Positions 1 through 64,000 of a DNA stretch of 64,000 bases are shown here, piece by piece (within the stretch, counting starts at the first letter, position 1; the number at the start of each line of letters is the position of its first letter). This DNA comes from an uncultured Paracoccus sp. (GTDB taxonomy: Bacteria; Pseudomonadota; Alphaproteobacteria; Rhodobacterales; Rhodobacteraceae). The DNA lies in contig NZ_CAMEFG010000016.1 in assembly GCF_945915435.1 (NCBI RefSeq), positions 1-64,000 of the forward strand, written 5' to 3'. Both the position numbers and the translations under genes were made by a program. The notes beneath the pieces were generated by a model. It saw only the letters and a list, made by a program, of their open reading frames with translations, searched no databases and had not been told where the DNA came from.

Positions 1-19
1 ACCAAGGAGGAGGGGGCGC

Positions 20-1672
20 ATGTCCGCGGATACATTCGACCATATCGTGATCGGCGCAGGTTCGGCAGGCTGCCTGCTGGCCAACCGGCTGAGCGCGGAT
101 CCCTCGCGCCGGGTGCTGCTGCTGGAAGCGGGCAGGCGCGACAATTATCACTGGATCCACATCCCGGTCGGCTATCTTTATTGCATCGGCAATCCGCGCA
201 CCGACTGGCTGTATGAGACCGAACCCGATCCCGGCCTGAACGGGCGCAAGCTGCGCTATCCGCGCGGCAAGACGCTGGGGGGCTGTTCCTCGATCAACGG
301 CATGATCTATATGCGCGGGCAGGCGCGCGACTATGACGGCTGGGCCGAGGCCACCGGCGACACCGCCTGGAACTGGCAAAACAGCCTGCCCGATTTCAAG
401 GCGCATGAGGATCATTACCGGCTGGACGGCGGCGCCGATCCCGCGACCGGCGGCAACAGCCGATTCTCCGACCTGCACGGGCATGGCGGCGAATGGCGGG
501 TCGAAAAGCAGCGCCTGCGCTGGGATGTGCTGGACGATTTCGCCGAAGCAATGGTGCAGGCCGGCATCCCCCGCAGCGACGACTTCAACAGCGGCGACAA
601 TTCCGGCGTGGGCTATTTCGAGGTCAACCAGCGCTCGGGCTGGCGCTGGAACAGTTCGAAGGCCTTTCTGCGGCCCGCGAAATCCCGGTCGAACCTGACC
701 GTGCGGACCGAAGCCCATGTCCATCGCCTGCTGTTTGAAACCGGCGCGGACGGCCGCCCGCGCTGCACCGGCGTCCTGCTGCGGGGCGGGGCGATCCTGC
801 GCGCGCGGCGCGAGGTGATCCTGTCGGCGGGGGCGGTCAACACGCCCCAGATCCTGCAACTGTCGGGCATCGGGCCGGGCGCGCTGTTGCGCGAACACGG
901 CATCGAGGTGGTCCGGGACCTGCCCGGCGTTGGCGAGAATCTCCAGGACCATTTGCAGATCCGCGCCGTCTACAAGGTGACGGGGGCGAAGACGCTGAAC
1001 ACGCTGGCGGGCAGCATCTTCGGCAAGGGCAGGATCGGGCTGGAATACCTGCTGCGCCGGTCCGGCCCGATGAGCATGGCGCCCAGCCAGCTTGGCGCCT
1101 TCACCCGCTCGGACCCCGGCCAGCCCTGGCCCAACCTGGAATATCATGTCCAGCCGCTGAGCCTGGAGGCCTTTGGCGAGGGGTTGCACCCCTTCCCGGC
1201 GATCACCGCCAGCGTCTGCAACCTGAACCCGACCAGCCGGGGCCATGTGCGTATTCGTTCCGGCGATGCAGGCGATGCGCCGCTGATCGCGCCGAACTAC
1301 CTGTCCACCGACGAGGATCGCCGGATCGCGGCGGAAAGCCTGCGGCAGGTGCGCAAGGTCGTGGCGCAGGCCGCCTTCGCGAAATACCGGCCCGAGGAGT
1401 TCAGGCCCGGCCCGGAATACCAGACCGACGAGGAACTGGCGCGGCTGGCGGGCGATATCGCGACGACGATCTTCCATCCCACCGGCACGGCCCGCATGGG
1501 CCGCGCGGACGATGCGGGCGCGGTGGTGGACGCCCGGCTGCGCCTGCGCGGGATCGAGGGGCTGCGCGTCGTCGATGCCAGCGTGATGCCGGCGATCACC
1601 AGCGGCAACACCAACGCGCCGGTGCTGATGATCGCGGAAAAGGCCGCGCGCTTCATCCTCGGCGCGGCTTGA
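20..1672 (+). CDS. GMC family oxidoreductase (choline dehydrogenase-like)
   Basis: N-terminal FAD motif DHIVIGAGSAGCLLANRLS; GMC signatures YPRGKTLGGCSSINGMIYMRG and SAGAVNTPQILQLSGIGP; C-terminal HPTGTARMG. Confidence 0.93.
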   Translation: MSADTFDHIVIGAGSAGCLLANRLSADPSRRVLLLEAGRRDNYHWIHIPVGYLYCIGNPRTDWLYETEPDPGLNGRKLRYPRGKTLGGCSSINGMIYMRGQARDYDGWAEATGDTAWNWQNSLPDFKAHEDHYRLDGGADPATGGNSRFSDLHGHGGEWRVEKQRLRWDVLDDFAEAMVQAGIPRSDDFNSGDNSGVGYFEVNQRSGWRWNSSKAFLRPAKSRSNLTVRTEAHVHRLLFETGADGRPRCTGVLLRGGAILRARREVILSAGAVNTPQILQLSGIGPGALLREHGIEVVRDLPGVGENLQDHLQIRAVYKVTGAKTLNTLAGSIFGKGRIGLEYLLRRSGPMSMAPSQLGAFTRSDPGQPWPNLEYHVQPLSLEAFGEGLHPFPAITASVCNLNPTSRGHVRIRSGDAGDAPLIAPNYLSTDEDRRIAAESLRQVRKVVAQAAFAKYRPEEFRPGPEYQTDEELARLAGDIATTIFHPTGTARMGRADDAGAVVDARLRLRGIEGLRVVDASVMPAITSGNTNAPVLMIAEKAARFILGAA

Positions 1673-1849
1673 GCGTGGTTCTTCGTCAGGTGCTTCATAA
1701 AAGCTGCCCGGTGCCTGTCCTTTCATCACGCGGCCATGCGCACGGCATCTGTCGCGGCCCGGTTCCAGCACCGCGATGATCCGCCCAAGATCATCTTGTG
1801 CCGATCCGTGCGGCTGTGACTTGCCGGCCATCGCCAAGGCATGATTGGA

Positions 1850-2852
1850 CTACCCGCAGGCCATGACTTCACGCTCATGCGTCAGGTAGGCGGTGACCGC
1901 TTCGGGCAATTCGGCCATACCCAGCCCCGCGCGGTCCGGGACGTGCCACAATCCACCGCGCATATTCTCCGCCATCGGGCAGATCGCATCACGCAGCGGA
2001 TTGGGATTGATGTCCACCTCCAGCACACCCTGCCCGCCTGCCACCGCCAGAACATGGGCCGAGGCCAATAATCCGATACCGCCACCCAGGAAATGCGGAC
2101 AATAGGTTCGCCCTGCCGCCAAGGCTTGCCGCGCGACGGCAAGACAGCCGGTCACGCCGCCCCATTTGGCGACATCCGGCTGGATGAATTGCAGCGCCCC
2201 CGCAGCCAGTGCCTGCGCGAAATCCGCCGCTCCGGCAATGTTCTCGCCACCGGCCAGCGGAACGCCGAGACTTGCCAGCCTCTGCCAGTCGGCAGGCAAG
2301 GCATCGGCAGGGATCGGCTCTTCCATCCAGCCTAGGCCAAGGGGCGTGATATTGCGCAGGAATTTCTCGCCCTGATCGACATCCCACGCCTGGTTGGCAT
2401 CAGCGAAAAGGCGTTCACCCGGTCGCAGTCCGGCAGCCAGCGCCGCGAGCTTTTGCGGTTCCGTTCCAGTATCAAAGCCCACCTTGACCTTGAAGGCGGA
2501 AAAACCCAAGGCGCGGGCGCGAGGTATCTCGTGGCCCGCTGCATCGACATGGATACCGCTGGCATAGGCTGGCACCCGCAGGCCGCTATCCGCCGCCAGC
2601 ATCCGCGCGAGCGGCCTGCCAGCCCGCCGCGCGACCAGATCCCAGGCCGCGATATCCAGCGCCGCGATGACCTGCCGAAACGGTCCCGGTTCGCCGCATT
2701 GCAAGGCGCGGATGCGGGTCGCGGCTTCAAGCGCCGCGAACATCGCGGCAGGATCGGGCCAATCAGCACCCATCACCAAGTCGGCCACGTCGTCCAGCAG
2801 CAGGTTGACGCGATGCTCGGCCCCGGCCGCCGGCCAGTTGGCGAATGGACAT
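1850..2852 (-). pseudogene. Mandelate racemase/muconate lactonizing enzyme family protein, apparently missing most of its N-terminal domain; SD-preceded ATG is out of frame with the body
   Basis: Barrel motifs FKVKVG, FADANQAW, MEEPI, GEN, QPDVAKWGG and PHFLGGGIGL are present. The ATG at 2852 (GGAGGAGGAGAGGCATATG) reads MSIRQLAGGRGRA in a different frame from the HRVNLLLDDVADLVMG body. Confidence 0.65.
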
Positions 2853-2886
2853 ATGCCTCTCCTCCTCCGCCGTCCTCCCAAACGGC

Positions 2887-2903
2887 TAGTAACCGGTTAC
2901 ATA
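2887..2903. promoter_or_regulatory. LacI-type operator palindrome (TAGTAACCGGTTACATA; core GTAACCGGTTAC)
   Basis: Perfect 12-bp palindrome with central CG, between the MR/MLE gene and a divergent lacI-family gene. Confidence 0.75.
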
Positions 2904-3000
2904 TCAGCGATGCCGCGAATCGTCAATGTCGCTTTCACCACATGGCAAGACTTGTGCAAACGGACATGTATCGGAATAATCCCCGATTGGGAGATTGATC

Positions 3001-4047
3001 ATGTCCAAACATGCGGAAAACAGAAAAAACAGCCAGAAAGCCAGTGTGGGCATAAGAGATGTGGCACGTCACGCCAATGTCTCGACCGCTACGGTGTCCC
3101 GTGCGCTGAACAAACCCGAGCGTGTCAGCGCCGATCTGCGTGATCGTATTGCCCGCGTTATCTCAGAAATCGGTTACATTCCTGATGCTTCGGCGCGCGC
3201 TCTTTCGTCGCGACGGACCCGCACCATCGGGGCCATCGTGCCGACGATAGACAACGCCATGTTCGCGCAGGGCATTCAGGCGCTGCAAGGCTATCTGGCG
3301 ACGCAGGACTATCTGCTGCTGCTGGCGACGAACCAGTATGATCTGGAAACCGAGCTGAAACAGGCCCGCAACCTGATCGAGCGCGGCGTCGACGCGCTGA
3401 TCCTGCGCGGCGACGAACGCCATGCGGAATTGCGCCGCCTGCTGGCCGCCAAGGCGATCCCCTTCGTCAATGTCGGCGTCTACGAGCCGCACAAGCCCTA
3501 CCCTTCCATCGGGACCGACAATGCCGAGGCGGGGCGGGTCCTGGCGCGCTACGTCACCGGGCTGGGTCACCGCCGGATCGCCGTCGTGGCCGCCCATCAG
3601 CGCAACAACGACCGTGCGCAAGCGCGGCTGCGTGGCGTGATCGATGGTCTGGCCGAAAGCGGAACCACCCTGCGTCCCGAATGGCTGCTGCATGTGGAAT
3701 ATACGCTGGATGACGCCGGCAACGCCGCACGCGCCTTGTTGTTCGACAAGGATCGCCCAACCGCCGTGATCTGCGGCAATGACGTGATCGCCTATGGCGT
3801 CATGCTGGCAGCGATGCGGCAAGGCATCCGGGTTCCCGATCAGCTTTCCATCGTGGGCTTCGACGATCTGGAATGGAGCCGCCATCTGCAACCCAGCCTG
3901 ACCACCATCCATATGCCGACCAATGAAATATGGGTCAGGGCAGGAAAATACCTGGTCGACCTTCTGGCCGGACTCAGCCCGTTGAAGCATCAGAAGGTGG
4001 ATTTTTCCCTGATCGTCCGCGAATCCACCGCGCCCTTTTCCGAATGA
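3001..4047 (+). CDS. LacI family transcriptional regulator
   Basis: GIRDVARHANVSTATVSRALNKPERVS HTH; periplasmic-binding-like C-terminal domain (AVICGNDVIAYGVMLAAMRQGIRVPDQLSIVGFDD). Confidence 0.95.
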   Translation: MSKHAENRKNSQKASVGIRDVARHANVSTATVSRALNKPERVSADLRDRIARVISEIGYIPDASARALSSRRTRTIGAIVPTIDNAMFAQGIQALQGYLATQDYLLLLATNQYDLETELKQARNLIERGVDALILRGDERHAELRRLLAAKAIPFVNVGVYEPHKPYPSIGTDNAEAGRVLARYVTGLGHRRIAVVAAHQRNNDRAQARLRGVIDGLAESGTTLRPEWLLHVEYTLDDAGNAARALLFDKDRPTAVICGNDVIAYGVMLAAMRQGIRVPDQLSIVGFDDLEWSRHLQPSLTTIHMPTNEIWVRAGKYLVDLLAGLSPLKHQKVDFSLIVRESTAPFSE

Positions 4048-4151
4048 ACGCAGAGATCGGATCATCCTCGGCGCGGCCCTAGCATGGCACGCCTACGGGA
4101 TCGGCCCGGTTCATATCCACCGGGAATGGCGCGCGGCGGAACCTTGCGCCT

Positions 4152-5089
4152 TTACCCAAGCAGGTGAAGGCCAAAGAGGATGGTGGCGGCAAGGAAGACC
4201 GTCTCGGCCACGATCAGGGCGACGGCGCTGCCGCCGACCTCCATCATCCGCACGAGCGAGGTCTTGATCCCGACCGCAGCGATGGCGGTCAGAAGCGCCC
4301 AGCGGCTGAGTTCCTCGGCGGCATGGGCAACAAGGCCGGGGATGAGACCGAACAAGTTCACCGCCGCCAGAACCAGGAAACCTACGACGAAACCGGGCAG
4401 CAGAGGCGGACGTCCGCCGCCCTCGCCACCATCCAGCCCGCGCGCGCGGATCGCCAGCGAAAAGACCAGCACCACCGGGGCCAGCATGGCGACGCGAATC
4501 AGCTTAACCACGGTCGCGGTCTCGCCCACCTCGGGGCTGACAGAAAAGCCCGCGCCGACCACAGCACCGTGACGCCCATGACGGTAAAGGCCAGGTTGCG
4601 CTCGGACTTGTCGGTCCTGGGCAGGACGGCGGCAATGGCCATTGCCGCCGAGGCCCCGCAGATCGCCACCGCGCCGCCCGAAAGCAGCGCCATCCGCCAG
4701 CCGCGGCCAAAGAAGCGCGCGGCGATCAGGGCGAAAAGGATGGTCGCCACGACACCGCCGATCACTAGAAGGATCATCGCGCCGCCCAGATCGGTCAGCA
4801 TCCCGACCGAGATCCGCGCGCCCAGAAGCGCGACCCCCAGCCGCAGCACCGTGCGCGCCGCATATTCGACGCCCGCCTGCGTCCGCGTGCCGTTCTCGGC
4901 CAGGAAGTTCAACGCCAGCCCCATCAGCAGCGCCATCAGCATCGCGGGGGCGCCGTAATGATCGGACAGGAACTGCGCCGCAACCGCGACAAGAAGCGAG
5001 ACCGCGATGCCGGGAAACAGTTTCGGTCCGGCCGGCGTCCAGAAGATCCTGCGAGCCGGCGATTGCATCTGGTTTGCTGGTTTCGTCAT
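4152..5089 (-). pseudogene. suyZ: YeiH/COG2855 family putative sulfite/sulfate exporter (SuyZ-like), disrupted by an internal frameshifting deletion
   Basis: N-terminal part (MTKPANQ...ERNLAFTVMGVTVL) and C-terminal part (VVGAGFSVSPEVGETATVVK...FGLHLLG) lie in different frames. Relative to the intact paralogue at 18069-19079, about 35 residues (STLAMILYPIIG...IHDVAQ) are missing at the junction near 4563-4580. It lies directly downstream of suyAB. Confidence 0.8.
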
Positions 5090-5275
5090 TTGGATCGGGT
5101 CCAGGCGTGATAACCGTCCACAGCCATATCCTTCACGGCTGGAAAGATTGCGGGCAGGTGCCGCCCTGTTCTTGCCGCGTTTGAATTGCCACGTCAGGCG
5201 GCTGCAAGCGAAGGCCGGGGCCAAGCGCATCCGCCAGCCCTGCCGATCAGGGCTGGCGTTCATATCACCGGTCGC

Positions 5276-6457
5276 TCAGGCGCTGCGATAGAGCTTGGTC
5301 ATCGAGAATTCGCGATGCCCCAGCGCCTCGGCGGCGGTGGCGCGGCCGTTCGCGGTGCGGATGATCATCTCGATCAGCGCGTCGCCCGCCTGGTCGATGG
5401 TCATCTCGCGCGTCAGAACGCCGGTCACGTCCACGTCGATATGTTCGGACATGGTGCGCAGGGTGCGCGGGTTGCCCGAGATCTTGATGACCGGAACGAT
5501 CGGGTTGCCGACCACGTTGCCCTGCCCGGTCGGGAAGGTGTGGATGACATAGCCGCCCGCCGCCATCAGCGTGACGCATTCCGCCGCCGCCGAGGAACTG
5601 TCCATGAAGTAAAGCCCCGGCCCCTTTGCGGGCGCCTCGGCCGGACCCATCGCATCGATATAGGTCGAGGTGCGGCCGATCTTTTCCAGGTTGCCCAGCG
5701 CCTTTTCTTCGATGGTGGTCAGGCCGCCGAGGATGTTGCCCTTGGTCGGCTGGCTGTCCGAAAGGTCGTCGGTCTGGTGGGCAAAGATCACGTCATCCTG
5801 ATAGGCCTGCCAGATCTGCCTGAACTTCGCCGCCGCCTCGGGGTTGGCGGCGCGCTTTTCGCAGATATGTTCGGCCCCGGTGATCTCGGACGTCTCGCCG
5901 AAGCAGCCGTAGATCCCCTGCGGCAGCAGCTTGTCATACATGTTGCCCACGGTCGGGCAGGAGGACAGGCCGGTGGTCGTGTCGCTTTCGCCGCATTTGG
6001 TCGAGATCCACAGGTCGCTGATCGGGCAATCTTCCTTTTGCAACTCGGTCGCCCAGTGGACGTATTCCTTGGCCTTCCAGCTTGCCTGGCGTATGGTCTC
6101 GAAATCGCCCTTCTGCTCGATGGAAAAGCCCGCGACAGGCTTGCCGGTCCTGGCGATGCCGTCGACGATCACCTGCGTCCATTCCGGTTCGATCCCGATC
6201 ACGACGACGGCGGCGACGTTGGGGTTCGCGCCGGTGCCGATGATGGTGCGGAAATGCAGGTCCAGATCCTCGCCGAATTGCAGCCGGCCATAGGCATGCG
6301 GGATCGCCATCGTGCCCTTGACGTTGTTGGCCACCGCCTCGCAGGCGGCGTTCGAAATGTCGTCCACGGGCAGGATCAGGACATGGTTGCGCACACCGAC
6401 GCGGCCATTCTCGCGGCGCCATGCCTTGACGGTCGTATTGCTGAAATCAAGAGCCAT
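5276..6457 (-). CDS. suyB: UxaA-family hydrolase, (2R)-sulfolactate sulfo-lyase beta subunit-like
   Basis: Altronate/galactarate dehydratase-like sequence ([66 protein letters not shown]) directly downstream of a small SAF-domain partner; arrangement matches suyAB. Confidence 0.82.
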
Positions 6458-6460
6458 GAC

Positions 6461-6748
6461 TTACCACCGTTTCGTTTTGCAGTTGTGGGTGTGGACATGC
6501 TGTCCGACCTCGGCATCGCCGACCATCTTGCCGATATCCTCGCCGTATTTGATCACGGTATCGCCGGCCTTCAGCGGCTTCAGCGCGACCTTGTGGCCGA
6601 TGGGGATATCGGCCTTCGCAGTCAGGCGGAAATCCGAATTGTCGTGGGTGACGACGCAAAGCATCTCGGTTCCCGCCGAAAGGTTTTCGACGACGACGAC
6701 GCCGACGTTGTCCTCATGGTCGTGGACCAGAAGTTGTGGAATGCCCAA
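6461..6748 (-). CDS. suyA: SAF-domain small subunit, (2R)-sulfolactate sulfo-lyase alpha subunit-like
   Basis: 95-aa ORF MGIPQLLVHDHEDNVGVVVVENLSAG... immediately upstream of the UxaA-like subunit. Confidence 0.8.
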   Translation of the reverse strand: MGIPQLLVHDHEDNVGVVVVENLSAGTEMLCVVTHDNSDFRLTAKADIPIGHKVALKPLKAGDTVIKYGEDIGKMVGDAEVGQHVHTHNCKTKRW

Positions 6749-6800
6749 TTGCTCCTCCTTTTTTTGATGGCAGCATCAAATCCGTGGTTGATATTTATCA

Positions 6801-6820
6801 TGTATAAGATGTCTTATACA
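6801..6820. promoter_or_regulatory. 20-bp palindrome TGTATAAGATGTCTTATACA upstream of suyAB; GntR-type operator candidate
   Basis: 9-bp perfect inverted arms (TGTATAAGA/TCTTATACA) in the AT-rich suyA promoter region. Confidence 0.7.
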
Positions 6821-6915
6821 AGACTAATTCGTGGCTTTACCCGAATGGTTCCGTCTTGCCGGTCATTCGGCTGGCGATGGCCGGAGATTCCCGGCCAAAC
6901 CCCTTGGCAGGCTGC

Positions 6916-7935
6916 TTATTCCGCGTTGACGAAATCGGACAGCGCCTGATCCGCCGCGACGGCCAGCATGGGGCTGGGGTCGATGTAATCGCCCGCCTCG
7001 GGGGCCGTGGGGATCGTGCCCACGCTGGTCATGAACTCGGCGATCTGCGTCATCCAGCCATCGACATCGGACGCGCCATCGTCGCGGGCCATCATCGCCA
7101 CCTGTTCGTCCAGCGTGAAGATCGGGCGCAGTTCGAATTCGGCACTTACGCCCGCCTCGGAAATCTCGACCCCGCCCTCGGAATAGAAATCGACCAGCAT
7201 CTCGGTCGCTTCATCGGGGTTGGCCTTGATCCAGTTGATGCTTTTCAGATAGACGGCCAGGAACTTCTGGATGGCTTCGGGGTTTTCGGCGGCGAAATCC
7301 TCGCGCGCGACCAGCGCACCGGGAACGATGGCACCCGCATCCGCGCCCGAGCAAAGGTAATCGTAGCCCGCCCGTTCTTGCAGCGTATAGGTGTTCGGCG
7401 CCCAGACACCGGCGAAACGGCCGTTGCCGCTGATGACGGCGGAAATGATCTGGGCCTGCGCCAGATTGACGAACTCGACCGATCCGGGTTCGACGCCCCA
7501 GCTTTCCAGACAGGCGCGCGCGGTATAATCCACGGTCGAGTTGGTCGTCAGCAGCAGGCTGGTGATCTGGCCCGGGTCGGCCTTCACCGCCTCGATCTCA
7601 TCCGCCGGGGCCATGATCGCGTTGGTGCGCGATTCGTCATTGGTCAGGCCGATGGTCTTCAGTCCGAAACGCGACGCGCCAAGGATCGCGGGAACCGAGC
7701 CGGTCCCGCCCACGTCCCAGTCCCGCGCCTGCGCCGCCGCGATCTGCGGCGCGCCCGCGGGGAAGGTCACGAAGGACGGCTCAAGCCCGACCTCGGCCCA
7801 CCAGCCCTTTTCGGTCGCGACATGGAACGGCAAGGCCCAGTAGAGCGAGGGCTGATAGCTGACGGTGATCGCCTCGGCATGGGCGATCCCGCCCGTAAGC
7901 GCAAGCGCGAGGGCTGCGGAAATTCCGGTCTTCAT
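6916..7935 (-). CDS. ABC transporter substrate-binding protein, NitT/TauT (TauA/SsuA-like) family
   Basis: Signal peptide MKTGISAALALALTGGIAHA; TauA-like pattern (WALPFHVATEKGWWAEVGLEPSFVTFPAGAPQIAAAQARDWDVGGTGSVPAI). Confidence 0.85.
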   Translation of the reverse strand: MKTGISAALALALTGGIAHAEAITVSYQPSLYWALPFHVATEKGWWAEVGLEPSFVTFPAGAPQIAAAQARDWDVGGTGSVPAILGASRFGLKTIGLTNDESRTNAIMAPADEIEAVKADPGQITSLLLTTNSTVDYTARACLESWGVEPGSVEFVNLAQAQIISAVISGNGRFAGVWAPNTYTLQERAGYDYLCSGADAGAIVPGALVAREDFAAENPEAIQKFLAVYLKSINWIKANPDEATEMLVDFYSEGGVEISEAGVSAEFELRPIFTLDEQVAMMARDDGASDVDGWMTQIAEFMTSVGTIPTAPEAGDYIDPSPMLAVAADQALSDFVNAE

Positions 7936-7992
7936 CTTCTTCCTCCCAAGAATTGAATACGGGTTATTGTCCAGGGTGACGGGGGCACGGGG

Positions 7993-8790
7993 TCAGGCGA
8001 TCTCCATCGCCTTTTCCTCGCGCAGGCTTCGCCAGATCTGCGTGCGCAGGTGGACGAAGCTTTCCAGATCCATCACGTCCTCGATCTTTTCGTGGTCGTC
8101 CCAGCGCTCGGCCTCGCGGATCGTGCGGATGTCCACGATTTCCTTCACCCGGCCCGGCTGGCGGGCCATGATGGCCACGCGATCGGCCAGATAAACGGCT
8201 TCTTCGACGGCATGGGTGATGAACATCACCGTGCGCGGATTGCGGCGGGCAAGGCGGACCAGTTCCTCTTGCATGACGACGCGGGTCTGGGCGTCCAGCG
8301 CGCCGAAGGGTTCGTCCATCAGCAGGACCTCGGGGTCCAGCACATAGGCCCGCGCGATGGAAACCCGCTGCTGCATCCCGCCCGAAAGCTGATGCGGAAA
8401 GGCGTCGGCATAGCTGGTCAGGTTCATCAGCGCCAGGATGCGCTGGATGCGGTCGGCGCGCTCGGCCTTGGGCACGCGCTTGTTGCGCAGGCCCAGCTCG
8501 ATATTCTCGCGCACGGTCTTCCACGGCATCAGCGCGTATTGCTGGAACACCACCGCGCGGTCGGGGCCGGGGCTGGCGACCCTGACGCCATCGACGCTGA
8601 CGGTCCCCGAAGTCGGCTTGTCGAAGCCCGCGACGAAGCGCAGGCAGGTGGTCTTGCCGCAGCCCGAGGGACCGACGACGGCCATGAACTCCTTGTCCGC
8701 GATTTCGAGGTTCACGCCCTTCAGCGCCTCGAACCCCCCGGTCTTGTCGCCGTAGATGCGGCCGACATCGTCGAAGCGGATCTCTCCCAT
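7993..8790 (-). CDS. ABC transporter ATP-binding protein, NitT/TauT family
   Basis: Walker A GPSGCGKTT, signature LSGGMQQRVSIARA, Walker B VLLMDEPFGALD. Confidence 0.95.
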   Translation of the reverse strand: MGEIRFDDVGRIYGDKTGGFEALKGVNLEIADKEFMAVVGPSGCGKTTCLRFVAGFDKPTSGTVSVDGVRVASPGPDRAVVFQQYALMPWKTVRENIELGLRNKRVPKAERADRIQRILALMNLTSYADAFPHQLSGGMQQRVSIARAYVLDPEVLLMDEPFGALDAQTRVVMQEELVRLARRNPRTVMFITHAVEEAVYLADRVAIMARQPGRVKEIVDIRTIREAERWDDHEKIEDVMDLESFVHLRTQIWRSLREEKAMEIA

Positions 8791-8808
8791 CCGGTCATTC
8801 CTTCCGTT

Positions 8809-9591
8809 TCATGCCGACAGGCCCCGGCGGCGCAGGATGGCCTCTTCGACCTGCCGCAGAACCACGTCGATGATAAGTCCGATGATGCCGATGCCGATCA
8901 TCCCGGCCATGACGGTAGTGGTGGAAACGTTCCCCTGCCCCTGCACCATCATGTAGCCGATCCCGGTCGAGGCCACGATCAACTCGGCCCCGACCAGCGA
9001 CTGCCAGCCAAGCCCCGCCGAAATCCGCAGCCCGGCGATGATCGAGGGCACCGCCGAGGGCAGCAGCACCTCGGTGATCATGCGCCGGTCGGGGGTGCCC
9101 AGCATCCTTGCGGCCTCGATAAGGCGGGGGTCGGCGAATTTCGCACCACGATAGGCGTTGATCAGGCAGGGCGGAAACGCGCCCGCGAAGATGATCATGA
9201 TCGGCCCGCCGATGCCGGTGCCGAACCACAGCGCGGCAAAGGGCACCCAGGCGATCGGCGCGATGAAGCGCACCGCGTCAAAGAGCGGCGTCACGATATC
9301 GTCCAGCAGCCGGAACCAGCCCATCAGCAGGCCCAGCGGCACGCCCACCGCCACCGCCAGCCCGAAGCCGCCCGCGAAACGCAACATGCTGGCCCCAAGG
9401 TGGTCAAGCAGCGTGCCGCCTGCGAAGCGGTGGTCCAGCAGATAGATGAAACGCTCGATCACCGCCAGCGGCGAGGGCAGGAACAGGCTGGGGATCAGCC
9501 CCGAGACGCTGAGCAGCGTCCAGACCCCCAGAAAGGCGGAAAATCCGATCAGGCCCAGCAGCAGGTTGTTGGTGGTGTTGAAAATCCGCAT
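8809..9591 (-). CDS. ABC transporter permease, NitT/TauT family
   Basis: Multi-TM protein; EAA loop LIEAARMLGTPDRRMITEVLLPSAVPSIIAGLR. Confidence 0.92.
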   Translation of the reverse strand: MRIFNTTNNLLLGLIGFSAFLGVWTLLSVSGLIPSLFLPSPLAVIERFIYLLDHRFAGGTLLDHLGASMLRFAGGFGLAVAVGVPLGLLMGWFRLLDDIVTPLFDAVRFIAPIAWVPFAALWFGTGIGGPIMIIFAGAFPPCLINAYRGAKFADPRLIEAARMLGTPDRRMITEVLLPSAVPSIIAGLRISAGLGWQSLVGAELIVASTGIGYMMVQGQGNVSTTTVMAGMIGIGIIGLIIDVVLRQVEEAILRRRGLSA

Positions 9592-9595
9592 TACC

Positions 9596-10375
9596 TCAGT
9601 CCCTCGCCTGCGTCGCGGTGTTCCACGACAGCGCGCGGCGCTCGGCCACGCCAAGGGCGGCGGTCATCAGCCAGCCGCAAAGCGTGACGGCGATCATGCC
9701 GACAAGGATCATGCCGGGATACAGGTCCTGCTGCGCCGCGTTCAGCACCCGCCCCAAGCCTGTCATCGCACCGACCAGTTCCGCCGCGACCAGCGTGGTC
9801 CAGGATGCCTGCAAGGACAGGCGCAAGCCGGTGAAGATCATCGGGCTTGCGCCGGGCAGCAGCACCTCGCGCACGAAGGTCAGGAAGGGCGTGCCCAGCA
9901 TCTTCGCGGCCTCGATCAGCGTCCGGTCGAGGTTGCGCACCCCGGTATAGGCGTTGATGACCGAAGGGACGAAGGCCGCGAACCAGATCACCAGTATTTT
10001 CGCCGCATCCCCCAGCCCCAGCCACAGGATCGCCAGCGGAATCCAGGCCAGAGGCGGGATCGGGCGGATGATCAGAAAGACCGGATTGATCAGCGCCTCG
10101 GCCCTGCGGCTCCACCCCATCCACAGACCCAAGGGAACGCCGGTGCAGACCGCGACCACAAAGCCCAGGCTGACCAGCATGACCGAGCGCAGGACGTGAT
10201 CCAGCAGCACGCCGTTCGCATAGCCGGTGCCGGTGATCTGGCGGAACGCATCCCATGTATCGCCGGGCGACGGAAACCGCCCCGGAGAGATCATCTGCGT
10301 GACCGAGGTGGTCAGATACCAAAGGGCAAGGGCCGTGACGATCGTCGCGCCACCAACCATTGTCTTGCGTGACAT
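9596..10375 (-). CDS. ABC transporter permease, NitT/TauT family (second permease)
   Basis: EAA loop LIEAAKMLGTPFLTFVREVLLPGASPMIFTGLR; ATG at 10375 preceded by GGAGGAGAAGA. Confidence 0.92.
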   Translation of the reverse strand: MSRKTMVGGATIVTALALWYLTTSVTQMISPGRFPSPGDTWDAFRQITGTGYANGVLLDHVLRSVMLVSLGFVVAVCTGVPLGLWMGWSRRAEALINPVFLIIRPIPPLAWIPLAILWLGLGDAAKILVIWFAAFVPSVINAYTGVRNLDRTLIEAAKMLGTPFLTFVREVLLPGASPMIFTGLRLSLQASWTTLVAAELVGAMTGLGRVLNAAQQDLYPGMILVGMIAVTLCGWLMTAALGVAERRALSWNTATQARD

Positions 10376-10391
10376 TCTTCTCCTCCCATCT

Positions 10392-10411
10392 CTATGTAAG
10401 CGATTACATAG
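10392..10411. promoter_or_regulatory. LacI-type operator CTATGTAAGCGATTACATAG upstream of the ABC transporter operon
   Basis: 8-bp perfect inverted arms flanking GCGA; near-identical motif at 11684-11701. Confidence 0.8.
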
Positions 10412-10561
10412 GTAAAGGAGCCAGTCAATCTTTTTTCTTTCGGCAAGGGAAGACACACGGAAAATTCAGCGCCGCGTATCGTTATTTCATATTTATTCCA
10501 GCCAGTTGCAATCGAAAGGCGGTTCCGGCACCGGCGCGCACCCCGCCCCCATCGGCAAGAA

Positions 10562-11587
10562 TCACGCAGGCGCGGAAAGGTCCTTTCGCCGGGGCGGCGC
10601 ATGGGTGCCGCGCGCCATGAGGCGGGTCGGCAAAAGCACGCTTTCGCCCTCTTTTCCGTCGATGAGCTGCTGCAAGAGCCGTGCGGCTTCGCTGCCCATC
10701 CGACGGTGCGGAACCCGCACGGTCGTCAGTTCGGGATGGGTGATCGAGGCGATGTCGATATCGTCGAAGCCCGTGATCGTCACGTCCTGGGGCACACGCA
10801 AACCCATGCGATGCGCCGCGCGCAAGGCCCCCGCAGCCAGCACGTCGTTGCCGCATATGACCGCCGTGACAGGGTGATTCGCGATCAGGTCCTCGAACGC
10901 GCGCGCGCCGGTTTCCAGCCCATAGGGCACTTCGGCCACACCGCGAAAATCCAGCCCGGCCCCTGCAAGCGCGCGGCGCGCGCCCTCAAGGCGGCCCCGC
11001 GCCCGGTCGTTGCCCTCGGTCATGCCCGAGATCATGGCGATCTCGGTATGGCCCAGTTCAAGGACCATGCCGACCATCTCGGCAATGCCCGCCTCGTTGT
11101 CGAAACCCGCATAGGGCCGCGAATCACCGCTGGCCCATGCCAGAACATAGGGCACCCGCCGGTTTTTCAGCCATTCGTAGACCGCCGGGTCGCGGTCGAA
11201 ACCGACCAGCATCAGCCCGCTGGCGCCGCGCGCGACCAGCGCCTCGATCTGTTCCCTTTCGCGCTGCGGATCATAGCTCGAGGACGCGATCAGAAGCGCG
11301 AACTTACCGGGCGGAAAGGCTTGCTCGAACGCCTCGATCCCGTGGGCGAAAACCGCGTTTTCCAGCGTCGGCACGACCGCGCCGATGATCCCGGTCCTGC
11401 GCGAGGCCAGCGCCCGCGCCCCGAAATTCGGCGTGTAGTTCAAGGTGCGGATCGCCGCCATGACCTTTTCGCGGGTCGCCGGAATCACCCGCTCGGGCGC
11501 GTTCAGGCAGCGCGAGACGGTCGCCGTGGACACCCCCGCAAGCGCGGCCACGTCATCCACGGTGGCATGGGTCGTTTTTTCGCTCAA
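10562..11587 (-). CDS. LacI family transcriptional regulator (probable TTG start)
   Basis: HTH TVDDVAALAGVSTATVSRCLNAPERVIPATR; LacI C-terminal domain. Confidence 0.92.
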   Translation of the reverse strand: MSEKTTHATVDDVAALAGVSTATVSRCLNAPERVIPATREKVMAAIRTLNYTPNFGARALASRRTGIIGAVVPTLENAVFAHGIEAFEQAFPPGKFALLIASSSYDPQREREQIEALVARGASGLMLVGFDRDPAVYEWLKNRRVPYVLAWASGDSRPYAGFDNEAGIAEMVGMVLELGHTEIAMISGMTEGNDRARGRLEGARRALAGAGLDFRGVAEVPYGLETGARAFEDLIANHPVTAVICGNDVLAAGALRAAHRMGLRVPQDVTITGFDDIDIASITHPELTTVRVPHRRMGSEAARLLQQLIDGKEGESVLLPTRLMARGTHAPPRRKDLSAPA

Positions 11588-11683
11588 ACCAACATCCTCG
11601 CTGAACCTTCCGGCTTGCCGTTCAATTTCGCAGCAAGCGCATGGTTTGGCCAGAACCGATCCCAAAGGGGCTTGCGCCGGATT

Positions 11684-11701
11684 TATGAAAGCGCTTACAT
11701 A
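11684..11701. promoter_or_regulatory. LacI-type operator TATGAAAGCGCTTACATA between lacI and hpsN-like gene
   Basis: Same motif as 10392-10411 (TATGTAAGCGATTACATA); in the divergent intergenic region. Confidence 0.78.
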
Positions 11702-11783
11702 CGGTCGAAAGGCAGAAACCGCACCGCGGCAGGCTGATCCGCGCGGACGCAAGCCAGAGGCCAACCACAGAGGACCGAAGAAC

Positions 11784-13091
11784 ATGGCTGTGCATTACCT
11801 GAAAAAAGCGCCCAAGACCGCGACCAGCGACGCCGGCGAGACGCGGGGGATCGTCCAGAAGATCCTTGACGACATCGAAAAGGGCGGCGAGGAGGCCGCC
11901 CGCAAATATGCGCTGGATCTGGACAAATACGACGGCAACATCGTCCTGAGCCGCGACGAGATCGACGCCGCCAAGGCCCGGGTTCCGCAAAGGCTGCAAG
12001 ACGACATCCGCTTCGCCCATGACAACGTGCGCCGCTTTGCCCAGGCGCAAAAGGATTCGCTGCGCGATTTCTCGGTCGAACTGATGCCGGGGCTGACGAC
12101 CGGCCAGCGTTCGATCCCCTGTCGCTCGGTCGGGTGCTATGTGCCGGGCGGGCGCTACAGCCATGTCGCATCGGCGATCATGACGGTGACGACCGCCAAG
12201 GTCGCGGGTTGCCGGGACATCACCGCCTGTTCGCCCTCGCGCCCCGGCGCAGGGCTGAACCCCGCCATCGTCTATACGGCGGATCTGTGCGGCGCCGACC
12301 GGATCCTGGCGCTTGGCGGCGTGCAGGGGGTCGCGGCTATGGCCTTCGGGCTGTTCGGCAGTCCGCCCGCCGATATCCTGGTCGGCCCCGGCAACCAGTT
12401 CGTGGCCGAGGCCAAGCGGATCCTGTTCGGACGGGTCGGCATCGACATGTTCGCCGGTCCGACCGACAGCCTGATCCTTGCCGATGCCAGCGCCGACCCG
12501 ATGGTGGTCGCCGCCGATCTGGTCGGTCAGGCGGAACACGGTTATAATTCGCCGGTCTGGCTGGTCACCGACCACCAGCCGCTTGCCCGCGCCGTGATGG
12601 ACCTGGTTCCCCAACTGATCGCCGCGCTGCCCGAACTCAACCGCAAGAACGCCGAAGCCGCATGGCGCGACTATGCCGAGGTGATCCTTTGCGCCGACCG
12701 CGAGGAAATGGCCGCGGCGTCGGACGATTACGCGCCCGAACACCTGACGGTGCAGGCCGCGGACCTGGACTGGTGGCTGGACCGGCTGCAATGCTACGGC
12801 TCGCTGTTTCTGGGCGAGGAAACGACCGTCGCATTCGGCGACAAGGCGTCGGGTCCGAACCACGTCCTGCCGACCTCGGGGGCGGCGCGCTATACCGGGG
12901 GACTGTCGGTCCATAAATACATGAAAGTGGTCACTTGGCAGCGCGCCACCCGCGACGGCGCCCGCCCGATTGCCGAAGCAACCGCGCGCATCTCCCGTCT
13001 TGAAGGGATGGAGGGTCACGCCCGGACCGCCGATATCCGGCTGAAAAAATATTTCCCCGATACGCAATTCGATCTGGGCGCGGGTGGCTGA
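11784..13091 (+). CDS. hpsN: HisD-like dehydrogenase, candidate sulfopropanediol 3-dehydrogenase (HpsN)
   Basis: Histidinol dehydrogenase-fold motifs (CRSVGCYVPGGRYSHVASAIMT, ILVGPGNQFVAEAKR, DMFAGPTDSLILAD, AEHGYNSPVWLVT) without a his operon; located in a sulfonate gene context beside suyAB. Confidence 0.8.
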   Translation: MAVHYLKKAPKTATSDAGETRGIVQKILDDIEKGGEEAARKYALDLDKYDGNIVLSRDEIDAAKARVPQRLQDDIRFAHDNVRRFAQAQKDSLRDFSVELMPGLTTGQRSIPCRSVGCYVPGGRYSHVASAIMTVTTAKVAGCRDITACSPSRPGAGLNPAIVYTADLCGADRILALGGVQGVAAMAFGLFGSPPADILVGPGNQFVAEAKRILFGRVGIDMFAGPTDSLILADASADPMVVAADLVGQAEHGYNSPVWLVTDHQPLARAVMDLVPQLIAALPELNRKNAEAAWRDYAEVILCADREEMAAASDDYAPEHLTVQAADLDWWLDRLQCYGSLFLGEETTVAFGDKASGPNHVLPTSGAARYTGGLSVHKYMKVVTWQRATRDGARPIAEATARISRLEGMEGHARTADIRLKKYFPDTQFDLGAGG

Positions 13092-13092
13092 C

Positions 13093-13848
13093 ATGGAACG
13101 GGACCTGTTTTCCGTCACCGGCCGCGTGGCCTGCGTGACCGGCGCCAGCAGCGGCCTGGGGCGCCAGGCCGCGCTGACGCTGGCGCGGCGCGGCGCGAAG
13201 GTCATAGCCATCGCCCGGCGCAAGGACGAACTGGCCGCGCTGGCCGATCAGGGCGAGGGGCGCATCCACCCCCTTGCCGCCGATCTGGCCGACCGCGACG
13301 CCATTGCCGGGATCGCGGCGCAGGCTGCCCGACCCTTCGGCGCGCCCGAGATCCTGATCAACGCGGCGGGCGTGAACACCCGCGAACATGCCGACAAGGT
13401 GACGCCGCGGGGCTGGGACCTGACGCTGATGCTGAACCTCTCGACCCCCTTCTTTCTGGCGCAGGCGCTGGTGCCGGGGATGCGCGAAAAGGGCCGGGGG
13501 CGGATCGTCAATTTCGCTTCGCTGCAATCCAGCCGCGCCTTTGCGGCGGGGATCGCCTATGGCGCCTCGAAAGGCGGGATCGCGCAACTGACCCGCGCGA
13601 TGGCAGAAGCATGGTCGCGCGACGGCATCACCGCCAACGCGCTTGGCCCCGGCTTCTTCCGCACGGAACTGACCGCCGCCATTTTCGCGGACGACGCCCT
13701 TGCCGGACGCAATGCCGCGCAGACCTGCGTCGGCCGCAATGGCGAACCCGAGGACATGGATGGGCCGCTGCTGTTTCTCTGCTCGGACGCCTCGGCCTAT
13801 GTGACGGGGCAGATACTCATGGTCGATGGGGGGTTCACCGCGAAATGA
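13093..13848 (+). CDS. SDR family oxidoreductase (candidate HpsO-like DHPS 2-dehydrogenase)
   Basis: VACVTGASSGLGRQAAL cofactor motif; YGASKGG active site; C-terminal VTGQILMVDGGFTAK. Confidence 0.9.
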   Translation: MERDLFSVTGRVACVTGASSGLGRQAALTLARRGAKVIAIARRKDELAALADQGEGRIHPLAADLADRDAIAGIAAQAARPFGAPEILINAAGVNTREHADKVTPRGWDLTLMLNLSTPFFLAQALVPGMREKGRGRIVNFASLQSSRAFAAGIAYGASKGGIAQLTRAMAEAWSRDGITANALGPGFFRTELTAAIFADDALAGRNAAQTCVGRNGEPEDMDGPLLFLCSDASAYVTGQILMVDGGFTAK

Positions 13849-14822
13849 AGGCGCTTGTCTATACCGATACCGAAACGCTTGAAATGCGCGACATGCCCGA
13901 CCCGGTCCCCGGCAAGGGCGAGGCGCTGGTGCGGGTCGAGGCCGTGGGCATCTGCGGCTCGGACATGCACGCATGGCTGGGCCATGACGAGCGGCGGCCC
14001 GCGCCGCTGATCCTTGGCCACGAAGTCGCGGGCACCGTCGCCAGCGGTCCCCGCACGGGCCAGCGCGTCACGTTGAACCCGCTGGCGACCTGCGGCGCCT
14101 GCCCGGCCTGCCGCGCGGGGCGCGACAATCTCTGCCCCGACCGGCAGATCATCTCGATGCCCCCGCGAGAGGGCGGTTTCGCAGAACTGGTCCGCATACC
14201 CGAGCGCAACCTGGTGGCCCTGCCCGACCATGTGCCCGCCACCGCCGCCTGCATGGTCGAGCCGCTCGCCTGCGGATGGCACGCCCTGAGGCTGGCCCAT
14301 CGCGTGCTGGATGGCACGCCCGCCCGCGTCCTGATCCTGGGCGGCGGCGCGATCGGTTTCGGCGCGGCGCTGGCCGCGCGGGCGATGGGCAGCGCCGATA
14401 TCGCCATCGTCGAGCCGAACCCCGCCCGCCGCCGGCGCCTGTCCGAAATCGACCGCTTCACGATGCTGGAACGCGCGCCCACGGGTGCCGCGCCCGATCT
14501 GGTCGTCGATGCCGCAGGTTTCGCGGCGACACGCCAGACGGCTTCGGATCTGGTCGCGCCGGGCGGGGTCATCCTGCACATCGGCCTGGGCCAGCCGACC
14601 GAGGGGCTGAACATCCGCCGCATGACCCTGCAAGAGATCACCTTCATCGGCACCTATACCTATACCGCGCAGGATTTCCGCGATTGCGCACAAGCCCTGT
14701 TCGACGGGCGCCTTGGGCCATGCGATTGGGCCGAGACGCGCCCGCTGAACGAAGGGGCCGCCGCCTTTCGCGACATTCACGGCAATGCCGTCGCCGCGCC
14801 GAAGCTGGTGCTCGTGCCCTGA
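13845..14822 (+). CDS. Zinc-dependent alcohol dehydrogenase (MDR family), candidate second DHPS dehydrogenase
   Basis: GICGSDMHAWLG, GHEVAGTV, structural-zinc cysteine set CGACPACRAGRDNLC; ATGA overlap with the SDR. Confidence 0.9.
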   Translation: MKALVYTDTETLEMRDMPDPVPGKGEALVRVEAVGICGSDMHAWLGHDERRPAPLILGHEVAGTVASGPRTGQRVTLNPLATCGACPACRAGRDNLCPDRQIISMPPREGGFAELVRIPERNLVALPDHVPATAACMVEPLACGWHALRLAHRVLDGTPARVLILGGGAIGFGAALAARAMGSADIAIVEPNPARRRRLSEIDRFTMLERAPTGAAPDLVVDAAGFAATRQTASDLVAPGGVILHIGLGQPTEGLNIRRMTLQEITFIGTYTYTAQDFRDCAQALFDGRLGPCDWAETRPLNEGAAAFRDIHGNAVAAPKLVLVP

Positions 14823-14859
14823 CCCGCCGGGCGATCAGCAGCCGCAAAGGCCGCCATCC

Positions 14860-15759
14860 CTAGTCGTCGAAGGTCCTTGCCGGCAGCGCCGATCTGAGCC
14901 GCAGCGTTTCCAGAACGGCGGACCAATCCTTCGGCCCGAACCCATCCGCCCGCGACATGGCATAGACCTGGCTGGCCGCCGCCCCGACCCCAAGGGGAAC
15001 GTCCAGCCCGGCGGCATATGCCAGCGCAAGGCCAAGATCCTTCGACGCCAGCGCCAACCCGAACTCGGGCGAGATATCCCCGCTGAAGATCTTGCGATCA
15101 TAGGCGCCGGTCAGGAAACCCTTGCCCGCCGTGGTCCCGGCCAGGACCTTGACCGTGCGCATGACGTCAAGCCCGGCGGCCTCGGCAAAGGCCAGCGTCT
15201 CGGCGGTCAGCGCGTTCAGCACCGTGGACATGTAATTGTTGACCAGCTTGGTCCGCGTTCCCGCCCCTGCCGGTCCGCAATGGATCGTTTCACGGCCCAC
15301 CGCGTCGAATACCGGCAAGGCCGCCTGGACATCCTGCGGATCGCCACCGGCAAGGATCAGCAACTGTCCGCGCTCGGCGAATTCCGAGGTTCCGCCGACG
15401 GGCGCATCCACCATGCGGATCCCCATCGCCGACAGGCGCCCGGCAATCGCGTCGGTCGCCTCGGGGGCGACCGTGCTCATGTCGATGTAAAGCGTGTCCC
15501 TTGCCATCGCATTCGCCACGCCGGGCGCAGCGAACAGCACTTCCTCGACATCCGGGCCGTTGGGCAGCATCGTCACGACGAAATCGCGGCCCTGGGCAGC
15601 CTCTGCCGCGCTGGCGGCGGCGTGTCCGCCTGCCCCGGCGATCCGGTCGACCGCCGCGGGGTCGAGATCGAAGGCCCACAGATCATGTCCGGCCTCGATC
15701 AGCTTGCGCGACATGGCGCTGCCCATGCGTCCAAGCCCGATGAACCCGATACTGGCCAT
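14860..15759 (-). CDS. 3-hydroxyisobutyrate dehydrogenase family; YihU (sulfolactaldehyde reductase)-like reductase
   Basis: IGFIGLGRMGSAMSRKL Rossmann; TMLPNGPDVEEVLF, KLVNNYMSTVLNALTAE, LAGTTAGKGFLTG, FSGDISPEFGLALASKDLGLAL. Confidence 0.88.
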   Translation of the reverse strand: MASIGFIGLGRMGSAMSRKLIEAGHDLWAFDLDPAAVDRIAGAGGHAAASAAEAAQGRDFVVTMLPNGPDVEEVLFAAPGVANAMARDTLYIDMSTVAPEATDAIAGRLSAMGIRMVDAPVGGTSEFAERGQLLILAGGDPQDVQAALPVFDAVGRETIHCGPAGAGTRTKLVNNYMSTVLNALTAETLAFAEAAGLDVMRTVKVLAGTTAGKGFLTGAYDRKIFSGDISPEFGLALASKDLGLALAYAAGLDVPLGVGAAASQVYAMSRADGFGPKDWSAVLETLRLRSALPARTFDD

Positions 15760-15887
15760 TCGTTCCCCCTTTTGCCGAATGCAGCCTGGCAATCCTTGAT
15801 CGAAAGACTGGCTAATTCAAATAAATAATACTTGCCGAAAGTGTAAGGGAAACTGCATGATTTTCGGGTTGGGGAAACGGGGCTGCC

Positions 15888-16799
15888 ATGACGATTCGAA
15901 TGCTCAGGACATTGATCGCGGTCGCCGATCACGGCACCTTCAGCGCGGCGGCGGATGCGGTTTTCGTCACCCATGCCGCCGTCAGCCAGCAGATGCGCGC
16001 GCTGGAGGCGGAATGGCAGGTCGCGATCTTCGACCGCTCGACCCGCACGCCGGAACTGACGCCCATCGGACGCGCCTTGCTGGCCAAGGCGCGCGAGGTG
16101 GTGCGCGCCTATGACGACATCGTGCCCTCGGTCCTTGGCGACGACGGGTTGAAGGGCGATTTCAGCCTTGGCGCGGTGCCCACGACCCTGACCGGACTGG
16201 TTCCCTTCGCGACCGCGATGCTGAAAGCGCAATGTCCCGAATTGCGCGTCGGGCTGTTTCCGGGCCTTTCCATCCCCCTGATCCATCAGGTCGAGCGGAA
16301 TGCGCTGGACGGCGCGCTGATCTCCAAGCCCGACATGCTGCCGCGCGGTCTGATCTGGCACCCGGTCGCCGCCGAAAGGCTGGTCCTGATCTGTTCGCAA
16401 AAGGTTCGGGACGACGATCCGGTGCGGATACTCAAGGAACACCCCTTCATCCGGTTCTCGCGCGATGCCGTGGTCGGCTCGATCATCGAGAAATGGTTGC
16501 TGGCCAACAACATATCCGTAAGCGACAGTATGGAGCTGGCCGGGCTTGAGGCGATCTACAGCATGGCGCTGGCCGGATTGGGCGTCTCGATCGTGCCCGA
16601 TTCCTGCGTCAGGATCGCCAGCCCGCCCGCCCTGCGCCGCATTCCACTGGCCCCCGAGGGCGGTCCCGCGCGGCACCTGGGGCTGGTCCAGCGCAAGGAC
16701 AGCACGAAAAGCCGCGTCATCCGCGAGATCGCCCGCGCGATGGAGCGCGCGGTCGAAGTGGGAACCTTCTCGCCCGAAACCATCGACCGGATCGCCTGA
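15888..16799 (+). CDS. LysR family transcriptional regulator
   Basis: MTIRMLRTLIAVADHGTFSAAADAVFVTHAAVSQQMRALEAEW HTH; LysR substrate-binding domain. Confidence 0.95.
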   Translation: MTIRMLRTLIAVADHGTFSAAADAVFVTHAAVSQQMRALEAEWQVAIFDRSTRTPELTPIGRALLAKAREVVRAYDDIVPSVLGDDGLKGDFSLGAVPTTLTGLVPFATAMLKAQCPELRVGLFPGLSIPLIHQVERNALDGALISKPDMLPRGLIWHPVAAERLVLICSQKVRDDDPVRILKEHPFIRFSRDAVVGSIIEKWLLANNISVSDSMELAGLEAIYSMALAGLGVSIVPDSCVRIASPPALRRIPLAPEGGPARHLGLVQRKDSTKSRVIREIARAMERAVEVGTFSPETIDRIA

Positions 16800-16845
16800 G
16801 CGCCGCAGCAGCGGACGGGCTTGCGATTGCCGCCGAACAGGGGCA

Positions 16846-16893
16846 ATGTAAAGATTACATGAATATTATAATAAAAACTTCATGTTCATGTAA
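16846..16893. promoter_or_regulatory. AT-rich region with inverted repeats (ATGTAAAGATTACAT; TTACATGAA...TTCATGTAA) upstream of the TauE/SafE gene
   Basis: Palindrome at 16846-16860, half-sites TTACATGAA (16855-16863) and TTCATGTAA (16885-16893). Confidence 0.6.
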
Positions 16894-16953
16894 GAAAATC
16901 TGTCGCCCCCCGGCGCATTCACCCCCTTCGAGATATGGAAGAGGCGAAACGAC

Positions 16954-17697
16954 ATGACAGCGGAATTCGTCGCGGTGCTTCTTGCCGGTGCATTTGCCGG
17001 AGGCTTCATCAACGGTCTGGCGGGATTCGGCACCGCGCTGCTTTCGCTGGGGCTGTGGTTGCAGATCATGCCGCCGCCGCAGGCCGTGGCGGTCGTGGTC
17101 GTCATGTCGGTGGTCAGCGGGTTGCAAGGGCTGTGGACCGTGCGGCGCGAAATCCGCGACCGTCCGGGCAGGCTGGCGCTGTTCCTGCTGCCGGGGCTGA
17201 TCGGGCTGCCGCTGGGGGTCACGCTGCTGAACGTGATCAGCGCGACGGCGCTGAAGCTGACGATCGCCGGTTTCATGGTCGCCTATGGCGGGTTCTTCAC
17301 CCTGCGCCGCTCATTGCCGCATTTCGACAGGCCGACGCCCGCCATCGATGGCGGGATCGGCTTTCTGGGCGGCGTCCTGGGCGGTGCGGCCTCGCTGTCG
17401 GGGGCGCTGCCGACGATGTGGTGCGCCATGCGCCCCTGGCCCAAGGGCGAAACCCGCGCGGTGCTGCAACCCTATAACGTGGGCATCCTGGGCGGGGCCA
17501 TCGTGCTGTTCGCCTTGCAGGGCCTTTACGACCGCGAAACCCTGCTGCTGGTCGCGCTGGCCCTGCCGGGCACGGTGATCGGCGCACAACTAGGCATCGC
17601 GCTCTTTCACCGGCTGAGCGATTCGCAATTCCGCCGCCTGCTGATTCTGGTGATGTTCGCCTCGGGCATGGCGCTGGCGCTGCGCGAGATGTTCTGA
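16954..17697 (+). CDS. TauE/SafE family sulfite exporter-like membrane protein
   Basis: Repeated TM halves with LAGAFAGGFINGLAGFGTALLSLG, PGLIGLPLGVTLLN, LALPGTVIGAQLGIALFHRLSDSQFRRLLILVMF. Confidence 0.88.
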   Translation: MTAEFVAVLLAGAFAGGFINGLAGFGTALLSLGLWLQIMPPPQAVAVVVVMSVVSGLQGLWTVRREIRDRPGRLALFLLPGLIGLPLGVTLLNVISATALKLTIAGFMVAYGGFFTLRRSLPHFDRPTPAIDGGIGFLGGVLGGAASLSGALPTMWCAMRPWPKGETRAVLQPYNVGILGGAIVLFALQGLYDRETLLLVALALPGTVIGAQLGIALFHRLSDSQFRRLLILVMFASGMALALREMF

Positions 17698-17729
17698 AAA
17701 GGGCGGATCACCCGCCCCTCCGGCAGGCT

Positions 17730-18044
17730 TCAAGCCGGTTTGAAGAAAGGTGCGGGGATCAGGATCTTGTTCTCGATATGATCGACCAGCGGGCGCATCT
17801 GGACCGCATAGGCCTGCCATTCCTCGGATGCCTGCAACGCCTTGCGGCGGGTCCAGCGGTCGTCCATGCTGTCATAGCCCCACATGTGGACGACCTGGTT
17901 CAGCGGCCCGATATCGGTGAAGTAATAGCCGACCATATTGCCCAGGATGCGGGTCTGCACGGCCAGCCCTTCCTCTTGGTATAGCTTCAGGAATTTGGGG
18001 ACATTTCCGTTCTTCAGCGTGTAGATCCGCATGTCGATGAACAT
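17730..18044 (-). CDS. NIPSNAP family protein
   Basis: MFIDMRIYTLKNGNVPKFLKLYQEEGLAVQTRILGNMVGYYFTDIGPLNQVVHMWGY pattern. Confidence 0.85.
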   Translation of the reverse strand: MFIDMRIYTLKNGNVPKFLKLYQEEGLAVQTRILGNMVGYYFTDIGPLNQVVHMWGYDSMDDRWTRRKALQASEEWQAYAVQMRPLVDHIENKILIPAPFFKPA

Positions 18045-18068
18045 CGCGATGCTCCTTTCGGGGGGGCG

Positions 18069-19079
18069 TCAGATATCAAGCAGGTGAATGGCGCATAGCG
18101 CGAAAACCGCCAGCAGCACGGTCAGGCCGCAAACGATGGCGATGGCGCCGCCGCCGACCTCGCCCAGCTTTTTCAGCGAGGTCTTCATGCCAAGCGCGGC
18201 GATGGCCGTGATCAGGCACCAGCGCGACAGTTCCAGCAGGATCGCGGTCGCCTGCGCCGGGATGATATCGGCGCTGCCGAGCAGCACCAGCGCGGCGAAG
18301 CCGATCACGAAGAACGGGATCGGCAGCGCGCCGCCCTGCCCCGCCGTGCGGCTTTTGAAGATGAGCGACAGGGCGACCACGACCGGCACCAGCAAAGCCA
18401 CGCGCAGCAGCTTGACGAAGGTTGCCGCCGCGCCCGCCTCGTCCGAGACCGAATAGCCTGCGCCGACCACCTGCGCCACGTCATGGATCGTCGCGCCGAA
18501 GAACACGCCCATCGCGTGGTCGGACAGGCCAAGCGCCGCGCCGATGATCGGATAGAGGATCATCGCCAGCGTCGAAAGCGCGGTGACGGCGATGACGGTA
18601 AAGATCGTGTCGCGCTCGTGGTTCGCATCGGTCTTGGGCAGGACCGAGGAAATCGCCAGCGCCGCCGAGGCGCCGCAGATCGCCACCGCGCCGCCGGTCA
18701 GCAGCCCGAAGGGCAGCGAACGGCCCAGCATCCGCGCTAGCACCACCCCCGCCCCGACCGTCAGCGCGACCCCGGCGAAGGTCACGACCACCACCCCGAT
18801 CCCGGCCGATGCGATCTGCTGCACCGTGATCCCCAGCCCCAGCAGCGCCACCCCGAAGCGCAGCAGCTTTCTGGCGGCGAATTCAATGCCTGGTTCCGCC
18901 GCCGATCCGGCTTCGGCAAGGAAAGTCAAGGCCATGCCCAGCAGCAGCGCCATCAGCATCACGGGCGCGCCGTAATGTTCCGAGATGAACTTCGCCGCCA
19001 GCGCCACCGTGACCGCCGAGACCAGCCCCGGAAACAGCAGCCGCAGGGTGCCGGGCATCGAGACGGCAAGCTGTCTCAT
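18069..19079 (-). CDS. YeiH/COG2855 family putative sulfite/sulfate exporter (intact paralogue)
   Basis: Full-length: LLTGGAVAICGASAALAISSVLPKTD, GVFFGATIHDVAQVVGAGYSVSDEAG, LSRWCLITAIAALGMKTSLKKLGEVGG. Confidence 0.92.
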   Translation of the reverse strand: MRQLAVSMPGTLRLLFPGLVSAVTVALAAKFISEHYGAPVMLMALLLGMALTFLAEAGSAAEPGIEFAARKLLRFGVALLGLGITVQQIASAGIGVVVVTFAGVALTVGAGVVLARMLGRSLPFGLLTGGAVAICGASAALAISSVLPKTDANHERDTIFTVIAVTALSTLAMILYPIIGAALGLSDHAMGVFFGATIHDVAQVVGAGYSVSDEAGAAATFVKLLRVALLVPVVVALSLIFKSRTAGQGGALPIPFFVIGFAALVLLGSADIIPAQATAILLELSRWCLITAIAALGMKTSLKKLGEVGGGAIAIVCGLTVLLAVFALCAIHLLDI

Positions 19080-19744
19080 CCGATCAATTCGTCCCGGCGG
19101 TCGTCGGTCTCGCCGAAGCGTTTCAGAACGGCGGGCCTGGTGCCTTCGTAGACGCGGGCCAGGTTCTCGGCGATCTTGGCGTTCTCGCGCTCGAACAGGC
19201 AGTTGCCTTCAAGGTCCGAGGCCACCAGGAACGGTCCCATCCGGTTGCAGCGGATCACCCACATCGCCTGGGCAAGGCCCAGTTCCTCGTTCCAATGCAC
19301 GGCCTCGACATTCTCGACCCCGCGGCCCAGCAGCGCGCCGGTGCCATAGCCCACGGTGGACAGGTAGACCGCGCCGTTCGGGACAAAATATTCCTTGTAG
19401 TCCCTGGACGACATGCCGCCCTTGCCGATGATCAGCTTGGCGCCGGTCCTGGCCATCCATTCGGGCAGCCACTTGGCAAAGCGAAAGCTGGCGGTGGCGG
19501 TCACTGCGCCCATGTCGAAGCTGCCGTCCTCGCGGATCGTGGCGGCGGGCGAGCAATGGAAATTCGCCGCGCTTTGCGAGGGCAGCTCCATCGGGATATT
19601 GGCCTGGTCTTCCAGCGCGCGCATATAGACGCCTTCGCGCGCGGTATACATCAGCCCGTTCAGATAAACGATGTCGCCCAGGCGCAGGGCGGCGATTTCC
19701 TCGGGCGTGGGGGTGGTGGACAGGATGACTTCACGCGGTTTCAT
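19076..19744 (-). CDS. Class I fumarase/tartrate dehydratase-type hydratase, beta subunit
   Basis: Fumerase C-terminal-like motifs (LRLGDIVYLNGLMYTARE, GKGGMSSRDYKEYFVPNGAVYLSTVGYGTGAL, NEELGLAQAMWVIRCNRMGPFLVASD). Confidence 0.88.
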   Translation of the reverse strand: MKPREVILSTTPTPEEIAALRLGDIVYLNGLMYTAREGVYMRALEDQANIPMELPSQSAANFHCSPAATIREDGSFDMGAVTATASFRFAKWLPEWMARTGAKLIIGKGGMSSRDYKEYFVPNGAVYLSTVGYGTGALLGRGVENVEAVHWNEELGLAQAMWVIRCNRMGPFLVASDLEGNCLFERENAKIAENLARVYEGTRPAVLKRFGETDDRRDELIG

Positions 19745-20712
19745 TCGGCGGCCTCCGTGGTGGCAGGCTGTTGGGTCACATCCCAGCCCACGGTCTCGCG
19801 GCGTTGATAGGGGGTGAACCAGTCGGGATCGGTGCGATGCTCGACCCGCCCATCGGGGAAGATGCGGGCCACGGCGCGGCGCGAGGACAGGCAGAAAGCA
19901 TGAACCGACATCTGCATGCCGCCGGTATGGCAATATCCGACCTCGATATGGGTATCGATCACCATGTTCTTGCCGACAAAGCCCATCGCGCCCATGCCGA
20001 TCGAGTTGCCCAGCTCCTTGAACTCTTCCTCAAGCGCGGCGATGCGCGGGTCGCTGTTGCGGTCGCCCACCGTGCGCAGGCAGGCGGCGCGCTTGCCCAG
20101 CACCATGCAACTGTCCTTGCAGCCGCCCAGGCCGATGCCGATGATCGCCGGCTGGCAGGCCAGCCCGCGCTTGCCAAAGGCCACGAGGCTGTCCAGATAG
20201 AACCGCTTGATCCCCTGAATCCCGTCCGAGGGGAACAGCATCCGGTAATCGGTCCCGAACAGCCCGCCCTTGTGGACGGTAATCAGGTCGATCCATTCGC
20301 CGCCCGGTTCATAGCCATATTCGATTTCCGGCGCGCCGATGCCGACGTTGTTGTCATGGTCGGTGCGCCACAGCGGATGCACCCGGTTGGGGCGCAGGGG
20401 CACGCCGTTCGTGGCGCTGGCGGTGGCGCGGCGCAAGGCCTCCTCCAGCGCGACGGGGCCGCCTTCGATGCGGGTGTCGTTGCCCATCTTGACATACCAG
20501 CGCGGGGTGCCGGTATCGCCGCACATGGCGCGGCGGTCCTGCTTGGCGGCCTCGTAATTCTCGAGCATCGCCTGCAAGACGAAAGAGGACAGGTCGCCGT
20601 CCTCGGTCTTTGCGGCGGCTTGCAGCCCTTGCAGGTAATCCTCGGGGATCTCGATGGCGGCCTTGGCCATCAGATCCTCGGCGGTGGACTGGATCAGGTT
20701 GATCGGTATCAC
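19741..20712 (-). CDS. Class I fumarase/tartrate dehydratase-type hydratase, alpha subunit
   Basis: CGDTGTPRWYVKMGND cluster motif; TDHDNNVGIGAPEIEY; GIGLGGCKDSCMVLGKRA; GMGAMGFVGKNMVID. Confidence 0.88.
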   Translation of the reverse strand: MIPINLIQSTAEDLMAKAAIEIPEDYLQGLQAAAKTEDGDLSSFVLQAMLENYEAAKQDRRAMCGDTGTPRWYVKMGNDTRIEGGPVALEEALRRATASATNGVPLRPNRVHPLWRTDHDNNVGIGAPEIEYGYEPGGEWIDLITVHKGGLFGTDYRMLFPSDGIQGIKRFYLDSLVAFGKRGLACQPAIIGIGLGGCKDSCMVLGKRAACLRTVGDRNSDPRIAALEEEFKELGNSIGMGAMGFVGKNMVIDTHIEVGYCHTGGMQMSVHAFCLSSRRAVARIFPDGRVEHRTDPDWFTPYQRRETVGWDVTQQPATTEAAE

Positions 20713-20733
20713 GTTCGCTTCCTTCCTGATTGG

Positions 20734-22494
20734 CTATTGCGCGGCGACCAGCGTTTCGGGTTCATGCGCGGGCAGGATCGTCTCGCCCGGCCGGACGATG
20801 GTGAAGGCGACCTGTTCGCGGCTCAGCACCAGGTCATCGCCGCTTTTCCGCGCGAGGGTGAAATACGAAGTCTCAAGATCGCCGCTTTCGGGGAAATCCT
20901 CGCGGTAATGCGCCCCGCGAGAGTTCTCACGCAATTCGCCCGCCTTTGCTATGACCTCGGACACCTCAACCAGCGAAGCCATGTTCAGCCAGTCATGCCA
21001 AGTGAGATTAAAGGCCAGATTGGCCGGATCGACACCGGTTTCCATCAACTCGTCGCGGATCTCGGCGATGCGCTTCTGGCCGCGCTGCAAGCCGGGGCCG
21101 GTGCGCATGACGCCGACATCTTCCCACATCGCTTCCTGCAACTTGTGGCGCAGCGGCTGGATCGGCGCGGCGGGGCGCGAAAAGGGATGGCAGGCGCGTT
21201 CGATCTCGGCGGCCAGCACGGCCTTATCGGGATCGCGCAGCGACATGCGGCGCACATCCATGCCCATCACATCGCCCGCGATACCGCCAAAGACGGTCGA
21301 GTTCGCCACGCCATTGCCGCCCAGCCGGTTCGAGCCATGCGCGCCGCCCGCATCCTCGCCCGCGACATACAGCCCCTCCATCCCGGTGCGGGTGTCGGGA
21401 TCGACCACCACGCCGCCCATGAAGTAATGCGCGGTCGGCACCACCTCCACCTTGCCCGCCGCCAGATCGAAGCCGCTGTCGGCACAACGCTTGACCATGC
21501 CCGCGAATTTGCGGCGCACATTATCCGGCCCGAGATGGCCCATCGAGATGAACATGCCGACCTGGCTGGGGTCGTTCATCTTGCGCATCTCGGCATAGAT
21601 GCCGCGGCTGACCACATCGCGCGTGGCCCGTTCGCCCCGCGCGTCATAATCGAACATGAAGCGGTCGCCGCGCGCATTCAGCAACTGTCCGCCCGCACCA
21701 CGCAGACCCTCTTCCAGAACGGTGCCGGTCATGCGGGTATGGTCGCCCGCCAACAGGCCGGTGGGGTGGAACTGCACCATCTCCATATCGCGCAGCGGCA
21801 GGCCGATGCGCAGGGCCATCGCCAGCCCGTCCATCGTCTTGTCGCCCGAGGGCGTATGATACTTGTACATGGTCGGGCCGCCGCCCGTGCCCATCATCAC
21901 GCATTTGGCGCGGACAAAGCGGAAGCGGCCCGTGCGCATGTCGATGAACAGCACCCCCGACAGCGCCGTGCCGTCGGCGGTCGGGATCAGCCCGATGGCG
22001 CGGTGTTCCTGCAATTTGGCGATGGGACGGGCCAGCACCTGCTCCATCAAGCGGCTGATGATCTCGATGCCGGTCAGGTCGCCCTTGTGGACGGTGCGGT
22101 CGGCGGTCTGGCCGGCGAATGCCTTCTGGTGCAGCGTGCCGTCGGGGTTGCGGTCGAAGAAACAGCCGACCTCGTTTTCCAATTCGCGGATGCGGACCAC
22201 GGCCTGCTCGCACAGCCGCCAGGCCATGTCCTGGTTGGGCAGCCATTTTCCGCCGTTGATCGTGTCCATGAAGTGGCGCTCGACCGTGTCGCCGCCGCCA
22301 AGCGCGACGTTATAGCCGCCCTGCACCATGCGCGTGCAGCCGCATTTGCCGATCAGTCCCTTGACGGCCAGCGTGATCCGGGTGCCCGGCGGCGCGCTTT
22401 GCTGGGCGTGCAGCGCAGCGAACAGCCCCGCCCCGCCCGAGCCGAGGATCAGGATGTCGGTCTCATCCCGTTCGATGTCGAATTTCAATGGCAT
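20734..22494 (-). CDS. Succinate dehydrogenase/fumarate reductase-like flavoprotein subunit
   Basis: DILILGSGGAGLFAALHA, MVQGGYNVALGGGDTVERHFMDT, MEMVQFHPTGLL, EEGLRGAGGQLLNARGDRFM, PTAHYFMGGVVVD, GAHGSNRLGGN. Confidence 0.93.
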   Translation of the reverse strand: MPLKFDIERDETDILILGSGGAGLFAALHAQQSAPPGTRITLAVKGLIGKCGCTRMVQGGYNVALGGGDTVERHFMDTINGGKWLPNQDMAWRLCEQAVVRIRELENEVGCFFDRNPDGTLHQKAFAGQTADRTVHKGDLTGIEIISRLMEQVLARPIAKLQEHRAIGLIPTADGTALSGVLFIDMRTGRFRFVRAKCVMMGTGGGPTMYKYHTPSGDKTMDGLAMALRIGLPLRDMEMVQFHPTGLLAGDHTRMTGTVLEEGLRGAGGQLLNARGDRFMFDYDARGERATRDVVSRGIYAEMRKMNDPSQVGMFISMGHLGPDNVRRKFAGMVKRCADSGFDLAAGKVEVVPTAHYFMGGVVVDPDTRTGMEGLYVAGEDAGGAHGSNRLGGNGVANSTVFGGIAGDVMGMDVRRMSLRDPDKAVLAAEIERACHPFSRPAAPIQPLRHKLQEAMWEDVGVMRTGPGLQRGQKRIAEIRDELMETGVDPANLAFNLTWHDWLNMASLVEVSEVIAKAGELRENSRGAHYREDFPESGDLETSYFTLARKSGDDLVLSREQVAFTIVRPGETILPAHEPETLVAAQ

Positions 22495-22497
22495 GGT

Positions 22498-22842
22498 TCA
22501 CACCGCCCGCAGAAGAAAGGTTGCAGAGATCAGGAAGGCGCCCGCCACCGCCCCGGCGGCCAGGCTTTTCTGGCGCGGCGACCAGGGCAGGAACTCCAGC
22601 GCCAAGAGGCGCAGCCCACCGAAGAAATGCACCGCCAGCAGAAAGACCAGCCCGAATTCCGCCAGCTTCACCAACGGGTTGTCGGCAAGGCTAAGGAAGT
22701 GGTCGAGTTGCCGGGGTCGCGTCAGCGCCAGCGACAGCATGTAGAAATGCGCGGGCAGGAACAGCGCCAGTGCCAGGCCCGACAGGCGATGCAGCATATA
22801 GGCCAGCCACAGCGGATGCCTGCGATGCGGCCTGACCATCAT
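22498..22842 (-). CDS. SDH/FRD-like membrane anchor subunit (cytochrome b type)
   Basis: Small 3-TM protein (HPLWLAYMLHRLSGLALALFLPAHFYMLSLAL) in an SDH-like operon. Confidence 0.78.
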   Translation of the reverse strand: MMVRPHRRHPLWLAYMLHRLSGLALALFLPAHFYMLSLALTRPRQLDHFLSLADNPLVKLAEFGLVFLLAVHFFGGLRLLALEFLPWSPRQKSLAAGAVAGAFLISATFLLRAV

Positions 22843-23174
22843 GGCATGGTCACGGCCAGAACGGCGCGTGCCCCCATGAACAGCAAGGCGGCGCCCGTGC
22901 CCCAGGTAAAGACCTCAAGCCAGCGCCCCGCGAGGCCGGTGACCTCATGCACGATCACCCGCAACCCGATGGCGGCGTGGATCGAGACGGCGACGACGAA
23001 AGCGCCGTAGAACAGGAACCAGGCGATGCTGCCCTGCGTGCGGGACAGGATCTCGGCGCTGCTCAGCCCGCCCTGGATGGCATAGATCATGACGGCCAGA
23101 TGCCCCAGAACCAGCGGCCCCATGACCATCGCGCTCAGCCGCTGCGCCATGTAGTAACGAAGATCAAGCATCAT
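22839..23174 (-). CDS. SDH/FRD-like membrane anchor subunit 2
   Basis: 3-TM (RYYMAQRLSAMVMGPLVLGHLAVMIYAI...FVVAVSIHAAIGLRVIVHEV), between the Fe-S and anchor genes with overlapping start/stop. Confidence 0.78.
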   Translation of the reverse strand: MMLDLRYYMAQRLSAMVMGPLVLGHLAVMIYAIQGGLSSAEILSRTQGSIAWFLFYGAFVVAVSIHAAIGLRVIVHEVTGLAGRWLEVFTWGTGAALLFMGARAVLAVTMP

Positions 23175-23899
23175 CCCCTCCCCTTCAGGAACGACCGCGC
23201 GGCGGCGCGCTTCAGCCCGGCGATGGCGCTCAGCGGGTCCAGCTCATTGGGGCAAAAGCGCGTGCAACTGCCCTGCGAATGGCAGTTCATGCAGCCGCCG
23301 GTGCCGGTGACGGCATCAAGGACGGACTGCCGGTCCTGAACCTTGACGTCGTTATACAGCGTCCAGGCGCGTTGCAGCGCCGCCGGACCGAGGTAATCGG
23401 GATTGCCCGCCACCGTGTCGCAGGCCGCATAGCAGACCGAGCAGTTGATGCATTCGATCGCCGTATTCGCGACGACGCGGCCCGGATCGTCGGGGCTGAC
23501 CTCTTGAATCGGTTCCTCGCGCGTTCGGCTGGGCTTGTGGACGCCGCCCGCCTTGACCCATTTGTCGAAGAACGGGTCCATGTCCGCCACCAGGTCCTTG
23601 ATCACCGGCAGATTCCGCAGGGGACCGATCTGCAACCTGCCATCCGCCAGCACGCGCTTGACATGCGTCCGGCAGGTCCAGCGCGGCTGGCCGTTGACCA
23701 TCATCGCGCAAGAGCCGCACATGCCGACACGGCAGGCATAGCGGTAGGTCAGCGACGGATCGACCGCCTGCTGGATCCAGCTTACGACATCAAGCACGGT
23801 CTGGTTGTCATGGGCAGGCACGGAAAAGGTCTGGTAGGCGCCCCGATCCCCCGATCCGCGCCAGACCGCAACCTCCATTGTCTTTGCATTCTCGCTCAC
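23171..23899 (-). CDS. SDH/FRD-like iron-sulfur subunit
   Basis: [2Fe-2S] CRVGMCGSC...C; CINCSVCYAAC; CMNCHSQGSCTRFCP. Confidence 0.93.
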   Translation of the reverse strand: MSENAKTMEVAVWRGSGDRGAYQTFSVPAHDNQTVLDVVSWIQQAVDPSLTYRYACRVGMCGSCAMMVNGQPRWTCRTHVKRVLADGRLQIGPLRNLPVIKDLVADMDPFFDKWVKAGGVHKPSRTREEPIQEVSPDDPGRVVANTAIECINCSVCYAACDTVAGNPDYLGPAALQRAWTLYNDVKVQDRQSVLDAVTGTGGCMNCHSQGSCTRFCPNELDPLSAIAGLKRAAARSFLKGRG

Positions 23900-23970
23900 A
23901 GCGCATCCTGTTGGCTCAGTTCACGGGCCAAGTTTATTCACCAAAATATCTAACATAAAGGAACTAATTC

Positions 23971-24037
23971 TAAATTATATTGTAAATTATACTAACAGTT
24001 TATCCGCATGGATTCGTAAATCCAACTTACGATAAAC
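23971..24037. promoter_or_regulatory. AT-rich divergent promoter with direct repeats (TAAATTATA x2) and a nested inverted repeat (GTTTATC..GGATT CGTA AATCC..GATAAAC)
   Basis: TAAATTATA at 23971-23979 and 23983-23991; nested inverted repeat 23998-24037; between SDH-like operon (-) and ABC operon (+). Confidence 0.6.
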
Positions 24038-24224
24038 ATAAGAATTAATCAGTTTGAGGCAGTAAAATTTGCAAATAGACTGCCCGCAACAGGGCAGCAT
24101 CTTGCCCTGACTGGCTTGCGCAAGGAGGAAAGCGCGGGATCCGGTATCCGCCTCCCGCAAGGGGGTCCAGCATCACGGCGGCCCGGAAAACGGGACGCGC
24201 GCCAGAAAACCATAGGGAGGAGAC

Positions 24225-24995
24225 ATGCAGCATCAGGATCCGCTGCTTGCCGTTCGGGGCGTCACGTTGCAATACAAGACGCCCCATCACCTGATAACGG
24301 CAACCTATCGCGTCAGCTTCGATGTCCAACAGGGTGACCGCTTCATCCTGCTGGGTCCGTCGGGTTGCGGCAAATCCACGCTTCAGAAGGCCGTCGGGGG
24401 CTATATCACGCCCACCGAGGGGGACATGACGCTGAAGGGCCGCAAGATCACCCAGCCCGGTCCCGACCGGATGATGGTGTTCCAGGAATTCGACCAGCTT
24501 CTGCCGTGGAAGACCGTCAAGCAGAACGTGGCCTTCGCCCTGCAAAACGCCAAGCGCATGTCCCGCCGGCAGGCCGAGGAAAAGGCGATGGAATATGTCG
24601 AAAAGGTGGGCCTGGGCAAGTTCGCCGACAGCCATCCGCATATGCTGTCGGGCGGCATGAAGCAGCGCGTCGCCATCGCCCGCGGCATGGCGATGGAGCC
24701 GGACATCCTGCTGATGGACGAACCCTTTGCCGCGCTGGACGCCCTGACCCGGCGCAAGATGCAGGACGAATTGCTGAAACTGTGGGACGACACGCGCTTC
24801 ACCGTGCTGTTCGTCACCCATTCCATCGCCGAGGCGATCAAGATCGGCAACCGCATCCTGCTGCTGTCGCCCCATCCGGGCCGGGTCAAGGCCGAGTTGA
24901 ACAGCACCACCGACCCGCGCGAGGCCGCCGAGCTGGAGCGCCACATCCACCAGATGCTTTTCGCCCACGAACCCGAGGAGATGGAGCATGCCTGA
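24225..24995 (+). CDS. ABC transporter ATP-binding protein, NitT/TauT (TauB-like) family
   Basis: Walker A GPSGCGKST, LSGGMKQRVAIARG, ILLMDEPFAALD. Confidence 0.95.
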   Translation: MQHQDPLLAVRGVTLQYKTPHHLITATYRVSFDVQQGDRFILLGPSGCGKSTLQKAVGGYITPTEGDMTLKGRKITQPGPDRMMVFQEFDQLLPWKTVKQNVAFALQNAKRMSRRQAEEKAMEYVEKVGLGKFADSHPHMLSGGMKQRVAIARGMAMEPDILLMDEPFAALDALTRRKMQDELLKLWDDTRFTVLFVTHSIAEAIKIGNRILLLSPHPGRVKAELNSTTDPREAAELERHIHQMLFAHEPEEMEHA

Positions 24996-25890
24996 AGCGA
25001 CCGCCCGCGTCCTGCCCCTGCGCAACGGCGCCACCACCGAGCGCCCCGAGATCTATCACGACGATGTCGAGGGCGGCGAGTTGACGATCATCGAACAGCC
25101 GCTTTCCACCTTCGAGACCTTCTATCGCGAACCCTGGCTGCGCAAGCTGTTCATTCTGGTCGTGCTGGCCTGTATCTGGGAAATCTATGGCCGGGTGCTG
25201 AACAACGACCTGCTGTTTCCGACCTTCACCGCCACGGCGGGCGCGTTCTTCGGCGCGCTGATGAACGGCACCCTGCCCTCGGCGGCGTGGGTTTCGCTCA
25301 AGGTCCTGGTCACGGGTTATGTCATCGGCATCGCGCTGGCAGCCGCGCTGACCGCACTGGCGATGGCGTCGCGGATCGGGACCGACTTCCTGGAAACCAT
25401 GACCTCGATGTTCAACCCGCTGCCCGCCATCGCACTCTTGCCGCTGGCGCTGATCTGGTTCGGGCTTGGCAATGCCAGCCTGGTCTTCGTGCTGGTCCAT
25501 TCGGTCACCTGGGCCATCGCGCTGAACACGCATTCGGGTTTTCTCAGCGTCAGCAAGACACTGAAGATGGTCGGACGGAACTATGGCCTGAAGGGATTCG
25601 GCTTCATCACCAAGGTCCTGATTCCGGCGGCATTCCCCAGCATCCTGACCGGCCTCAAGATCGGCTGGGCCTTTGCCTGGCGGACCCTGATCGCGGCGGA
25701 ACTGGTCTTCGGCGTCAGTTCCGGCTCGGGCGGTCTTGGCTGGTTCATCTTTGAGAACAAGAACCTGCTGGACATCCCCAAGGTCTTCGCGGGTCTGCTG
25801 ACCGTCATCGTCATCGGGCTGGTGGTCGAAAACCTGATCTTCCGCACCATCGAGCGCTGCACGATCCAGCGCTGGGGCGTGCAGCACTGA
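24988..25890 (+). CDS. ABC transporter permease, NitT/TauT (TauC-like) family
   Basis: TM protein with EAA loop VSKTLKMVGRNYGLKGFGFITKVLIPAAFPSILTGLKIGWAFAWRTLIAAELV. Confidence 0.93.
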   Translation: MPEATARVLPLRNGATTERPEIYHDDVEGGELTIIEQPLSTFETFYREPWLRKLFILVVLACIWEIYGRVLNNDLLFPTFTATAGAFFGALMNGTLPSAAWVSLKVLVTGYVIGIALAAALTALAMASRIGTDFLETMTSMFNPLPAIALLPLALIWFGLGNASLVFVLVHSVTWAIALNTHSGFLSVSKTLKMVGRNYGLKGFGFITKVLIPAAFPSILTGLKIGWAFAWRTLIAAELVFGVSSGSGGLGWFIFENKNLLDIPKVFAGLLTVIVIGLVVENLIFRTIERCTIQRWGVQH

Positions 25891-25965
25891 AATCGCGGCC
25901 CGTCCCGATGGGGCGGGCCTGTTTGCCACGGAACGGGAAACCGTGGCTTTCGGGAGGAAAAAAGA

Positions 25966-26970
25966 ATGAACAACTTCAAGCTGTCCGTCGCCCTTGGCGC
26001 GGCTTTGTCGGTCTTCGGGGCGCTGCCCTCGATCGCCGAAACCGTCAATGTCCGGCTGGCCCGCCAGTTCGGCATCGGCTACATGCCCCTGACGCTGGTG
26101 CAGGAACAGGGCCTGCTGGAAAAGCACGCGCAAGAGGCCGGTGTGGACGTCACCACCGAATGGCTGCGCTTCACCGGCGGATCGGGCATGAACGAGGCGC
26201 TGCTTTCGGGCAACCTGGACATCGCGGCGGGCGGCACGACGCCCATGCTGACGATCTGGGCGCGCACGCAGAACAACCTGGGGATCAAGGGGTTGGCCGC
26301 GCTTTCCTCGATGCCCTTGCACCTGGTCACGACGAATCCCGAGGTCGAATCCATCGCCGACTTCTCGCGCGGGGACAAGATCGCGCTGCCGGCGGTCAAG
26401 ACCTCGATCCAGGCCATCACCCTGCAAATGGCGGCCGAGAAATATCTGGGCGAAGGCAGGCACGCCGATCTTGACGCCTTCACCGTTTCGATGGGCCATC
26501 CCGACGCGCAACTTGCCCTGATGGGCGGCCAATCCGAGATCAACGCGCATTTCGGATCACCCCCCTTCCAGAACCTTGAAATAAAGGATCCGCGCGCGCG
26601 GAAGGTCCTGGACAGCTACGACGTTCTGGACGGTCCCCATACCTTCACCGTCATCTGGGCCAAGAACGACTTTGTAGAAGGCAATCCCGAAATCGTCGCC
26701 GCGCTGATGGCCGCGCTTGAGGAAAGCATCAGTTTCATCCAGGAAAACCCCGAGGAAGCCGCGCGCATCTGGGCCGCTGCCGAAAGCACCAACCTGACGC
26801 ATGAGGAAATCGTGGCCCTGATCCAGGACCCGCAAACCAGGTGGACGACCACGCCCCAGCGCCTGCTGCCCTATGTGAACTACATGGCCCGCGTCGGCCT
26901 GATCACCCAGGACACCGACGACTGGCGCGACCTGTTCTTCGACACCGTCAGGGACAGCGACGGAAGCTGA
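25966..26970 (+). CDS. ABC transporter substrate-binding protein, NitT/TauT (TauA-like) family
   Basis: Signal peptide; VNVRLARQFGIGYMPLTLVQEQGLLEKHAQEAGVDVTTEWLRFTGGSGMNEALLSGNLDIAAGGTTPML. Confidence 0.9.
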   Translation: MNNFKLSVALGAALSVFGALPSIAETVNVRLARQFGIGYMPLTLVQEQGLLEKHAQEAGVDVTTEWLRFTGGSGMNEALLSGNLDIAAGGTTPMLTIWARTQNNLGIKGLAALSSMPLHLVTTNPEVESIADFSRGDKIALPAVKTSIQAITLQMAAEKYLGEGRHADLDAFTVSMGHPDAQLALMGGQSEINAHFGSPPFQNLEIKDPRARKVLDSYDVLDGPHTFTVIWAKNDFVEGNPEIVAALMAALEESISFIQENPEEAARIWAAAESTNLTHEEIVALIQDPQTRWTTTPQRLLPYVNYMARVGLITQDTDDWRDLFFDTVRDSDGS

Positions 26971-27018
26971 ACGCGCTCGCCGGTCGGCCTTGCCGTGATC
27001 GCGGCAAGGCAAGGCCCC

Positions 27019-27046
27019 GGAAAGCCCGCGTTGCTGCGGGCTTTCC
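27019..27046. terminator. Hairpin GGAAAGCCCGC-GTTGCT-GCGGGCTTTCC between convergent genes
   Basis: 11-bp perfect stem, 6-nt loop; lacks an obvious long T tract. Confidence 0.6.
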
Positions 27047-27063
27047 CCATCCCGGCACCGGCC

Positions 27064-27801
27064 TCAGCGCAGATCGACGCTGTAGTGAAAGCTTTCGGTC
27101 GCGCATCTGCTGATCCGCAATTCGACGGGCCGGTCTTCCAGCGAATAGGCGATGCGGCTGATTTGCAGCACTGGCGCACCGGGGGCAAGCGACAGCAGTT
27201 CGGCCTCGCGGGCACTGGCGTCGACGGCCTTGAGCCGCTCGGTCGAACGCATGATCACCACCCCGAAACTGACCGCGAAAAGACCGTAGAGGTTGTTGGG
27301 CAGTTCCATCCCCTGCAATGCGCCGAAAATATCGGCGGGAAGGATGACCGTCTCGACGATGGCGGGCATTCCGCCGATCGACCGCAGCCTTTCGATGCGG
27401 ATGACCTGCGCGGCGGGCGCAAGACCCAGGGCCTTCTGCTCTTCGACGCTGGCCGGAAAGGTGCCGGTGGACAGGATGGCGCTGTCGGGGAACTTCTGCT
27501 CGCCCGCATCGGGCGTAAGGCGAAAGAACTGGAACATGATGCGTTCATCGTCATGGCGCGCAACGAAGGTGCCCCGCCCCTGCTTGCGCACGACCAGGTT
27601 TTCAGCCGCCATCGCGTCCAGCGCCTTGCGCACCGTGCCCTGGCTGACGCCAAGCTCGGCGGCAAGCTGCATCTCGCTTGGCAGGATGTCGCCGGGCGCC
27701 CAGACCCCGTCCACCAGCCGGCGCAGCAGCTTTTCGCGCACCTGCACATAAAGTGGCCGCAGGCCGAGACCCGTCGTTTCATCCGCCCTGGCTGTCGTCA
27801 T
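27064..27801 (-). CDS. GntR family transcriptional regulator (HutC/UTRA subfamily)
   Basis: wHTH VREKLLRRLVDGVWAPGDILPSEMQLAAELGVSQGTVRKALDAMAAENLVVRKQGRGTFVA; UTRA-like C-terminal domain. Confidence 0.93.
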   Translation of the reverse strand: MTTARADETTGLGLRPLYVQVREKLLRRLVDGVWAPGDILPSEMQLAAELGVSQGTVRKALDAMAAENLVVRKQGRGTFVARHDDERIMFQFFRLTPDAGEQKFPDSAILSTGTFPASVEEQKALGLAPAAQVIRIERLRSIGGMPAIVETVILPADIFGALQGMELPNNLYGLFAVSFGVVIMRSTERLKAVDASAREAELLSLAPGAPVLQISRIAYSLEDRPVELRISRCATESFHYSVDLR

Positions 27802-27862
27802 GCTGTCCTGCCCCTTGTTGCCCTTGCAATCTAGGCGCTTGGCGCGCCGGTGAGAAGAGGCT

Positions 27863-27897
27863 TGACTATTATATAAGATATAAGATAGCTATTATAT
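27863..27897. promoter_or_regulatory. AT-rich divergent promoter between gntR and the TTT-receptor gene, with direct repeat CTATTATAT x2 and TATAAGAT elements
   Basis: CTATTATAT at 27866-27874 and 27889-27897; TTGACT at 27863; TATAAGATA also occurs in the suyA-promoter palindrome half-site. Confidence 0.5.
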
Positions 27898-28084
27898 GAT
27901 GAAAGATCCGGTCCGGGCGGGGAAACGCCTTCCCTGTCCGTCGTGAAAATCCCTGACCCCTTTCCACCCACAAGTCCGGGGCCTTCTTCACCGACCGGGA
28001 CCGCAGGCACGACAGCAAGGCCGCGCGGGCATCGAGGAGGAATGCCCGCGCAGCCCGATCACGGCCAACCACTGGGAGGAAAAC

Positions 28085-29065
28085 ATGATTTCAAGACTTC
28101 AATCCGCGGCACTCGCCTTGATCGGCGCTGGCGCACTGGCTGCGCCGGTGCTTGCCCAGGACTATCCGACGCAGCCAGTCACCATCGTCGTGCCTTTTTC
28201 GGCGGGCGGGCCAAGCGACACCGTGGCCAGGGTCATCGCCCATTCGATGGGGCGCGAGATGGGCCAGCAGGTCCTGGTGCAGAACGTCGGCGGTGCGGGT
28301 GGAACGCTTGGCTCGGCGCAGGTCGCACATGCGGCGCCCGATGGGTATAACCTGCTGATCAACCATATCGCGATGGCGGTTTCCGGCGCGCTTTATGCCA
28401 ACCTGCCCTATTCCACGACCCAGGACTTCACCCCCATCGGCCTGGCTACCGACGCGCCGATGGTGATCACCGGCAGGCCCGGCCTCGGGGCCGACAGCAT
28501 CGAGGAACTGCTGGACCTGATCCGCGCGGAAGGCGAGGCCATGACCATCGCGCATGGCGGCATCGGCGGTGCGGCGCATCTGTGCGGAATGCTGATCCAG
28601 GAATCCCTGGGCATCGAGATGATCACCGTCCCCTATCAGGGAACCGGCCCCGCGATGACCGACCTGATGGGCAACCAGGTGGATGTCATGTGCGATCAGG
28701 CGACAACCACCGTTTCGCCCATTCGCAATGGCAGCATCAAGGCCTATGCGGTGACCTCGCAGGAACGTATCGACAGCCTGCCCGACCTGCCCACCACCGC
28801 CGAGGCGGATATCGCAGCCGTTCAGATCGGCGTCTGGCACGGCCTTTACGGTCCCGCCGGAATGGATGAAGCGGTGGTCACCAGGCTGGAGACCGCGTTG
28901 CAGACCGCCCTTCAGGATCCCGATGTGATCGCGCGGCTGGCGGATATCGGCACCGTCCCCATGCCCATCGAACAGGCCAATCCCGAAGGGCTGCGCCAGA
29001 TGCTGGAAGCGCAGATCGCCCTGTGGGAGCCGATCATCGACCGGGCGGGCATCTTCGCGCAATAA
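28085..29065 (+). CDS. Tripartite tricarboxylate transporter (Bug/TctC) substrate-binding protein, SlcH-like
   Basis: Signal peptide; YPTQPVTIVVPFSAGGPSDTVARVIAHSMGREMGQQVLVQNVGGAGGTLGSAQVAHAAPDGYNLL. Confidence 0.9.
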   Translation: MISRLQSAALALIGAGALAAPVLAQDYPTQPVTIVVPFSAGGPSDTVARVIAHSMGREMGQQVLVQNVGGAGGTLGSAQVAHAAPDGYNLLINHIAMAVSGALYANLPYSTTQDFTPIGLATDAPMVITGRPGLGADSIEELLDLIRAEGEAMTIAHGGIGGAAHLCGMLIQESLGIEMITVPYQGTGPAMTDLMGNQVDVMCDQATTTVSPIRNGSIKAYAVTSQERIDSLPDLPTTAEADIAAVQIGVWHGLYGPAGMDEAVVTRLETALQTALQDPDVIARLADIGTVPMPIEQANPEGLRQMLEAQIALWEPIIDRAGIFAQ

Positions 29066-29116
29066 TCGCCACGCATATCGCAGCCACCCGCGCCCCCAAT
29101 AACGGAGGAGACCAGT

Positions 29117-30061
29117 TTGAAGGCAGTCGTATCGGAATTCATGGAAGAGGACATCCTGCGCGACGGGCTGGCGTCCTGGGATATCGTCTATCGCCCCGAA
29201 CTGGTGGACGACCGGCAGGGGCTGCTCGATGCCCTTGCCGAGGCCGATGCCCTGATCGTCAGGAACCGCACGCAGGTCAACGCGGAACTGCTGGCCCGCG
29301 CGCCCCGGCTGCGTGTCGTGGGCCGGTTGGGCGTGGGTCTGGACAATATCGACCTCGCCGCCTGCAAGGCCGCCGGTGTCGCGGTCTGTCCGGCGACGGG
29401 GGCGAATGACGTCTCGGTCGCCGAATATGTCATCGGCGCGGCGATGGTGCTGCTGCGGGGCGTCTTCGCGACCCCCTCGCGGCTGGCCGGGGGCGATTGG
29501 GCGCGAAATGCGCTGATGAACGGGCGCGAGATACAGGGCAAGCGGCTGGGACTGGTCGGCTTCGGCTCGATCGCGCGGGAAACGGCGGCGCGCGGGCTGG
29601 CGATGGGGATGCGCGTCGCGGCCCACGACCCGTTCGTGGCGGCGGACGATCCGGCCTGGACGACGCCGCTTGGCCGCGTCGAACCGGCCAGCCTTGACCA
29701 GATCGTGGGGCAAAGCGACGTGATCTCGCTGCATGTTCCGCTGACCGATGCGACCCGCCACCTGATCGGGACCAAGGCCATCGCCGCGATGAAAAAGGAC
29801 GCGATCCTGATCAACGCCGCGCGCGGCGGGGTCGTGGACGAATCCGCACTGGCGCAGGCGCTGGCCGCAGGCAGGCTTGGCGGCGCGGCGCTGGACGTGT
29901 TCGAGACCGAGCCGCTGCCCGCCGATCAGGCCGCGGGTTTCGCGGGGCTGCCCAACGTCATCCTGACCCCGCATATCGCCGGGCTGAGCCGGGAATCGAA
30001 CCACCGCGTTTCTCAGGTCACCGTCGCCTCGGTGCGCGCGCATCTGACGGGGGACGTTTAG
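29117..30061 (+). CDS. slcC: D-2-hydroxyacid dehydrogenase family, candidate (S)-sulfolactate dehydrogenase
   Basis: LGLVGFGSIARETAARGLAMGMRVAAHDP; LINAARGGVVDESALAQAL; LTPHIAG; start overlap/tandem with an LDH2-family gene as in slcC-comC pairs. Confidence 0.75.
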   Translation: MKAVVSEFMEEDILRDGLASWDIVYRPELVDDRQGLLDALAEADALIVRNRTQVNAELLARAPRLRVVGRLGVGLDNIDLAACKAAGVAVCPATGANDVSVAEYVIGAAMVLLRGVFATPSRLAGGDWARNALMNGREIQGKRLGLVGFGSIARETAARGLAMGMRVAAHDPFVAADDPAWTTPLGRVEPASLDQIVGQSDVISLHVPLTDATRHLIGTKAIAAMKKDAILINAARGGVVDESALAQALAAGRLGGAALDVFETEPLPADQAAGFAGLPNVILTPHIAGLSRESNHRVSQVTVASVRAHLTGDV

Positions 30062-31051
30062 ATGACCCGGTTGTCATTGCAGGACGCCCAGGACCTCGCC
30101 AGCGCCGCACTGATCCGCAACGGCGCGGCGGCGCCTGTCGCGCAAAGCGTGGCGGGCGCGCTGGTGCGGGCCGAGGCGGACGGCTTCAAGGGGCACGGGC
30201 TGGGGCGGTTGCCGTCCTATATCGCGCAGTTGCGGGCGGGCAAGGTCAACGCCTCGGCCAATATCCGGCCCTCGCGCCCCCGTCCCGGCGCCCTGCTGGT
30301 CGATGCCGATCACGGTTTCGCCTATCCGGCGCTGGACCTCGCGGTCGGCGAACTGCCCGACATGGCGCGGGCGCAGGGCATCGCCTGCGCCGCCATCGCC
30401 CGCTCGCATCATTGCGGCGCGGCGGGACTGTTCGTCGAGGCGCTGGCCCGGCAGGGGCTGATCGCGCTGCTGTTCGCCAATACCCCCGCCGCGATGGCGC
30501 CCTGGGGCGGCAATCGCGCGGTCCTTGGCACCAACCCCATCGCCTTCGCCTGCCCCCGCAGCGCCGAGGACCCCATCGTCATCGACATGGCCCTGTCCAA
30601 GGTCGCACGCGGCAATATCGCCGCCGCGGCCAGGCGCGGCGAGGTAATTCCATCGGATTGGGCCTTCGACAGCAACGGGCAGCCGACGACCGACGCCAAA
30701 CGCGCCCTGCAAGGCACGATGGCGCCCCTTGGCGATGCCAAGGGCATCGCGCTGGCGCTGATGGTCGAACTGCTCGCCGCGGGCATGACCGGCTCGAACT
30801 ACGCGGCCGAGGCGTCCTCGTTCCTGGATGCCGAAGGCACACCGCCGGGCACCGGGCAATTCCTCATCGCCATCGACCCGCTGGCGTTCTCGCCCGGCAC
30901 CCCCGACCGCTTCGCCGTCCTGGCGCAGGCCATCGAAGGGCAGGAAGGGGCAAGGCTGCCCGGTGCAAGGCGTTTCGCCATGCGCGCCGAGGCCGAGAGG
31001 CGGGGCATCATGGTGAACGGTGATCTGCTGAACGAAATCGCCGCGCTGTGA
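30062..31051 (+). CDS. comC: LDH2/MDH2 family oxidoreductase, candidate (R)-sulfolactate dehydrogenase
   Basis: EADGFKGHGLGRLPSYIAQLRAGK, GSHHCGAAG-like SHHCGAAGLFVE, GNRAVLGTNPIAFACP, PLGDAKGIALALMVELLA. Confidence 0.75.
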   Translation: MTRLSLQDAQDLASAALIRNGAAAPVAQSVAGALVRAEADGFKGHGLGRLPSYIAQLRAGKVNASANIRPSRPRPGALLVDADHGFAYPALDLAVGELPDMARAQGIACAAIARSHHCGAAGLFVEALARQGLIALLFANTPAAMAPWGGNRAVLGTNPIAFACPRSAEDPIVIDMALSKVARGNIAAAARRGEVIPSDWAFDSNGQPTTDAKRALQGTMAPLGDAKGIALALMVELLAAGMTGSNYAAEASSFLDAEGTPPGTGQFLIAIDPLAFSPGTPDRFAVLAQAIEGQEGARLPGARRFAMRAEAERRGIMVNGDLLNEIAAL

Positions 31052-31105
31052 TCCACGGCGGGGGGTCGGGCAGAGCCATGACTGCGCCGCCCGGTCCCCA
31101 CCGGA

Positions 31106-32761
31106 TCAGGCAGGGCGTTCGGGTTCGCGCATTTCCCGGCCGGGTCCGTCCTCGGGCAGGTCGAGACCCGAGGCGATGTCACCGATCGAGCCATCGAATT
31201 TCATCCCCAGTTCATCCCCGATCTGCTTGAGGATCGGCATCGCCACCGCATTGGTGCGCATTCCGCTGAACAGGCTGTCCATCACCCCGTCGCCGGTCTT
31301 GTCGGCAGCCGAGCCCCCGGTCAGCCCGCCCACGCCCGTGACCTGATGGACGCGGAAGGATTCGATATGGCGCGCAGGCTCGACCATCGCCGAGATGATG
31401 GCGGGCAGCGCCTCGATCTTGGCCAGCCGCTCCTTATGGGCCATGACCTCGGGCGAGATGCGGTTTTCGGCCTCGACCCGCGCGGCGATGGCGTCGGCCT
31501 CGGCCTGGCCCTTGTCGCGGATGGCGGCGGCAGAAATCTTGATCGCCTGCGCGTCGGCCTCGGCCTTGGCGATCACGGCGGCGGCCTGGTCCTCGGCGGC
31601 TTCGCGTTCGACCCGCGCCTGGACGCGCAGGGCGGTGGCGCGCTGCTCGGCCTCTTGCTCGGCGACCATGACCGCAACGTCCTTTTCGCGTTCTGCCACG
31701 GCAAGGATGCGCGCGGTGTTCACGCCCTCGGCAGCGGCGATGGCCTTGGCGCGCGCCTCGGCGGCGGCGGCTTCGGCCTGGCTTTGCCGTTCCGAACTGA
31801 TCGCGACTTCGGCGGCCTTCAACTGCTCGGCCAGTTCGATGGACTGCTGGCTGGCGATGTCGGCGGCGCGGATCTGCTTGTCGCTTTCGATCTCGTTCTC
31901 GCGCACGGCGCGCTCGCGCTCGATCCGCGCCCTTTCGCGGGCAAGCGCGGTTTCCTCGGCAATCTTGGCCTCTTCCCGCTCGGTATTGGCGGTCATATTG
32001 GCGACTTCCAACCGCTGCGACTGGGTCGCGTCATGTTCCTCGCGCTCGACCTGAAGGCGGCGGACCCGGTTTTCCTTCTGGGTCCGGGCGATCTCCAGCG
32101 CGGCCTCTTCCTCGATGGCGACGCGGGCCTTGCGCTGTTCCTCGACCGTGGCGGCGCGGGCGCGCAGGCCGGTGATGTCGAAAGAGTTGTTTTCGTCCAG
32201 CCGCGACAGCGGGGTTTCGTCCAGCTTGGTCAGCGCGACGCTTTCCAGTTCAAGGCCGTTGGGCTCCAGGTCCTTATTCAGCGTCTGCTGGACCTTCTGC
32301 ACGAAATCCGCGCGCGAGCGGTGCAGTTCGATCAGGTCCATGCCGGCGGTGATGGCGCGCATGGTGTCCTGCACCTTGCCCTCCAGCAGGCTGCGGATCG
32401 CCGCGACGTCATTGGTGTTCTGGCCAAGCGATTGCGCCGCCGCCGCGATGGCCTGCGCGTTCGAGCCGACGCGGATGAAGAACTGCGCCTCGGCATCGAC
32501 CCGGCGGCTGTCCTTGGTGATCAGCCCCTCGCCGCCGTTCACGGTGATGGTCATGGTCTTCATGTTCACGCGCAAGAGGTCGTGCAGCCCCGGAACCACC
32601 AGGACCCCGCCGCCCGTCACGACCTTCAGCCCACCGACGCCGGTGCGCACCAGCGCGGTTTCGGGGTTCGATTTCTTGTAGAGCCGGACAAGGACCATGC
32701 CCGAGGCCAGCAGCGCGACCAGCAGGATCAGCGCAGGAAGAAGAATGCCGAGATAGGCCAT
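31106..32761 (-). CDS. Flotillin/SPFH domain protein (YqiK-like)
   Basis: SPFH domain (TALVRTGVGGLKVVTGGGVLVVPGLHDLLRVNMKTMTITV) followed by a long Ala/Glu-rich coiled coil. Confidence 0.92.
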   Translation of the reverse strand: MAYLGILLPALILLVALLASGMVLVRLYKKSNPETALVRTGVGGLKVVTGGGVLVVPGLHDLLRVNMKTMTITVNGGEGLITKDSRRVDAEAQFFIRVGSNAQAIAAAAQSLGQNTNDVAAIRSLLEGKVQDTMRAITAGMDLIELHRSRADFVQKVQQTLNKDLEPNGLELESVALTKLDETPLSRLDENNSFDITGLRARAATVEEQRKARVAIEEEAALEIARTQKENRVRRLQVEREEHDATQSQRLEVANMTANTEREEAKIAEETALARERARIERERAVRENEIESDKQIRAADIASQQSIELAEQLKAAEVAISSERQSQAEAAAAEARAKAIAAAEGVNTARILAVAEREKDVAVMVAEQEAEQRATALRVQARVEREAAEDQAAAVIAKAEADAQAIKISAAAIRDKGQAEADAIAARVEAENRISPEVMAHKERLAKIEALPAIISAMVEPARHIESFRVHQVTGVGGLTGGSAADKTGDGVMDSLFSGMRTNAVAMPILKQIGDELGMKFDGSIGDIASGLDLPEDGPGREMREPERPA

Positions 32762-32778
32762 ATGCTATGCCTTTCCTT

Positions 32779-33528
32779 TCAATAACTTGCAAGTTGGTTG
32801 GGCCCTTCCGTCCGCGCGACGATGCGGGGTTGCATCTGCCGGGTGCGGACAAGAAGAACCTTCGTGCCCTCGGGGATCGCATCGGTTTCGCGGAAGGGTT
32901 CGGCCATGATGTTGTGCATGGTGCCGTAAAGGTCATACCAGCGGACCTGCGCGGGATAACCGGCGCGGGCGGTGCCGGTCACGACAACGCCGTAGCGGCC
33001 GTTGTAGGTCTTGGCGGAAATGGCCTGGCTTTCAAAGGTCGGGATCAGGCGCGACAGCCAGCGCGTCATGCCCCCCGCCATGCGCAGGCCGGGGATCAGG
33101 ACGATCAGCAGCGCCACCACCCCCGGCAGCATGAAGCCCAGCAGGCTGTCCAGCGCGGCTTGCAGGGCGAAGCCAAGGGCGCACACGCAGGCCGACATGC
33201 ACGACAGCGCCACCAGCAGCGGGCCGTTGCCGATCCCGATGCTGGACAGGATGGCGCGGCGGCGCGACGGGCGGGGGCGCAACATTTCAGCGCGTTCGTC
33301 GCGGGGCAGGTCGAGGCTCGCGATCTCATCGGCGCTGAACAGGTCCAGATCGGCGGGCTGGATGCCCGACTCCATCCCCTCGGCGTCCAGGTCGAAATCG
33401 GCGCCTTCGCCATCATCGCCGCTGGACAGGCCAAGGACCATCAGCAGCACCTCGAACAGTGCCAGGACCAGCGTGATGCCCGCGATGATGCTGAAGGGTC
33501 TGAGTTCCGCGCCCAGAAAGATCTCCAT
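32779..33528 (-). CDS. YqiJ/NfeD-like OB-fold membrane protein
   Basis: N-terminal TM segments and C-terminal OB-like domain; directly upstream of flotillin gene. Confidence 0.8.
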   Translation of the reverse strand: MEIFLGAELRPFSIIAGITLVLALFEVLLMVLGLSSGDDGEGADFDLDAEGMESGIQPADLDLFSADEIASLDLPRDERAEMLRPRPSRRRAILSSIGIGNGPLLVALSCMSACVCALGFALQAALDSLLGFMLPGVVALLIVLIPGLRMAGGMTRWLSRLIPTFESQAISAKTYNGRYGVVVTGTARAGYPAQVRWYDLYGTMHNIMAEPFRETDAIPEGTKVLLVRTRQMQPRIVARTEGPNQLASY

Positions 33529-33668
33529 TCAGAAAAGCCTTTCGATTCCCGGTCGGTCAGATCGCCGCCGAACCCCGATCCGGTCGTCCTGCGGAAGCAG
33601 CGGGGACGGCATCGCCCCGTTCATGGCGCGATCACGCCAGCGGCGCAAGATGCCGAAGCGACCGGCCT

Positions 33669-34433
33669 TCAAAGCACGATGGCCGAGATCAGCCGTCCGT
33701 AATCGGCGGCCCCTTCATGGGTCGCACGGCGATAGGAAAAGAACCGCTGCGGGTCCGAATAGGTGCAATGCCCGATCCATTCGGCTTCGACCCCTGCATC
33801 GCGCAGGCGCATCAGGCCGTAGGACGGCAGGTCGAACATGGGCCGCCCGTTCGGCCCGCCCGTGAAAAAGCGGTGCCAGTCGGGGTCCTCGGCCAGGAAT
33901 TCGTCCATGAAATCCTCGCCCACCTCATAGACCCGCTGGCTGATCGTGGGACCGATGACGGCGCGGATGCGGGTCGCGCCAAGGTCCTGCATGGCGCCGA
34001 CGGTGGCCTCGATCACGCCGCTCAGCGCGCCTTTCCAGCCGGCATGGGCCGCGCCGATGACGCCGGCCTGCGCGTCGGCCAGCAGGATCGGCTGGCAATC
34101 GGCGGTCAGCACGGCCAGCGCGCGGCCCGGCACGTTGGTCACGATCGCGTCCGCGGGGCGGCTGGCCAACTGGGCGGGATCGTCGCCTTCGGTCACGGTC
34201 ACGACATCGGCGGAATGGGTCTGGTTGACGGTGACCAGCGCGCCCGGGGCCACGCCCATCGCCTCGGCCACGCGGGCGCGGTTGATCGCCACGATCTCGG
34301 CCTGGTCGCTGGACCCGCGCCCGCAGTTCAGCCCCGCGAACAGGCCCGAACTTGCCCCGCCCTTGCGCGTGAAGAACCCGTGACGGACGGGGGAAAGCAG
34401 GTTCTGGGTCAGGATCTCAATCGTGGTCTGCAT
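33669..34433 (-). CDS. pgeF: Peptidoglycan editing factor PgeF (multicopper polyphenol oxidase/laccase-domain family)
   Basis: VNQTHSADVVTV, LTADCQPILLADAQAGVIGAAHAGWKGALSGVIEATV, IGPTISQRVYEVGEDF. Confidence 0.93.
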   Translation of the reverse strand: MQTTIEILTQNLLSPVRHGFFTRKGGASSGLFAGLNCGRGSSDQAEIVAINRARVAEAMGVAPGALVTVNQTHSADVVTVTEGDDPAQLASRPADAIVTNVPGRALAVLTADCQPILLADAQAGVIGAAHAGWKGALSGVIEATVGAMQDLGATRIRAVIGPTISQRVYEVGEDFMDEFLAEDPDWHRFFTGGPNGRPMFDLPSYGLMRLRDAGVEAEWIGHCTYSDPQRFFSYRRATHEGAADYGRLISAIVL

Positions 34434-35478
34434 GAGCGTCCAGGGGTTCGAATCCGGGCGGCGGGACTGCCTGGCGCGGCCAGATCGCCAGCGCCTTGAA
34501 CAACTGTCCCATTTCTTCGGCGTGGGTCAAGCGGTGAAGCGCCCCAGCCGCGCCGCCGTCCCCCGCCGCGCCAAGCCTTGCCGCCCGCCCGGCCATGCCA
34601 AGCGACAGAAGCCACGGCCCTTGCGCGACCAACCTGGACGCCTGCGCGCCCGCCGCGATGGCCGCGCGGGCAAGGGGCGCGAAATCGACATGCGCGGTCA
34701 GGTCGACCTGTCCGGGATGGGCCAGCACATCCTCGGGGCGGTGATTGCGCAGGGCCTGGAAGGTGTCGCCCGCGCCGTCCCATCCGCCATAGTCGATCAC
34801 CAGCGCGCAGCCGCCGAAACGCGCGATCAGGCTGGCGATCCGGGTCATGATGGGGGCGGCGGCGGGGCAGATTTCGCGCACATCGCCCAGTTGGCCAGGC
34901 AGGTCCAGAGGCTGCGGCGCGGCAAGGCCAAGGGTCAGATCGCCCGCGGGGTCGATGCCCACGATCCGCTCGGCCCAGCCTTCGGGCTGGCGCTGGAACT
35001 GGCGAATGGGCAGGGCGTCGAAGAATTCGTTCGCGACAAGGAAAAGGGGCGCATCCGGCAAGCTGCCGACATCATCCAGATGCAGGGCCTGCCCCAGCCT
35101 GTCGCGCTGGATGCCGCGCAGATGGGCCGATGCCTCGACCAGCGTTACGCGGGCGGCATCCAACATCCCCGGAACGATTCGGATCGCGCGCAGGATGTCG
35201 GCCATCAGCGTGCCGCGCCCCGGCCCGACCTCGGCCAGCGTGAAGGGGGTGGGCGCGCCCTGATCCAGCCACGCCTGCGCCAGCGCAAGGCCGACCATCT
35301 CGCCGAACATCTGGCTGATTTCCGGCGCGGTGGTGAAATCGCCCGATGCGCCGAAAGGGTCGCGCGTGGCGTAATAGCCGTGCTGCGGATGCAGCAGGCA
35401 AAGCTGCATGTATTCGTCCAGCCGCATCGGTCCGCCTGCGCGGATACGGGCCGCGATCAGGCGTCCAAGCGCAGTCAC
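34417..35478 (-). CDS. Class I SAM-dependent methyltransferase, MidA/NDUFAF7 family (GTG start)
   Basis: [64 protein letters not shown]. Confidence 0.9.
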
Positions 35479-36356
35479 GGCCCGACCGCTGGCCGCCGCA
35501 ACGCAAGGGCAACAAAGGCCAGCCCGACCAGCACCATCGGCAGCGACAGAAGCTGGCCCATCGTCACGCCCCAGACCGGGCCGCCGATGACATGGCCCAG
35601 CGGGTTGTCGGCCGTGATGAAGCGGGCATCGGCCTGGCGGAAGAACTCGACCACGAAACGCGAAAGCCCGTAACCGGCGACAAAGACGCCAAGCGCCAGG
35701 CCCGGACGGCGCAGCCCCCCCGCGCGCACGATGGCCAGCAGGACCAGCAGCAGCAGGACGCCCTCCAGCGCGGCCTCGTAAAGCTGGCTGGGGTGGCGGG
35801 CGCAGAGGCCGGTGACGCCGGGGCAGAACTGCGCGGCCTGACCGGGAAAGACCACGCCCCAGGGCAGGTCGGTGGGACGGCCCCACAGTTCGGCGTTGAT
35901 GAAGTTCGCGACCCGGCCCAGCCCAAGCCCTACCGGCGTCGCCACCGCCAGCGCATCGGCCAGGCGCAGGGTCGCGATGCCGTTGCGGCGGCAGAATATC
36001 CAGGACGCGATCACCACGCCAAGGAAACCGCCGTGAAAGGACATGCCGCCCTGATCGATGCGGATGATCTGGCCCGGATTGGCCAGATAGGTCGCGGGTT
36101 CGTAAAACAGCACGAAGCCAAGCCGCCCGCCGACGATGACGCCGCCGATCACCCATGTCAGCAGTTCCTCGGCCTTGCCCGGCGCCATCGGCGCGGTGCC
36201 GCCCCAAAGATGCGGGCGGCGCATCAGCGCGGCGATGATCCACCAGCCGACCAGCAACCCGACCAGATAGGCCAGCGCATACCAGCGCAGCGACAAGGCC
36301 GTGCCGAAGATGTGGATCGTGAAAATTTCGGGCGAAATCTCGGGGAAGGGGATCAT
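35475..36356 (-). CDS. lgt: Prolipoprotein diacylglyceryl transferase
   Basis: [55 protein letters not shown]. Confidence 0.96.
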
Positions 36357-36454
36357 GGCGCGCCTTGGTTTTCGGTTTTCCGGTTCGGCGGGGAATTGAA
36401 CCCGGCCCTGATGGGGGCCATATAGAAGACCAGTCCATTCCGAAAGGCCCCAGC

Positions 36455-36709
36455 ATGTCCTCGCAGAACCGTATGTTCGACGATCTCTCGAAATTGATGA
36501 CCAACGCGATGGGCGTGGCCCAGGGCGCCCGGTCCGAGGCGCAGACGGCCTTCAACGGCTGGATCGACCGCTGGCTGGCCGAGCGCGACTTCGTCACCCG
36601 CGAGGAATTCGAGGCCGTGCGCGAGATGGCCATCAAGGCGCGCACCGAAAACGCCGAATTGCGCGCAAGGCTCGACGCGCTGGAAGGCAAGCCGGCCGAT
36701 CAGGGCTGA
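36455..36709 (+). CDS. Accessory factor UbiK/BMFP family protein
   Basis: [28 protein letters not shown]...[32 protein letters not shown]. Confidence 0.85.
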
Positions 36710-37002
36710 AGCCTGCCCCGCAGCACGCCATCATGGTCGTAAAGCAGCACCTCGCCCGACCCGGTCACGACGACGATCCAGTCGCGGGCGAAGGTCAGCG
36801 CCTCGACCGCGCTGCCTTGGGGCAGTTCGATCCCGGCGGGCAGTTCGGGCAGGGGCGCGGGTGCGCTCAGCCTCAGCCACAGGATGGCCGCGATGGCGAT
36901 CATCCCCAGGGCCATGACCACCGCAAGCAGGGTGACAAGCGCGCGCAGATAGCGCAGCATGGGCACCATTGGCGCATCTTCCCGATCTTCGACCCGCTTC
37001 AT
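36700..37002 (-). CDS. Small single-TM hypothetical protein (start could be 36969 instead)
   Basis: MKRVEDREDAPMVPMLRYLRALVTLLAVVMALGMIAIAAILWLRLS...; tail-to-tail with ubiK-like gene. Confidence 0.7.
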   Translation of the reverse strand: MKRVEDREDAPMVPMLRYLRALVTLLAVVMALGMIAIAAILWLRLSAPAPLPELPAGIELPQGSAVEALTFARDWIVVVTGSGEVLLYDHDGVLRGRLQP

Positions 37003-38026
37003 GTCCGACCTCATCATCACCCTGCCCGCAGACAGCCCGCCCGAACGGCTTGATAAGGCCCTTGCCGCCGCCGCGCCAGAGGATGCGTCGCTTTCCCGCT
37101 CGCGCCTTGCGCGGCTGATCGCCGAGGGCGCGGTCGCGGGACCCGAGGGCGTGGTGACCGACATCCGCGCGAAAGTGACGGGCGGCGCGTTCCGCATCAC
37201 GCTGGCCGCGCCCGAACCGATCGAGGCGCAGCCGCAGGCGATACCGCTGAACGTCATCCACGAGGACGACGACCTGATCGTGATCGACAAGCCCGCGGGC
37301 ATGGTCGTCCACCCTGCCCCCGGATCGCCCGACGGCACGCTGGTCAACGCGCTTCTGGCCCATTGCGCGGGCAGCCTGTCGGGGATCGGCGGCGCGGCAA
37401 GGCCGGGGATCGTGCATCGCATCGACAAGGACACCTCGGGCCTTCTGGTCGTGGCCAAGACCGACCGCGCCCACCACGGGCTGGCCGCCCAATTCGCCGC
37501 CCATGACATCGACCGCCGCTATCTGGCGCTGGCGCATGGGGCGATCGACCCCGCCGATCCGCGCCTGCGGGGGTTGCGCGGCATCGCCTTCGAGCCGGGC
37601 GGCGTCTTGCGCATCACCACCATGCTGGGCCGCCATCCGACCGACCGGCAGCGGCAGGCGGTCAGCTTCGACCGGGGCCGCCACGCGGTCACGCGGGCGC
37701 GGATGGTGCAGGCTTTCGGCACACCCCCCGGCGCGATGCTGGCCGAATGCCGGCTGGAAACCGGGCGCACCCATCAGATCCGCGTCCATATGTCCCACGC
37801 CGGACTGGGGCTGATCGGCGACCCGGTCTATGGCGGCGCGCGGCGCGCCTCGACCCGTGCGCTTGGGCCGGAGGCGGCGCAGATGATCGCGGCTTTTCCG
37901 CGCCAGGCGCTGCATGCGGCGCATCTGGGCTTTGTCCATCCGGTCAACGGACAGTTACTGGCCTTCGACAGCCCCTTGCCCCAAGATATGGACCAACTGC
38001 TGCAAATCCTGCGGCAACCGGCGTAA
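37001..38026 (+). CDS. RluA/RluD family pseudouridine synthase
   Basis: S4-like N-terminus; IDKPAGMVVHPAPGSPDGTLVNALLAH; GIVHRIDKDTSGLLVVAKT; LETGRTHQIRVHMSHAGLGLIGDPVYGG. Confidence 0.95.
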   Translation: MSDLIITLPADSPPERLDKALAAAAPEDASLSRSRLARLIAEGAVAGPEGVVTDIRAKVTGGAFRITLAAPEPIEAQPQAIPLNVIHEDDDLIVIDKPAGMVVHPAPGSPDGTLVNALLAHCAGSLSGIGGAARPGIVHRIDKDTSGLLVVAKTDRAHHGLAAQFAAHDIDRRYLALAHGAIDPADPRLRGLRGIAFEPGGVLRITTMLGRHPTDRQRQAVSFDRGRHAVTRARMVQAFGTPPGAMLAECRLETGRTHQIRVHMSHAGLGLIGDPVYGGARRASTRALGPEAAQMIAAFPRQALHAAHLGFVHPVNGQLLAFDSPLPQDMDQLLQILRQPA

Positions 38027-38107
38027 GTTGCAGAACAAAACGGAACCGCCGCCGATCTGGCGCGTTTTCGGACAAACCCGCGAAACCCGTGGGATCAGGG
38101 AAATACG

Positions 38108-39013
38108 ATGGCGAATTTTTCAAATCTTCCGGCCCTCAACCCAGAACAGGGCCTCAACAGATATCTTCAGGAAATCAGGAAGTTCCCCCTTCTTGAACCG
38201 GAAGAGGAATATATGCTGGCCAAGCGTTGGGTCGATCACGAGGACCCCGAGGCCGCCGAAAAGCTGGTCACCAGCCACCTGCGGCTGGCCGCCAAGATCG
38301 CGATGGGCTATCGCGGCTACGGCCTGCCCCAGGCCGAGGTGATATCCGAGGCCAACGTCGGCCTGATGCAGGCCGTCAAGCGATTCGACCCCGAAAAGGG
38401 CTTTCGGTTGGCGACCTATGCGATGTGGTGGATCCGCGCCTCGATCCAGGAATATATCCTGCGGTCGTGGTCGCTGGTGAAAATGGGCACGACCAGCGCA
38501 CAGAAGAAACTGTTCTTCAACCTGCGCAAGGCCAAGGCCAAGCTGGGTGCCTTCGAGGAAGGCGACCTGCGGCCCGAAAACGTCCAGCAGATCGCCCATG
38601 ACCTGAACGTGACCGAGCAAGAGGTCATCGACATGAACCGCCGCCTGTCGGGGGGCGATGCCTCGCTGAACGCGACGGTGGGTTCGGCCGATGGCGATGC
38701 GACCGCGCAATGGCAGGACTGGCTGGAAGACGAGACCGCCGATCAGGCCGGAAGCTACGCCGAAGCGGATGAGCTTTCGACCCGCCGCGACATGCTGATC
38801 GGCGCGATGGGTGTGCTGAACGACCGCGAAAAGGACATCCTGATGGAGCGCCGCCTGCGCGACGACCCGATGACGCTGGAAGAACTGTCCGAACGCTATG
38901 GCGTCTCGCGCGAGCGCATCCGCCAGATCGAGGTCCGCGCCTTCGAAAAGCTGCAAGACCGCATGCGCAGCCTTGCGCGGGAAAAGGGCATGGCCGTGCC
39001 GCAGCGCGACTGA
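38108..39013 (+). CDS. rpoH: RNA polymerase sigma-32 factor
   Basis: Sigma region 2 (LVTSHLRLAAKIAMGYRGYGLPQAEVISEANVGLMQAVKRFDPEKGFRLATYAMWWIRASIQEYILRSWSLVKMGTTSAQKKLFFNLR) and region 4. Confidence 0.97.
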   Translation: MANFSNLPALNPEQGLNRYLQEIRKFPLLEPEEEYMLAKRWVDHEDPEAAEKLVTSHLRLAAKIAMGYRGYGLPQAEVISEANVGLMQAVKRFDPEKGFRLATYAMWWIRASIQEYILRSWSLVKMGTTSAQKKLFFNLRKAKAKLGAFEEGDLRPENVQQIAHDLNVTEQEVIDMNRRLSGGDASLNATVGSADGDATAQWQDWLEDETADQAGSYAEADELSTRRDMLIGAMGVLNDREKDILMERRLRDDPMTLEELSERYGVSRERIRQIEVRAFEKLQDRMRSLAREKGMAVPQRD

Positions 39014-39201
39014 GCGCCAGGCCGCACAAGGCAGTCGGGGAAAGCTTGCGGCAGTTTTCGGGGTCCGGGGCGACCAACTTGGGGCGCCCTGAATTCGCCC
39101 GCCGCCCCGGATGAGTGTCCCGCCACGGACCGCATTGCCCCCGTGGTCCTTGGCCCGATGCAGTGACGCGGCGCCTTGCAAAACCATCGGATTTTGCCGG
39201 A

Positions 39202-39246
<45 letters not shown>

Positions 39247-39714
39247 CGTTCCCATCATCGGCGCGCGCCGCTCAAGACCTTCCGGCGCGCTGATCTGCGG
39301 CTTTCCTTCCTTGGCCCGACCGGCAAGGGTTTCCCTTCAACAAGATCGCCCGATCTGACGGCGACCTACCTGCAACCACCCAAGGCGGTCCCTCGTAAAA
39401 ATACACGCCATCCCCACCCTGGACAGCGGCATGATATCGGAAAATCGCTCCTGCAGCAGGGGGACATGCGGGCCGCCCTATCATCGCGATCCATTCGGTC
39501 ACGCCAAAGCAGGTTCTGCATGCCGTCGCGCAAACTGTTGATAGTTATATGATAGACTGGCAAGCTATGGGGGAAAGGGATGCTGAAAAGTATCGCGGAA
39601 GAACTCTGCGCCTGATGAAAATCAACCCGAAAAGATGGCATTCTTCGACCGATTCGAGAAAATTTCCGCCTTCAAGACCAGTTTGCCCTGCTGCGCAGAC
39701 CATTTCGGCCGCCT

Positions 39715-40060
39715 ATCAAGGGATGTCGGTCGGTATTCCCCTCTCGTTCAGCCGCACAGGCCGGCGACACGGGTTCGACCCAGCTACGCCGCATCGGACA
39801 AGCCGTTCAACGCCCCATCAGGCGATGCCGATCAGGTATTTGCGCTTCAGACGTCCCATGCAACGGATTGCCCACCCGGCTCGGGCCGAATCGCACCGCA
39901 TCGGACAAGCCCTTCAACGCCCCTCAGGCGATGCCGATCCGCTATTCGCCCTTCAGGCGCACCACGCAACGGGGCGCCCGCACGGCTCGGGCATGGTCAT
40001 GCGACATTGGACAGATCGTTCAGCGTCCCTTGCCCCTTCACGGTCCCGGCATCCGCACAC
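39715..40060. repeat. Degenerate direct-repeat array, period about 107 bp, two clear copies and two partial/diverged copies
   Basis: CATCGGACAAGCCGTTCAACGCCCC.. at 39792, CATCGGACAAGCCCTTCAACGCCCC.. at 39899, CATTGGACAGATCGTTCAGCGTCCC.. at 40005; GATGTCGGTCGGTATTCCCC..TTCAG near 39722 resembles GATGCCGATCCGCTATTCGCCC..TTCAG. Confidence 0.8.
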
Positions 40061-40269
40061 CTGCCACAACCGTTACGGCTTTCGCGATCGGTGCCGCCGA
40101 CAGCCAGCCCGCCCGGCAAGCCGACAGTCGGGCAGATCGGGTTTGCATTCCCTGCCACGGGATCAGGGGGTTGCCCATGCCATCCGCGCCACCTTGCCGC
40201 TGGCCGGTTGACCGCCGCCGCGCAAGCCCTATGGTCAGGTGAAACATCACCTGAACCAACCGCTTAACC

Positions 40270-41292
40270 ATGACCGCGCTGAACCAGTATGAACGGCTAG
40301 AAGCCTCGGGTATCTGGCGCGAGACGCCCGAGGCGCAGCGGCGTGATGTCATTGTTTCCTTTGGCGATGCGACGCTGGTGCTGACCGATCCGCGCTCGGA
40401 CACTCCGCTTGCGCATTGGTCGCTGCCCGCGGTCACCCGCCTGAACCCCGGCCAGATGCCCGCGCTTTATTCCCCCGGCGGCGATGGGGCGGACGAAGAA
40501 CTTGAGGTCGAGGACGACCTGATGATCTCGGCCATCGAGAAGGTCCATCGGGTGATCGAGGCGCGCCGTCCCCACCCCGGCAGGCTGCGCCAGGGAATCA
40601 CCCTGGCCGGAGCCCTGGCGATGCTGGCGGCGGCGGTCCTGTGGCTGCCCCCGGCGATGATCCGCCACGCCGCCAAGGTCGCACCCCCTGCGCAGCAAAG
40701 CGATATCGGCGCCAGGGTTCTGGCCCAGATCGAACAGACCACCGGCACAGCCTGCCATCGCCCTTCGGCGGATGCATTGTCCGGGCAGTTTGCAGAGCGG
40801 CTGCTTGGCCCGGGCCACAGCCTGCATATCGTGCCCACCGCGCTGGACCGCGCCCTTGCCCTGCCCGGCAAGATCACGGTCGTCGGCGACAGGCTGGTGT
40901 CGGGGCAGGCCGATCCCGAAGTCACCGCCGGGCATGTTCTGGCCGCACAGGCGACCGCCCAACGCGACGACCCGCTGTTGCAAGCCCTGCGCTATGCGGG
41001 CGCAAGGGCGAGCTTTTACCTGCTGACGACCGGTGCCCTGCCCGAGGGTGCGCTGGACGGATATGGCGAGGTTCTCTTGACCCAGGAACCTGCGCCGCCG
41101 GGGGATGAGCCGTTGCTGGCGCTTTTTTCCCGTGCGGGCGTTCCCAGCCAGCCCTATGCGCGCGACCTGGACCCGACGGGCGAAGCGACGCTGGCACTGA
41201 TCGAGGCCGATCCCTATCGCACCGCCCCCCCGGCCGCCCCGGTGATCGAGGAACGCTATTGGACGGTGCTGCGCACCATCTGCGCCGACTAG
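40270..41292 (+). CDS. Hypothetical membrane-anchored protein
   Basis: Complete 340-aa ORF with one central TM segment (GITLAGALAMLAAAVLWLPPAMI); GC-biased codon usage typical of coding. Confidence 0.75.
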   Translation: MTALNQYERLEASGIWRETPEAQRRDVIVSFGDATLVLTDPRSDTPLAHWSLPAVTRLNPGQMPALYSPGGDGADEELEVEDDLMISAIEKVHRVIEARRPHPGRLRQGITLAGALAMLAAAVLWLPPAMIRHAAKVAPPAQQSDIGARVLAQIEQTTGTACHRPSADALSGQFAERLLGPGHSLHIVPTALDRALALPGKITVVGDRLVSGQADPEVTAGHVLAAQATAQRDDPLLQALRYAGARASFYLLTTGALPEGALDGYGEVLLTQEPAPPGDEPLLALFSRAGVPSQPYARDLDPTGEATLALIEADPYRTAPPAAPVIEERYWTVLRTICAD

Positions 41293-41311
41293 ACCAGCGA
41301 CGCGCGCGCCT

Positions 41312-42367
41312 TCATCGCGGCATGGCGTCGCGAAACCCGGCCCTGCGCAATCGGTCCAGGGCGATCACGATGGACTGGCGATCGTCGAACGGACCCGCCA
41401 GCAGGACCTGCGGACCATCGGCGCCGTCGGATCCGGGCTTGAGGCGGTGGGGGCGATAACCCAGCGCAAGGATGTGCCGGGCGACCTGATCGGCCTCTGC
41501 CGCACTATGCACGGTGGCAAGCTGCACGAATCTTGCGCCGGGTGGGATACCATCGACAAAGGCAGCCCGCCGCCCCCCCGCGTGAGAGGCAGCCGCGGAC
41601 GGGATCGGCGTCGCAACAGCGGGCGAGGCGGCAGGCCGGGGTGACGCGGCCCCCGCAGGCGGGGCGGCGGGCTGGGCGTTCGCGGCCAACTGCGGGGCCT
41701 TGTCTTGCGGGGCCGGTTCCGTGGGATCAGGCGCTGGCCCGGCTTCGGGCGGCTGCGGCAATGTGGCAGGGCGGGCGAAGGCCAGGCGCGACAGCGCGGC
41801 ACCCGGCAGCGCATCGCAGAACCCTTCGGTCGGGTCCTGCCCGATCCGGCCCGGTTCCGGCCCATCGCCCGGCCCGTCATGGCCCAGCAACCGGCAGAGG
41901 TTGCGATTCGGCCTCAGCCCGCCCGCCATGCTGCGGCGGATCTGCGGTTGCGCCGCGATTTCGGCTTGCAGGGCAAGCGCCGGCGCGTCCGAGGCAGGCT
42001 CGGGTCCCATGTCGGGCAATGGCCGGAAGGGTTGGGCAGAGCCTTCCAGCTCACCATCGCGCAGCCCTGCAAACAGCGTTTCCGCCAGCACCTGTTCGAC
42101 CTGGCGACCGCGCGCGGGATCGGGCGGCCTTGATGCAAGCTGGCGCACCGACAGGGTGGGCGGATAGCCGCAAAGCAATTCGCCATCATAGAGGCGCGGC
42201 ACCCAACCGCCTGCCCCGTCGGCCATGAAGATGCAGCCACGGCTGTCGATATATTGCCTGCCCGCGAAATCCGGCGGAGGCGGTTCCGCCGGTTGCAGCA
42301 CCGACGCCGCCAGCGCCCCGCAACACAGCCAGAAGGCCGCAAGGCCCTGCCACAGCCGAAATCCCAT
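41312..42367 (-). CDS. SPOR domain-containing exported protein
   Basis: Signal peptide LWQGLAAFWLCCGALAAS; Pro/Ala-rich linker; C-terminal FVQLATVHSAAEADQVARHILALGYRP...VLLAGPFDDRQSIVIALDRLRRAGFRDA. Confidence 0.82.
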   Translation of the reverse strand: MGFRLWQGLAAFWLCCGALAASVLQPAEPPPPDFAGRQYIDSRGCIFMADGAGGWVPRLYDGELLCGYPPTLSVRQLASRPPDPARGRQVEQVLAETLFAGLRDGELEGSAQPFRPLPDMGPEPASDAPALALQAEIAAQPQIRRSMAGGLRPNRNLCRLLGHDGPGDGPEPGRIGQDPTEGFCDALPGAALSRLAFARPATLPQPPEAGPAPDPTEPAPQDKAPQLAANAQPAAPPAGAASPRPAASPAVATPIPSAAASHAGGRRAAFVDGIPPGARFVQLATVHSAAEADQVARHILALGYRPHRLKPGSDGADGPQVLLAGPFDDRQSIVIALDRLRRAGFRDAMPR

Positions 42368-42440
42368 CTTCCTTCCCCCGATCGCACAGGTAACGGGGCA
42401 AGGCATAAGGCCAAAACCTGAACGCCCGGTTAACGCGCGA

Positions 42441-43073
42441 TCATTTCGTCCCGAACAGCCGGTCGCCCGCATCGCCCAGACCGGGCAGGATATAGCCGTG
42501 GTCGTCCAGCCCCTGATCCAGCGCGGCGGTGACGATGGGCACATCGGGATGGGCTTCGCGCATCCGCGCCACCCCTTCGGGGGCGGCCAGCAGGCACAGG
42601 AAGCGGATATTGCGCGCGCCTTCCTGCTTCAGCAGGTCGATCGCCGCGACGGTCGAGTTCCCGGTCGCCAGCATCGGATCGACCACGATCGTCATGCGCG
42701 CGTCCAACTGATTGGGAACCTTGGCATAATATTGCACGGGCCGCAGCGTTTCGGGGTCGCGATACAGCCCGACAAAGCCCACGCGGGCCGCCGGGATCAG
42801 TTCCAGGATCCCGTCCATCAGCCCGTTTCCCGCCCGCAGGATCGAGATCAGCGCCAGCTTCTTGCCTTCCAGCGTCGGGGCCTCCATCTGCTGCATGGGC
42901 GTCTCGACGGTGGTGGTGGTCAGGTCCAGTTCGCGCGTGATCTCATAGGCCAGAAGCAGGCTGATTTCGCGTAAGAGCCTGCGAAATCCCCCGGTCGAGG
43001 TGTTCTTGTCGCGCATGATCGTCAGCTTGTGCTGGACAAGCGGATGATTCACGACGGTCAGATGCGGGGTCAT
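42441..43073 (-). CDS. upp: Uracil phosphoribosyltransferase
   Basis: [64 protein letters not shown]. Confidence 0.97.
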
Positions 43074-44029
43074 GTCAGTTCCTTTCGCAGGTGTTCCTTG
43101 ACCTCTTCCTTACAGAAAGCCGCGTCGATCGCCCACTGGTTCATCTGCGTGAATTCGGCCTCGGCCCAGCCGAAGGCATCGGCAAGCCCCTGATATTCGC
43201 GGCGCAGGTCGGTGCGAAAAAACGGCGGATCGTCGGTCGAGACGGTGACGCGCACCCCCGCATCGGCCAGTTGCGCAATGGGGTGGGCGCGCAGGTCGCG
43301 GCAAAGCCCAAGCGCCACGTTCGAGCCGGGGCAGCATTCCAGCGTGATCCCCGATTCGGCCAGGTGGCGGACCAGCGCGGGATCCTCGACCGCGCGGATG
43401 CCGTGGCCGATGCGGGTGACGCCCAGCGACAGCGCCTCGCGGATCGAGGACGGGCCACCCCATTCCCCGGCGTGGCAGGTCAGGCCCAGCCCCGCCTCGC
43501 GCGCGCAATCGAAGGCCCAGGCGAAATCGCGGGCGGGGGCGGCGGTCTCGGCCCCTGCCATGCCAAAGCCCGCGACCCAATCCCCCGCCGTTTCCGCTGC
43601 GCAGATCGCGGCCTTCTTCGACTGCGCGGGGTCCAGATGGCGCAGCGCGGTCAGGATCGCCGAACTGCCGATCCCTTGCGCGCGCATGTCGCGGGCGACC
43701 TCCTCCATCGCGGCAAGATGATCGCGCCAGGCGGGCAGATCGCCGCCCCCGCAAAAATCGGGCGAGACGAAAAGCTCGACATGGATCGCGCCGTTTTCCG
43801 CGCATTCCTCCAGCACCACGCGCAGCAGCCGGGCATAGTCGCGCGGGCCTTGCAGGGTTGCGCTGACGGCGTCGTAGACCCGCAGGAAGTCGCGGAATCC
43901 GTCAAAACGGTAATTGCCGCCTTCATCGAAGATCGCGGGCAAGGCATGGCTCTTTTCGGCGGCCAAGCCGCGAATGAAGGCGGGCGGGGCCGCGCCTTCC
44001 AGATGCAGGTGCAATTCGATCTTCTTCAT
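43070..44029 (-). CDS. add: Adenosine deaminase
   Basis: [66 protein letters not shown]. Confidence 0.95.
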
Positions 44030-45213
44030 CTCTCCTCCAGAAACGAGCGTCCGGCATCGGGCGGGGGCAGGCCCAAATGGGCCAGGACCGAGGCCCCCAC
44101 ATCCGCGAAACCCACCTTGCCGATGGCGCGCGACCCGACGCCCCAACCCAGCACCGGCACGCATTCGCGGGTGTGATCGGTGCCGTGCCAGGTGGGGTCG
44201 TTGCCGTGATCGGCGGTGAACAGCGCCAGGTCGCCGGGCCGCAGCCGCGCCAGAAACTGTCCGGCCACGGTGTCGAACCATTCCAGCGCGCTGCCATAGC
44301 CCAGGGCGTCGCGGCGGTGGCCATACAGGCTGTCGAACTCGACGAAATTGGCAAAGACCAGCGCGCCGTCCCCCGCCTGGTCGGCCAGCCGCAGCAAGTG
44401 ACCGGCAAGTTCGGCGTCCGTGGCCCCCTTGTGCAGCCGCCCGACCCCGCGATGCGAAAAGATATCGCCGATCTTGCCCAGCGCGTGGGTCTCGCGCCCG
44501 GCCTTCCGCGCAATGTCCAGGATGGTGCGGCCCGGCACCGGCAGGGCGTAATCGCGGCGGTTGCCGGTCCGCGCGAAACCGCCCGGCTGGCCAAGGAAGG
44601 GCCGCGCGATGACCCGGCCTACCCGCATCGGATGGACCAGCGCGGCGACGCCCTCGCACAGGCGATACAGCCGGTCGAGACCGAAGGCTTCCTCATGCGC
44701 GGCGATCTGCAACACGCTGTCGGCCGAGGTGTAGCAGATCGGCCAGCCGCTGGTCAGATGCGCCTCGCCCAGCCTTGCGACGATCTCGGTCCCCGAGGCA
44801 TGGCAGTCGCCCAGGATGCCCTCGGTCTCGGCCAGTTCCGCGATGGCGCGCCCAAGGGTTTGGGGAAAGGCCGGGCTGCCCTTGGGGAAATAATGCCAGT
44901 CCCACGGCACGGACACGCCCGCCAGTTCCCAATGCCCCGAGGGCGTGTCCTTCCCCTTCGAGCTTTCGACGCCCACGCCCCACAGCCCAAGCGGCGCCTG
45001 CCCCAGCCCCGGCGCGTCTTCCCCCGAGGCCAGCCGCACCGCCGCCCCCAGCCCCAGGCGGTCGAGGTTGGGCATATGCAGCCCGCGCGCCTGCGCGATA
45101 TGGGCAATGGTATTGGCGCCCGTGTCGGGCAGGCCATCGTTGAAATAGGCGCCGGCATCGGGCGCGCCACCGATGCCCACGCTGTCCATCACCACCAGGA
45201 AGGCCCGGCTCAT
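44026..45213 (-). CDS. deoB: Phosphopentomutase
   Basis: MSRAFLVVMDSVGIGGAPDA; SGHWELAGV; FADHGNDPTWHGTDHTRECVPVL-type metal motif. Confidence 0.96.
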   Translation of the reverse strand: MSRAFLVVMDSVGIGGAPDAGAYFNDGLPDTGANTIAHIAQARGLHMPNLDRLGLGAAVRLASGEDAPGLGQAPLGLWGVGVESSKGKDTPSGHWELAGVSVPWDWHYFPKGSPAFPQTLGRAIAELAETEGILGDCHASGTEIVARLGEAHLTSGWPICYTSADSVLQIAAHEEAFGLDRLYRLCEGVAALVHPMRVGRVIARPFLGQPGGFARTGNRRDYALPVPGRTILDIARKAGRETHALGKIGDIFSHRGVGRLHKGATDAELAGHLLRLADQAGDGALVFANFVEFDSLYGHRRDALGYGSALEWFDTVAGQFLARLRPGDLALFTADHGNDPTWHGTDHTRECVPVLGWGVGSRAIGKVGFADVGASVLAHLGLPPPDAGRSFLEER

Positions 45214-45372
45214 GCCGCCGGCCTTTCCAGGCCCCGCGGCCGGACGGCGGCCACCGCGCCCGAGGCGCAAGCCTCGCTGGCCCGCGCCGGGTCGATCCCG
45301 GCACGGGGCAGGGCCCCGCCCGGAAGAACCGGCGCCAGACCACGCGCGGGGCAGCGACCCAGGGGGCGGGAA

Positions 45373-45771
45373 TCAACCATCGCGGCGCATGAGGTGATCG
45401 GTCCCGAAACGGCCCGGCAGCAATTCGCCGATCGTCGTCCGCAAGGTCGCGCCGGACAGGGTGGCCAGCAGGATCGGGGTTTCCGGCCCGCCGAATTCCG
45501 CCAGCTTCTGGCGGCAACCCCCGCATGGGGGCACGGGCGCAGGGCCGCCGGCCATCACGCAGACCTCGACCAGCTCCGTCTCGCCCGCCGCGATCATGGC
45601 GGCGATGGCACCCGCCTCGGCACAGGTGCCTTCGGGATAGGCCACGTTCTCGACATTGCAGCCGCGATAGATCGCACCCGACGCGCCGCGCACCGCCGCA
45701 CCGACCTTGAAACGCGAATAGGGCGCATAGGCATTTTCGCGAACCTCGCGGGCTGCTAACATGATGTTCAT
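45373..45771 (-). CDS. cdd: Cytidine deaminase
   Basis: AYAPYSRFKVGAAVRG; GCNVENVAYPEGTCAEAGAIAAMI; GGPAPVPPCGGCRQKLAEFG. Confidence 0.95.
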   Translation of the reverse strand: MNIMLAAREVRENAYAPYSRFKVGAAVRGASGAIYRGCNVENVAYPEGTCAEAGAIAAMIAAGETELVEVCVMAGGPAPVPPCGGCRQKLAEFGGPETPILLATLSGATLRTTIGELLPGRFGTDHLMRRDG

Positions 45772-45893
45772 CTTTACCTCATAGGCTTGGGGGCAAATCT
45801 GCGCGCGACGGAAAAATCTTGCAAGCGTCACCCGGCTCTGTTCGTCGCGGAAAAAATAGTTTAACGATGAACCATCTTTTTGGAGGGGCAGAA

Positions 45894-48173
45894 ATGGAAG
45901 AACGCAGACAGGATAGCGCCAGGCAGGCCGCATTGGATTATCACGAATTTCCTCGCCCCGGAAAGCTGGAGATCCGGGCGACCAAGCCGCTTGCCAACGG
46001 GCGCGACCTGTCGCGCGCCTATTCGCCGGGCGTGGCCGAGGCCTGCCTGGAAATCCAGGCCGATCCCCATGACGCGGCGCGCTATACCGCGCGCGGCAAC
46101 CTGGTCGCCGTGGTCTCGAACGGCACGGCGGTGCTGGGGCTGGGCAATATCGGTGCGCTGGCCAGCAAACCGGTCATGGAAGGCAAGGCGGTCCTGTTCA
46201 AGAAATTCGCCGATATCGACTGTTTCGATATCGAGGTGAACGAAACCGACCCCGAGAAACTGGCCGATATCGTCTGTGCGCTGGAACCCACCTTCGGCGC
46301 GATCAACCTTGAAGACATCAAGGCGCCCGACTGCTTCATCGTGGAAAAGCTGTGCCGCGAACGCATGAACATTCCCGTCTTCCACGACGACCAGCACGGC
46401 ACCGCTATCGTCGTGGGGGCCGCCGCGACCAATGCGCTGCATGTCTCGGGGCGGCGGTTCGAGGATATCAAGGTCGTCTCGACCGGCGGCGGCGCGGCAG
46501 GCATCGCCTGCCTGAACATGCTGCTGAAGCTGGGGGTCCGGCGCGAAAACGTCTGGCTTTGCGATATCGAGGGGCTGGTCCACGAAGGCCGCGAGGCGCA
46601 GATGACTCCGCAAAAGGCCGAATATGCACAGAAGAGCGATCTGCGCACGCTGGATCAGGTGATCGAGGGCGCGGACCTGTTCCTGGGCCTGTCGGGTCCC
46701 AATGTGCTGACGCCCCAGATGGTTTCGCGCATGAAGCCGCAGCCGATCATCTTCGCGCTGGCCAACCCGACGCCGGAAATCCTGCCCGACGACGCGCGCG
46801 CCGTGGCGCCCGATGCGATCATCGCCACGGGCCGGTCGGATTTTCCCAACCAGGTCAACAACGTGCTGTGCTTCCCCTTCATCTTCCGGGGTGCGCTGGA
46901 CGTGGGTGCGACCACGATCAACGACGAAATGCAGATCGCCTGCATCCAGGCCATCGCCCAGCTTGCCCGCGCCACCACCAGCGCAGAAGCCGCCGCCGCC
47001 TATCAGGGTGAGCGGCTCACCTTCGGGCCGGACTACCTGATTCCCAAGCCCTTCGATCCCCGCCTGATCGGCACCGTCGCCTCGGCCGTGGCGCGCGCCG
47101 CAATCGAGACCGGCGTGGCCGCCCGCCCGCTGGACGACCTGGCGGCCTACAAGCAGAAGCTGGACGGCTCGGTTTTCCGCTCGGCCCTGATCATGCGTCC
47201 GGTCTTCGAGGCCGCCGCCACCGCCAAGCGCCGCATCGTCTTTGCCGAGGGCGAGGATGAGCGCGTGTTGCGCGCCGCCAATGCGATGATCGAGGAAACG
47301 ACCGATGTTCCGATCCTCATCGGCCGCCCCGAGGTGATCGAGCGCCGCGCCGAACGCGCCGGCCTGCCGATCCGTCCCAATGTCGATTTCCAGATCGTGA
47401 ACCCCGAAAACGATCCCCGCTATCGCGATTACTGGGGCACCTATCACGAGTTGATGGCCCGGCAGGGCGTCACCCCCGACATCGCCCGCGCGATCATGCG
47501 CACCAACACCACCGCCATCGGCGCGGTCATGGTCCATCGCGGCGAAGCGGACAGCATGATCTGCGGCACCTTCGGCCAGTTTTCCTGGCATCTGAACTAT
47601 GTCCGCCAGATCCTTGCCCGCGACGGCCTGCGCCCCGTGGGCGCGCTGTCGCTGATGATCCTGGAAGACGGGCCGTTGTTCGTCGCCGATACGCAGGTCA
47701 ACCACCACCCCACCCCCGAGCAGGTAGCCGAAGCCGCCATCGGCGCCGCCCGGCATGTCCGCCGTTTCGGCGTCACCCCCAAGGTCGCCCTGTGCAGCCA
47801 TTCCCAATTCGGCAACCTGCAAACGGATTCCGGCAACCGCATGCGCGCCGCGATGGAGATCCTGCACAAGCGCGGCGCAGATTTCATCTTCGACGGCGAG
47901 ATGCATGTCGATTCGGCGCTGGACCCTGCCATTCGCGAACGGCTGATGCCGAATTCCCGTATCGAGGGCGCGGCGAACGTGCTGGTCTTTTCGGGGACCG
48001 ACTCGGCCTCGGGCGTGCGCAACGCGCTCAAGCTCAAGGCCAAGGGGCTTGAGGTCGGGCCGATCCTGATGGGCATGGGCAACCGCGTGCATATCGTCAC
48101 CCCCTCGATCACCGCGCGCGGCCTTCTGAACATGAGCGCGATCGCAGGCACCCCGGTCGGACATTACCAGTAA
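45894..48173 (+). CDS. maeB: NADP-dependent malic enzyme with C-terminal phosphotransacetylase-like domain
   Basis: Malic enzyme domain ([31 protein letters not shown]) fused to PTA-like domain; SD GGAGGGG before ATG at 45894. Confidence 0.95.
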
Positions 48174-48358
48174 GCCCCTGCGAAAGCGGTCCGGCTACAG
48201 CATCGCGCCGATTTCCACGAATCGGTGCGATGCGCCGCCTCCCCATGACATAGCGCAAAGACCGGCGGTTTTCCGGCCCCTATCCTGACCTCTGCGCAGT
48301 ATTGTTGCGTGAACCAAGGTTCTCGCGTAACAAGCTGTCATTGAGTGAGGAGGATCAC

Positions 48359-50251
48359 TTGGGTTATACCGACGTTTACGAAAGCTGGAAGGCCGATCCC
48401 GAAGGTTTCTGGATGGCTGCCGCTCAGGGCATCGACTGGGTGCGCCCGCCTTCCAAGGCGCTTTTCGACGAAAAGGCGCCGATCTACGAATGGTTCTCGG
48501 ACGGGCTGGTCAACACCTGCTGGAACGCGGTGGACCGCCATGTCGAGGCAGGCCGGGGCGACCAGCTTGCCCTGATCCACGACAGCCCCGTCACCCGCTC
48601 GACCAAGGGGCTGACCTATGGCGAATTGCGCGACCGGGTGGCCAGCCTGGCGGGCGCGCTGCGCGCCAAGGGCATCGAAAAGGGCGACCGCGTGATCATC
48701 TACATGCCGATGATCCCCGAGGCGGTCGAGGCGATGCTGGCCTGCGCGCGCATCGGCGCGATCCATTCGGTCGTCTTCGGCGGTTTCGCCGCGAATGAAC
48801 TGGCCGTGCGCATCGACGATTGCACCCCCAAGGCGATCATCGCCGCCTCTTGCGGGATCGAGCCGGGGCGCATCGTCCATTACAAGCCGCTCCTGGACCG
48901 CGCATTGGAACAAGCCAGCCACCAGCCCGATTTCTGCGTGATCTTCCAGCGCGAGCAAGAGGTCTGCAAGCTGACCCCCGGACGCGACGTCGCCTGGCAC
49001 AGCTTCCAATACGGGGTCGAGCCTGCCGAATGCGTCCCGGTCGAGGGCAACCACCCCGCCTATATCCTCTATACCTCGGGCACGACCGGCCAGCCCAAGG
49101 GCGTCGTGCGCCATACCGCGGGCCACCTCGTCGCGCTGAACTGGACGATGCCCAACATCTACGGCATCCAGCCCGGCGACGTGTTCTGGGCGGCCTCGGA
49201 CGTGGGCTGGGTCGTGGGGCACAGTTATATCTGCTACGGCCCGCTGATCTCGGGCGCGACCAGCATCGTCTTCGAGGGCAAGCCCGTCGGCACGCCCGAC
49301 GCCGGCACCTTCTGGCGCGTGATCCAGAACCACAAGGTGAAAAGCTTCTTCACCGCCCCCACCGCCATCCGCGCCGTCAAACGCGAGGACCCGGACGGGG
49401 AACTGATCGGCGATTACAACCTGCGCGGCCTGCAAGCCGTCTTCCTGGCGGGCGAGCGCGCCGATCCCGACACGATCCAGTGGCTCGAGGACAAGCTGGG
49501 CCTGCCCGTCATCGACCATTGGTGGCAGACGGAAACCGGCTGGGCCATCGCCGCCAACCCCTTCGGCATCGGCACCCTGCCGGTCAAGAGGGGCAGCCCC
49601 GCCAAGCCGATGCCCGGCTATGACGTGCATGTGCTGGACGAGGCGGGCCACCCGGTTCCCCCCGGAACGCTGGGCGCCATCGCGATCAGGCTGCCCCTGC
49701 CGCCGGGCACGCTGCCGACGCTGTGGAACGCCGAGCCGCGATTCCTCAAATCCTACCTCGACCACTTCCCCGGCTATTACGAAACCGGCGACGCGGGCTA
49801 TATCGACGAGGACGGCTATCTCTACATCATGGCGCGCACCGACGACGTCATCAACGTCGCGGGCCACCGCCTGTCCACCGGCGCGATGGAGGAAGTGCTG
49901 TCCAGCCATCCCGACGTCGCCGAATGCGCGGTGATCGGGGTTGCGGACAAGTTGAAGGGGCAGATGCCGCTGGGTTTCCTCTGCCTCAGGAAAGGGGCGG
50001 CGAACCCGCCCGAAACCGTCGTCAGCGAGGTCGTCGCCCTGGTGCGCGAGCGGATCGGCCCGGTCGCGGCCTTCAAGTCGGCCTGCGTCGTGGATCGCCT
50101 GCCCAAGACCCGCTCGGGCAAGATCCTGCGCGCAACGATGGCGAAGATCGCCGATGGCGAGGAATACCGCATGCCCGCCACCATCGACGACCCCGCCATC
50201 CTGGACGAAATCCGCGAGGCGCTGAACGATATCGGGCAGGTCCCGAAATAG
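48359..50251 (+). CDS. prpE: Propionyl-CoA synthetase / acyl-CoA synthetase (TTG start)
   Basis: LGYTDVYESWKADPEGFWMAAAQGIDW; ILYTSGTTGQPKGVVR; TRSGKILRATMAKIADGE; SD AGGAGGATCAC before TTG. Confidence 0.92.
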   Translation: MGYTDVYESWKADPEGFWMAAAQGIDWVRPPSKALFDEKAPIYEWFSDGLVNTCWNAVDRHVEAGRGDQLALIHDSPVTRSTKGLTYGELRDRVASLAGALRAKGIEKGDRVIIYMPMIPEAVEAMLACARIGAIHSVVFGGFAANELAVRIDDCTPKAIIAASCGIEPGRIVHYKPLLDRALEQASHQPDFCVIFQREQEVCKLTPGRDVAWHSFQYGVEPAECVPVEGNHPAYILYTSGTTGQPKGVVRHTAGHLVALNWTMPNIYGIQPGDVFWAASDVGWVVGHSYICYGPLISGATSIVFEGKPVGTPDAGTFWRVIQNHKVKSFFTAPTAIRAVKREDPDGELIGDYNLRGLQAVFLAGERADPDTIQWLEDKLGLPVIDHWWQTETGWAIAANPFGIGTLPVKRGSPAKPMPGYDVHVLDEAGHPVPPGTLGAIAIRLPLPPGTLPTLWNAEPRFLKSYLDHFPGYYETGDAGYIDEDGYLYIMARTDDVINVAGHRLSTGAMEEVLSSHPDVAECAVIGVADKLKGQMPLGFLCLRKGAANPPETVVSEVVALVRERIGPVAAFKSACVVDRLPKTRSGKILRATMAKIADGEEYRMPATIDDPAILDEIREALNDIGQVPK

Positions 50252-50268
50252 GCCCACGAAAAGGTGCA

Positions 50269-50292
50269 AAAACCCGCAATCCTGCGGGTTTT
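50269..50292. terminator. Bidirectional intrinsic terminator AAAACCCGCA-ATCC-TGCGGGTTTTTT
   Basis: 10-bp stem, 4-nt loop, T run, between convergent prpE and the M48 peptidase gene. Confidence 0.92.
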
Positions 50293-50312
50293 TTCATTGT
50301 GGTTGGCGTTCG

Positions 50313-51071
50313 CTAGCGGAAACGGCCCGAACGGTAGTCGCCGATCGCCCGCTCGACCTGCCCCATGCGCGAGGCTGTCGAGGGATGAGTGCCCAGGATC
50401 TTGTCGCCCGGATCGGGGATGCGGCGGAAGAACTGCGCGCCGTTGCGCGGATCGAAGCCCGCGTTCAAGGCGATGATCGCACCCAGATAATCGGCCTCCA
50501 GTTCCCACTCCTGCGAATAGTAGCGCGCACCGACCTGCGCGCCCAGGTTCTGCGCGCTCTGGATCGCGATCTCGCTGGCGCCATAGGCTGACGCCAGCCC
50601 GCCCAGGATCACTGCCCCGGCGGTGGCCGCGCTGCTCTTGCGGTTCAGGTGGCCCAGGATGTGATGGCTGGCCTCGTGACCGACGACAAAGGCCAGTTCG
50701 TCGGCGTTACGGGCCTCGTCGATCAGCGACAGGGTAAAGCCCACGATCGGGCGGCCATTGTCGTCCACGGTCTGAAAGGCGTTCGGTTCCAGCCCCGGAC
50801 GGCTGTCGACGATGAACTGGAAATCGCAACTGATCGGACCGCCGCGCCGCTGCATGCATTCACGCTCGACCGCGGGTTCCATGTCGCGGATGACCTGCGC
50901 GAAGGCGCGCGCCTTTTCCGCAGGCCCGCCCGCGATATCCGGCGAAGGCGGCGCAACCACGGGCGGCTGCGCGGGCGAACCGGGCAGCGACGGCATCGGA
51001 CCGGGGCCGACACAGCCCGAAAGCGCCAGCATCACGGCCAAGGCGATACCCGTTGCGCGCATTTTCGCCAT
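50313..51071 (-). CDS. M48 family metallopeptidase lipoprotein
   Basis: Lipobox LALSGCVG; AFVVGHEASHHILGHL (HExxH); EWELEADYLGAIIALNAGFDP. Confidence 0.9.
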   Translation of the reverse strand: MAKMRATGIALAVMLALSGCVGPGPMPSLPGSPAQPPVVAPPSPDIAGGPAEKARAFAQVIRDMEPAVERECMQRRGGPISCDFQFIVDSRPGLEPNAFQTVDDNGRPIVGFTLSLIDEARNADELAFVVGHEASHHILGHLNRKSSAATAGAVILGGLASAYGASEIAIQSAQNLGAQVGARYYSQEWELEADYLGAIIALNAGFDPRNGAQFFRRIPDPGDKILGTHPSTASRMGQVERAIGDYRSGRFR

Positions 51072-51207
51072 CCTGTCATCCCTCGTTACATCGGGCATCC
51101 GTCCCAAGCGCGCCCATTTATCCGCAAGCCGCCCCGCTCGCCAAGGGTGACGCTTGCAACTTGCCCCGATTTCACGGGAAAGTTTCCAAAACCAGCAGGA
51201 GGAGCGG

Positions 51208-51453
51208 ATGTTCACCATCGAACACGAATTCGACGCCACGATCATCACCCTGATCGACGAGAACGAGCCGAACCAAGGCCCCTTGTCCGAGGACATCACC
51301 ATCCTGACCTTCGACGACCGCGTGATCGTGGAGCAGGCCGACGCCGATGGCCAGGGCGTGTCGCGGGTCGTCTTCAGCATGGTCCAGTTGAACGAATTGC
51401 GCGCCGCCCTGAACCTGCCCGAAGGCAACTATCGCCTGCAACGCGACGGCTAG
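51208..51453 (+). CDS. Hypothetical acidic small protein
   Basis: 81 aa; strong SD AGGAGGAGCGG; MFTIEHEFDATIITLIDENEPNQG. Confidence 0.75.
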   Translation: MFTIEHEFDATIITLIDENEPNQGPLSEDITILTFDDRVIVEQADADGQGVSRVVFSMVQLNELRAALNLPEGNYRLQRDG

Positions 51454-51698
51454 TCGATCTGGAACAGCTTGTCGCGCCCGCTGGCACCGCGCAGCAGCGT
51501 CAGCCGCGACTTGGCGATGCCAAGCGCCTTGGACAGGTGGCGCTGGACCTCGGCATTGGCCTTGCCGCCCTCGGGGACGGTGGTCACCATCACCCGCACC
51601 AGATCGCCGTCCAGCATCACGGCATTGCGCGAGGCGCGGGGTGTCACGCGAACCGAAAGGCGGCGGCCGGGTTGTGCAAGGTGCGAAAGATCGGTCAT
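51450..51698 (-). CDS. DUF167/YggU family protein
   Basis: RLSVRVTPRASRNAVMLDGDLVRVMVTTVPEGGKANAEVQRHLSKALGIAKSRLTLLRGASGRDK. Confidence 0.92.
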   Translation of the reverse strand: MTDLSHLAQPGRRLSVRVTPRASRNAVMLDGDLVRVMVTTVPEGGKANAEVQRHLSKALGIAKSRLTLLRGASGRDKLFQID

Positions 51699-51732
51699 GC
51701 TTCCTGCAAACACATGACGAGGCGGAAAATCA

Positions 51733-52830
51733 ATGCAAAAGCCCACGGGTTTCTTCCATGATGAACGCTGCATGTGGCACGGGGGCGGCGATTACGTCCT
51801 GACCGTGCCGGCCGGCGGCTTGGTCCAGCCCGGCAGCGGCCTGCCCGAAAGCCCCGAGACCAAGCGGCGGCTGGTCAACCTGTTGCGGGTGACCGGGCTG
51901 ATGACACAGTTGCAGGAACGCACGGCCCCCGCCGCCACCCGGCAGGACCTGCTGCGCGTCCACCCGGCCAGCTATCTGGATGCGTTCAAGACCATGTCCG
52001 ACGGCATGGGCGGGGACCTGGGCCTGCGCGCGCCCTTCCTGAAGGGCGGATACGAGATCGCAGCCCTTTCGGCGGGGCTTGCGCAGGCGGCGCTGGCCGA
52101 GGTGCTGACCGGCAGGGCGCGGAACGCCTATGCGCTCTCGCGTCCGCCCGGCCATCACGCCCTGCCCGACTTTCCCAACGGCTTCTGCCTGCTGGCCAAT
52201 ATCGCCGTCGCCATCCGCTCGGCCCGTGCCGCCGGGCTGGCGCAGCGCGTGGCGGTTCTGGACTGGGACGTTCACCACGGCAACGGGACCGAGGCGATCT
52301 TTCTGGACGACCCCGACGTGCTGACCATCTCGATCCACCAGGACCGCAACTATCCGCTGGATACCGGCGGGGCGGATGTGCGGGGCGCGCAGGCCAGCAA
52401 CATCAACATCCCCCTGCCCCCCGGCGCGGGCCAGCAGACCTATCTTGAGGCGGTCGAGCGGATCGTCCTGCCCTCGCTGCGCCGTTTCGCGCCCGAGGTC
52501 ATCGTCATCGCCTGCGGCTACGACGCCTCGGCGATGGACCCGCTGGGGCGCATGGTGCTGAGCGCGGACAGTTTCGCCCGCATGACCGCGCTGGTGATGG
52601 ATGCCGCAGGCCAGCTTTGCGCGGGGCGGCTGGTCGCCGTCCACGAAGGCGGCTATTCCGAGTTGCACGTCCCCTTCTGCGGCCATGCGGTCGTCCAGGT
52701 GCTGGCAGGTTCCCCAACCCATGCGCCGGACCCGCTGCAAGCAACCATCGACCTGCGCCAGCCGCCGCAGTTCCTTGTCAACCACCTGTCGGCCTACCTG
52801 AAGGAACTGGCCGAATTCTTCGAGGTCTGA
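51733..52830 (+). CDS. Class II histone deacetylase-like/acetylpolyamine amidohydrolase
   Basis: SRPPGHHALPDFPNGFCLLANIAVAIR; VLDWDVHHGNGTEAIF; VIACGYDASAMDPLGRM. Confidence 0.93.
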   Translation: MQKPTGFFHDERCMWHGGGDYVLTVPAGGLVQPGSGLPESPETKRRLVNLLRVTGLMTQLQERTAPAATRQDLLRVHPASYLDAFKTMSDGMGGDLGLRAPFLKGGYEIAALSAGLAQAALAEVLTGRARNAYALSRPPGHHALPDFPNGFCLLANIAVAIRSARAAGLAQRVAVLDWDVHHGNGTEAIFLDDPDVLTISIHQDRNYPLDTGGADVRGAQASNINIPLPPGAGQQTYLEAVERIVLPSLRRFAPEVIVIACGYDASAMDPLGRMVLSADSFARMTALVMDAAGQLCAGRLVAVHEGGYSELHVPFCGHAVVQVLAGSPTHAPDPLQATIDLRQPPQFLVNHLSAYLKELAEFFEV

Positions 52831-52833
52831 ACG

Positions 52834-53415
52834 ATGTCCGAACATGAAAACCACGGCAATGACACAGCGTTGGAGTTCCTGCGCACCCGCCGCTCGCACC
52901 CGCCCAAGATGCTGCAAGGTCCCGCGCCGGATCGCGAAGAGCTGCGCGAGTTGCTGACCATCGCCGCCCGCGTGCCCGATCACGGCAAGCTGGAGCCTTG
53001 GCGCTTCATCGTGCTGGAGCGCGCGGCGCTGGACCGGCTGGCACCCCTGCTGGCCGATCATGTCGCCGCGCAGGGCGGGGACGAGGCCGCGGTGGCCAAG
53101 GCCCGCTCGGGCATGGAATCGCCGCTGATCGTGGCGGTGGTGTCCTCGCCCGTCGCCAGCGACAAGATCCCGCAATGGGAACAGTTCCTGTCGGCGGGGG
53201 CGGTCTGCCTGCAACTGGTCAATGCGGCGCTGGCCCAAGGGCTTGGCGCGGCATGGCTGACAGGTCCCGCCAGCCAGCCCGAATTCGCCGGGCCGCATCT
53301 GGGCCTGGGCGAACACGAACGTATCACGGGCTTTGTCCATATCGGCCAGCGCGGCAAGACCCCACCCGAGCGCCCGCGCCCCGATATCGACGCCAGGACC
53401 AGTTTCGCGCAATGA
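52834..53415 (+). CDS. Nitroreductase family protein (YdjA-like)
   Basis: LRTRRSHPPKMLQGPAPDREELRELLTIAARVPDHGKLEPWRFIVLE. Confidence 0.92.
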   Translation: MSEHENHGNDTALEFLRTRRSHPPKMLQGPAPDREELRELLTIAARVPDHGKLEPWRFIVLERAALDRLAPLLADHVAAQGGDEAAVAKARSGMESPLIVAVVSSPVASDKIPQWEQFLSAGAVCLQLVNAALAQGLGAAWLTGPASQPEFAGPHLGLGEHERITGFVHIGQRGKTPPERPRPDIDARTSFAQ

Positions 53416-54113
53416 GCCTGCGCGCCCTGATCCTTGCCTGGCGCGACCTTCTGCATCCGCGCATCCTGTCGGTCGTGCTGGCGGGGACAGGGCTGACGCT
53501 TGCGCTGCTGGTGGCCGTGCAGGCGCTGGTCTTCTGGGCGATCCGCTGGTTCTCGCCCGAGACCGTCACCCTGCCCTGGCTGGGCCAGGTGCCGCTTGGC
53601 AGCTACCTGTCCTGGGGGTCGATCCTGCTGCTGCCGGTGATGGCGGTCTTCCTGATGGCCCCGGTCGCCGCCGCCTTTTCAGGGCTGTTCGCCGAAAGGG
53701 TGGCCGTGGCGGTCGAGGAAACCCACTATCCCGATCAACGCGGCCAGCCGCTGGATTTCTGGGACGGGCTGCTGGAATCGCTGGCGGTGACGGGGGCGGT
53801 CGTGCTGGTGGGGCTGGGCACGATGCTGCTGACGCCCTTCCTTGGCCCGCTGGCGCCGCTGGTCTGGTTCACCGCCAACGGCTGGCTGCTGGGGCTCGAG
53901 TTCTTCCAGATGGCCGCCCGCCGCCACCTGCCCCGCGAACGCGCCGCCGAGATGCATCGCGCGCTGAACCTGCGGGTCACCGCGCTTGGCGTGATGATCG
54001 CCGTCCTGCTGGTCGTGCCGGTGCTGAACATCGCCGTCCCGGTGCTGGCGGCGGCGGGCTTTACCCATCTTTTCCAGCTTAGCCGAACATCCTTTCCAGA
54101 TCGGCGCGGGTGA
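53412..54113 (+). CDS. EI24/CysZ-like membrane protein
   Basis: MSLRALILAWRDLLHPRILSVVLAGTGLTLALL; multi-TM with FSGLFAERVAVAVEETHYPD. Confidence 0.82.
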   Translation: MSLRALILAWRDLLHPRILSVVLAGTGLTLALLVAVQALVFWAIRWFSPETVTLPWLGQVPLGSYLSWGSILLLPVMAVFLMAPVAAAFSGLFAERVAVAVEETHYPDQRGQPLDFWDGLLESLAVTGAVVLVGLGTMLLTPFLGPLAPLVWFTANGWLLGLEFFQMAARRHLPRERAAEMHRALNLRVTALGVMIAVLLVVPVLNIAVPVLAAAGFTHLFQLSRTSFPDRRG

Positions 54114-54339
54114 TGATGTCGGCAAAGATGATGAAGGCGATGATCCCCCACAGGATGGCCGAGATCACCGTCGTCCACAGCGCCTTTTTCTTCAACTGGG
54201 GTTCGTGCGGGGCGCCTGCGGGGGTGCCGGGGACGACCTCTCCGGCATCGGCCTGGCTTTTCTGGCCGATCGGCAAAAGCACGAACAGCACGAGAAACCA
54301 CAGCATCGAGTAAAGGACGAATGCGCCGGTAATGCTCAT
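54079..54339 (-). CDS. DUF1467 family membrane protein
   Basis: MSITGAFVLYSMLWFLVLFVLLPIGQKSQADAGEVVPGTPAGAPHEPQLKKKALWTTV. Confidence 0.88.
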   Translation of the reverse strand: MSITGAFVLYSMLWFLVLFVLLPIGQKSQADAGEVVPGTPAGAPHEPQLKKKALWTTVISAILWGIIAFIIFADIITRADLERMFG

Positions 54340-54743
54340 TTGACTTGCTCCAATTCGATCAGGGTGCCGTTGAAATCCTTGGGATGCAGGAACAGGACCG
54401 GCAGGCCGTGGGCGCCGGTCCTGGGTTGCCCGTCGCCCAGCACCCGCGCGCCCTGCGTCACCAGCCGGTCGCGCGCGGCCAGGATATCCTCGACCTCAAA
54501 GCACAGGTGATGAATCCCGCCCGCGGGATTTCTGTCCAGGAACGCCCGGATCGGGCTGTTTTCGCCCAGGGGATAAAGCAGTTCCAGCTTGGTGTTCGGC
54601 AGTTCGATGAAAACGACCGTGACGCCATGTTCGGGCTGATCCAGCGGCGCGCCGACGCGCGCGCCAAGCGTATCGCGATATTGCGCGACGGCCGCTTGCA
54701 GGTCGGGCACGGCAATCGCGACGTGATTGAGACGACCGATCAT
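54336..54743 (-). CDS. mce: Methylmalonyl-CoA epimerase
   Basis: IGRLNHVAIAVPDLQAAVAQYRDTLGA; GGIHHLCFEVEDI; PVLFLHPKDFNGTLIELEQ. Confidence 0.94.
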   Translation of the reverse strand: MIGRLNHVAIAVPDLQAAVAQYRDTLGARVGAPLDQPEHGVTVVFIELPNTKLELLYPLGENSPIRAFLDRNPAGGIHHLCFEVEDILAARDRLVTQGARVLGDGQPRTGAHGLPVLFLHPKDFNGTLIELEQVK

Positions 54744-54875
54744 CTGATCCTCCGGGTTTTGGGGTGTTTTAGGCCCGATACAGCCGAAGTGAAAGGGAAA
54801 GAGCTGCGGCATTAACCGCATATTAGGGGAATCAGCCGATCCTGCGGACAAGCGGCGATTGTGAAAGGTGATTCC

Positions 54876-55613
54876 ATGCTGGGTTCCGAAGAGGCGTTTT
54901 TCAAACCTGAACGATCCGTCTGGCCTGCGGCTGGCCAGCCGGACAGGCCCCTTGCGGGGCTGACGATGCTGGTGGTCGAGGACAGCCGCTATGCGTCCGA
55001 GGCGCTGCGGCTGCTCTGCCTGCGCTCGGGCGCACGGATCAGGCGGGCCGATACGCTGAAGGCCGCGATGCGGCATCTGCAAACCTATCGTCCCGGCGCG
55101 CTGATGGTGGACATGGGCCTGCCCGATGGGGACGGTGCCGAACTGATCCGGACGCTGGCGGACACGGCCCCGCGCGTGCCGGTCCTGATCGGCATCTCGG
55201 GCGATCCCGAAAACCAGGAGACAGCCATGCAGGCCGGTGCCGATGCCTTCCTGGCCAAGCCCATCGAAAGCCTGGCCCTGTTCCAGCAGACGGTGCTGAA
55301 CGCCCTTCCGCCACAGGAACGCCCGCGCGGGCTGCGCCTGATCTCGAATGACACGGTGTCGCCCGACAGCACGGCGCTGTGCGACGATCTGATGCATGCG
55401 GCGGATGTGCTGGCGCATTCGCGCGATACGGCGACGCTCGACTATATCGCGCGGTTTCTGGCGGGGGTGGCGCGTTCGGCCCATGATCCGACCTTGGAAG
55501 CGGCGGCCTTCTCGCTGACGCGCGATCGGCACGACGGCCCGCAAACGGCATCGAATCTGGCGCGAATCAGCGGGCTGGTCGAAGACCGGCTGGCGACGGC
55601 ACGCCATGTCTGA
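54876..55613 (+). CDS. Response regulator receiver-domain protein
   Basis: LAGLTMLVVEDSRYASEALRLLCLRSGARIRRADT...LMVDMGLPDGDGAELI...AGADAFLAKPIE. Confidence 0.88.
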   Translation: MLGSEEAFFKPERSVWPAAGQPDRPLAGLTMLVVEDSRYASEALRLLCLRSGARIRRADTLKAAMRHLQTYRPGALMVDMGLPDGDGAELIRTLADTAPRVPVLIGISGDPENQETAMQAGADAFLAKPIESLALFQQTVLNALPPQERPRGLRLISNDTVSPDSTALCDDLMHAADVLAHSRDTATLDYIARFLAGVARSAHDPTLEAAAFSLTRDRHDGPQTASNLARISGLVEDRLATARHV

Positions 55614-55619
55614 AACCCG

Positions 55620-56789
55620 TCACGCCAGGAAATGCGGATCGGCGCCAAGGTCCAGGCCGGGAAAGATGCTGCGCTCCAACAGGCCGGATTCGATGCCGTA
55701 AAGGTTGCGCATCGCCCACGCCGCATAGGCACGGATATCGCGCAGGGGCATCAGGTCGCGACCGGCGTAAAGCTGCCCTTCGCCAAGGCCCGGCCATTCG
55801 CCATAGGCCCGCCCGCCGCGAATCGCCCCGCCCGCCATCAGCAGGGCGCCCGCGGTTCCGTGATCGGTGCCCCCCGTGCCGTTTTCGCGAACCGTGCGCC
55901 CGAATTCGGTCATGGCAAGGATGGTGGTCTTTTGCCAATTGCCGCCCAGCCCTTCGCGCAGGGCCAGGATGGCAGCGGACAGGCGGGCCAGGGCGCGGGT
56001 GATGACGGCCTCTTGCCGGGCATGGCTGTCCCATCCGGCGATGGAAAAGGCCGCGATGCGGGTCTGCATGTTCAGGCGGCTGGCGGCGAACAGACCAAGC
56101 GCGCGGGCATCGCCTTCGGGTCCCTTCTCGCGCCCGGTGCCCTGATCGGCCAGTTCGATGGCGTCCTGCGCCGCCTGACGAAACAGCGGGTCGTCGTGAT
56201 AGACGTCCTCCAACAGCCGCTGCGCCTGCGCGGACAGGCGCAGTTCGGCCTCGGGCGCCCAGCTTTTATGGCGCGCCTCGCCGCCAAGGATCTTCATCTC
56301 GTCCGTGCCGACGGCATAGGCGGTTTCCGACTGCGCGCCGGGCATCGCCCGCAACAGACGGTTCAGCCAGCCGCCGATGCGATGATCCGCACCGACATCC
56401 TCGCCCGTGCCGGCCTCGAGCAGGTCCTGCCCGTCGAAATGGCTGCGCTTGTCGCGATAGGGGGTCGAAACGGCATGGGCAAAGGCCAGCTCGCCCCCCT
56501 GCCACAGGGGCAGCAACGGCTCCAGCGCGGGATGCAGCGCGAAAAAGCCGTCAAGGTCGAAGGCCCCGCCCTCGGGTCCGACCGAGATCGTCCGCCGCAG
56601 CTTGCGCAGCATCGGGTCGCCATAGGGCTGGAAAACGTCCAGCCCGTCCATCGCGCCGCGCAGGATGATGACCACCAGCCGGTTCTCACCCGGCGCGGAT
56701 GCGAAACTCATCGTCGTCAGCAAGGGATGCGCCGCTGCCGAACAGCCGATCAGCGCCCCGCTTTTCAGAAACATTCGCCTGCTGAGCAT
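55620..56789 (-). CDS. DUF1501 family protein (Tat-type signal)
   Basis: MLSRRMFLKSGALIGCSAAAHP; RLVVIILRGAMDGLDVFQPYGDP; TEFGRTVRENGTGGTDHGTAGA. Confidence 0.92.
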   Translation of the reverse strand: MLSRRMFLKSGALIGCSAAAHPLLTTMSFASAPGENRLVVIILRGAMDGLDVFQPYGDPMLRKLRRTISVGPEGGAFDLDGFFALHPALEPLLPLWQGGELAFAHAVSTPYRDKRSHFDGQDLLEAGTGEDVGADHRIGGWLNRLLRAMPGAQSETAYAVGTDEMKILGGEARHKSWAPEAELRLSAQAQRLLEDVYHDDPLFRQAAQDAIELADQGTGREKGPEGDARALGLFAASRLNMQTRIAAFSIAGWDSHARQEAVITRALARLSAAILALREGLGGNWQKTTILAMTEFGRTVRENGTGGTDHGTAGALLMAGGAIRGGRAYGEWPGLGEGQLYAGRDLMPLRDIRAYAAWAMRNLYGIESGLLERSIFPGLDLGADPHFLA

Positions 56790-56798
56790 CGCCTTCCC

Positions 56799-58163
56799 CT
56801 AACGTCGGTTGAAATCGGTCGAGGCCAGAACCAGCGCCACCCCTTCGCGCGCGCTTTCGGCGCGGGGCACGGCACGGGCCAGCGCCTCGGAGCGGCTGCC
56901 GCGCAGGGTTGCGCGCATCAGTTCCCGCGGGTCGGGCAGCGGGTCGAACAGATGCGCCGGAACCCGCGTGGCCCACGAGATCCGCGCGGCCAGAAGTTGC
57001 GGCGTGATCCAGGCGCCGACCTCTTCCGGCCAGCCGTTCGGGCCGGCAGGCTCACCCCATTTCTGACCCATCTGCCCCAGCGGAAGGTAAAGGAAACGGT
57101 TGATCTCGGGCCGCTGCAAGGCACGCAATTCATCGCCCCGCATTCCCAGCCCCCGCAGGCAGGCCGCAAGATAATCGAAGGGCTGGCGCGCCTTTTGCCG
57201 AAATCCGTCGGCCAGCGCGGGATGGGTGATCATCGCATGACAGACCTGCGGCAAATGCCCGTCCGACCGCCGCCAGGCCGCCACCATCGCAGCGACCAAC
57301 CCGTCGTCGGGATCGTCGCTGACGAAATGCACCGCCAGCTTGCGCGAGACATGGCGCGCCGTCGCAGGGTGGCGCGCGATATCGACCATGACGGCGCGAA
57401 TATCGTCGATATTGGCCTGATGGTCGCCGCCATAGGACTGGCCAAGGACCGTCTCGGCCCCCGGTTCGGCCATGCCGGGGCGAAAGGTGACATCGTTGCG
57501 GGTGTTGTAGGTCAGCCCGGTCAGCAGCTTGGCCAGTTGCCGCACATCGGCCTGGGAATAATCCGCGCCCACGCCAAGCGTGTGAAGTTCAAGGATTTCA
57601 CGCGCCAGATTTTCATTCAACCCGCGGGCTTCATTCTGCCGCGCCATCCGCGAATTCGGCCCGACGCTCACATGCTGGTCCAGATAGAGCAGCATCATCG
57701 GATGGGTATCGGCGGCAAACAGCAGATCCTCGAACCGGCCATTCAGATGGGGGCGGATCGCCTCATCGACGAAGGCCAGCGCAAGGCGCTGCGCGCCCGC
57801 GCCATCCGCGCGGACCGTGAAATGATCGGACCAGAACTGCACCAGCCTTTCGCCGAAACCCGAGGGCGCATCGACAGCGCGCGCGATGCGATGGGCCAGG
57901 CCGAACCAGCGCGAATCGCGCAACTGGCGGGCGAATTCGACGCGAGCGCGAGCCTCGGCCTCACCCCCTTCGACCCTCGCCTTGCCCAGTTCGGCCAGCT
58001 TCTGCGCGCTGTCGCGGGCGTCCTGGGTGCTGGTCGCCTCGGGTCCCGGCCCGGCCACGGCGACGCTGGCCAGGATCGCGTCGGCATCGGCGGGCGGCTC
58101 CATATGGGGCGAAAGTCCGAAACCCAGCCGAATCGCGGCAAGTTCGGGAAATCCGAATTCCAA
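56799..58163 (-). CDS. DUF1800 family protein
   Basis: ERLVQFWSDHFTVRA; ENLAREILELHTLGVGADYSQADVRQLAKLLTG; paired with DUF1501 gene. Confidence 0.92.
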   Translation of the reverse strand: MEFGFPELAAIRLGFGLSPHMEPPADADAILASVAVAGPGPEATSTQDARDSAQKLAELGKARVEGGEAEARARVEFARQLRDSRWFGLAHRIARAVDAPSGFGERLVQFWSDHFTVRADGAGAQRLALAFVDEAIRPHLNGRFEDLLFAADTHPMMLLYLDQHVSVGPNSRMARQNEARGLNENLAREILELHTLGVGADYSQADVRQLAKLLTGLTYNTRNDVTFRPGMAEPGAETVLGQSYGGDHQANIDDIRAVMVDIARHPATARHVSRKLAVHFVSDDPDDGLVAAMVAAWRRSDGHLPQVCHAMITHPALADGFRQKARQPFDYLAACLRGLGMRGDELRALQRPEINRFLYLPLGQMGQKWGEPAGPNGWPEEVGAWITPQLLAARISWATRVPAHLFDPLPDPRELMRATLRGSRSEALARAVPRAESAREGVALVLASTDFNRR

Positions 58164-58226
58164 CAGGCGCCCCCATCATCGTCGCTACCAGTCCCGATCA
58201 TGGCACGGAACCGGCAGGGGGTCAGA

Positions 58227-60155
58227 TCACTCTTTCGGCAGAACCCGCAGGCGCAGGTCGCGCAACTGTTCATTGGAGGGTTCCGACGGGGCACCCATCA
58301 TCAGGTCCTCGGCGCGCTGGTTCATCGGGAACATGATGACTTCGCGGATGTTCTGCTCATCGGCCAGCAGCATCACGATCCGGTCGATCCCCGCCGCGCA
58401 ACCGCCGTGGGGGGGTGCGCCGTAGCGGAAGGCCTTGACCATGCCGCCAAACCGCTTTTCGACCTCATCCTTGCCGTAACCGGCCAGTTCGAAGGCCTTG
58501 AACATGATCTCGGGCTGGTGGTTGCGGATCGCGCCGGAAACCAGCTCATACCCGTTGCAGGCAAGGTCGTATTGATAGCCCTTGACGGCCAGCGGATCGC
58601 CCTCCAGCGCCTCCATCCCACCCTGCGGCATGCTGAAGGGGTTGTGGCTGAAGTCGATCTTGCCGTCATCGCCGCGCTCATACATCGGGAAATCGACGAT
58701 CCAGGCGAATTTGAACTGGTTTTCCTGGGTCAGGCCAAGTTCGCGGCCGATCTCGGTCCGGGCACGGCCCGCGACGGATTCGAAGGCTTCGGGCTTGCCG
58801 CCGAGGAAAAAGGCCGCGTCGCCCTCGCTCAGGCCAAGCTGGGTGCGGATCGCCTCGGTCTTCTCGGGGCCGAGGGCCTTGGCGATGGGGCCGGCGGCTT
58901 CGACATCGTAATCTATCTTAGCAAGTTCTGCCTTCAACTGCTCAAGGATGTAATTTCTCTCACCTTGCAGTTTTTTCCCATCATGCGTTTGGATTGTGAT
59001 CTGAGTGCCAGCTTCAAATTGAGAACTAATATCGCGTATTCTAGTGAGTAAGATCGCCGCCGCTTCGCTATTTGGGCGCCAGAAGATATAGCCCATCCCC
59101 GGCAGGCCCTGCTGTTGCGCGAAGGCGTTCATGCGGTCGGCGAACTTACGCGAGCCGCCACCGGGCGCGGGGATGGCGCGGACCTCGGTGCCGTCCTGTT
59201 CCAGCAGTTTCGCGAAGATCGCGAAGCCCGATCCGCGGAAGTGGTCGCTGACCACCTGCATCTCGATCGGGTTGCGCAGGTCGGGCTTGTCGGTGCCGTA
59301 TTTCAGCATCGATTCCGCATAGGGGATCAGCGGCCATTCGCTGTCGACAGGGCGCCCGCCCCCGAATTCCTCGAACAACCCCTGGATGACGGGCTGGATG
59401 GCGGCGAAAACGTCCTTTTGTTCGACAAAGGACATCTCGACGTCAAGCTGGTAGAAATCGGTGGGCGAGCGGTCGGCGCGCGGATCCTCGTCGCGGAAAC
59501 ACGGCGCGATCTGGAAATACTTGTCGAAGCCCGCCACCATGATCAACTGCTTGAACTGCTGGGGCGCCTGCGGCAGCGCATAGAACTTGCCCGGATGCAA
59601 CCGCGAGGGCACGAGGAAGTCGCGCGCGCCTTCGGGGCTGGATGCGGTAATGATCGGGGTCTGGAATTCGGTGAAGCCGCCGTCCCACATCGCGTCACGC
59701 AGCCATTTGACCACGCGCGAACGCAGCATGATGTTGCCATGCAGGCTTTCGCGGCGCAGGTCCAGGAAGCGATAGGCCAGCCGCGTTTCCTCGGGATAGT
59801 CCTGGTCGCCGAAGACCGGCAGCGGCAGGTCGTCCGAGGGGCCGAGGATCTCGGTTCCGGTGACGTAGACCTCGATCTCGCCGGTGGGCAGCTTGGGGTT
59901 GATCAGGCTGGCGTCGCGCAGTTTCACCCGCCCGTCGATGCGGATGACGGTTTCGGCGCGCAGACGCTCCAACGTGGAAAAGGCGGGGGAATCGCTGTCG
60001 GCGATCACCTGGGTCATGCCGTAGTGGTCGCGCAGGTCGATGAACAGCACCCCGCCGTGGTCGCGGACGCGGTGGACCCAACCCGACAGGCGGACCTCGG
60101 TCCCGGCATTGGCGGCGGTCAGTTCGCCGCAGGTGTGGCTGCGATAGACGCTCAT
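58227..60155 (-). CDS. aspS: Aspartyl-tRNA synthetase with an atypical in-frame insertion
   Basis: [97 protein letters not shown]. Confidence 0.97.
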
Positions 60156-60215
60156 CGGTAATCCCCTTGATATCCGGCCTCGCATGAACCGTGCCGTGAC
60201 GGGGAAGTCAAGCGA

Positions 60216-60872
60216 TCAGAAGGGCCTGATGACGTTGCCGGTCCAGAAATAATAGCCCATTCCCACGGTAAACAGCACATTTCCCGCAACCCCGTGCAGG
60301 ATCCACGCGGTCGGAAAGCCGTGGCGCACATAGCTGAGCGCAAAGACCAGCCCGCCGATGAAGGTCAGCACCAGCACCGTCGCCGACCAATACATCAGAT
60401 GGGCAAAGGAAAACAGCGCGGCATTGACCAGCAACCCGATCCGCTGGTCGGGAAACAGCACGCTGTAGCGGTGAAAGAACAGGACGCGGAAGATCAGCTC
60501 CTGCGGCAGGGCCGACAGCAGCGGGTAAAGCAGCCACAACAGGATCAGGAAGCGGAACCGCTCGACCGTCAGCAGGCGGATGTATTCGGGCGCGGTCATC
60601 TGCATGATCGCCCAGCCCGTCGCCCCCACGACCGCGCCGAACAGCACGACCTTCAGCCAGGGCACCCGCGACCAGTGGCTGACAAGGGCGCGCCACTCAT
60701 ACCCGCCGGTCATCCACAGCAGGGCCAGCCCGACGACCGTGAAGCCGAACAATGCCGCGAACATCAGGTTCAGCGGCATGAACAGCGCGATCAGCAACGG
60801 AATCGCGATGAACAGCGCCCCGAACTCGGCCCAGAGCCGGGCCCGGTTCACTGCATGCGGCGGTTGAGCCAT
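60216..60872 (-). CDS. CPBP family intramembrane metalloprotease
   Basis: Multi-TM; SALPQELIFRVLFFHRY (EExxxR-like) and NAALFSFAHLMY. Confidence 0.85.
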   Translation of the reverse strand: MAQPPHAVNRARLWAEFGALFIAIPLLIALFMPLNLMFAALFGFTVVGLALLWMTGGYEWRALVSHWSRVPWLKVVLFGAVVGATGWAIMQMTAPEYIRLLTVERFRFLILLWLLYPLLSALPQELIFRVLFFHRYSVLFPDQRIGLLVNAALFSFAHLMYWSATVLVLTFIGGLVFALSYVRHGFPTAWILHGVAGNVLFTVGMGYYFWTGNVIRPF

Positions 60873-61633
60873 TGACGCCATTGCAGCGGGCTTCCGTTGA
60901 AAACGTTGATGTCGGTGTTGCCGCGGATGCCGGGAACGATGCCGGTGCCGGTATATTGCCAGAAGGTCCATCTCTGGCCGGGATAGACGATGCGGGGATG
61001 GCCCGCGACGCTGCGCAGCCAGAACTCTTCGTTCCACGAACCCAGGTTGTTGTCGCGGTAGAAATCCACCGTCGTGTAGATGACGGGGCGCTGGCCGTAA
61101 TGGCGGTGCAGCGTATCCATGAAGACGCGGGCCTCGCGCTGGACCTCGGCGGGGGGCGGGCGGCGCGGACAGTTGCGCGAGGCGGTCCACTCCAGGTCGA
61201 GGACCGGCGGCAGCGCGCCGCGTTCACGCGGGACATTGGCGATGAACCATGCCGCTTGCTGGGCGCCGGTGCGGCAGAAATAGTAATAATGATAGGCGCC
61301 GCGCGGAATGCGGGCCTGCCCCGCCTCGGCCCAGTAGCGGCGGAAGGCGGGGTCCGAGTGGTCGCCCCCTTCCGTCGCCTTGATGAAGGCGAAGCTGACG
61401 CCCGAGCGCGCGACGGTGCGCCAGTCGATATCGCCCTGCCAGCGCGACACGTCGATGCCCTGGACCGGGTGGTCGTAGGGATGGCCGCCGACCCAGGGGT
61501 GCGGCGCCGAATCGCCGAATTTCGGCCCCTGTCCCTGCCCGACCATCACCGGCCTTCCGCCGCCCGGCGCGCCGACGCAGGCCGCCAGCGAAAGCACCGT
61601 CAGCAGCGCCAATATCCTGCCCAGTAGATTCAT
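60848..61633 (-). CDS. Glycoside hydrolase family 25 (lysozyme-like) lipoprotein
   Basis: Signal/lipobox LSLAACVGA; GIDVSRWQGDIDWRTVARSGVSFAFIKATEGGDHSDPAF; LDLEWT; RWTFWQYTGTG. Confidence 0.92.
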   Translation of the reverse strand: MNLLGRILALLTVLSLAACVGAPGGGRPVMVGQGQGPKFGDSAPHPWVGGHPYDHPVQGIDVSRWQGDIDWRTVARSGVSFAFIKATEGGDHSDPAFRRYWAEAGQARIPRGAYHYYYFCRTGAQQAAWFIANVPRERGALPPVLDLEWTASRNCPRRPPPAEVQREARVFMDTLHRHYGQRPVIYTTVDFYRDNNLGSWNEEFWLRSVAGHPRIVYPGQRWTFWQYTGTGIVPGIRGNTDINVFNGSPLQWRQWLNRRMQ

Positions 61634-61763
61634 GAACCCTCGCCCTCATAGGCGCGCCTTGGATGGCGCTTGCTTCCTTATCGCAAAGCGGATCGGCAAA
61701 GTCATCCCGAGGCGGCATGCGCCGCTTTCACCGCCCATCACGAATATGTCAGGCCCAGGGGCC

Positions 61764-63143
61764 TCAGAGCTCGTCGGGCAGCATCTTGCCGGGGTTGAGG
61801 ATGTTCCTGGGATCCAGCGCCTGCTTGACGGCGGCCATCGCCTGGCAGGCCTCGCCATGCTGGGCGGCCATATAGGCCCGCTTGCCCAGCCCGACGCCAT
61901 GCTCTCCGCTGATCGTGCCGCCGACAGCGATGGCGCGGCTGGCCATGCGCCCGGCGACGCGCTTGGCGGCGGCCAGTTCCTCGGGGCGGTCGGGGTCGAT
62001 CAGCAGGGTGGCGTGGAAATTGCCGTCGCCCACATGGCCGAGGATCGGGCCAAGCAACCCCTCGGCGGCGATATCGTCGCGCGCGGCGGTGACCGCGGCG
62101 GCCAGTTCGGACATGGGCACGCAGATGTCGGTGACCACCGCCGTCGCGCCGGGGCGCAGCGAAAGGCAGGCCGGATAGGCGCCGTGGCGCATCTTCCACA
62201 GCCGCGCGCGTTCCTCGGGGGTGCTGGCCCAGTCGAAGCCGCGCCCGCCGAAATCGCCCGCGATATCGCCGAAACGCGCGGCGTCCTCGCGCACCGATTC
62301 GGCCGAGCCGTGGAACTCGACCAGCAGGTGCGGACGGGCCGGCAGGTCGGTCCCGGCATGGCTGTTGAAGGCGCGGGCGGTGTCCTCGTCCACGAATTCG
62401 ATCCGCGCCATCGGAACACCCGACTGGATGGTGGCGGTGACGCATTCCACCGCATCCTCCAGCGAATCGAAGGCGCAGATCGCGGCGGCGACATCCTCGG
62501 GCTGGCCGTGCAGGCGCAGGGTCAGTTCGGTGATGATCGCCAGCGTGCCCTCGGAACCCACCAGCAGCGCCGTCAGGTCCAGCCCCGCGCTGGATTTCGC
62601 GGCGCGCGTGCCGGTGCGGATGATGCGCCCATCCGCCAGCACGGCCTCAAGCGCCAGCACATTGTCGCGCATCGTGCCGTAGCGCACCGCCGTCGTGCCG
62701 CTGGCACGGGTCGCGGCCATACCGCCAAGCGTCGCGTTCGCGCCGGGATCGACGGGGAAGAACAGCCCGGTCGCGCGCAGGTCGGCATTCAGCGCCTCAC
62801 GCGTGACGCCGGGCTGGACGACGGCCAGCATGTCCTCGGGGCGGGTCTCGATCACGCGGTCCATGCGGCTCATGTTCAGCGTGATGCCGCCCCGCACCGC
62901 CAGCGCCTGCCCTTCCAGCGAGGTGCCCACCCCCCAGCCGATCACCGGGATGTCATGGGCATTGCACAGCGACAGGATGAACGAGACCTCGGCGGTCGTC
63001 TCGGGCCATGCCACCGCATCGGGCGGCGGGGCGCGGTGAAAGCTCTCGGATCCGGCATGTTGCGCGCGCACCCCGCTGGCGGTCGAGAAACGCGCGCCGA
63101 GACGGTCGGCCAGCTCATCAAGGACAAACTCGGGTATGGTCAT
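61764..63143 (-). CDS. FAD-binding oxidoreductase (GlcD/D-lactate dehydrogenase-like)
   Basis: IPVIGWGVGTSLEGQALAVRGGITLNMSRMDRV; DPGANATLGGMAATRASGTTAVRYGTMRDNVLALEAVLADG; GTISGEHGVGLGKR. Confidence 0.95.
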   Translation of the reverse strand: MTIPEFVLDELADRLGARFSTASGVRAQHAGSESFHRAPPPDAVAWPETTAEVSFILSLCNAHDIPVIGWGVGTSLEGQALAVRGGITLNMSRMDRVIETRPEDMLAVVQPGVTREALNADLRATGLFFPVDPGANATLGGMAATRASGTTAVRYGTMRDNVLALEAVLADGRIIRTGTRAAKSSAGLDLTALLVGSEGTLAIITELTLRLHGQPEDVAAAICAFDSLEDAVECVTATIQSGVPMARIEFVDEDTARAFNSHAGTDLPARPHLLVEFHGSAESVREDAARFGDIAGDFGGRGFDWASTPEERARLWKMRHGAYPACLSLRPGATAVVTDICVPMSELAAAVTAARDDIAAEGLLGPILGHVGDGNFHATLLIDPDRPEELAAAKRVAGRMASRAIAVGGTISGEHGVGLGKRAYMAAQHGEACQAMAAVKQALDPRNILNPGKMLPDEL

Positions 63144-63212
63144 CGGATCGCTTCCCGTCGCAAGGTCTGGCCCCGACTATCCTACCGGCGGGGTCCCGGC
63201 ACAAGGCCCGGA

Positions 63213-64000
63213 TCAATGCGCCTCGATCCGCTGACCGCTTTCGGCGTCGAACAGATGGACCGCGCCCGGCTCGGCGGCCAGGTGCAGCGTCTCGCCCAGG
63301 GGATACTGGTTCGACAGCGAGACGGTCAGCAACTGATCGCCCACCATGCCGTGAACCAGCCGCGAGACCCCCAGTTCCTCGATCGCGCGGACCTGCATCG
63401 CGATCTGGCCGCTGTCCGAGGGCTTGAGGTCCTCGGGGCGGATGCCCACCAGCCCGGCATGGGCGCTGCCCGGCAGATGGGGCACCGCATGGGCGGGCAG
63501 AAGGTTCATCGCGGGCGATCCGATGAAGCCCGCGACGAAGGCGCTGGCGGGCTTGCGGTAGACGTCAAGCGGCGTGCCGATCTGCTCGATCCGCCCGCCG
63601 TTCAGCACGACCAGCCGGTCGGCCAGCGTCATCGCCTCTAGCTGGTCATGGGTCACATAGATCGAAGTCGTGCCAAGCCTGCGCTGCAAGTCCTTGATTT
63701 CCAGGCGCATCGTCGCGCGCAGCTTGGCGTCCAGGTTCGACAGCGGTTCGTCGAACAGAAAGGCCGCCGGTTCGCGCACGATGGCGCGGCCCATTGCGAC
63801 GCGCTGGCGCTGGCCGCCCGAAAGCGCGCGGGGCTTGCGGTCCAGGTAATCCCCGATTTGCAGGATCTGCGCCACTTCCGCCACGCGGCGGTCGATCTCG
63901 GCGCGCGGGGTGCCGCGGTTCTTCAGCCCATAGGCCAGGTTCTGGCGCACCGTCATATGCGGATAAAGCGCATAGTTCTGGAACACCATTGCGATGTCGC
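63213..64000 (-). CDS. ABC transporter ATP-binding protein, MalK/UgpC family (5' end beyond window)
   Basis: [62 protein letters not shown]-terminal TOBE-like domain; coding frame runs off the window end. Confidence 0.93.

Follow-up and report, generated by a model that had tools for sequence, protein, structure and literature searches.

Probable recent inactivation of a suyZ-type exporter gene beside intact suyAB in a draft Paracoccus genome

Introduction

Has the exporter gene that accompanies suyAB truly been lost from this Paracoccus genome and, if so, by what route would sulfite leave the cell? The window (the whole stretch of 64,000 nucleotides analysed here) is contig 16 of a draft assembly of 89 contigs and 3.5 Mb, with an estimated completeness of 88.8%; its closest relatives are Paracoccus. 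A reading of the sequence alone had described the exporter of its suyAB operon, at positions 4152–5089, as lying in two frames and broken by an internal deletion. It estimated the loss from a more distant paralogue (18069–19079) at 35 residues, or about 106 nt, and suggested that export may have passed to that paralogue or to a TauE/SafE-family gene. The explanation that we consider probable is that suyZ was inactivated here not long ago, an ordinary case of gene loss amid redundant sulfite exporters.

Results

The gene at 4152–5089 (minus strand) is a probable pseudogene of a suyZ-type PF03601 exporter, with a 106-bp internal deletion and a frameshift, as judged by reading frames, Pfam matches, orthologue alignment, and tree placement. 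Both of the frames previously described were recovered. The 5′ frame (4499–5089, minus strand) runs from an ATG at 5089 to a stop at 4499; its 176 native residues end ...NLAFTVMGVTVL and are followed by 20 foreign, frameshifted residues. The 3′ frame (4152–4562, minus strand) opens with a GTG at the junction, begins MVGAGFSVSPEVGETATVVK..., and encodes the C-terminal part of the exporter in 136 aa. The PF03601 (YeiH/SuyZ) profile is split over the two, with positions 1–153 in the 5′ frame and approximately 187/190–298 in the 3′ frame; some 34–36 profile positions are absent in between, and no single reading frame holds the whole profile. Alignment to the suyZ of a close relative confirmed the loss: P. 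siganidrum has an intact orthologue (locus L029), to which the two halves are 87% and 85% identical, and relative to it exactly 106 bp are absent, equal to 35 codons plus one base, in full agreement with the earlier estimate. The junction was placed at 4562|4563 (4561–4563 on the minus strand, the breakpoint being ambiguous by a 2-bp microhomology, GT, common to both edges). A comparison of the two edges found no common word longer than 4 bp, which rules out a deletion between longer direct repeats.

The lost segment corresponds to S160–Q194 in P. siganidrum numbering. Across 30 exporters, 13 of these 35 residues are invariant or nearly so (S160, T161, A163, M164, Y167, P168, G186, T188, H190, D191, V192, A193, and Q194), and the segment includes the conserved motif G-T-I-H-D-V-A-Q, which the window gene lacks. 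In an AlphaFold2 model of the P. siganidrum orthologue (mean pLDDT 89.8, pTM 0.86), the segment covers the end of a helix at 145–173, the whole of a helix at 178–188, a break, and the start of a helix at 192–202. A fold search with this model returned weak matches only, to elevator-type transporters such as CitS (TM approximately 0.5), and a PDB sequence search with the intact paralogue returned no match. By analogy with that fold class, the broken-helix pair would belong to the transport core. Given the loss of the motif and of a broken helix of the predicted core, neither half, alone or jointly, should transport, and it is very unlikely that what is left yields a functional protein.

Orthology is supported by both position and phylogeny. 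The window gene stands directly downstream of suyAB; in its nearest relatives, a PF03601 exporter follows suyB at a distance of 105–250 bp. In the exporter tree, the window gene pairs with its P. siganidrum counterpart (support 95/96) within the group of suyB-linked Paracoccus exporters, which bears out its assignment as the exporter of the suyAB operon. The lesion is private among the genomes searched: a 161-bp query spanning the junction was compared with 125 Paracoccus genomes (its own and 124 others), and, among the stronger matches, which were those listed, none from the 124 carried the same deletion, all except its own stopping at the junction; the break is thus not a matter of chance. 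Among 82 loci with a SuyB relative, the fetched stretches held 43 PF03601 exporters, of which 42 were full-length single frames and one was cut by a contig end. A shortened one-frame protein in a close relative, named in the sequence-only reading as counting against a broken gene, was therefore not seen among the 42 readable exporters near suyB. With intact orthologues in its relatives and a lesion of its own, the window gene is classed as a probable pseudogene.

No decay is evident in the rest of the gene. Over 301 codons shared with P. siganidrum suyZ, dN was 0.084 and dS 0.362. When only sites that five outgroups conserve are counted, the window gene has 3 private residues and the P. siganidrum gene 13; parsimony placed 9 protein changes and 17 silent ones on the window lineage, compared with 12 and 5 on that of P. 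siganidrum. Neutral drift of 0.02 changes per site would already be expected to yield about 13 protein changes. These counts give no sign of relaxed selection in the remainder of suyZ, and long-standing decay is ruled out by the lack of any excess of protein changes or stops.

The sulfolactate genes upstream are intact. The large subunit-like gene of (R)-sulfolactate sulfo-lyase, suyB (5276–6457, minus strand; galactarate/altronate dehydratase fold), is 97% identical to that of P. versutus, and the small subunit-like suyA, also intact, lies at 6461–6748 (minus strand), the two being annotated on plasmid pTAV3 of P. versutus as a UxaA family pair. A NitT/TauT-type ABC transporter (6916–10456, minus strand), presumed to be a sulfonate importer, comprises a binding protein, an ATPase, and two permeases in the same order as on pTAV3. 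The gap between its binding protein and suyA is only about 170 bp (6749–6915; compared with locus L107, 11946–12647), and the window lacks any equivalent of the GntR regulator that P. versutus and P. ferrooxidans carry there. On the plus strand (11445–14822), an hpsN-like gene of the histidinol-dehydrogenase family, an SDR, and a zinc alcohol dehydrogenase form a trio that recurs on pTAV3 and on pFER3 of P. ferrooxidans and is likely a DHPS-to-sulfolactate module. The best NCBIfam match of the gene at 14860–15792 (minus strand) was sulfolactaldehyde 3-reductase, at 330.6 bits, slightly below the curated cut-off of 348.

Three further PF03601 genes are present in the genome, all intact. The closest to suyZ is on contig C14 (28892–29779); with approximately 72% protein identity to P. 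siganidrum SuyZ, it precedes pta and adjoins a 113-residue remnant of xsc. Within C14:29949–30832 (L120:9450–10333), this piece, the C-terminal end of xsc (minus strand), lies about 42 bp from the likewise C-terminal, 166-aa remains of a MocR/TauR-like regulator on the plus strand, and the assembly contains no full xsc. The arrangement looks like one large deletion in a taurine operon that spared the exporter and pta, or it may be a misassembly. An exporter on contig C2 (104842–105735) is distant (33%) and lies beside a LysR gene. The paralogue at 18069–19079 (minus strand) was assigned by tree and profile search to a separate subfamily. From another family, an intact TauE/SafE-type sulfite exporter was identified by profile search at 16954–17697 (plus strand). 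Contig C13 encodes, at 39572, a SorA-like protein that bears a twin-arginine motif and is followed downstream by a cytochrome c, a pairing consistent with sulfite export followed by oxidation, as has been argued for Paracoccus (PMC11582611).

The subfamily of the 18069–19079 paralogue is long established, with relatives in P. versutus and Paracoccus sp. IB05. Its operon includes SDH-like subunits, fumarase/tartrate-dehydratase-like subunits, and NIPSNAP; genes for TauE and LysR adjoin it on the opposite strand. The same operon order is found on pTAV3, approximately 20 kb from an intact suyABZ; pFER3 carries an 81% identical copy, again with suyZ intact, and in Paracoccus sp. IB05 the paralogue also coexists with an intact suyZ. 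Its coexistence with intact suyZ elsewhere indicates an ancestral gene, not one that came in to replace suyZ. In 13 other Paracoccus species, much of the SDH-like/fumarase-like block was matched over long distances, the long match ending where the exporter starts in several of them, including P. siganidrum. As a whole, the conserved cluster (15888–26970) comprises LysR, TauE, NIPSNAP, the PF03601 exporter, two fumarase/tartrate-dehydratase-like and four SDH-like subunits, and an SsuA-type ABC transporter.

The SDH/FrdA-like flavoprotein of this cluster (20734–22494, minus strand) is a second copy; the housekeeping-type copy is split over contigs C25 and C83. Aligned with E. coli FrdA, it has Cys in place of what we take to be the FAD-linking His and Glu-Glu in place of the presumed active-site Thr-Glu, while the other His and Arg residues to which we ascribe catalytic roles are retained.

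Discussion

The absence of decay in the rest of suyZ means either that the lesion is very recent or that it is an assembly error. We regard as unlikely the case in which the organism has an intact suyZ and 106 bp were lost through assembly or a mixture of strains. The draft state of the genome, the restriction of the deletion to this one genome among those searched, and the undecayed remainder of the gene would all fit such an artefact, but a repeat-collapse misassembly is not expected where the edges share so short a word, 106 bp is not typical of base-calling error, and the genes around it in the window have full reading frames. We favour a real deletion, since the edges contain no repeat that could mislead the assembly. 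Far more improbable is that the locus continues to yield a functional exporter, truncated or in two pieces, whether through frameshifting or through a restart of translation at the junction GTG. The two frames are indeed both open, and the 3′ one starts with that GTG; however, the 35 missing residues rank with the family's most conserved positions and help to build the predicted core, and such a form was found in no relative, either among the matches listed or at the 82 SuyB loci. Programmed frameshifting specifically is ruled out by the absence of a canonical slippery heptamer in the frame overlap, as well as of any relative of such form.

A more specific account, compatible with gene loss as an addition to it, holds that the loss is tolerated through takeover by the 18069–19079 paralogue or the adjacent TauE. 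We consider this possible but doubtful. Both genes are intact and only 12–13 kb from suyZ, and in P. wurundjeri grown on sulfofucose, which involves SuyAB, a cluster described as fumarate/tartrate-related, with a TauE homologue, is upregulated (PMC12421959). That cluster was likened to the window operon by description, however, and P. versutus and P. ferrooxidans have this operon together with an intact suyZ, while the C14 exporter is more closely related to suyZ. Of the earlier proposal, a back-up role for the two genes thus remains plausible, but the paralogue is no replacement and the C14 copy is the closer relative. A still bolder version would have sulfite export rewired, with suyZ lost, the paralogue and TauE carrying efflux as a pair, and their operon serving a sulfonated dicarboxylate such as sulfosuccinate, a class of substrate suggested by the presence of two sulfite-type exporters in one cluster. 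As a guess from gene content only, sulfosuccinate might be oxidised to sulfofumarate and hydrated at the sulfonated carbon, yielding sulfite and oxaloacetate. The literature searched contained nothing relevant on a genetic sulfosuccinate pathway or on a pathway for such a cluster, and we think this version quite improbable.

Recent, ordinary loss of suyZ is thus the reading that we prefer. One deletion of 106 bp, joined across 2 bp of matching sequence, would have taken out 35 residues and shifted the frame. Sulfite made by SuyAB would then exit by another exporter, whether the TauZ-like C14 copy, the 18069–19079 copy, or TauE, and be oxidised outside the cytoplasm by the SorA-like enzyme; judging from gene content, back-up export is plausible, with at least three candidates. 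Taken alone, the loss of suyZ is routine gene loss. What the locus offers is intact suyAB beside a knockout, made by nature, of the very exporter that takes its name from the SuyAB pathway; should the strain prove to carry the lesion, one could test directly if the cell requires SuyZ in the presence of other sulfite exporters.

One of the closest known systems is that of P. siganidrum M26, where the suyZ orthologue (L029:11284–12273) likewise follows suyB, at 105 bp, but as an intact 330-aa frame. SuyZ of Paracoccus pantotrophus NKNCYSA, placed in the PSE (putative sulfate exporter) family, TC 2.A.98 (Rein et al. 2005, as cited in PMC11582611), is also an exporter-family gene accompanying suyAB; compared by description, the window gene differs from it by the frame-shifting 106-bp deletion. 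The C14 exporter shares family and gene order with the TauZ-like exporter found between intact xsc and pta on plasmid IV of P. aminovorans; unlike suyZ, it belongs to the sulfoacetaldehyde/taurine branch, and its own xsc partner is just a remnant. TauE of Cupriavidus necator, as cited in PMC12421959, has the same proposed job, the export of sulfite after sulfonate cleavage, but TauE/SafE proteins (PF01925) belong to a different Pfam family from suyZ.
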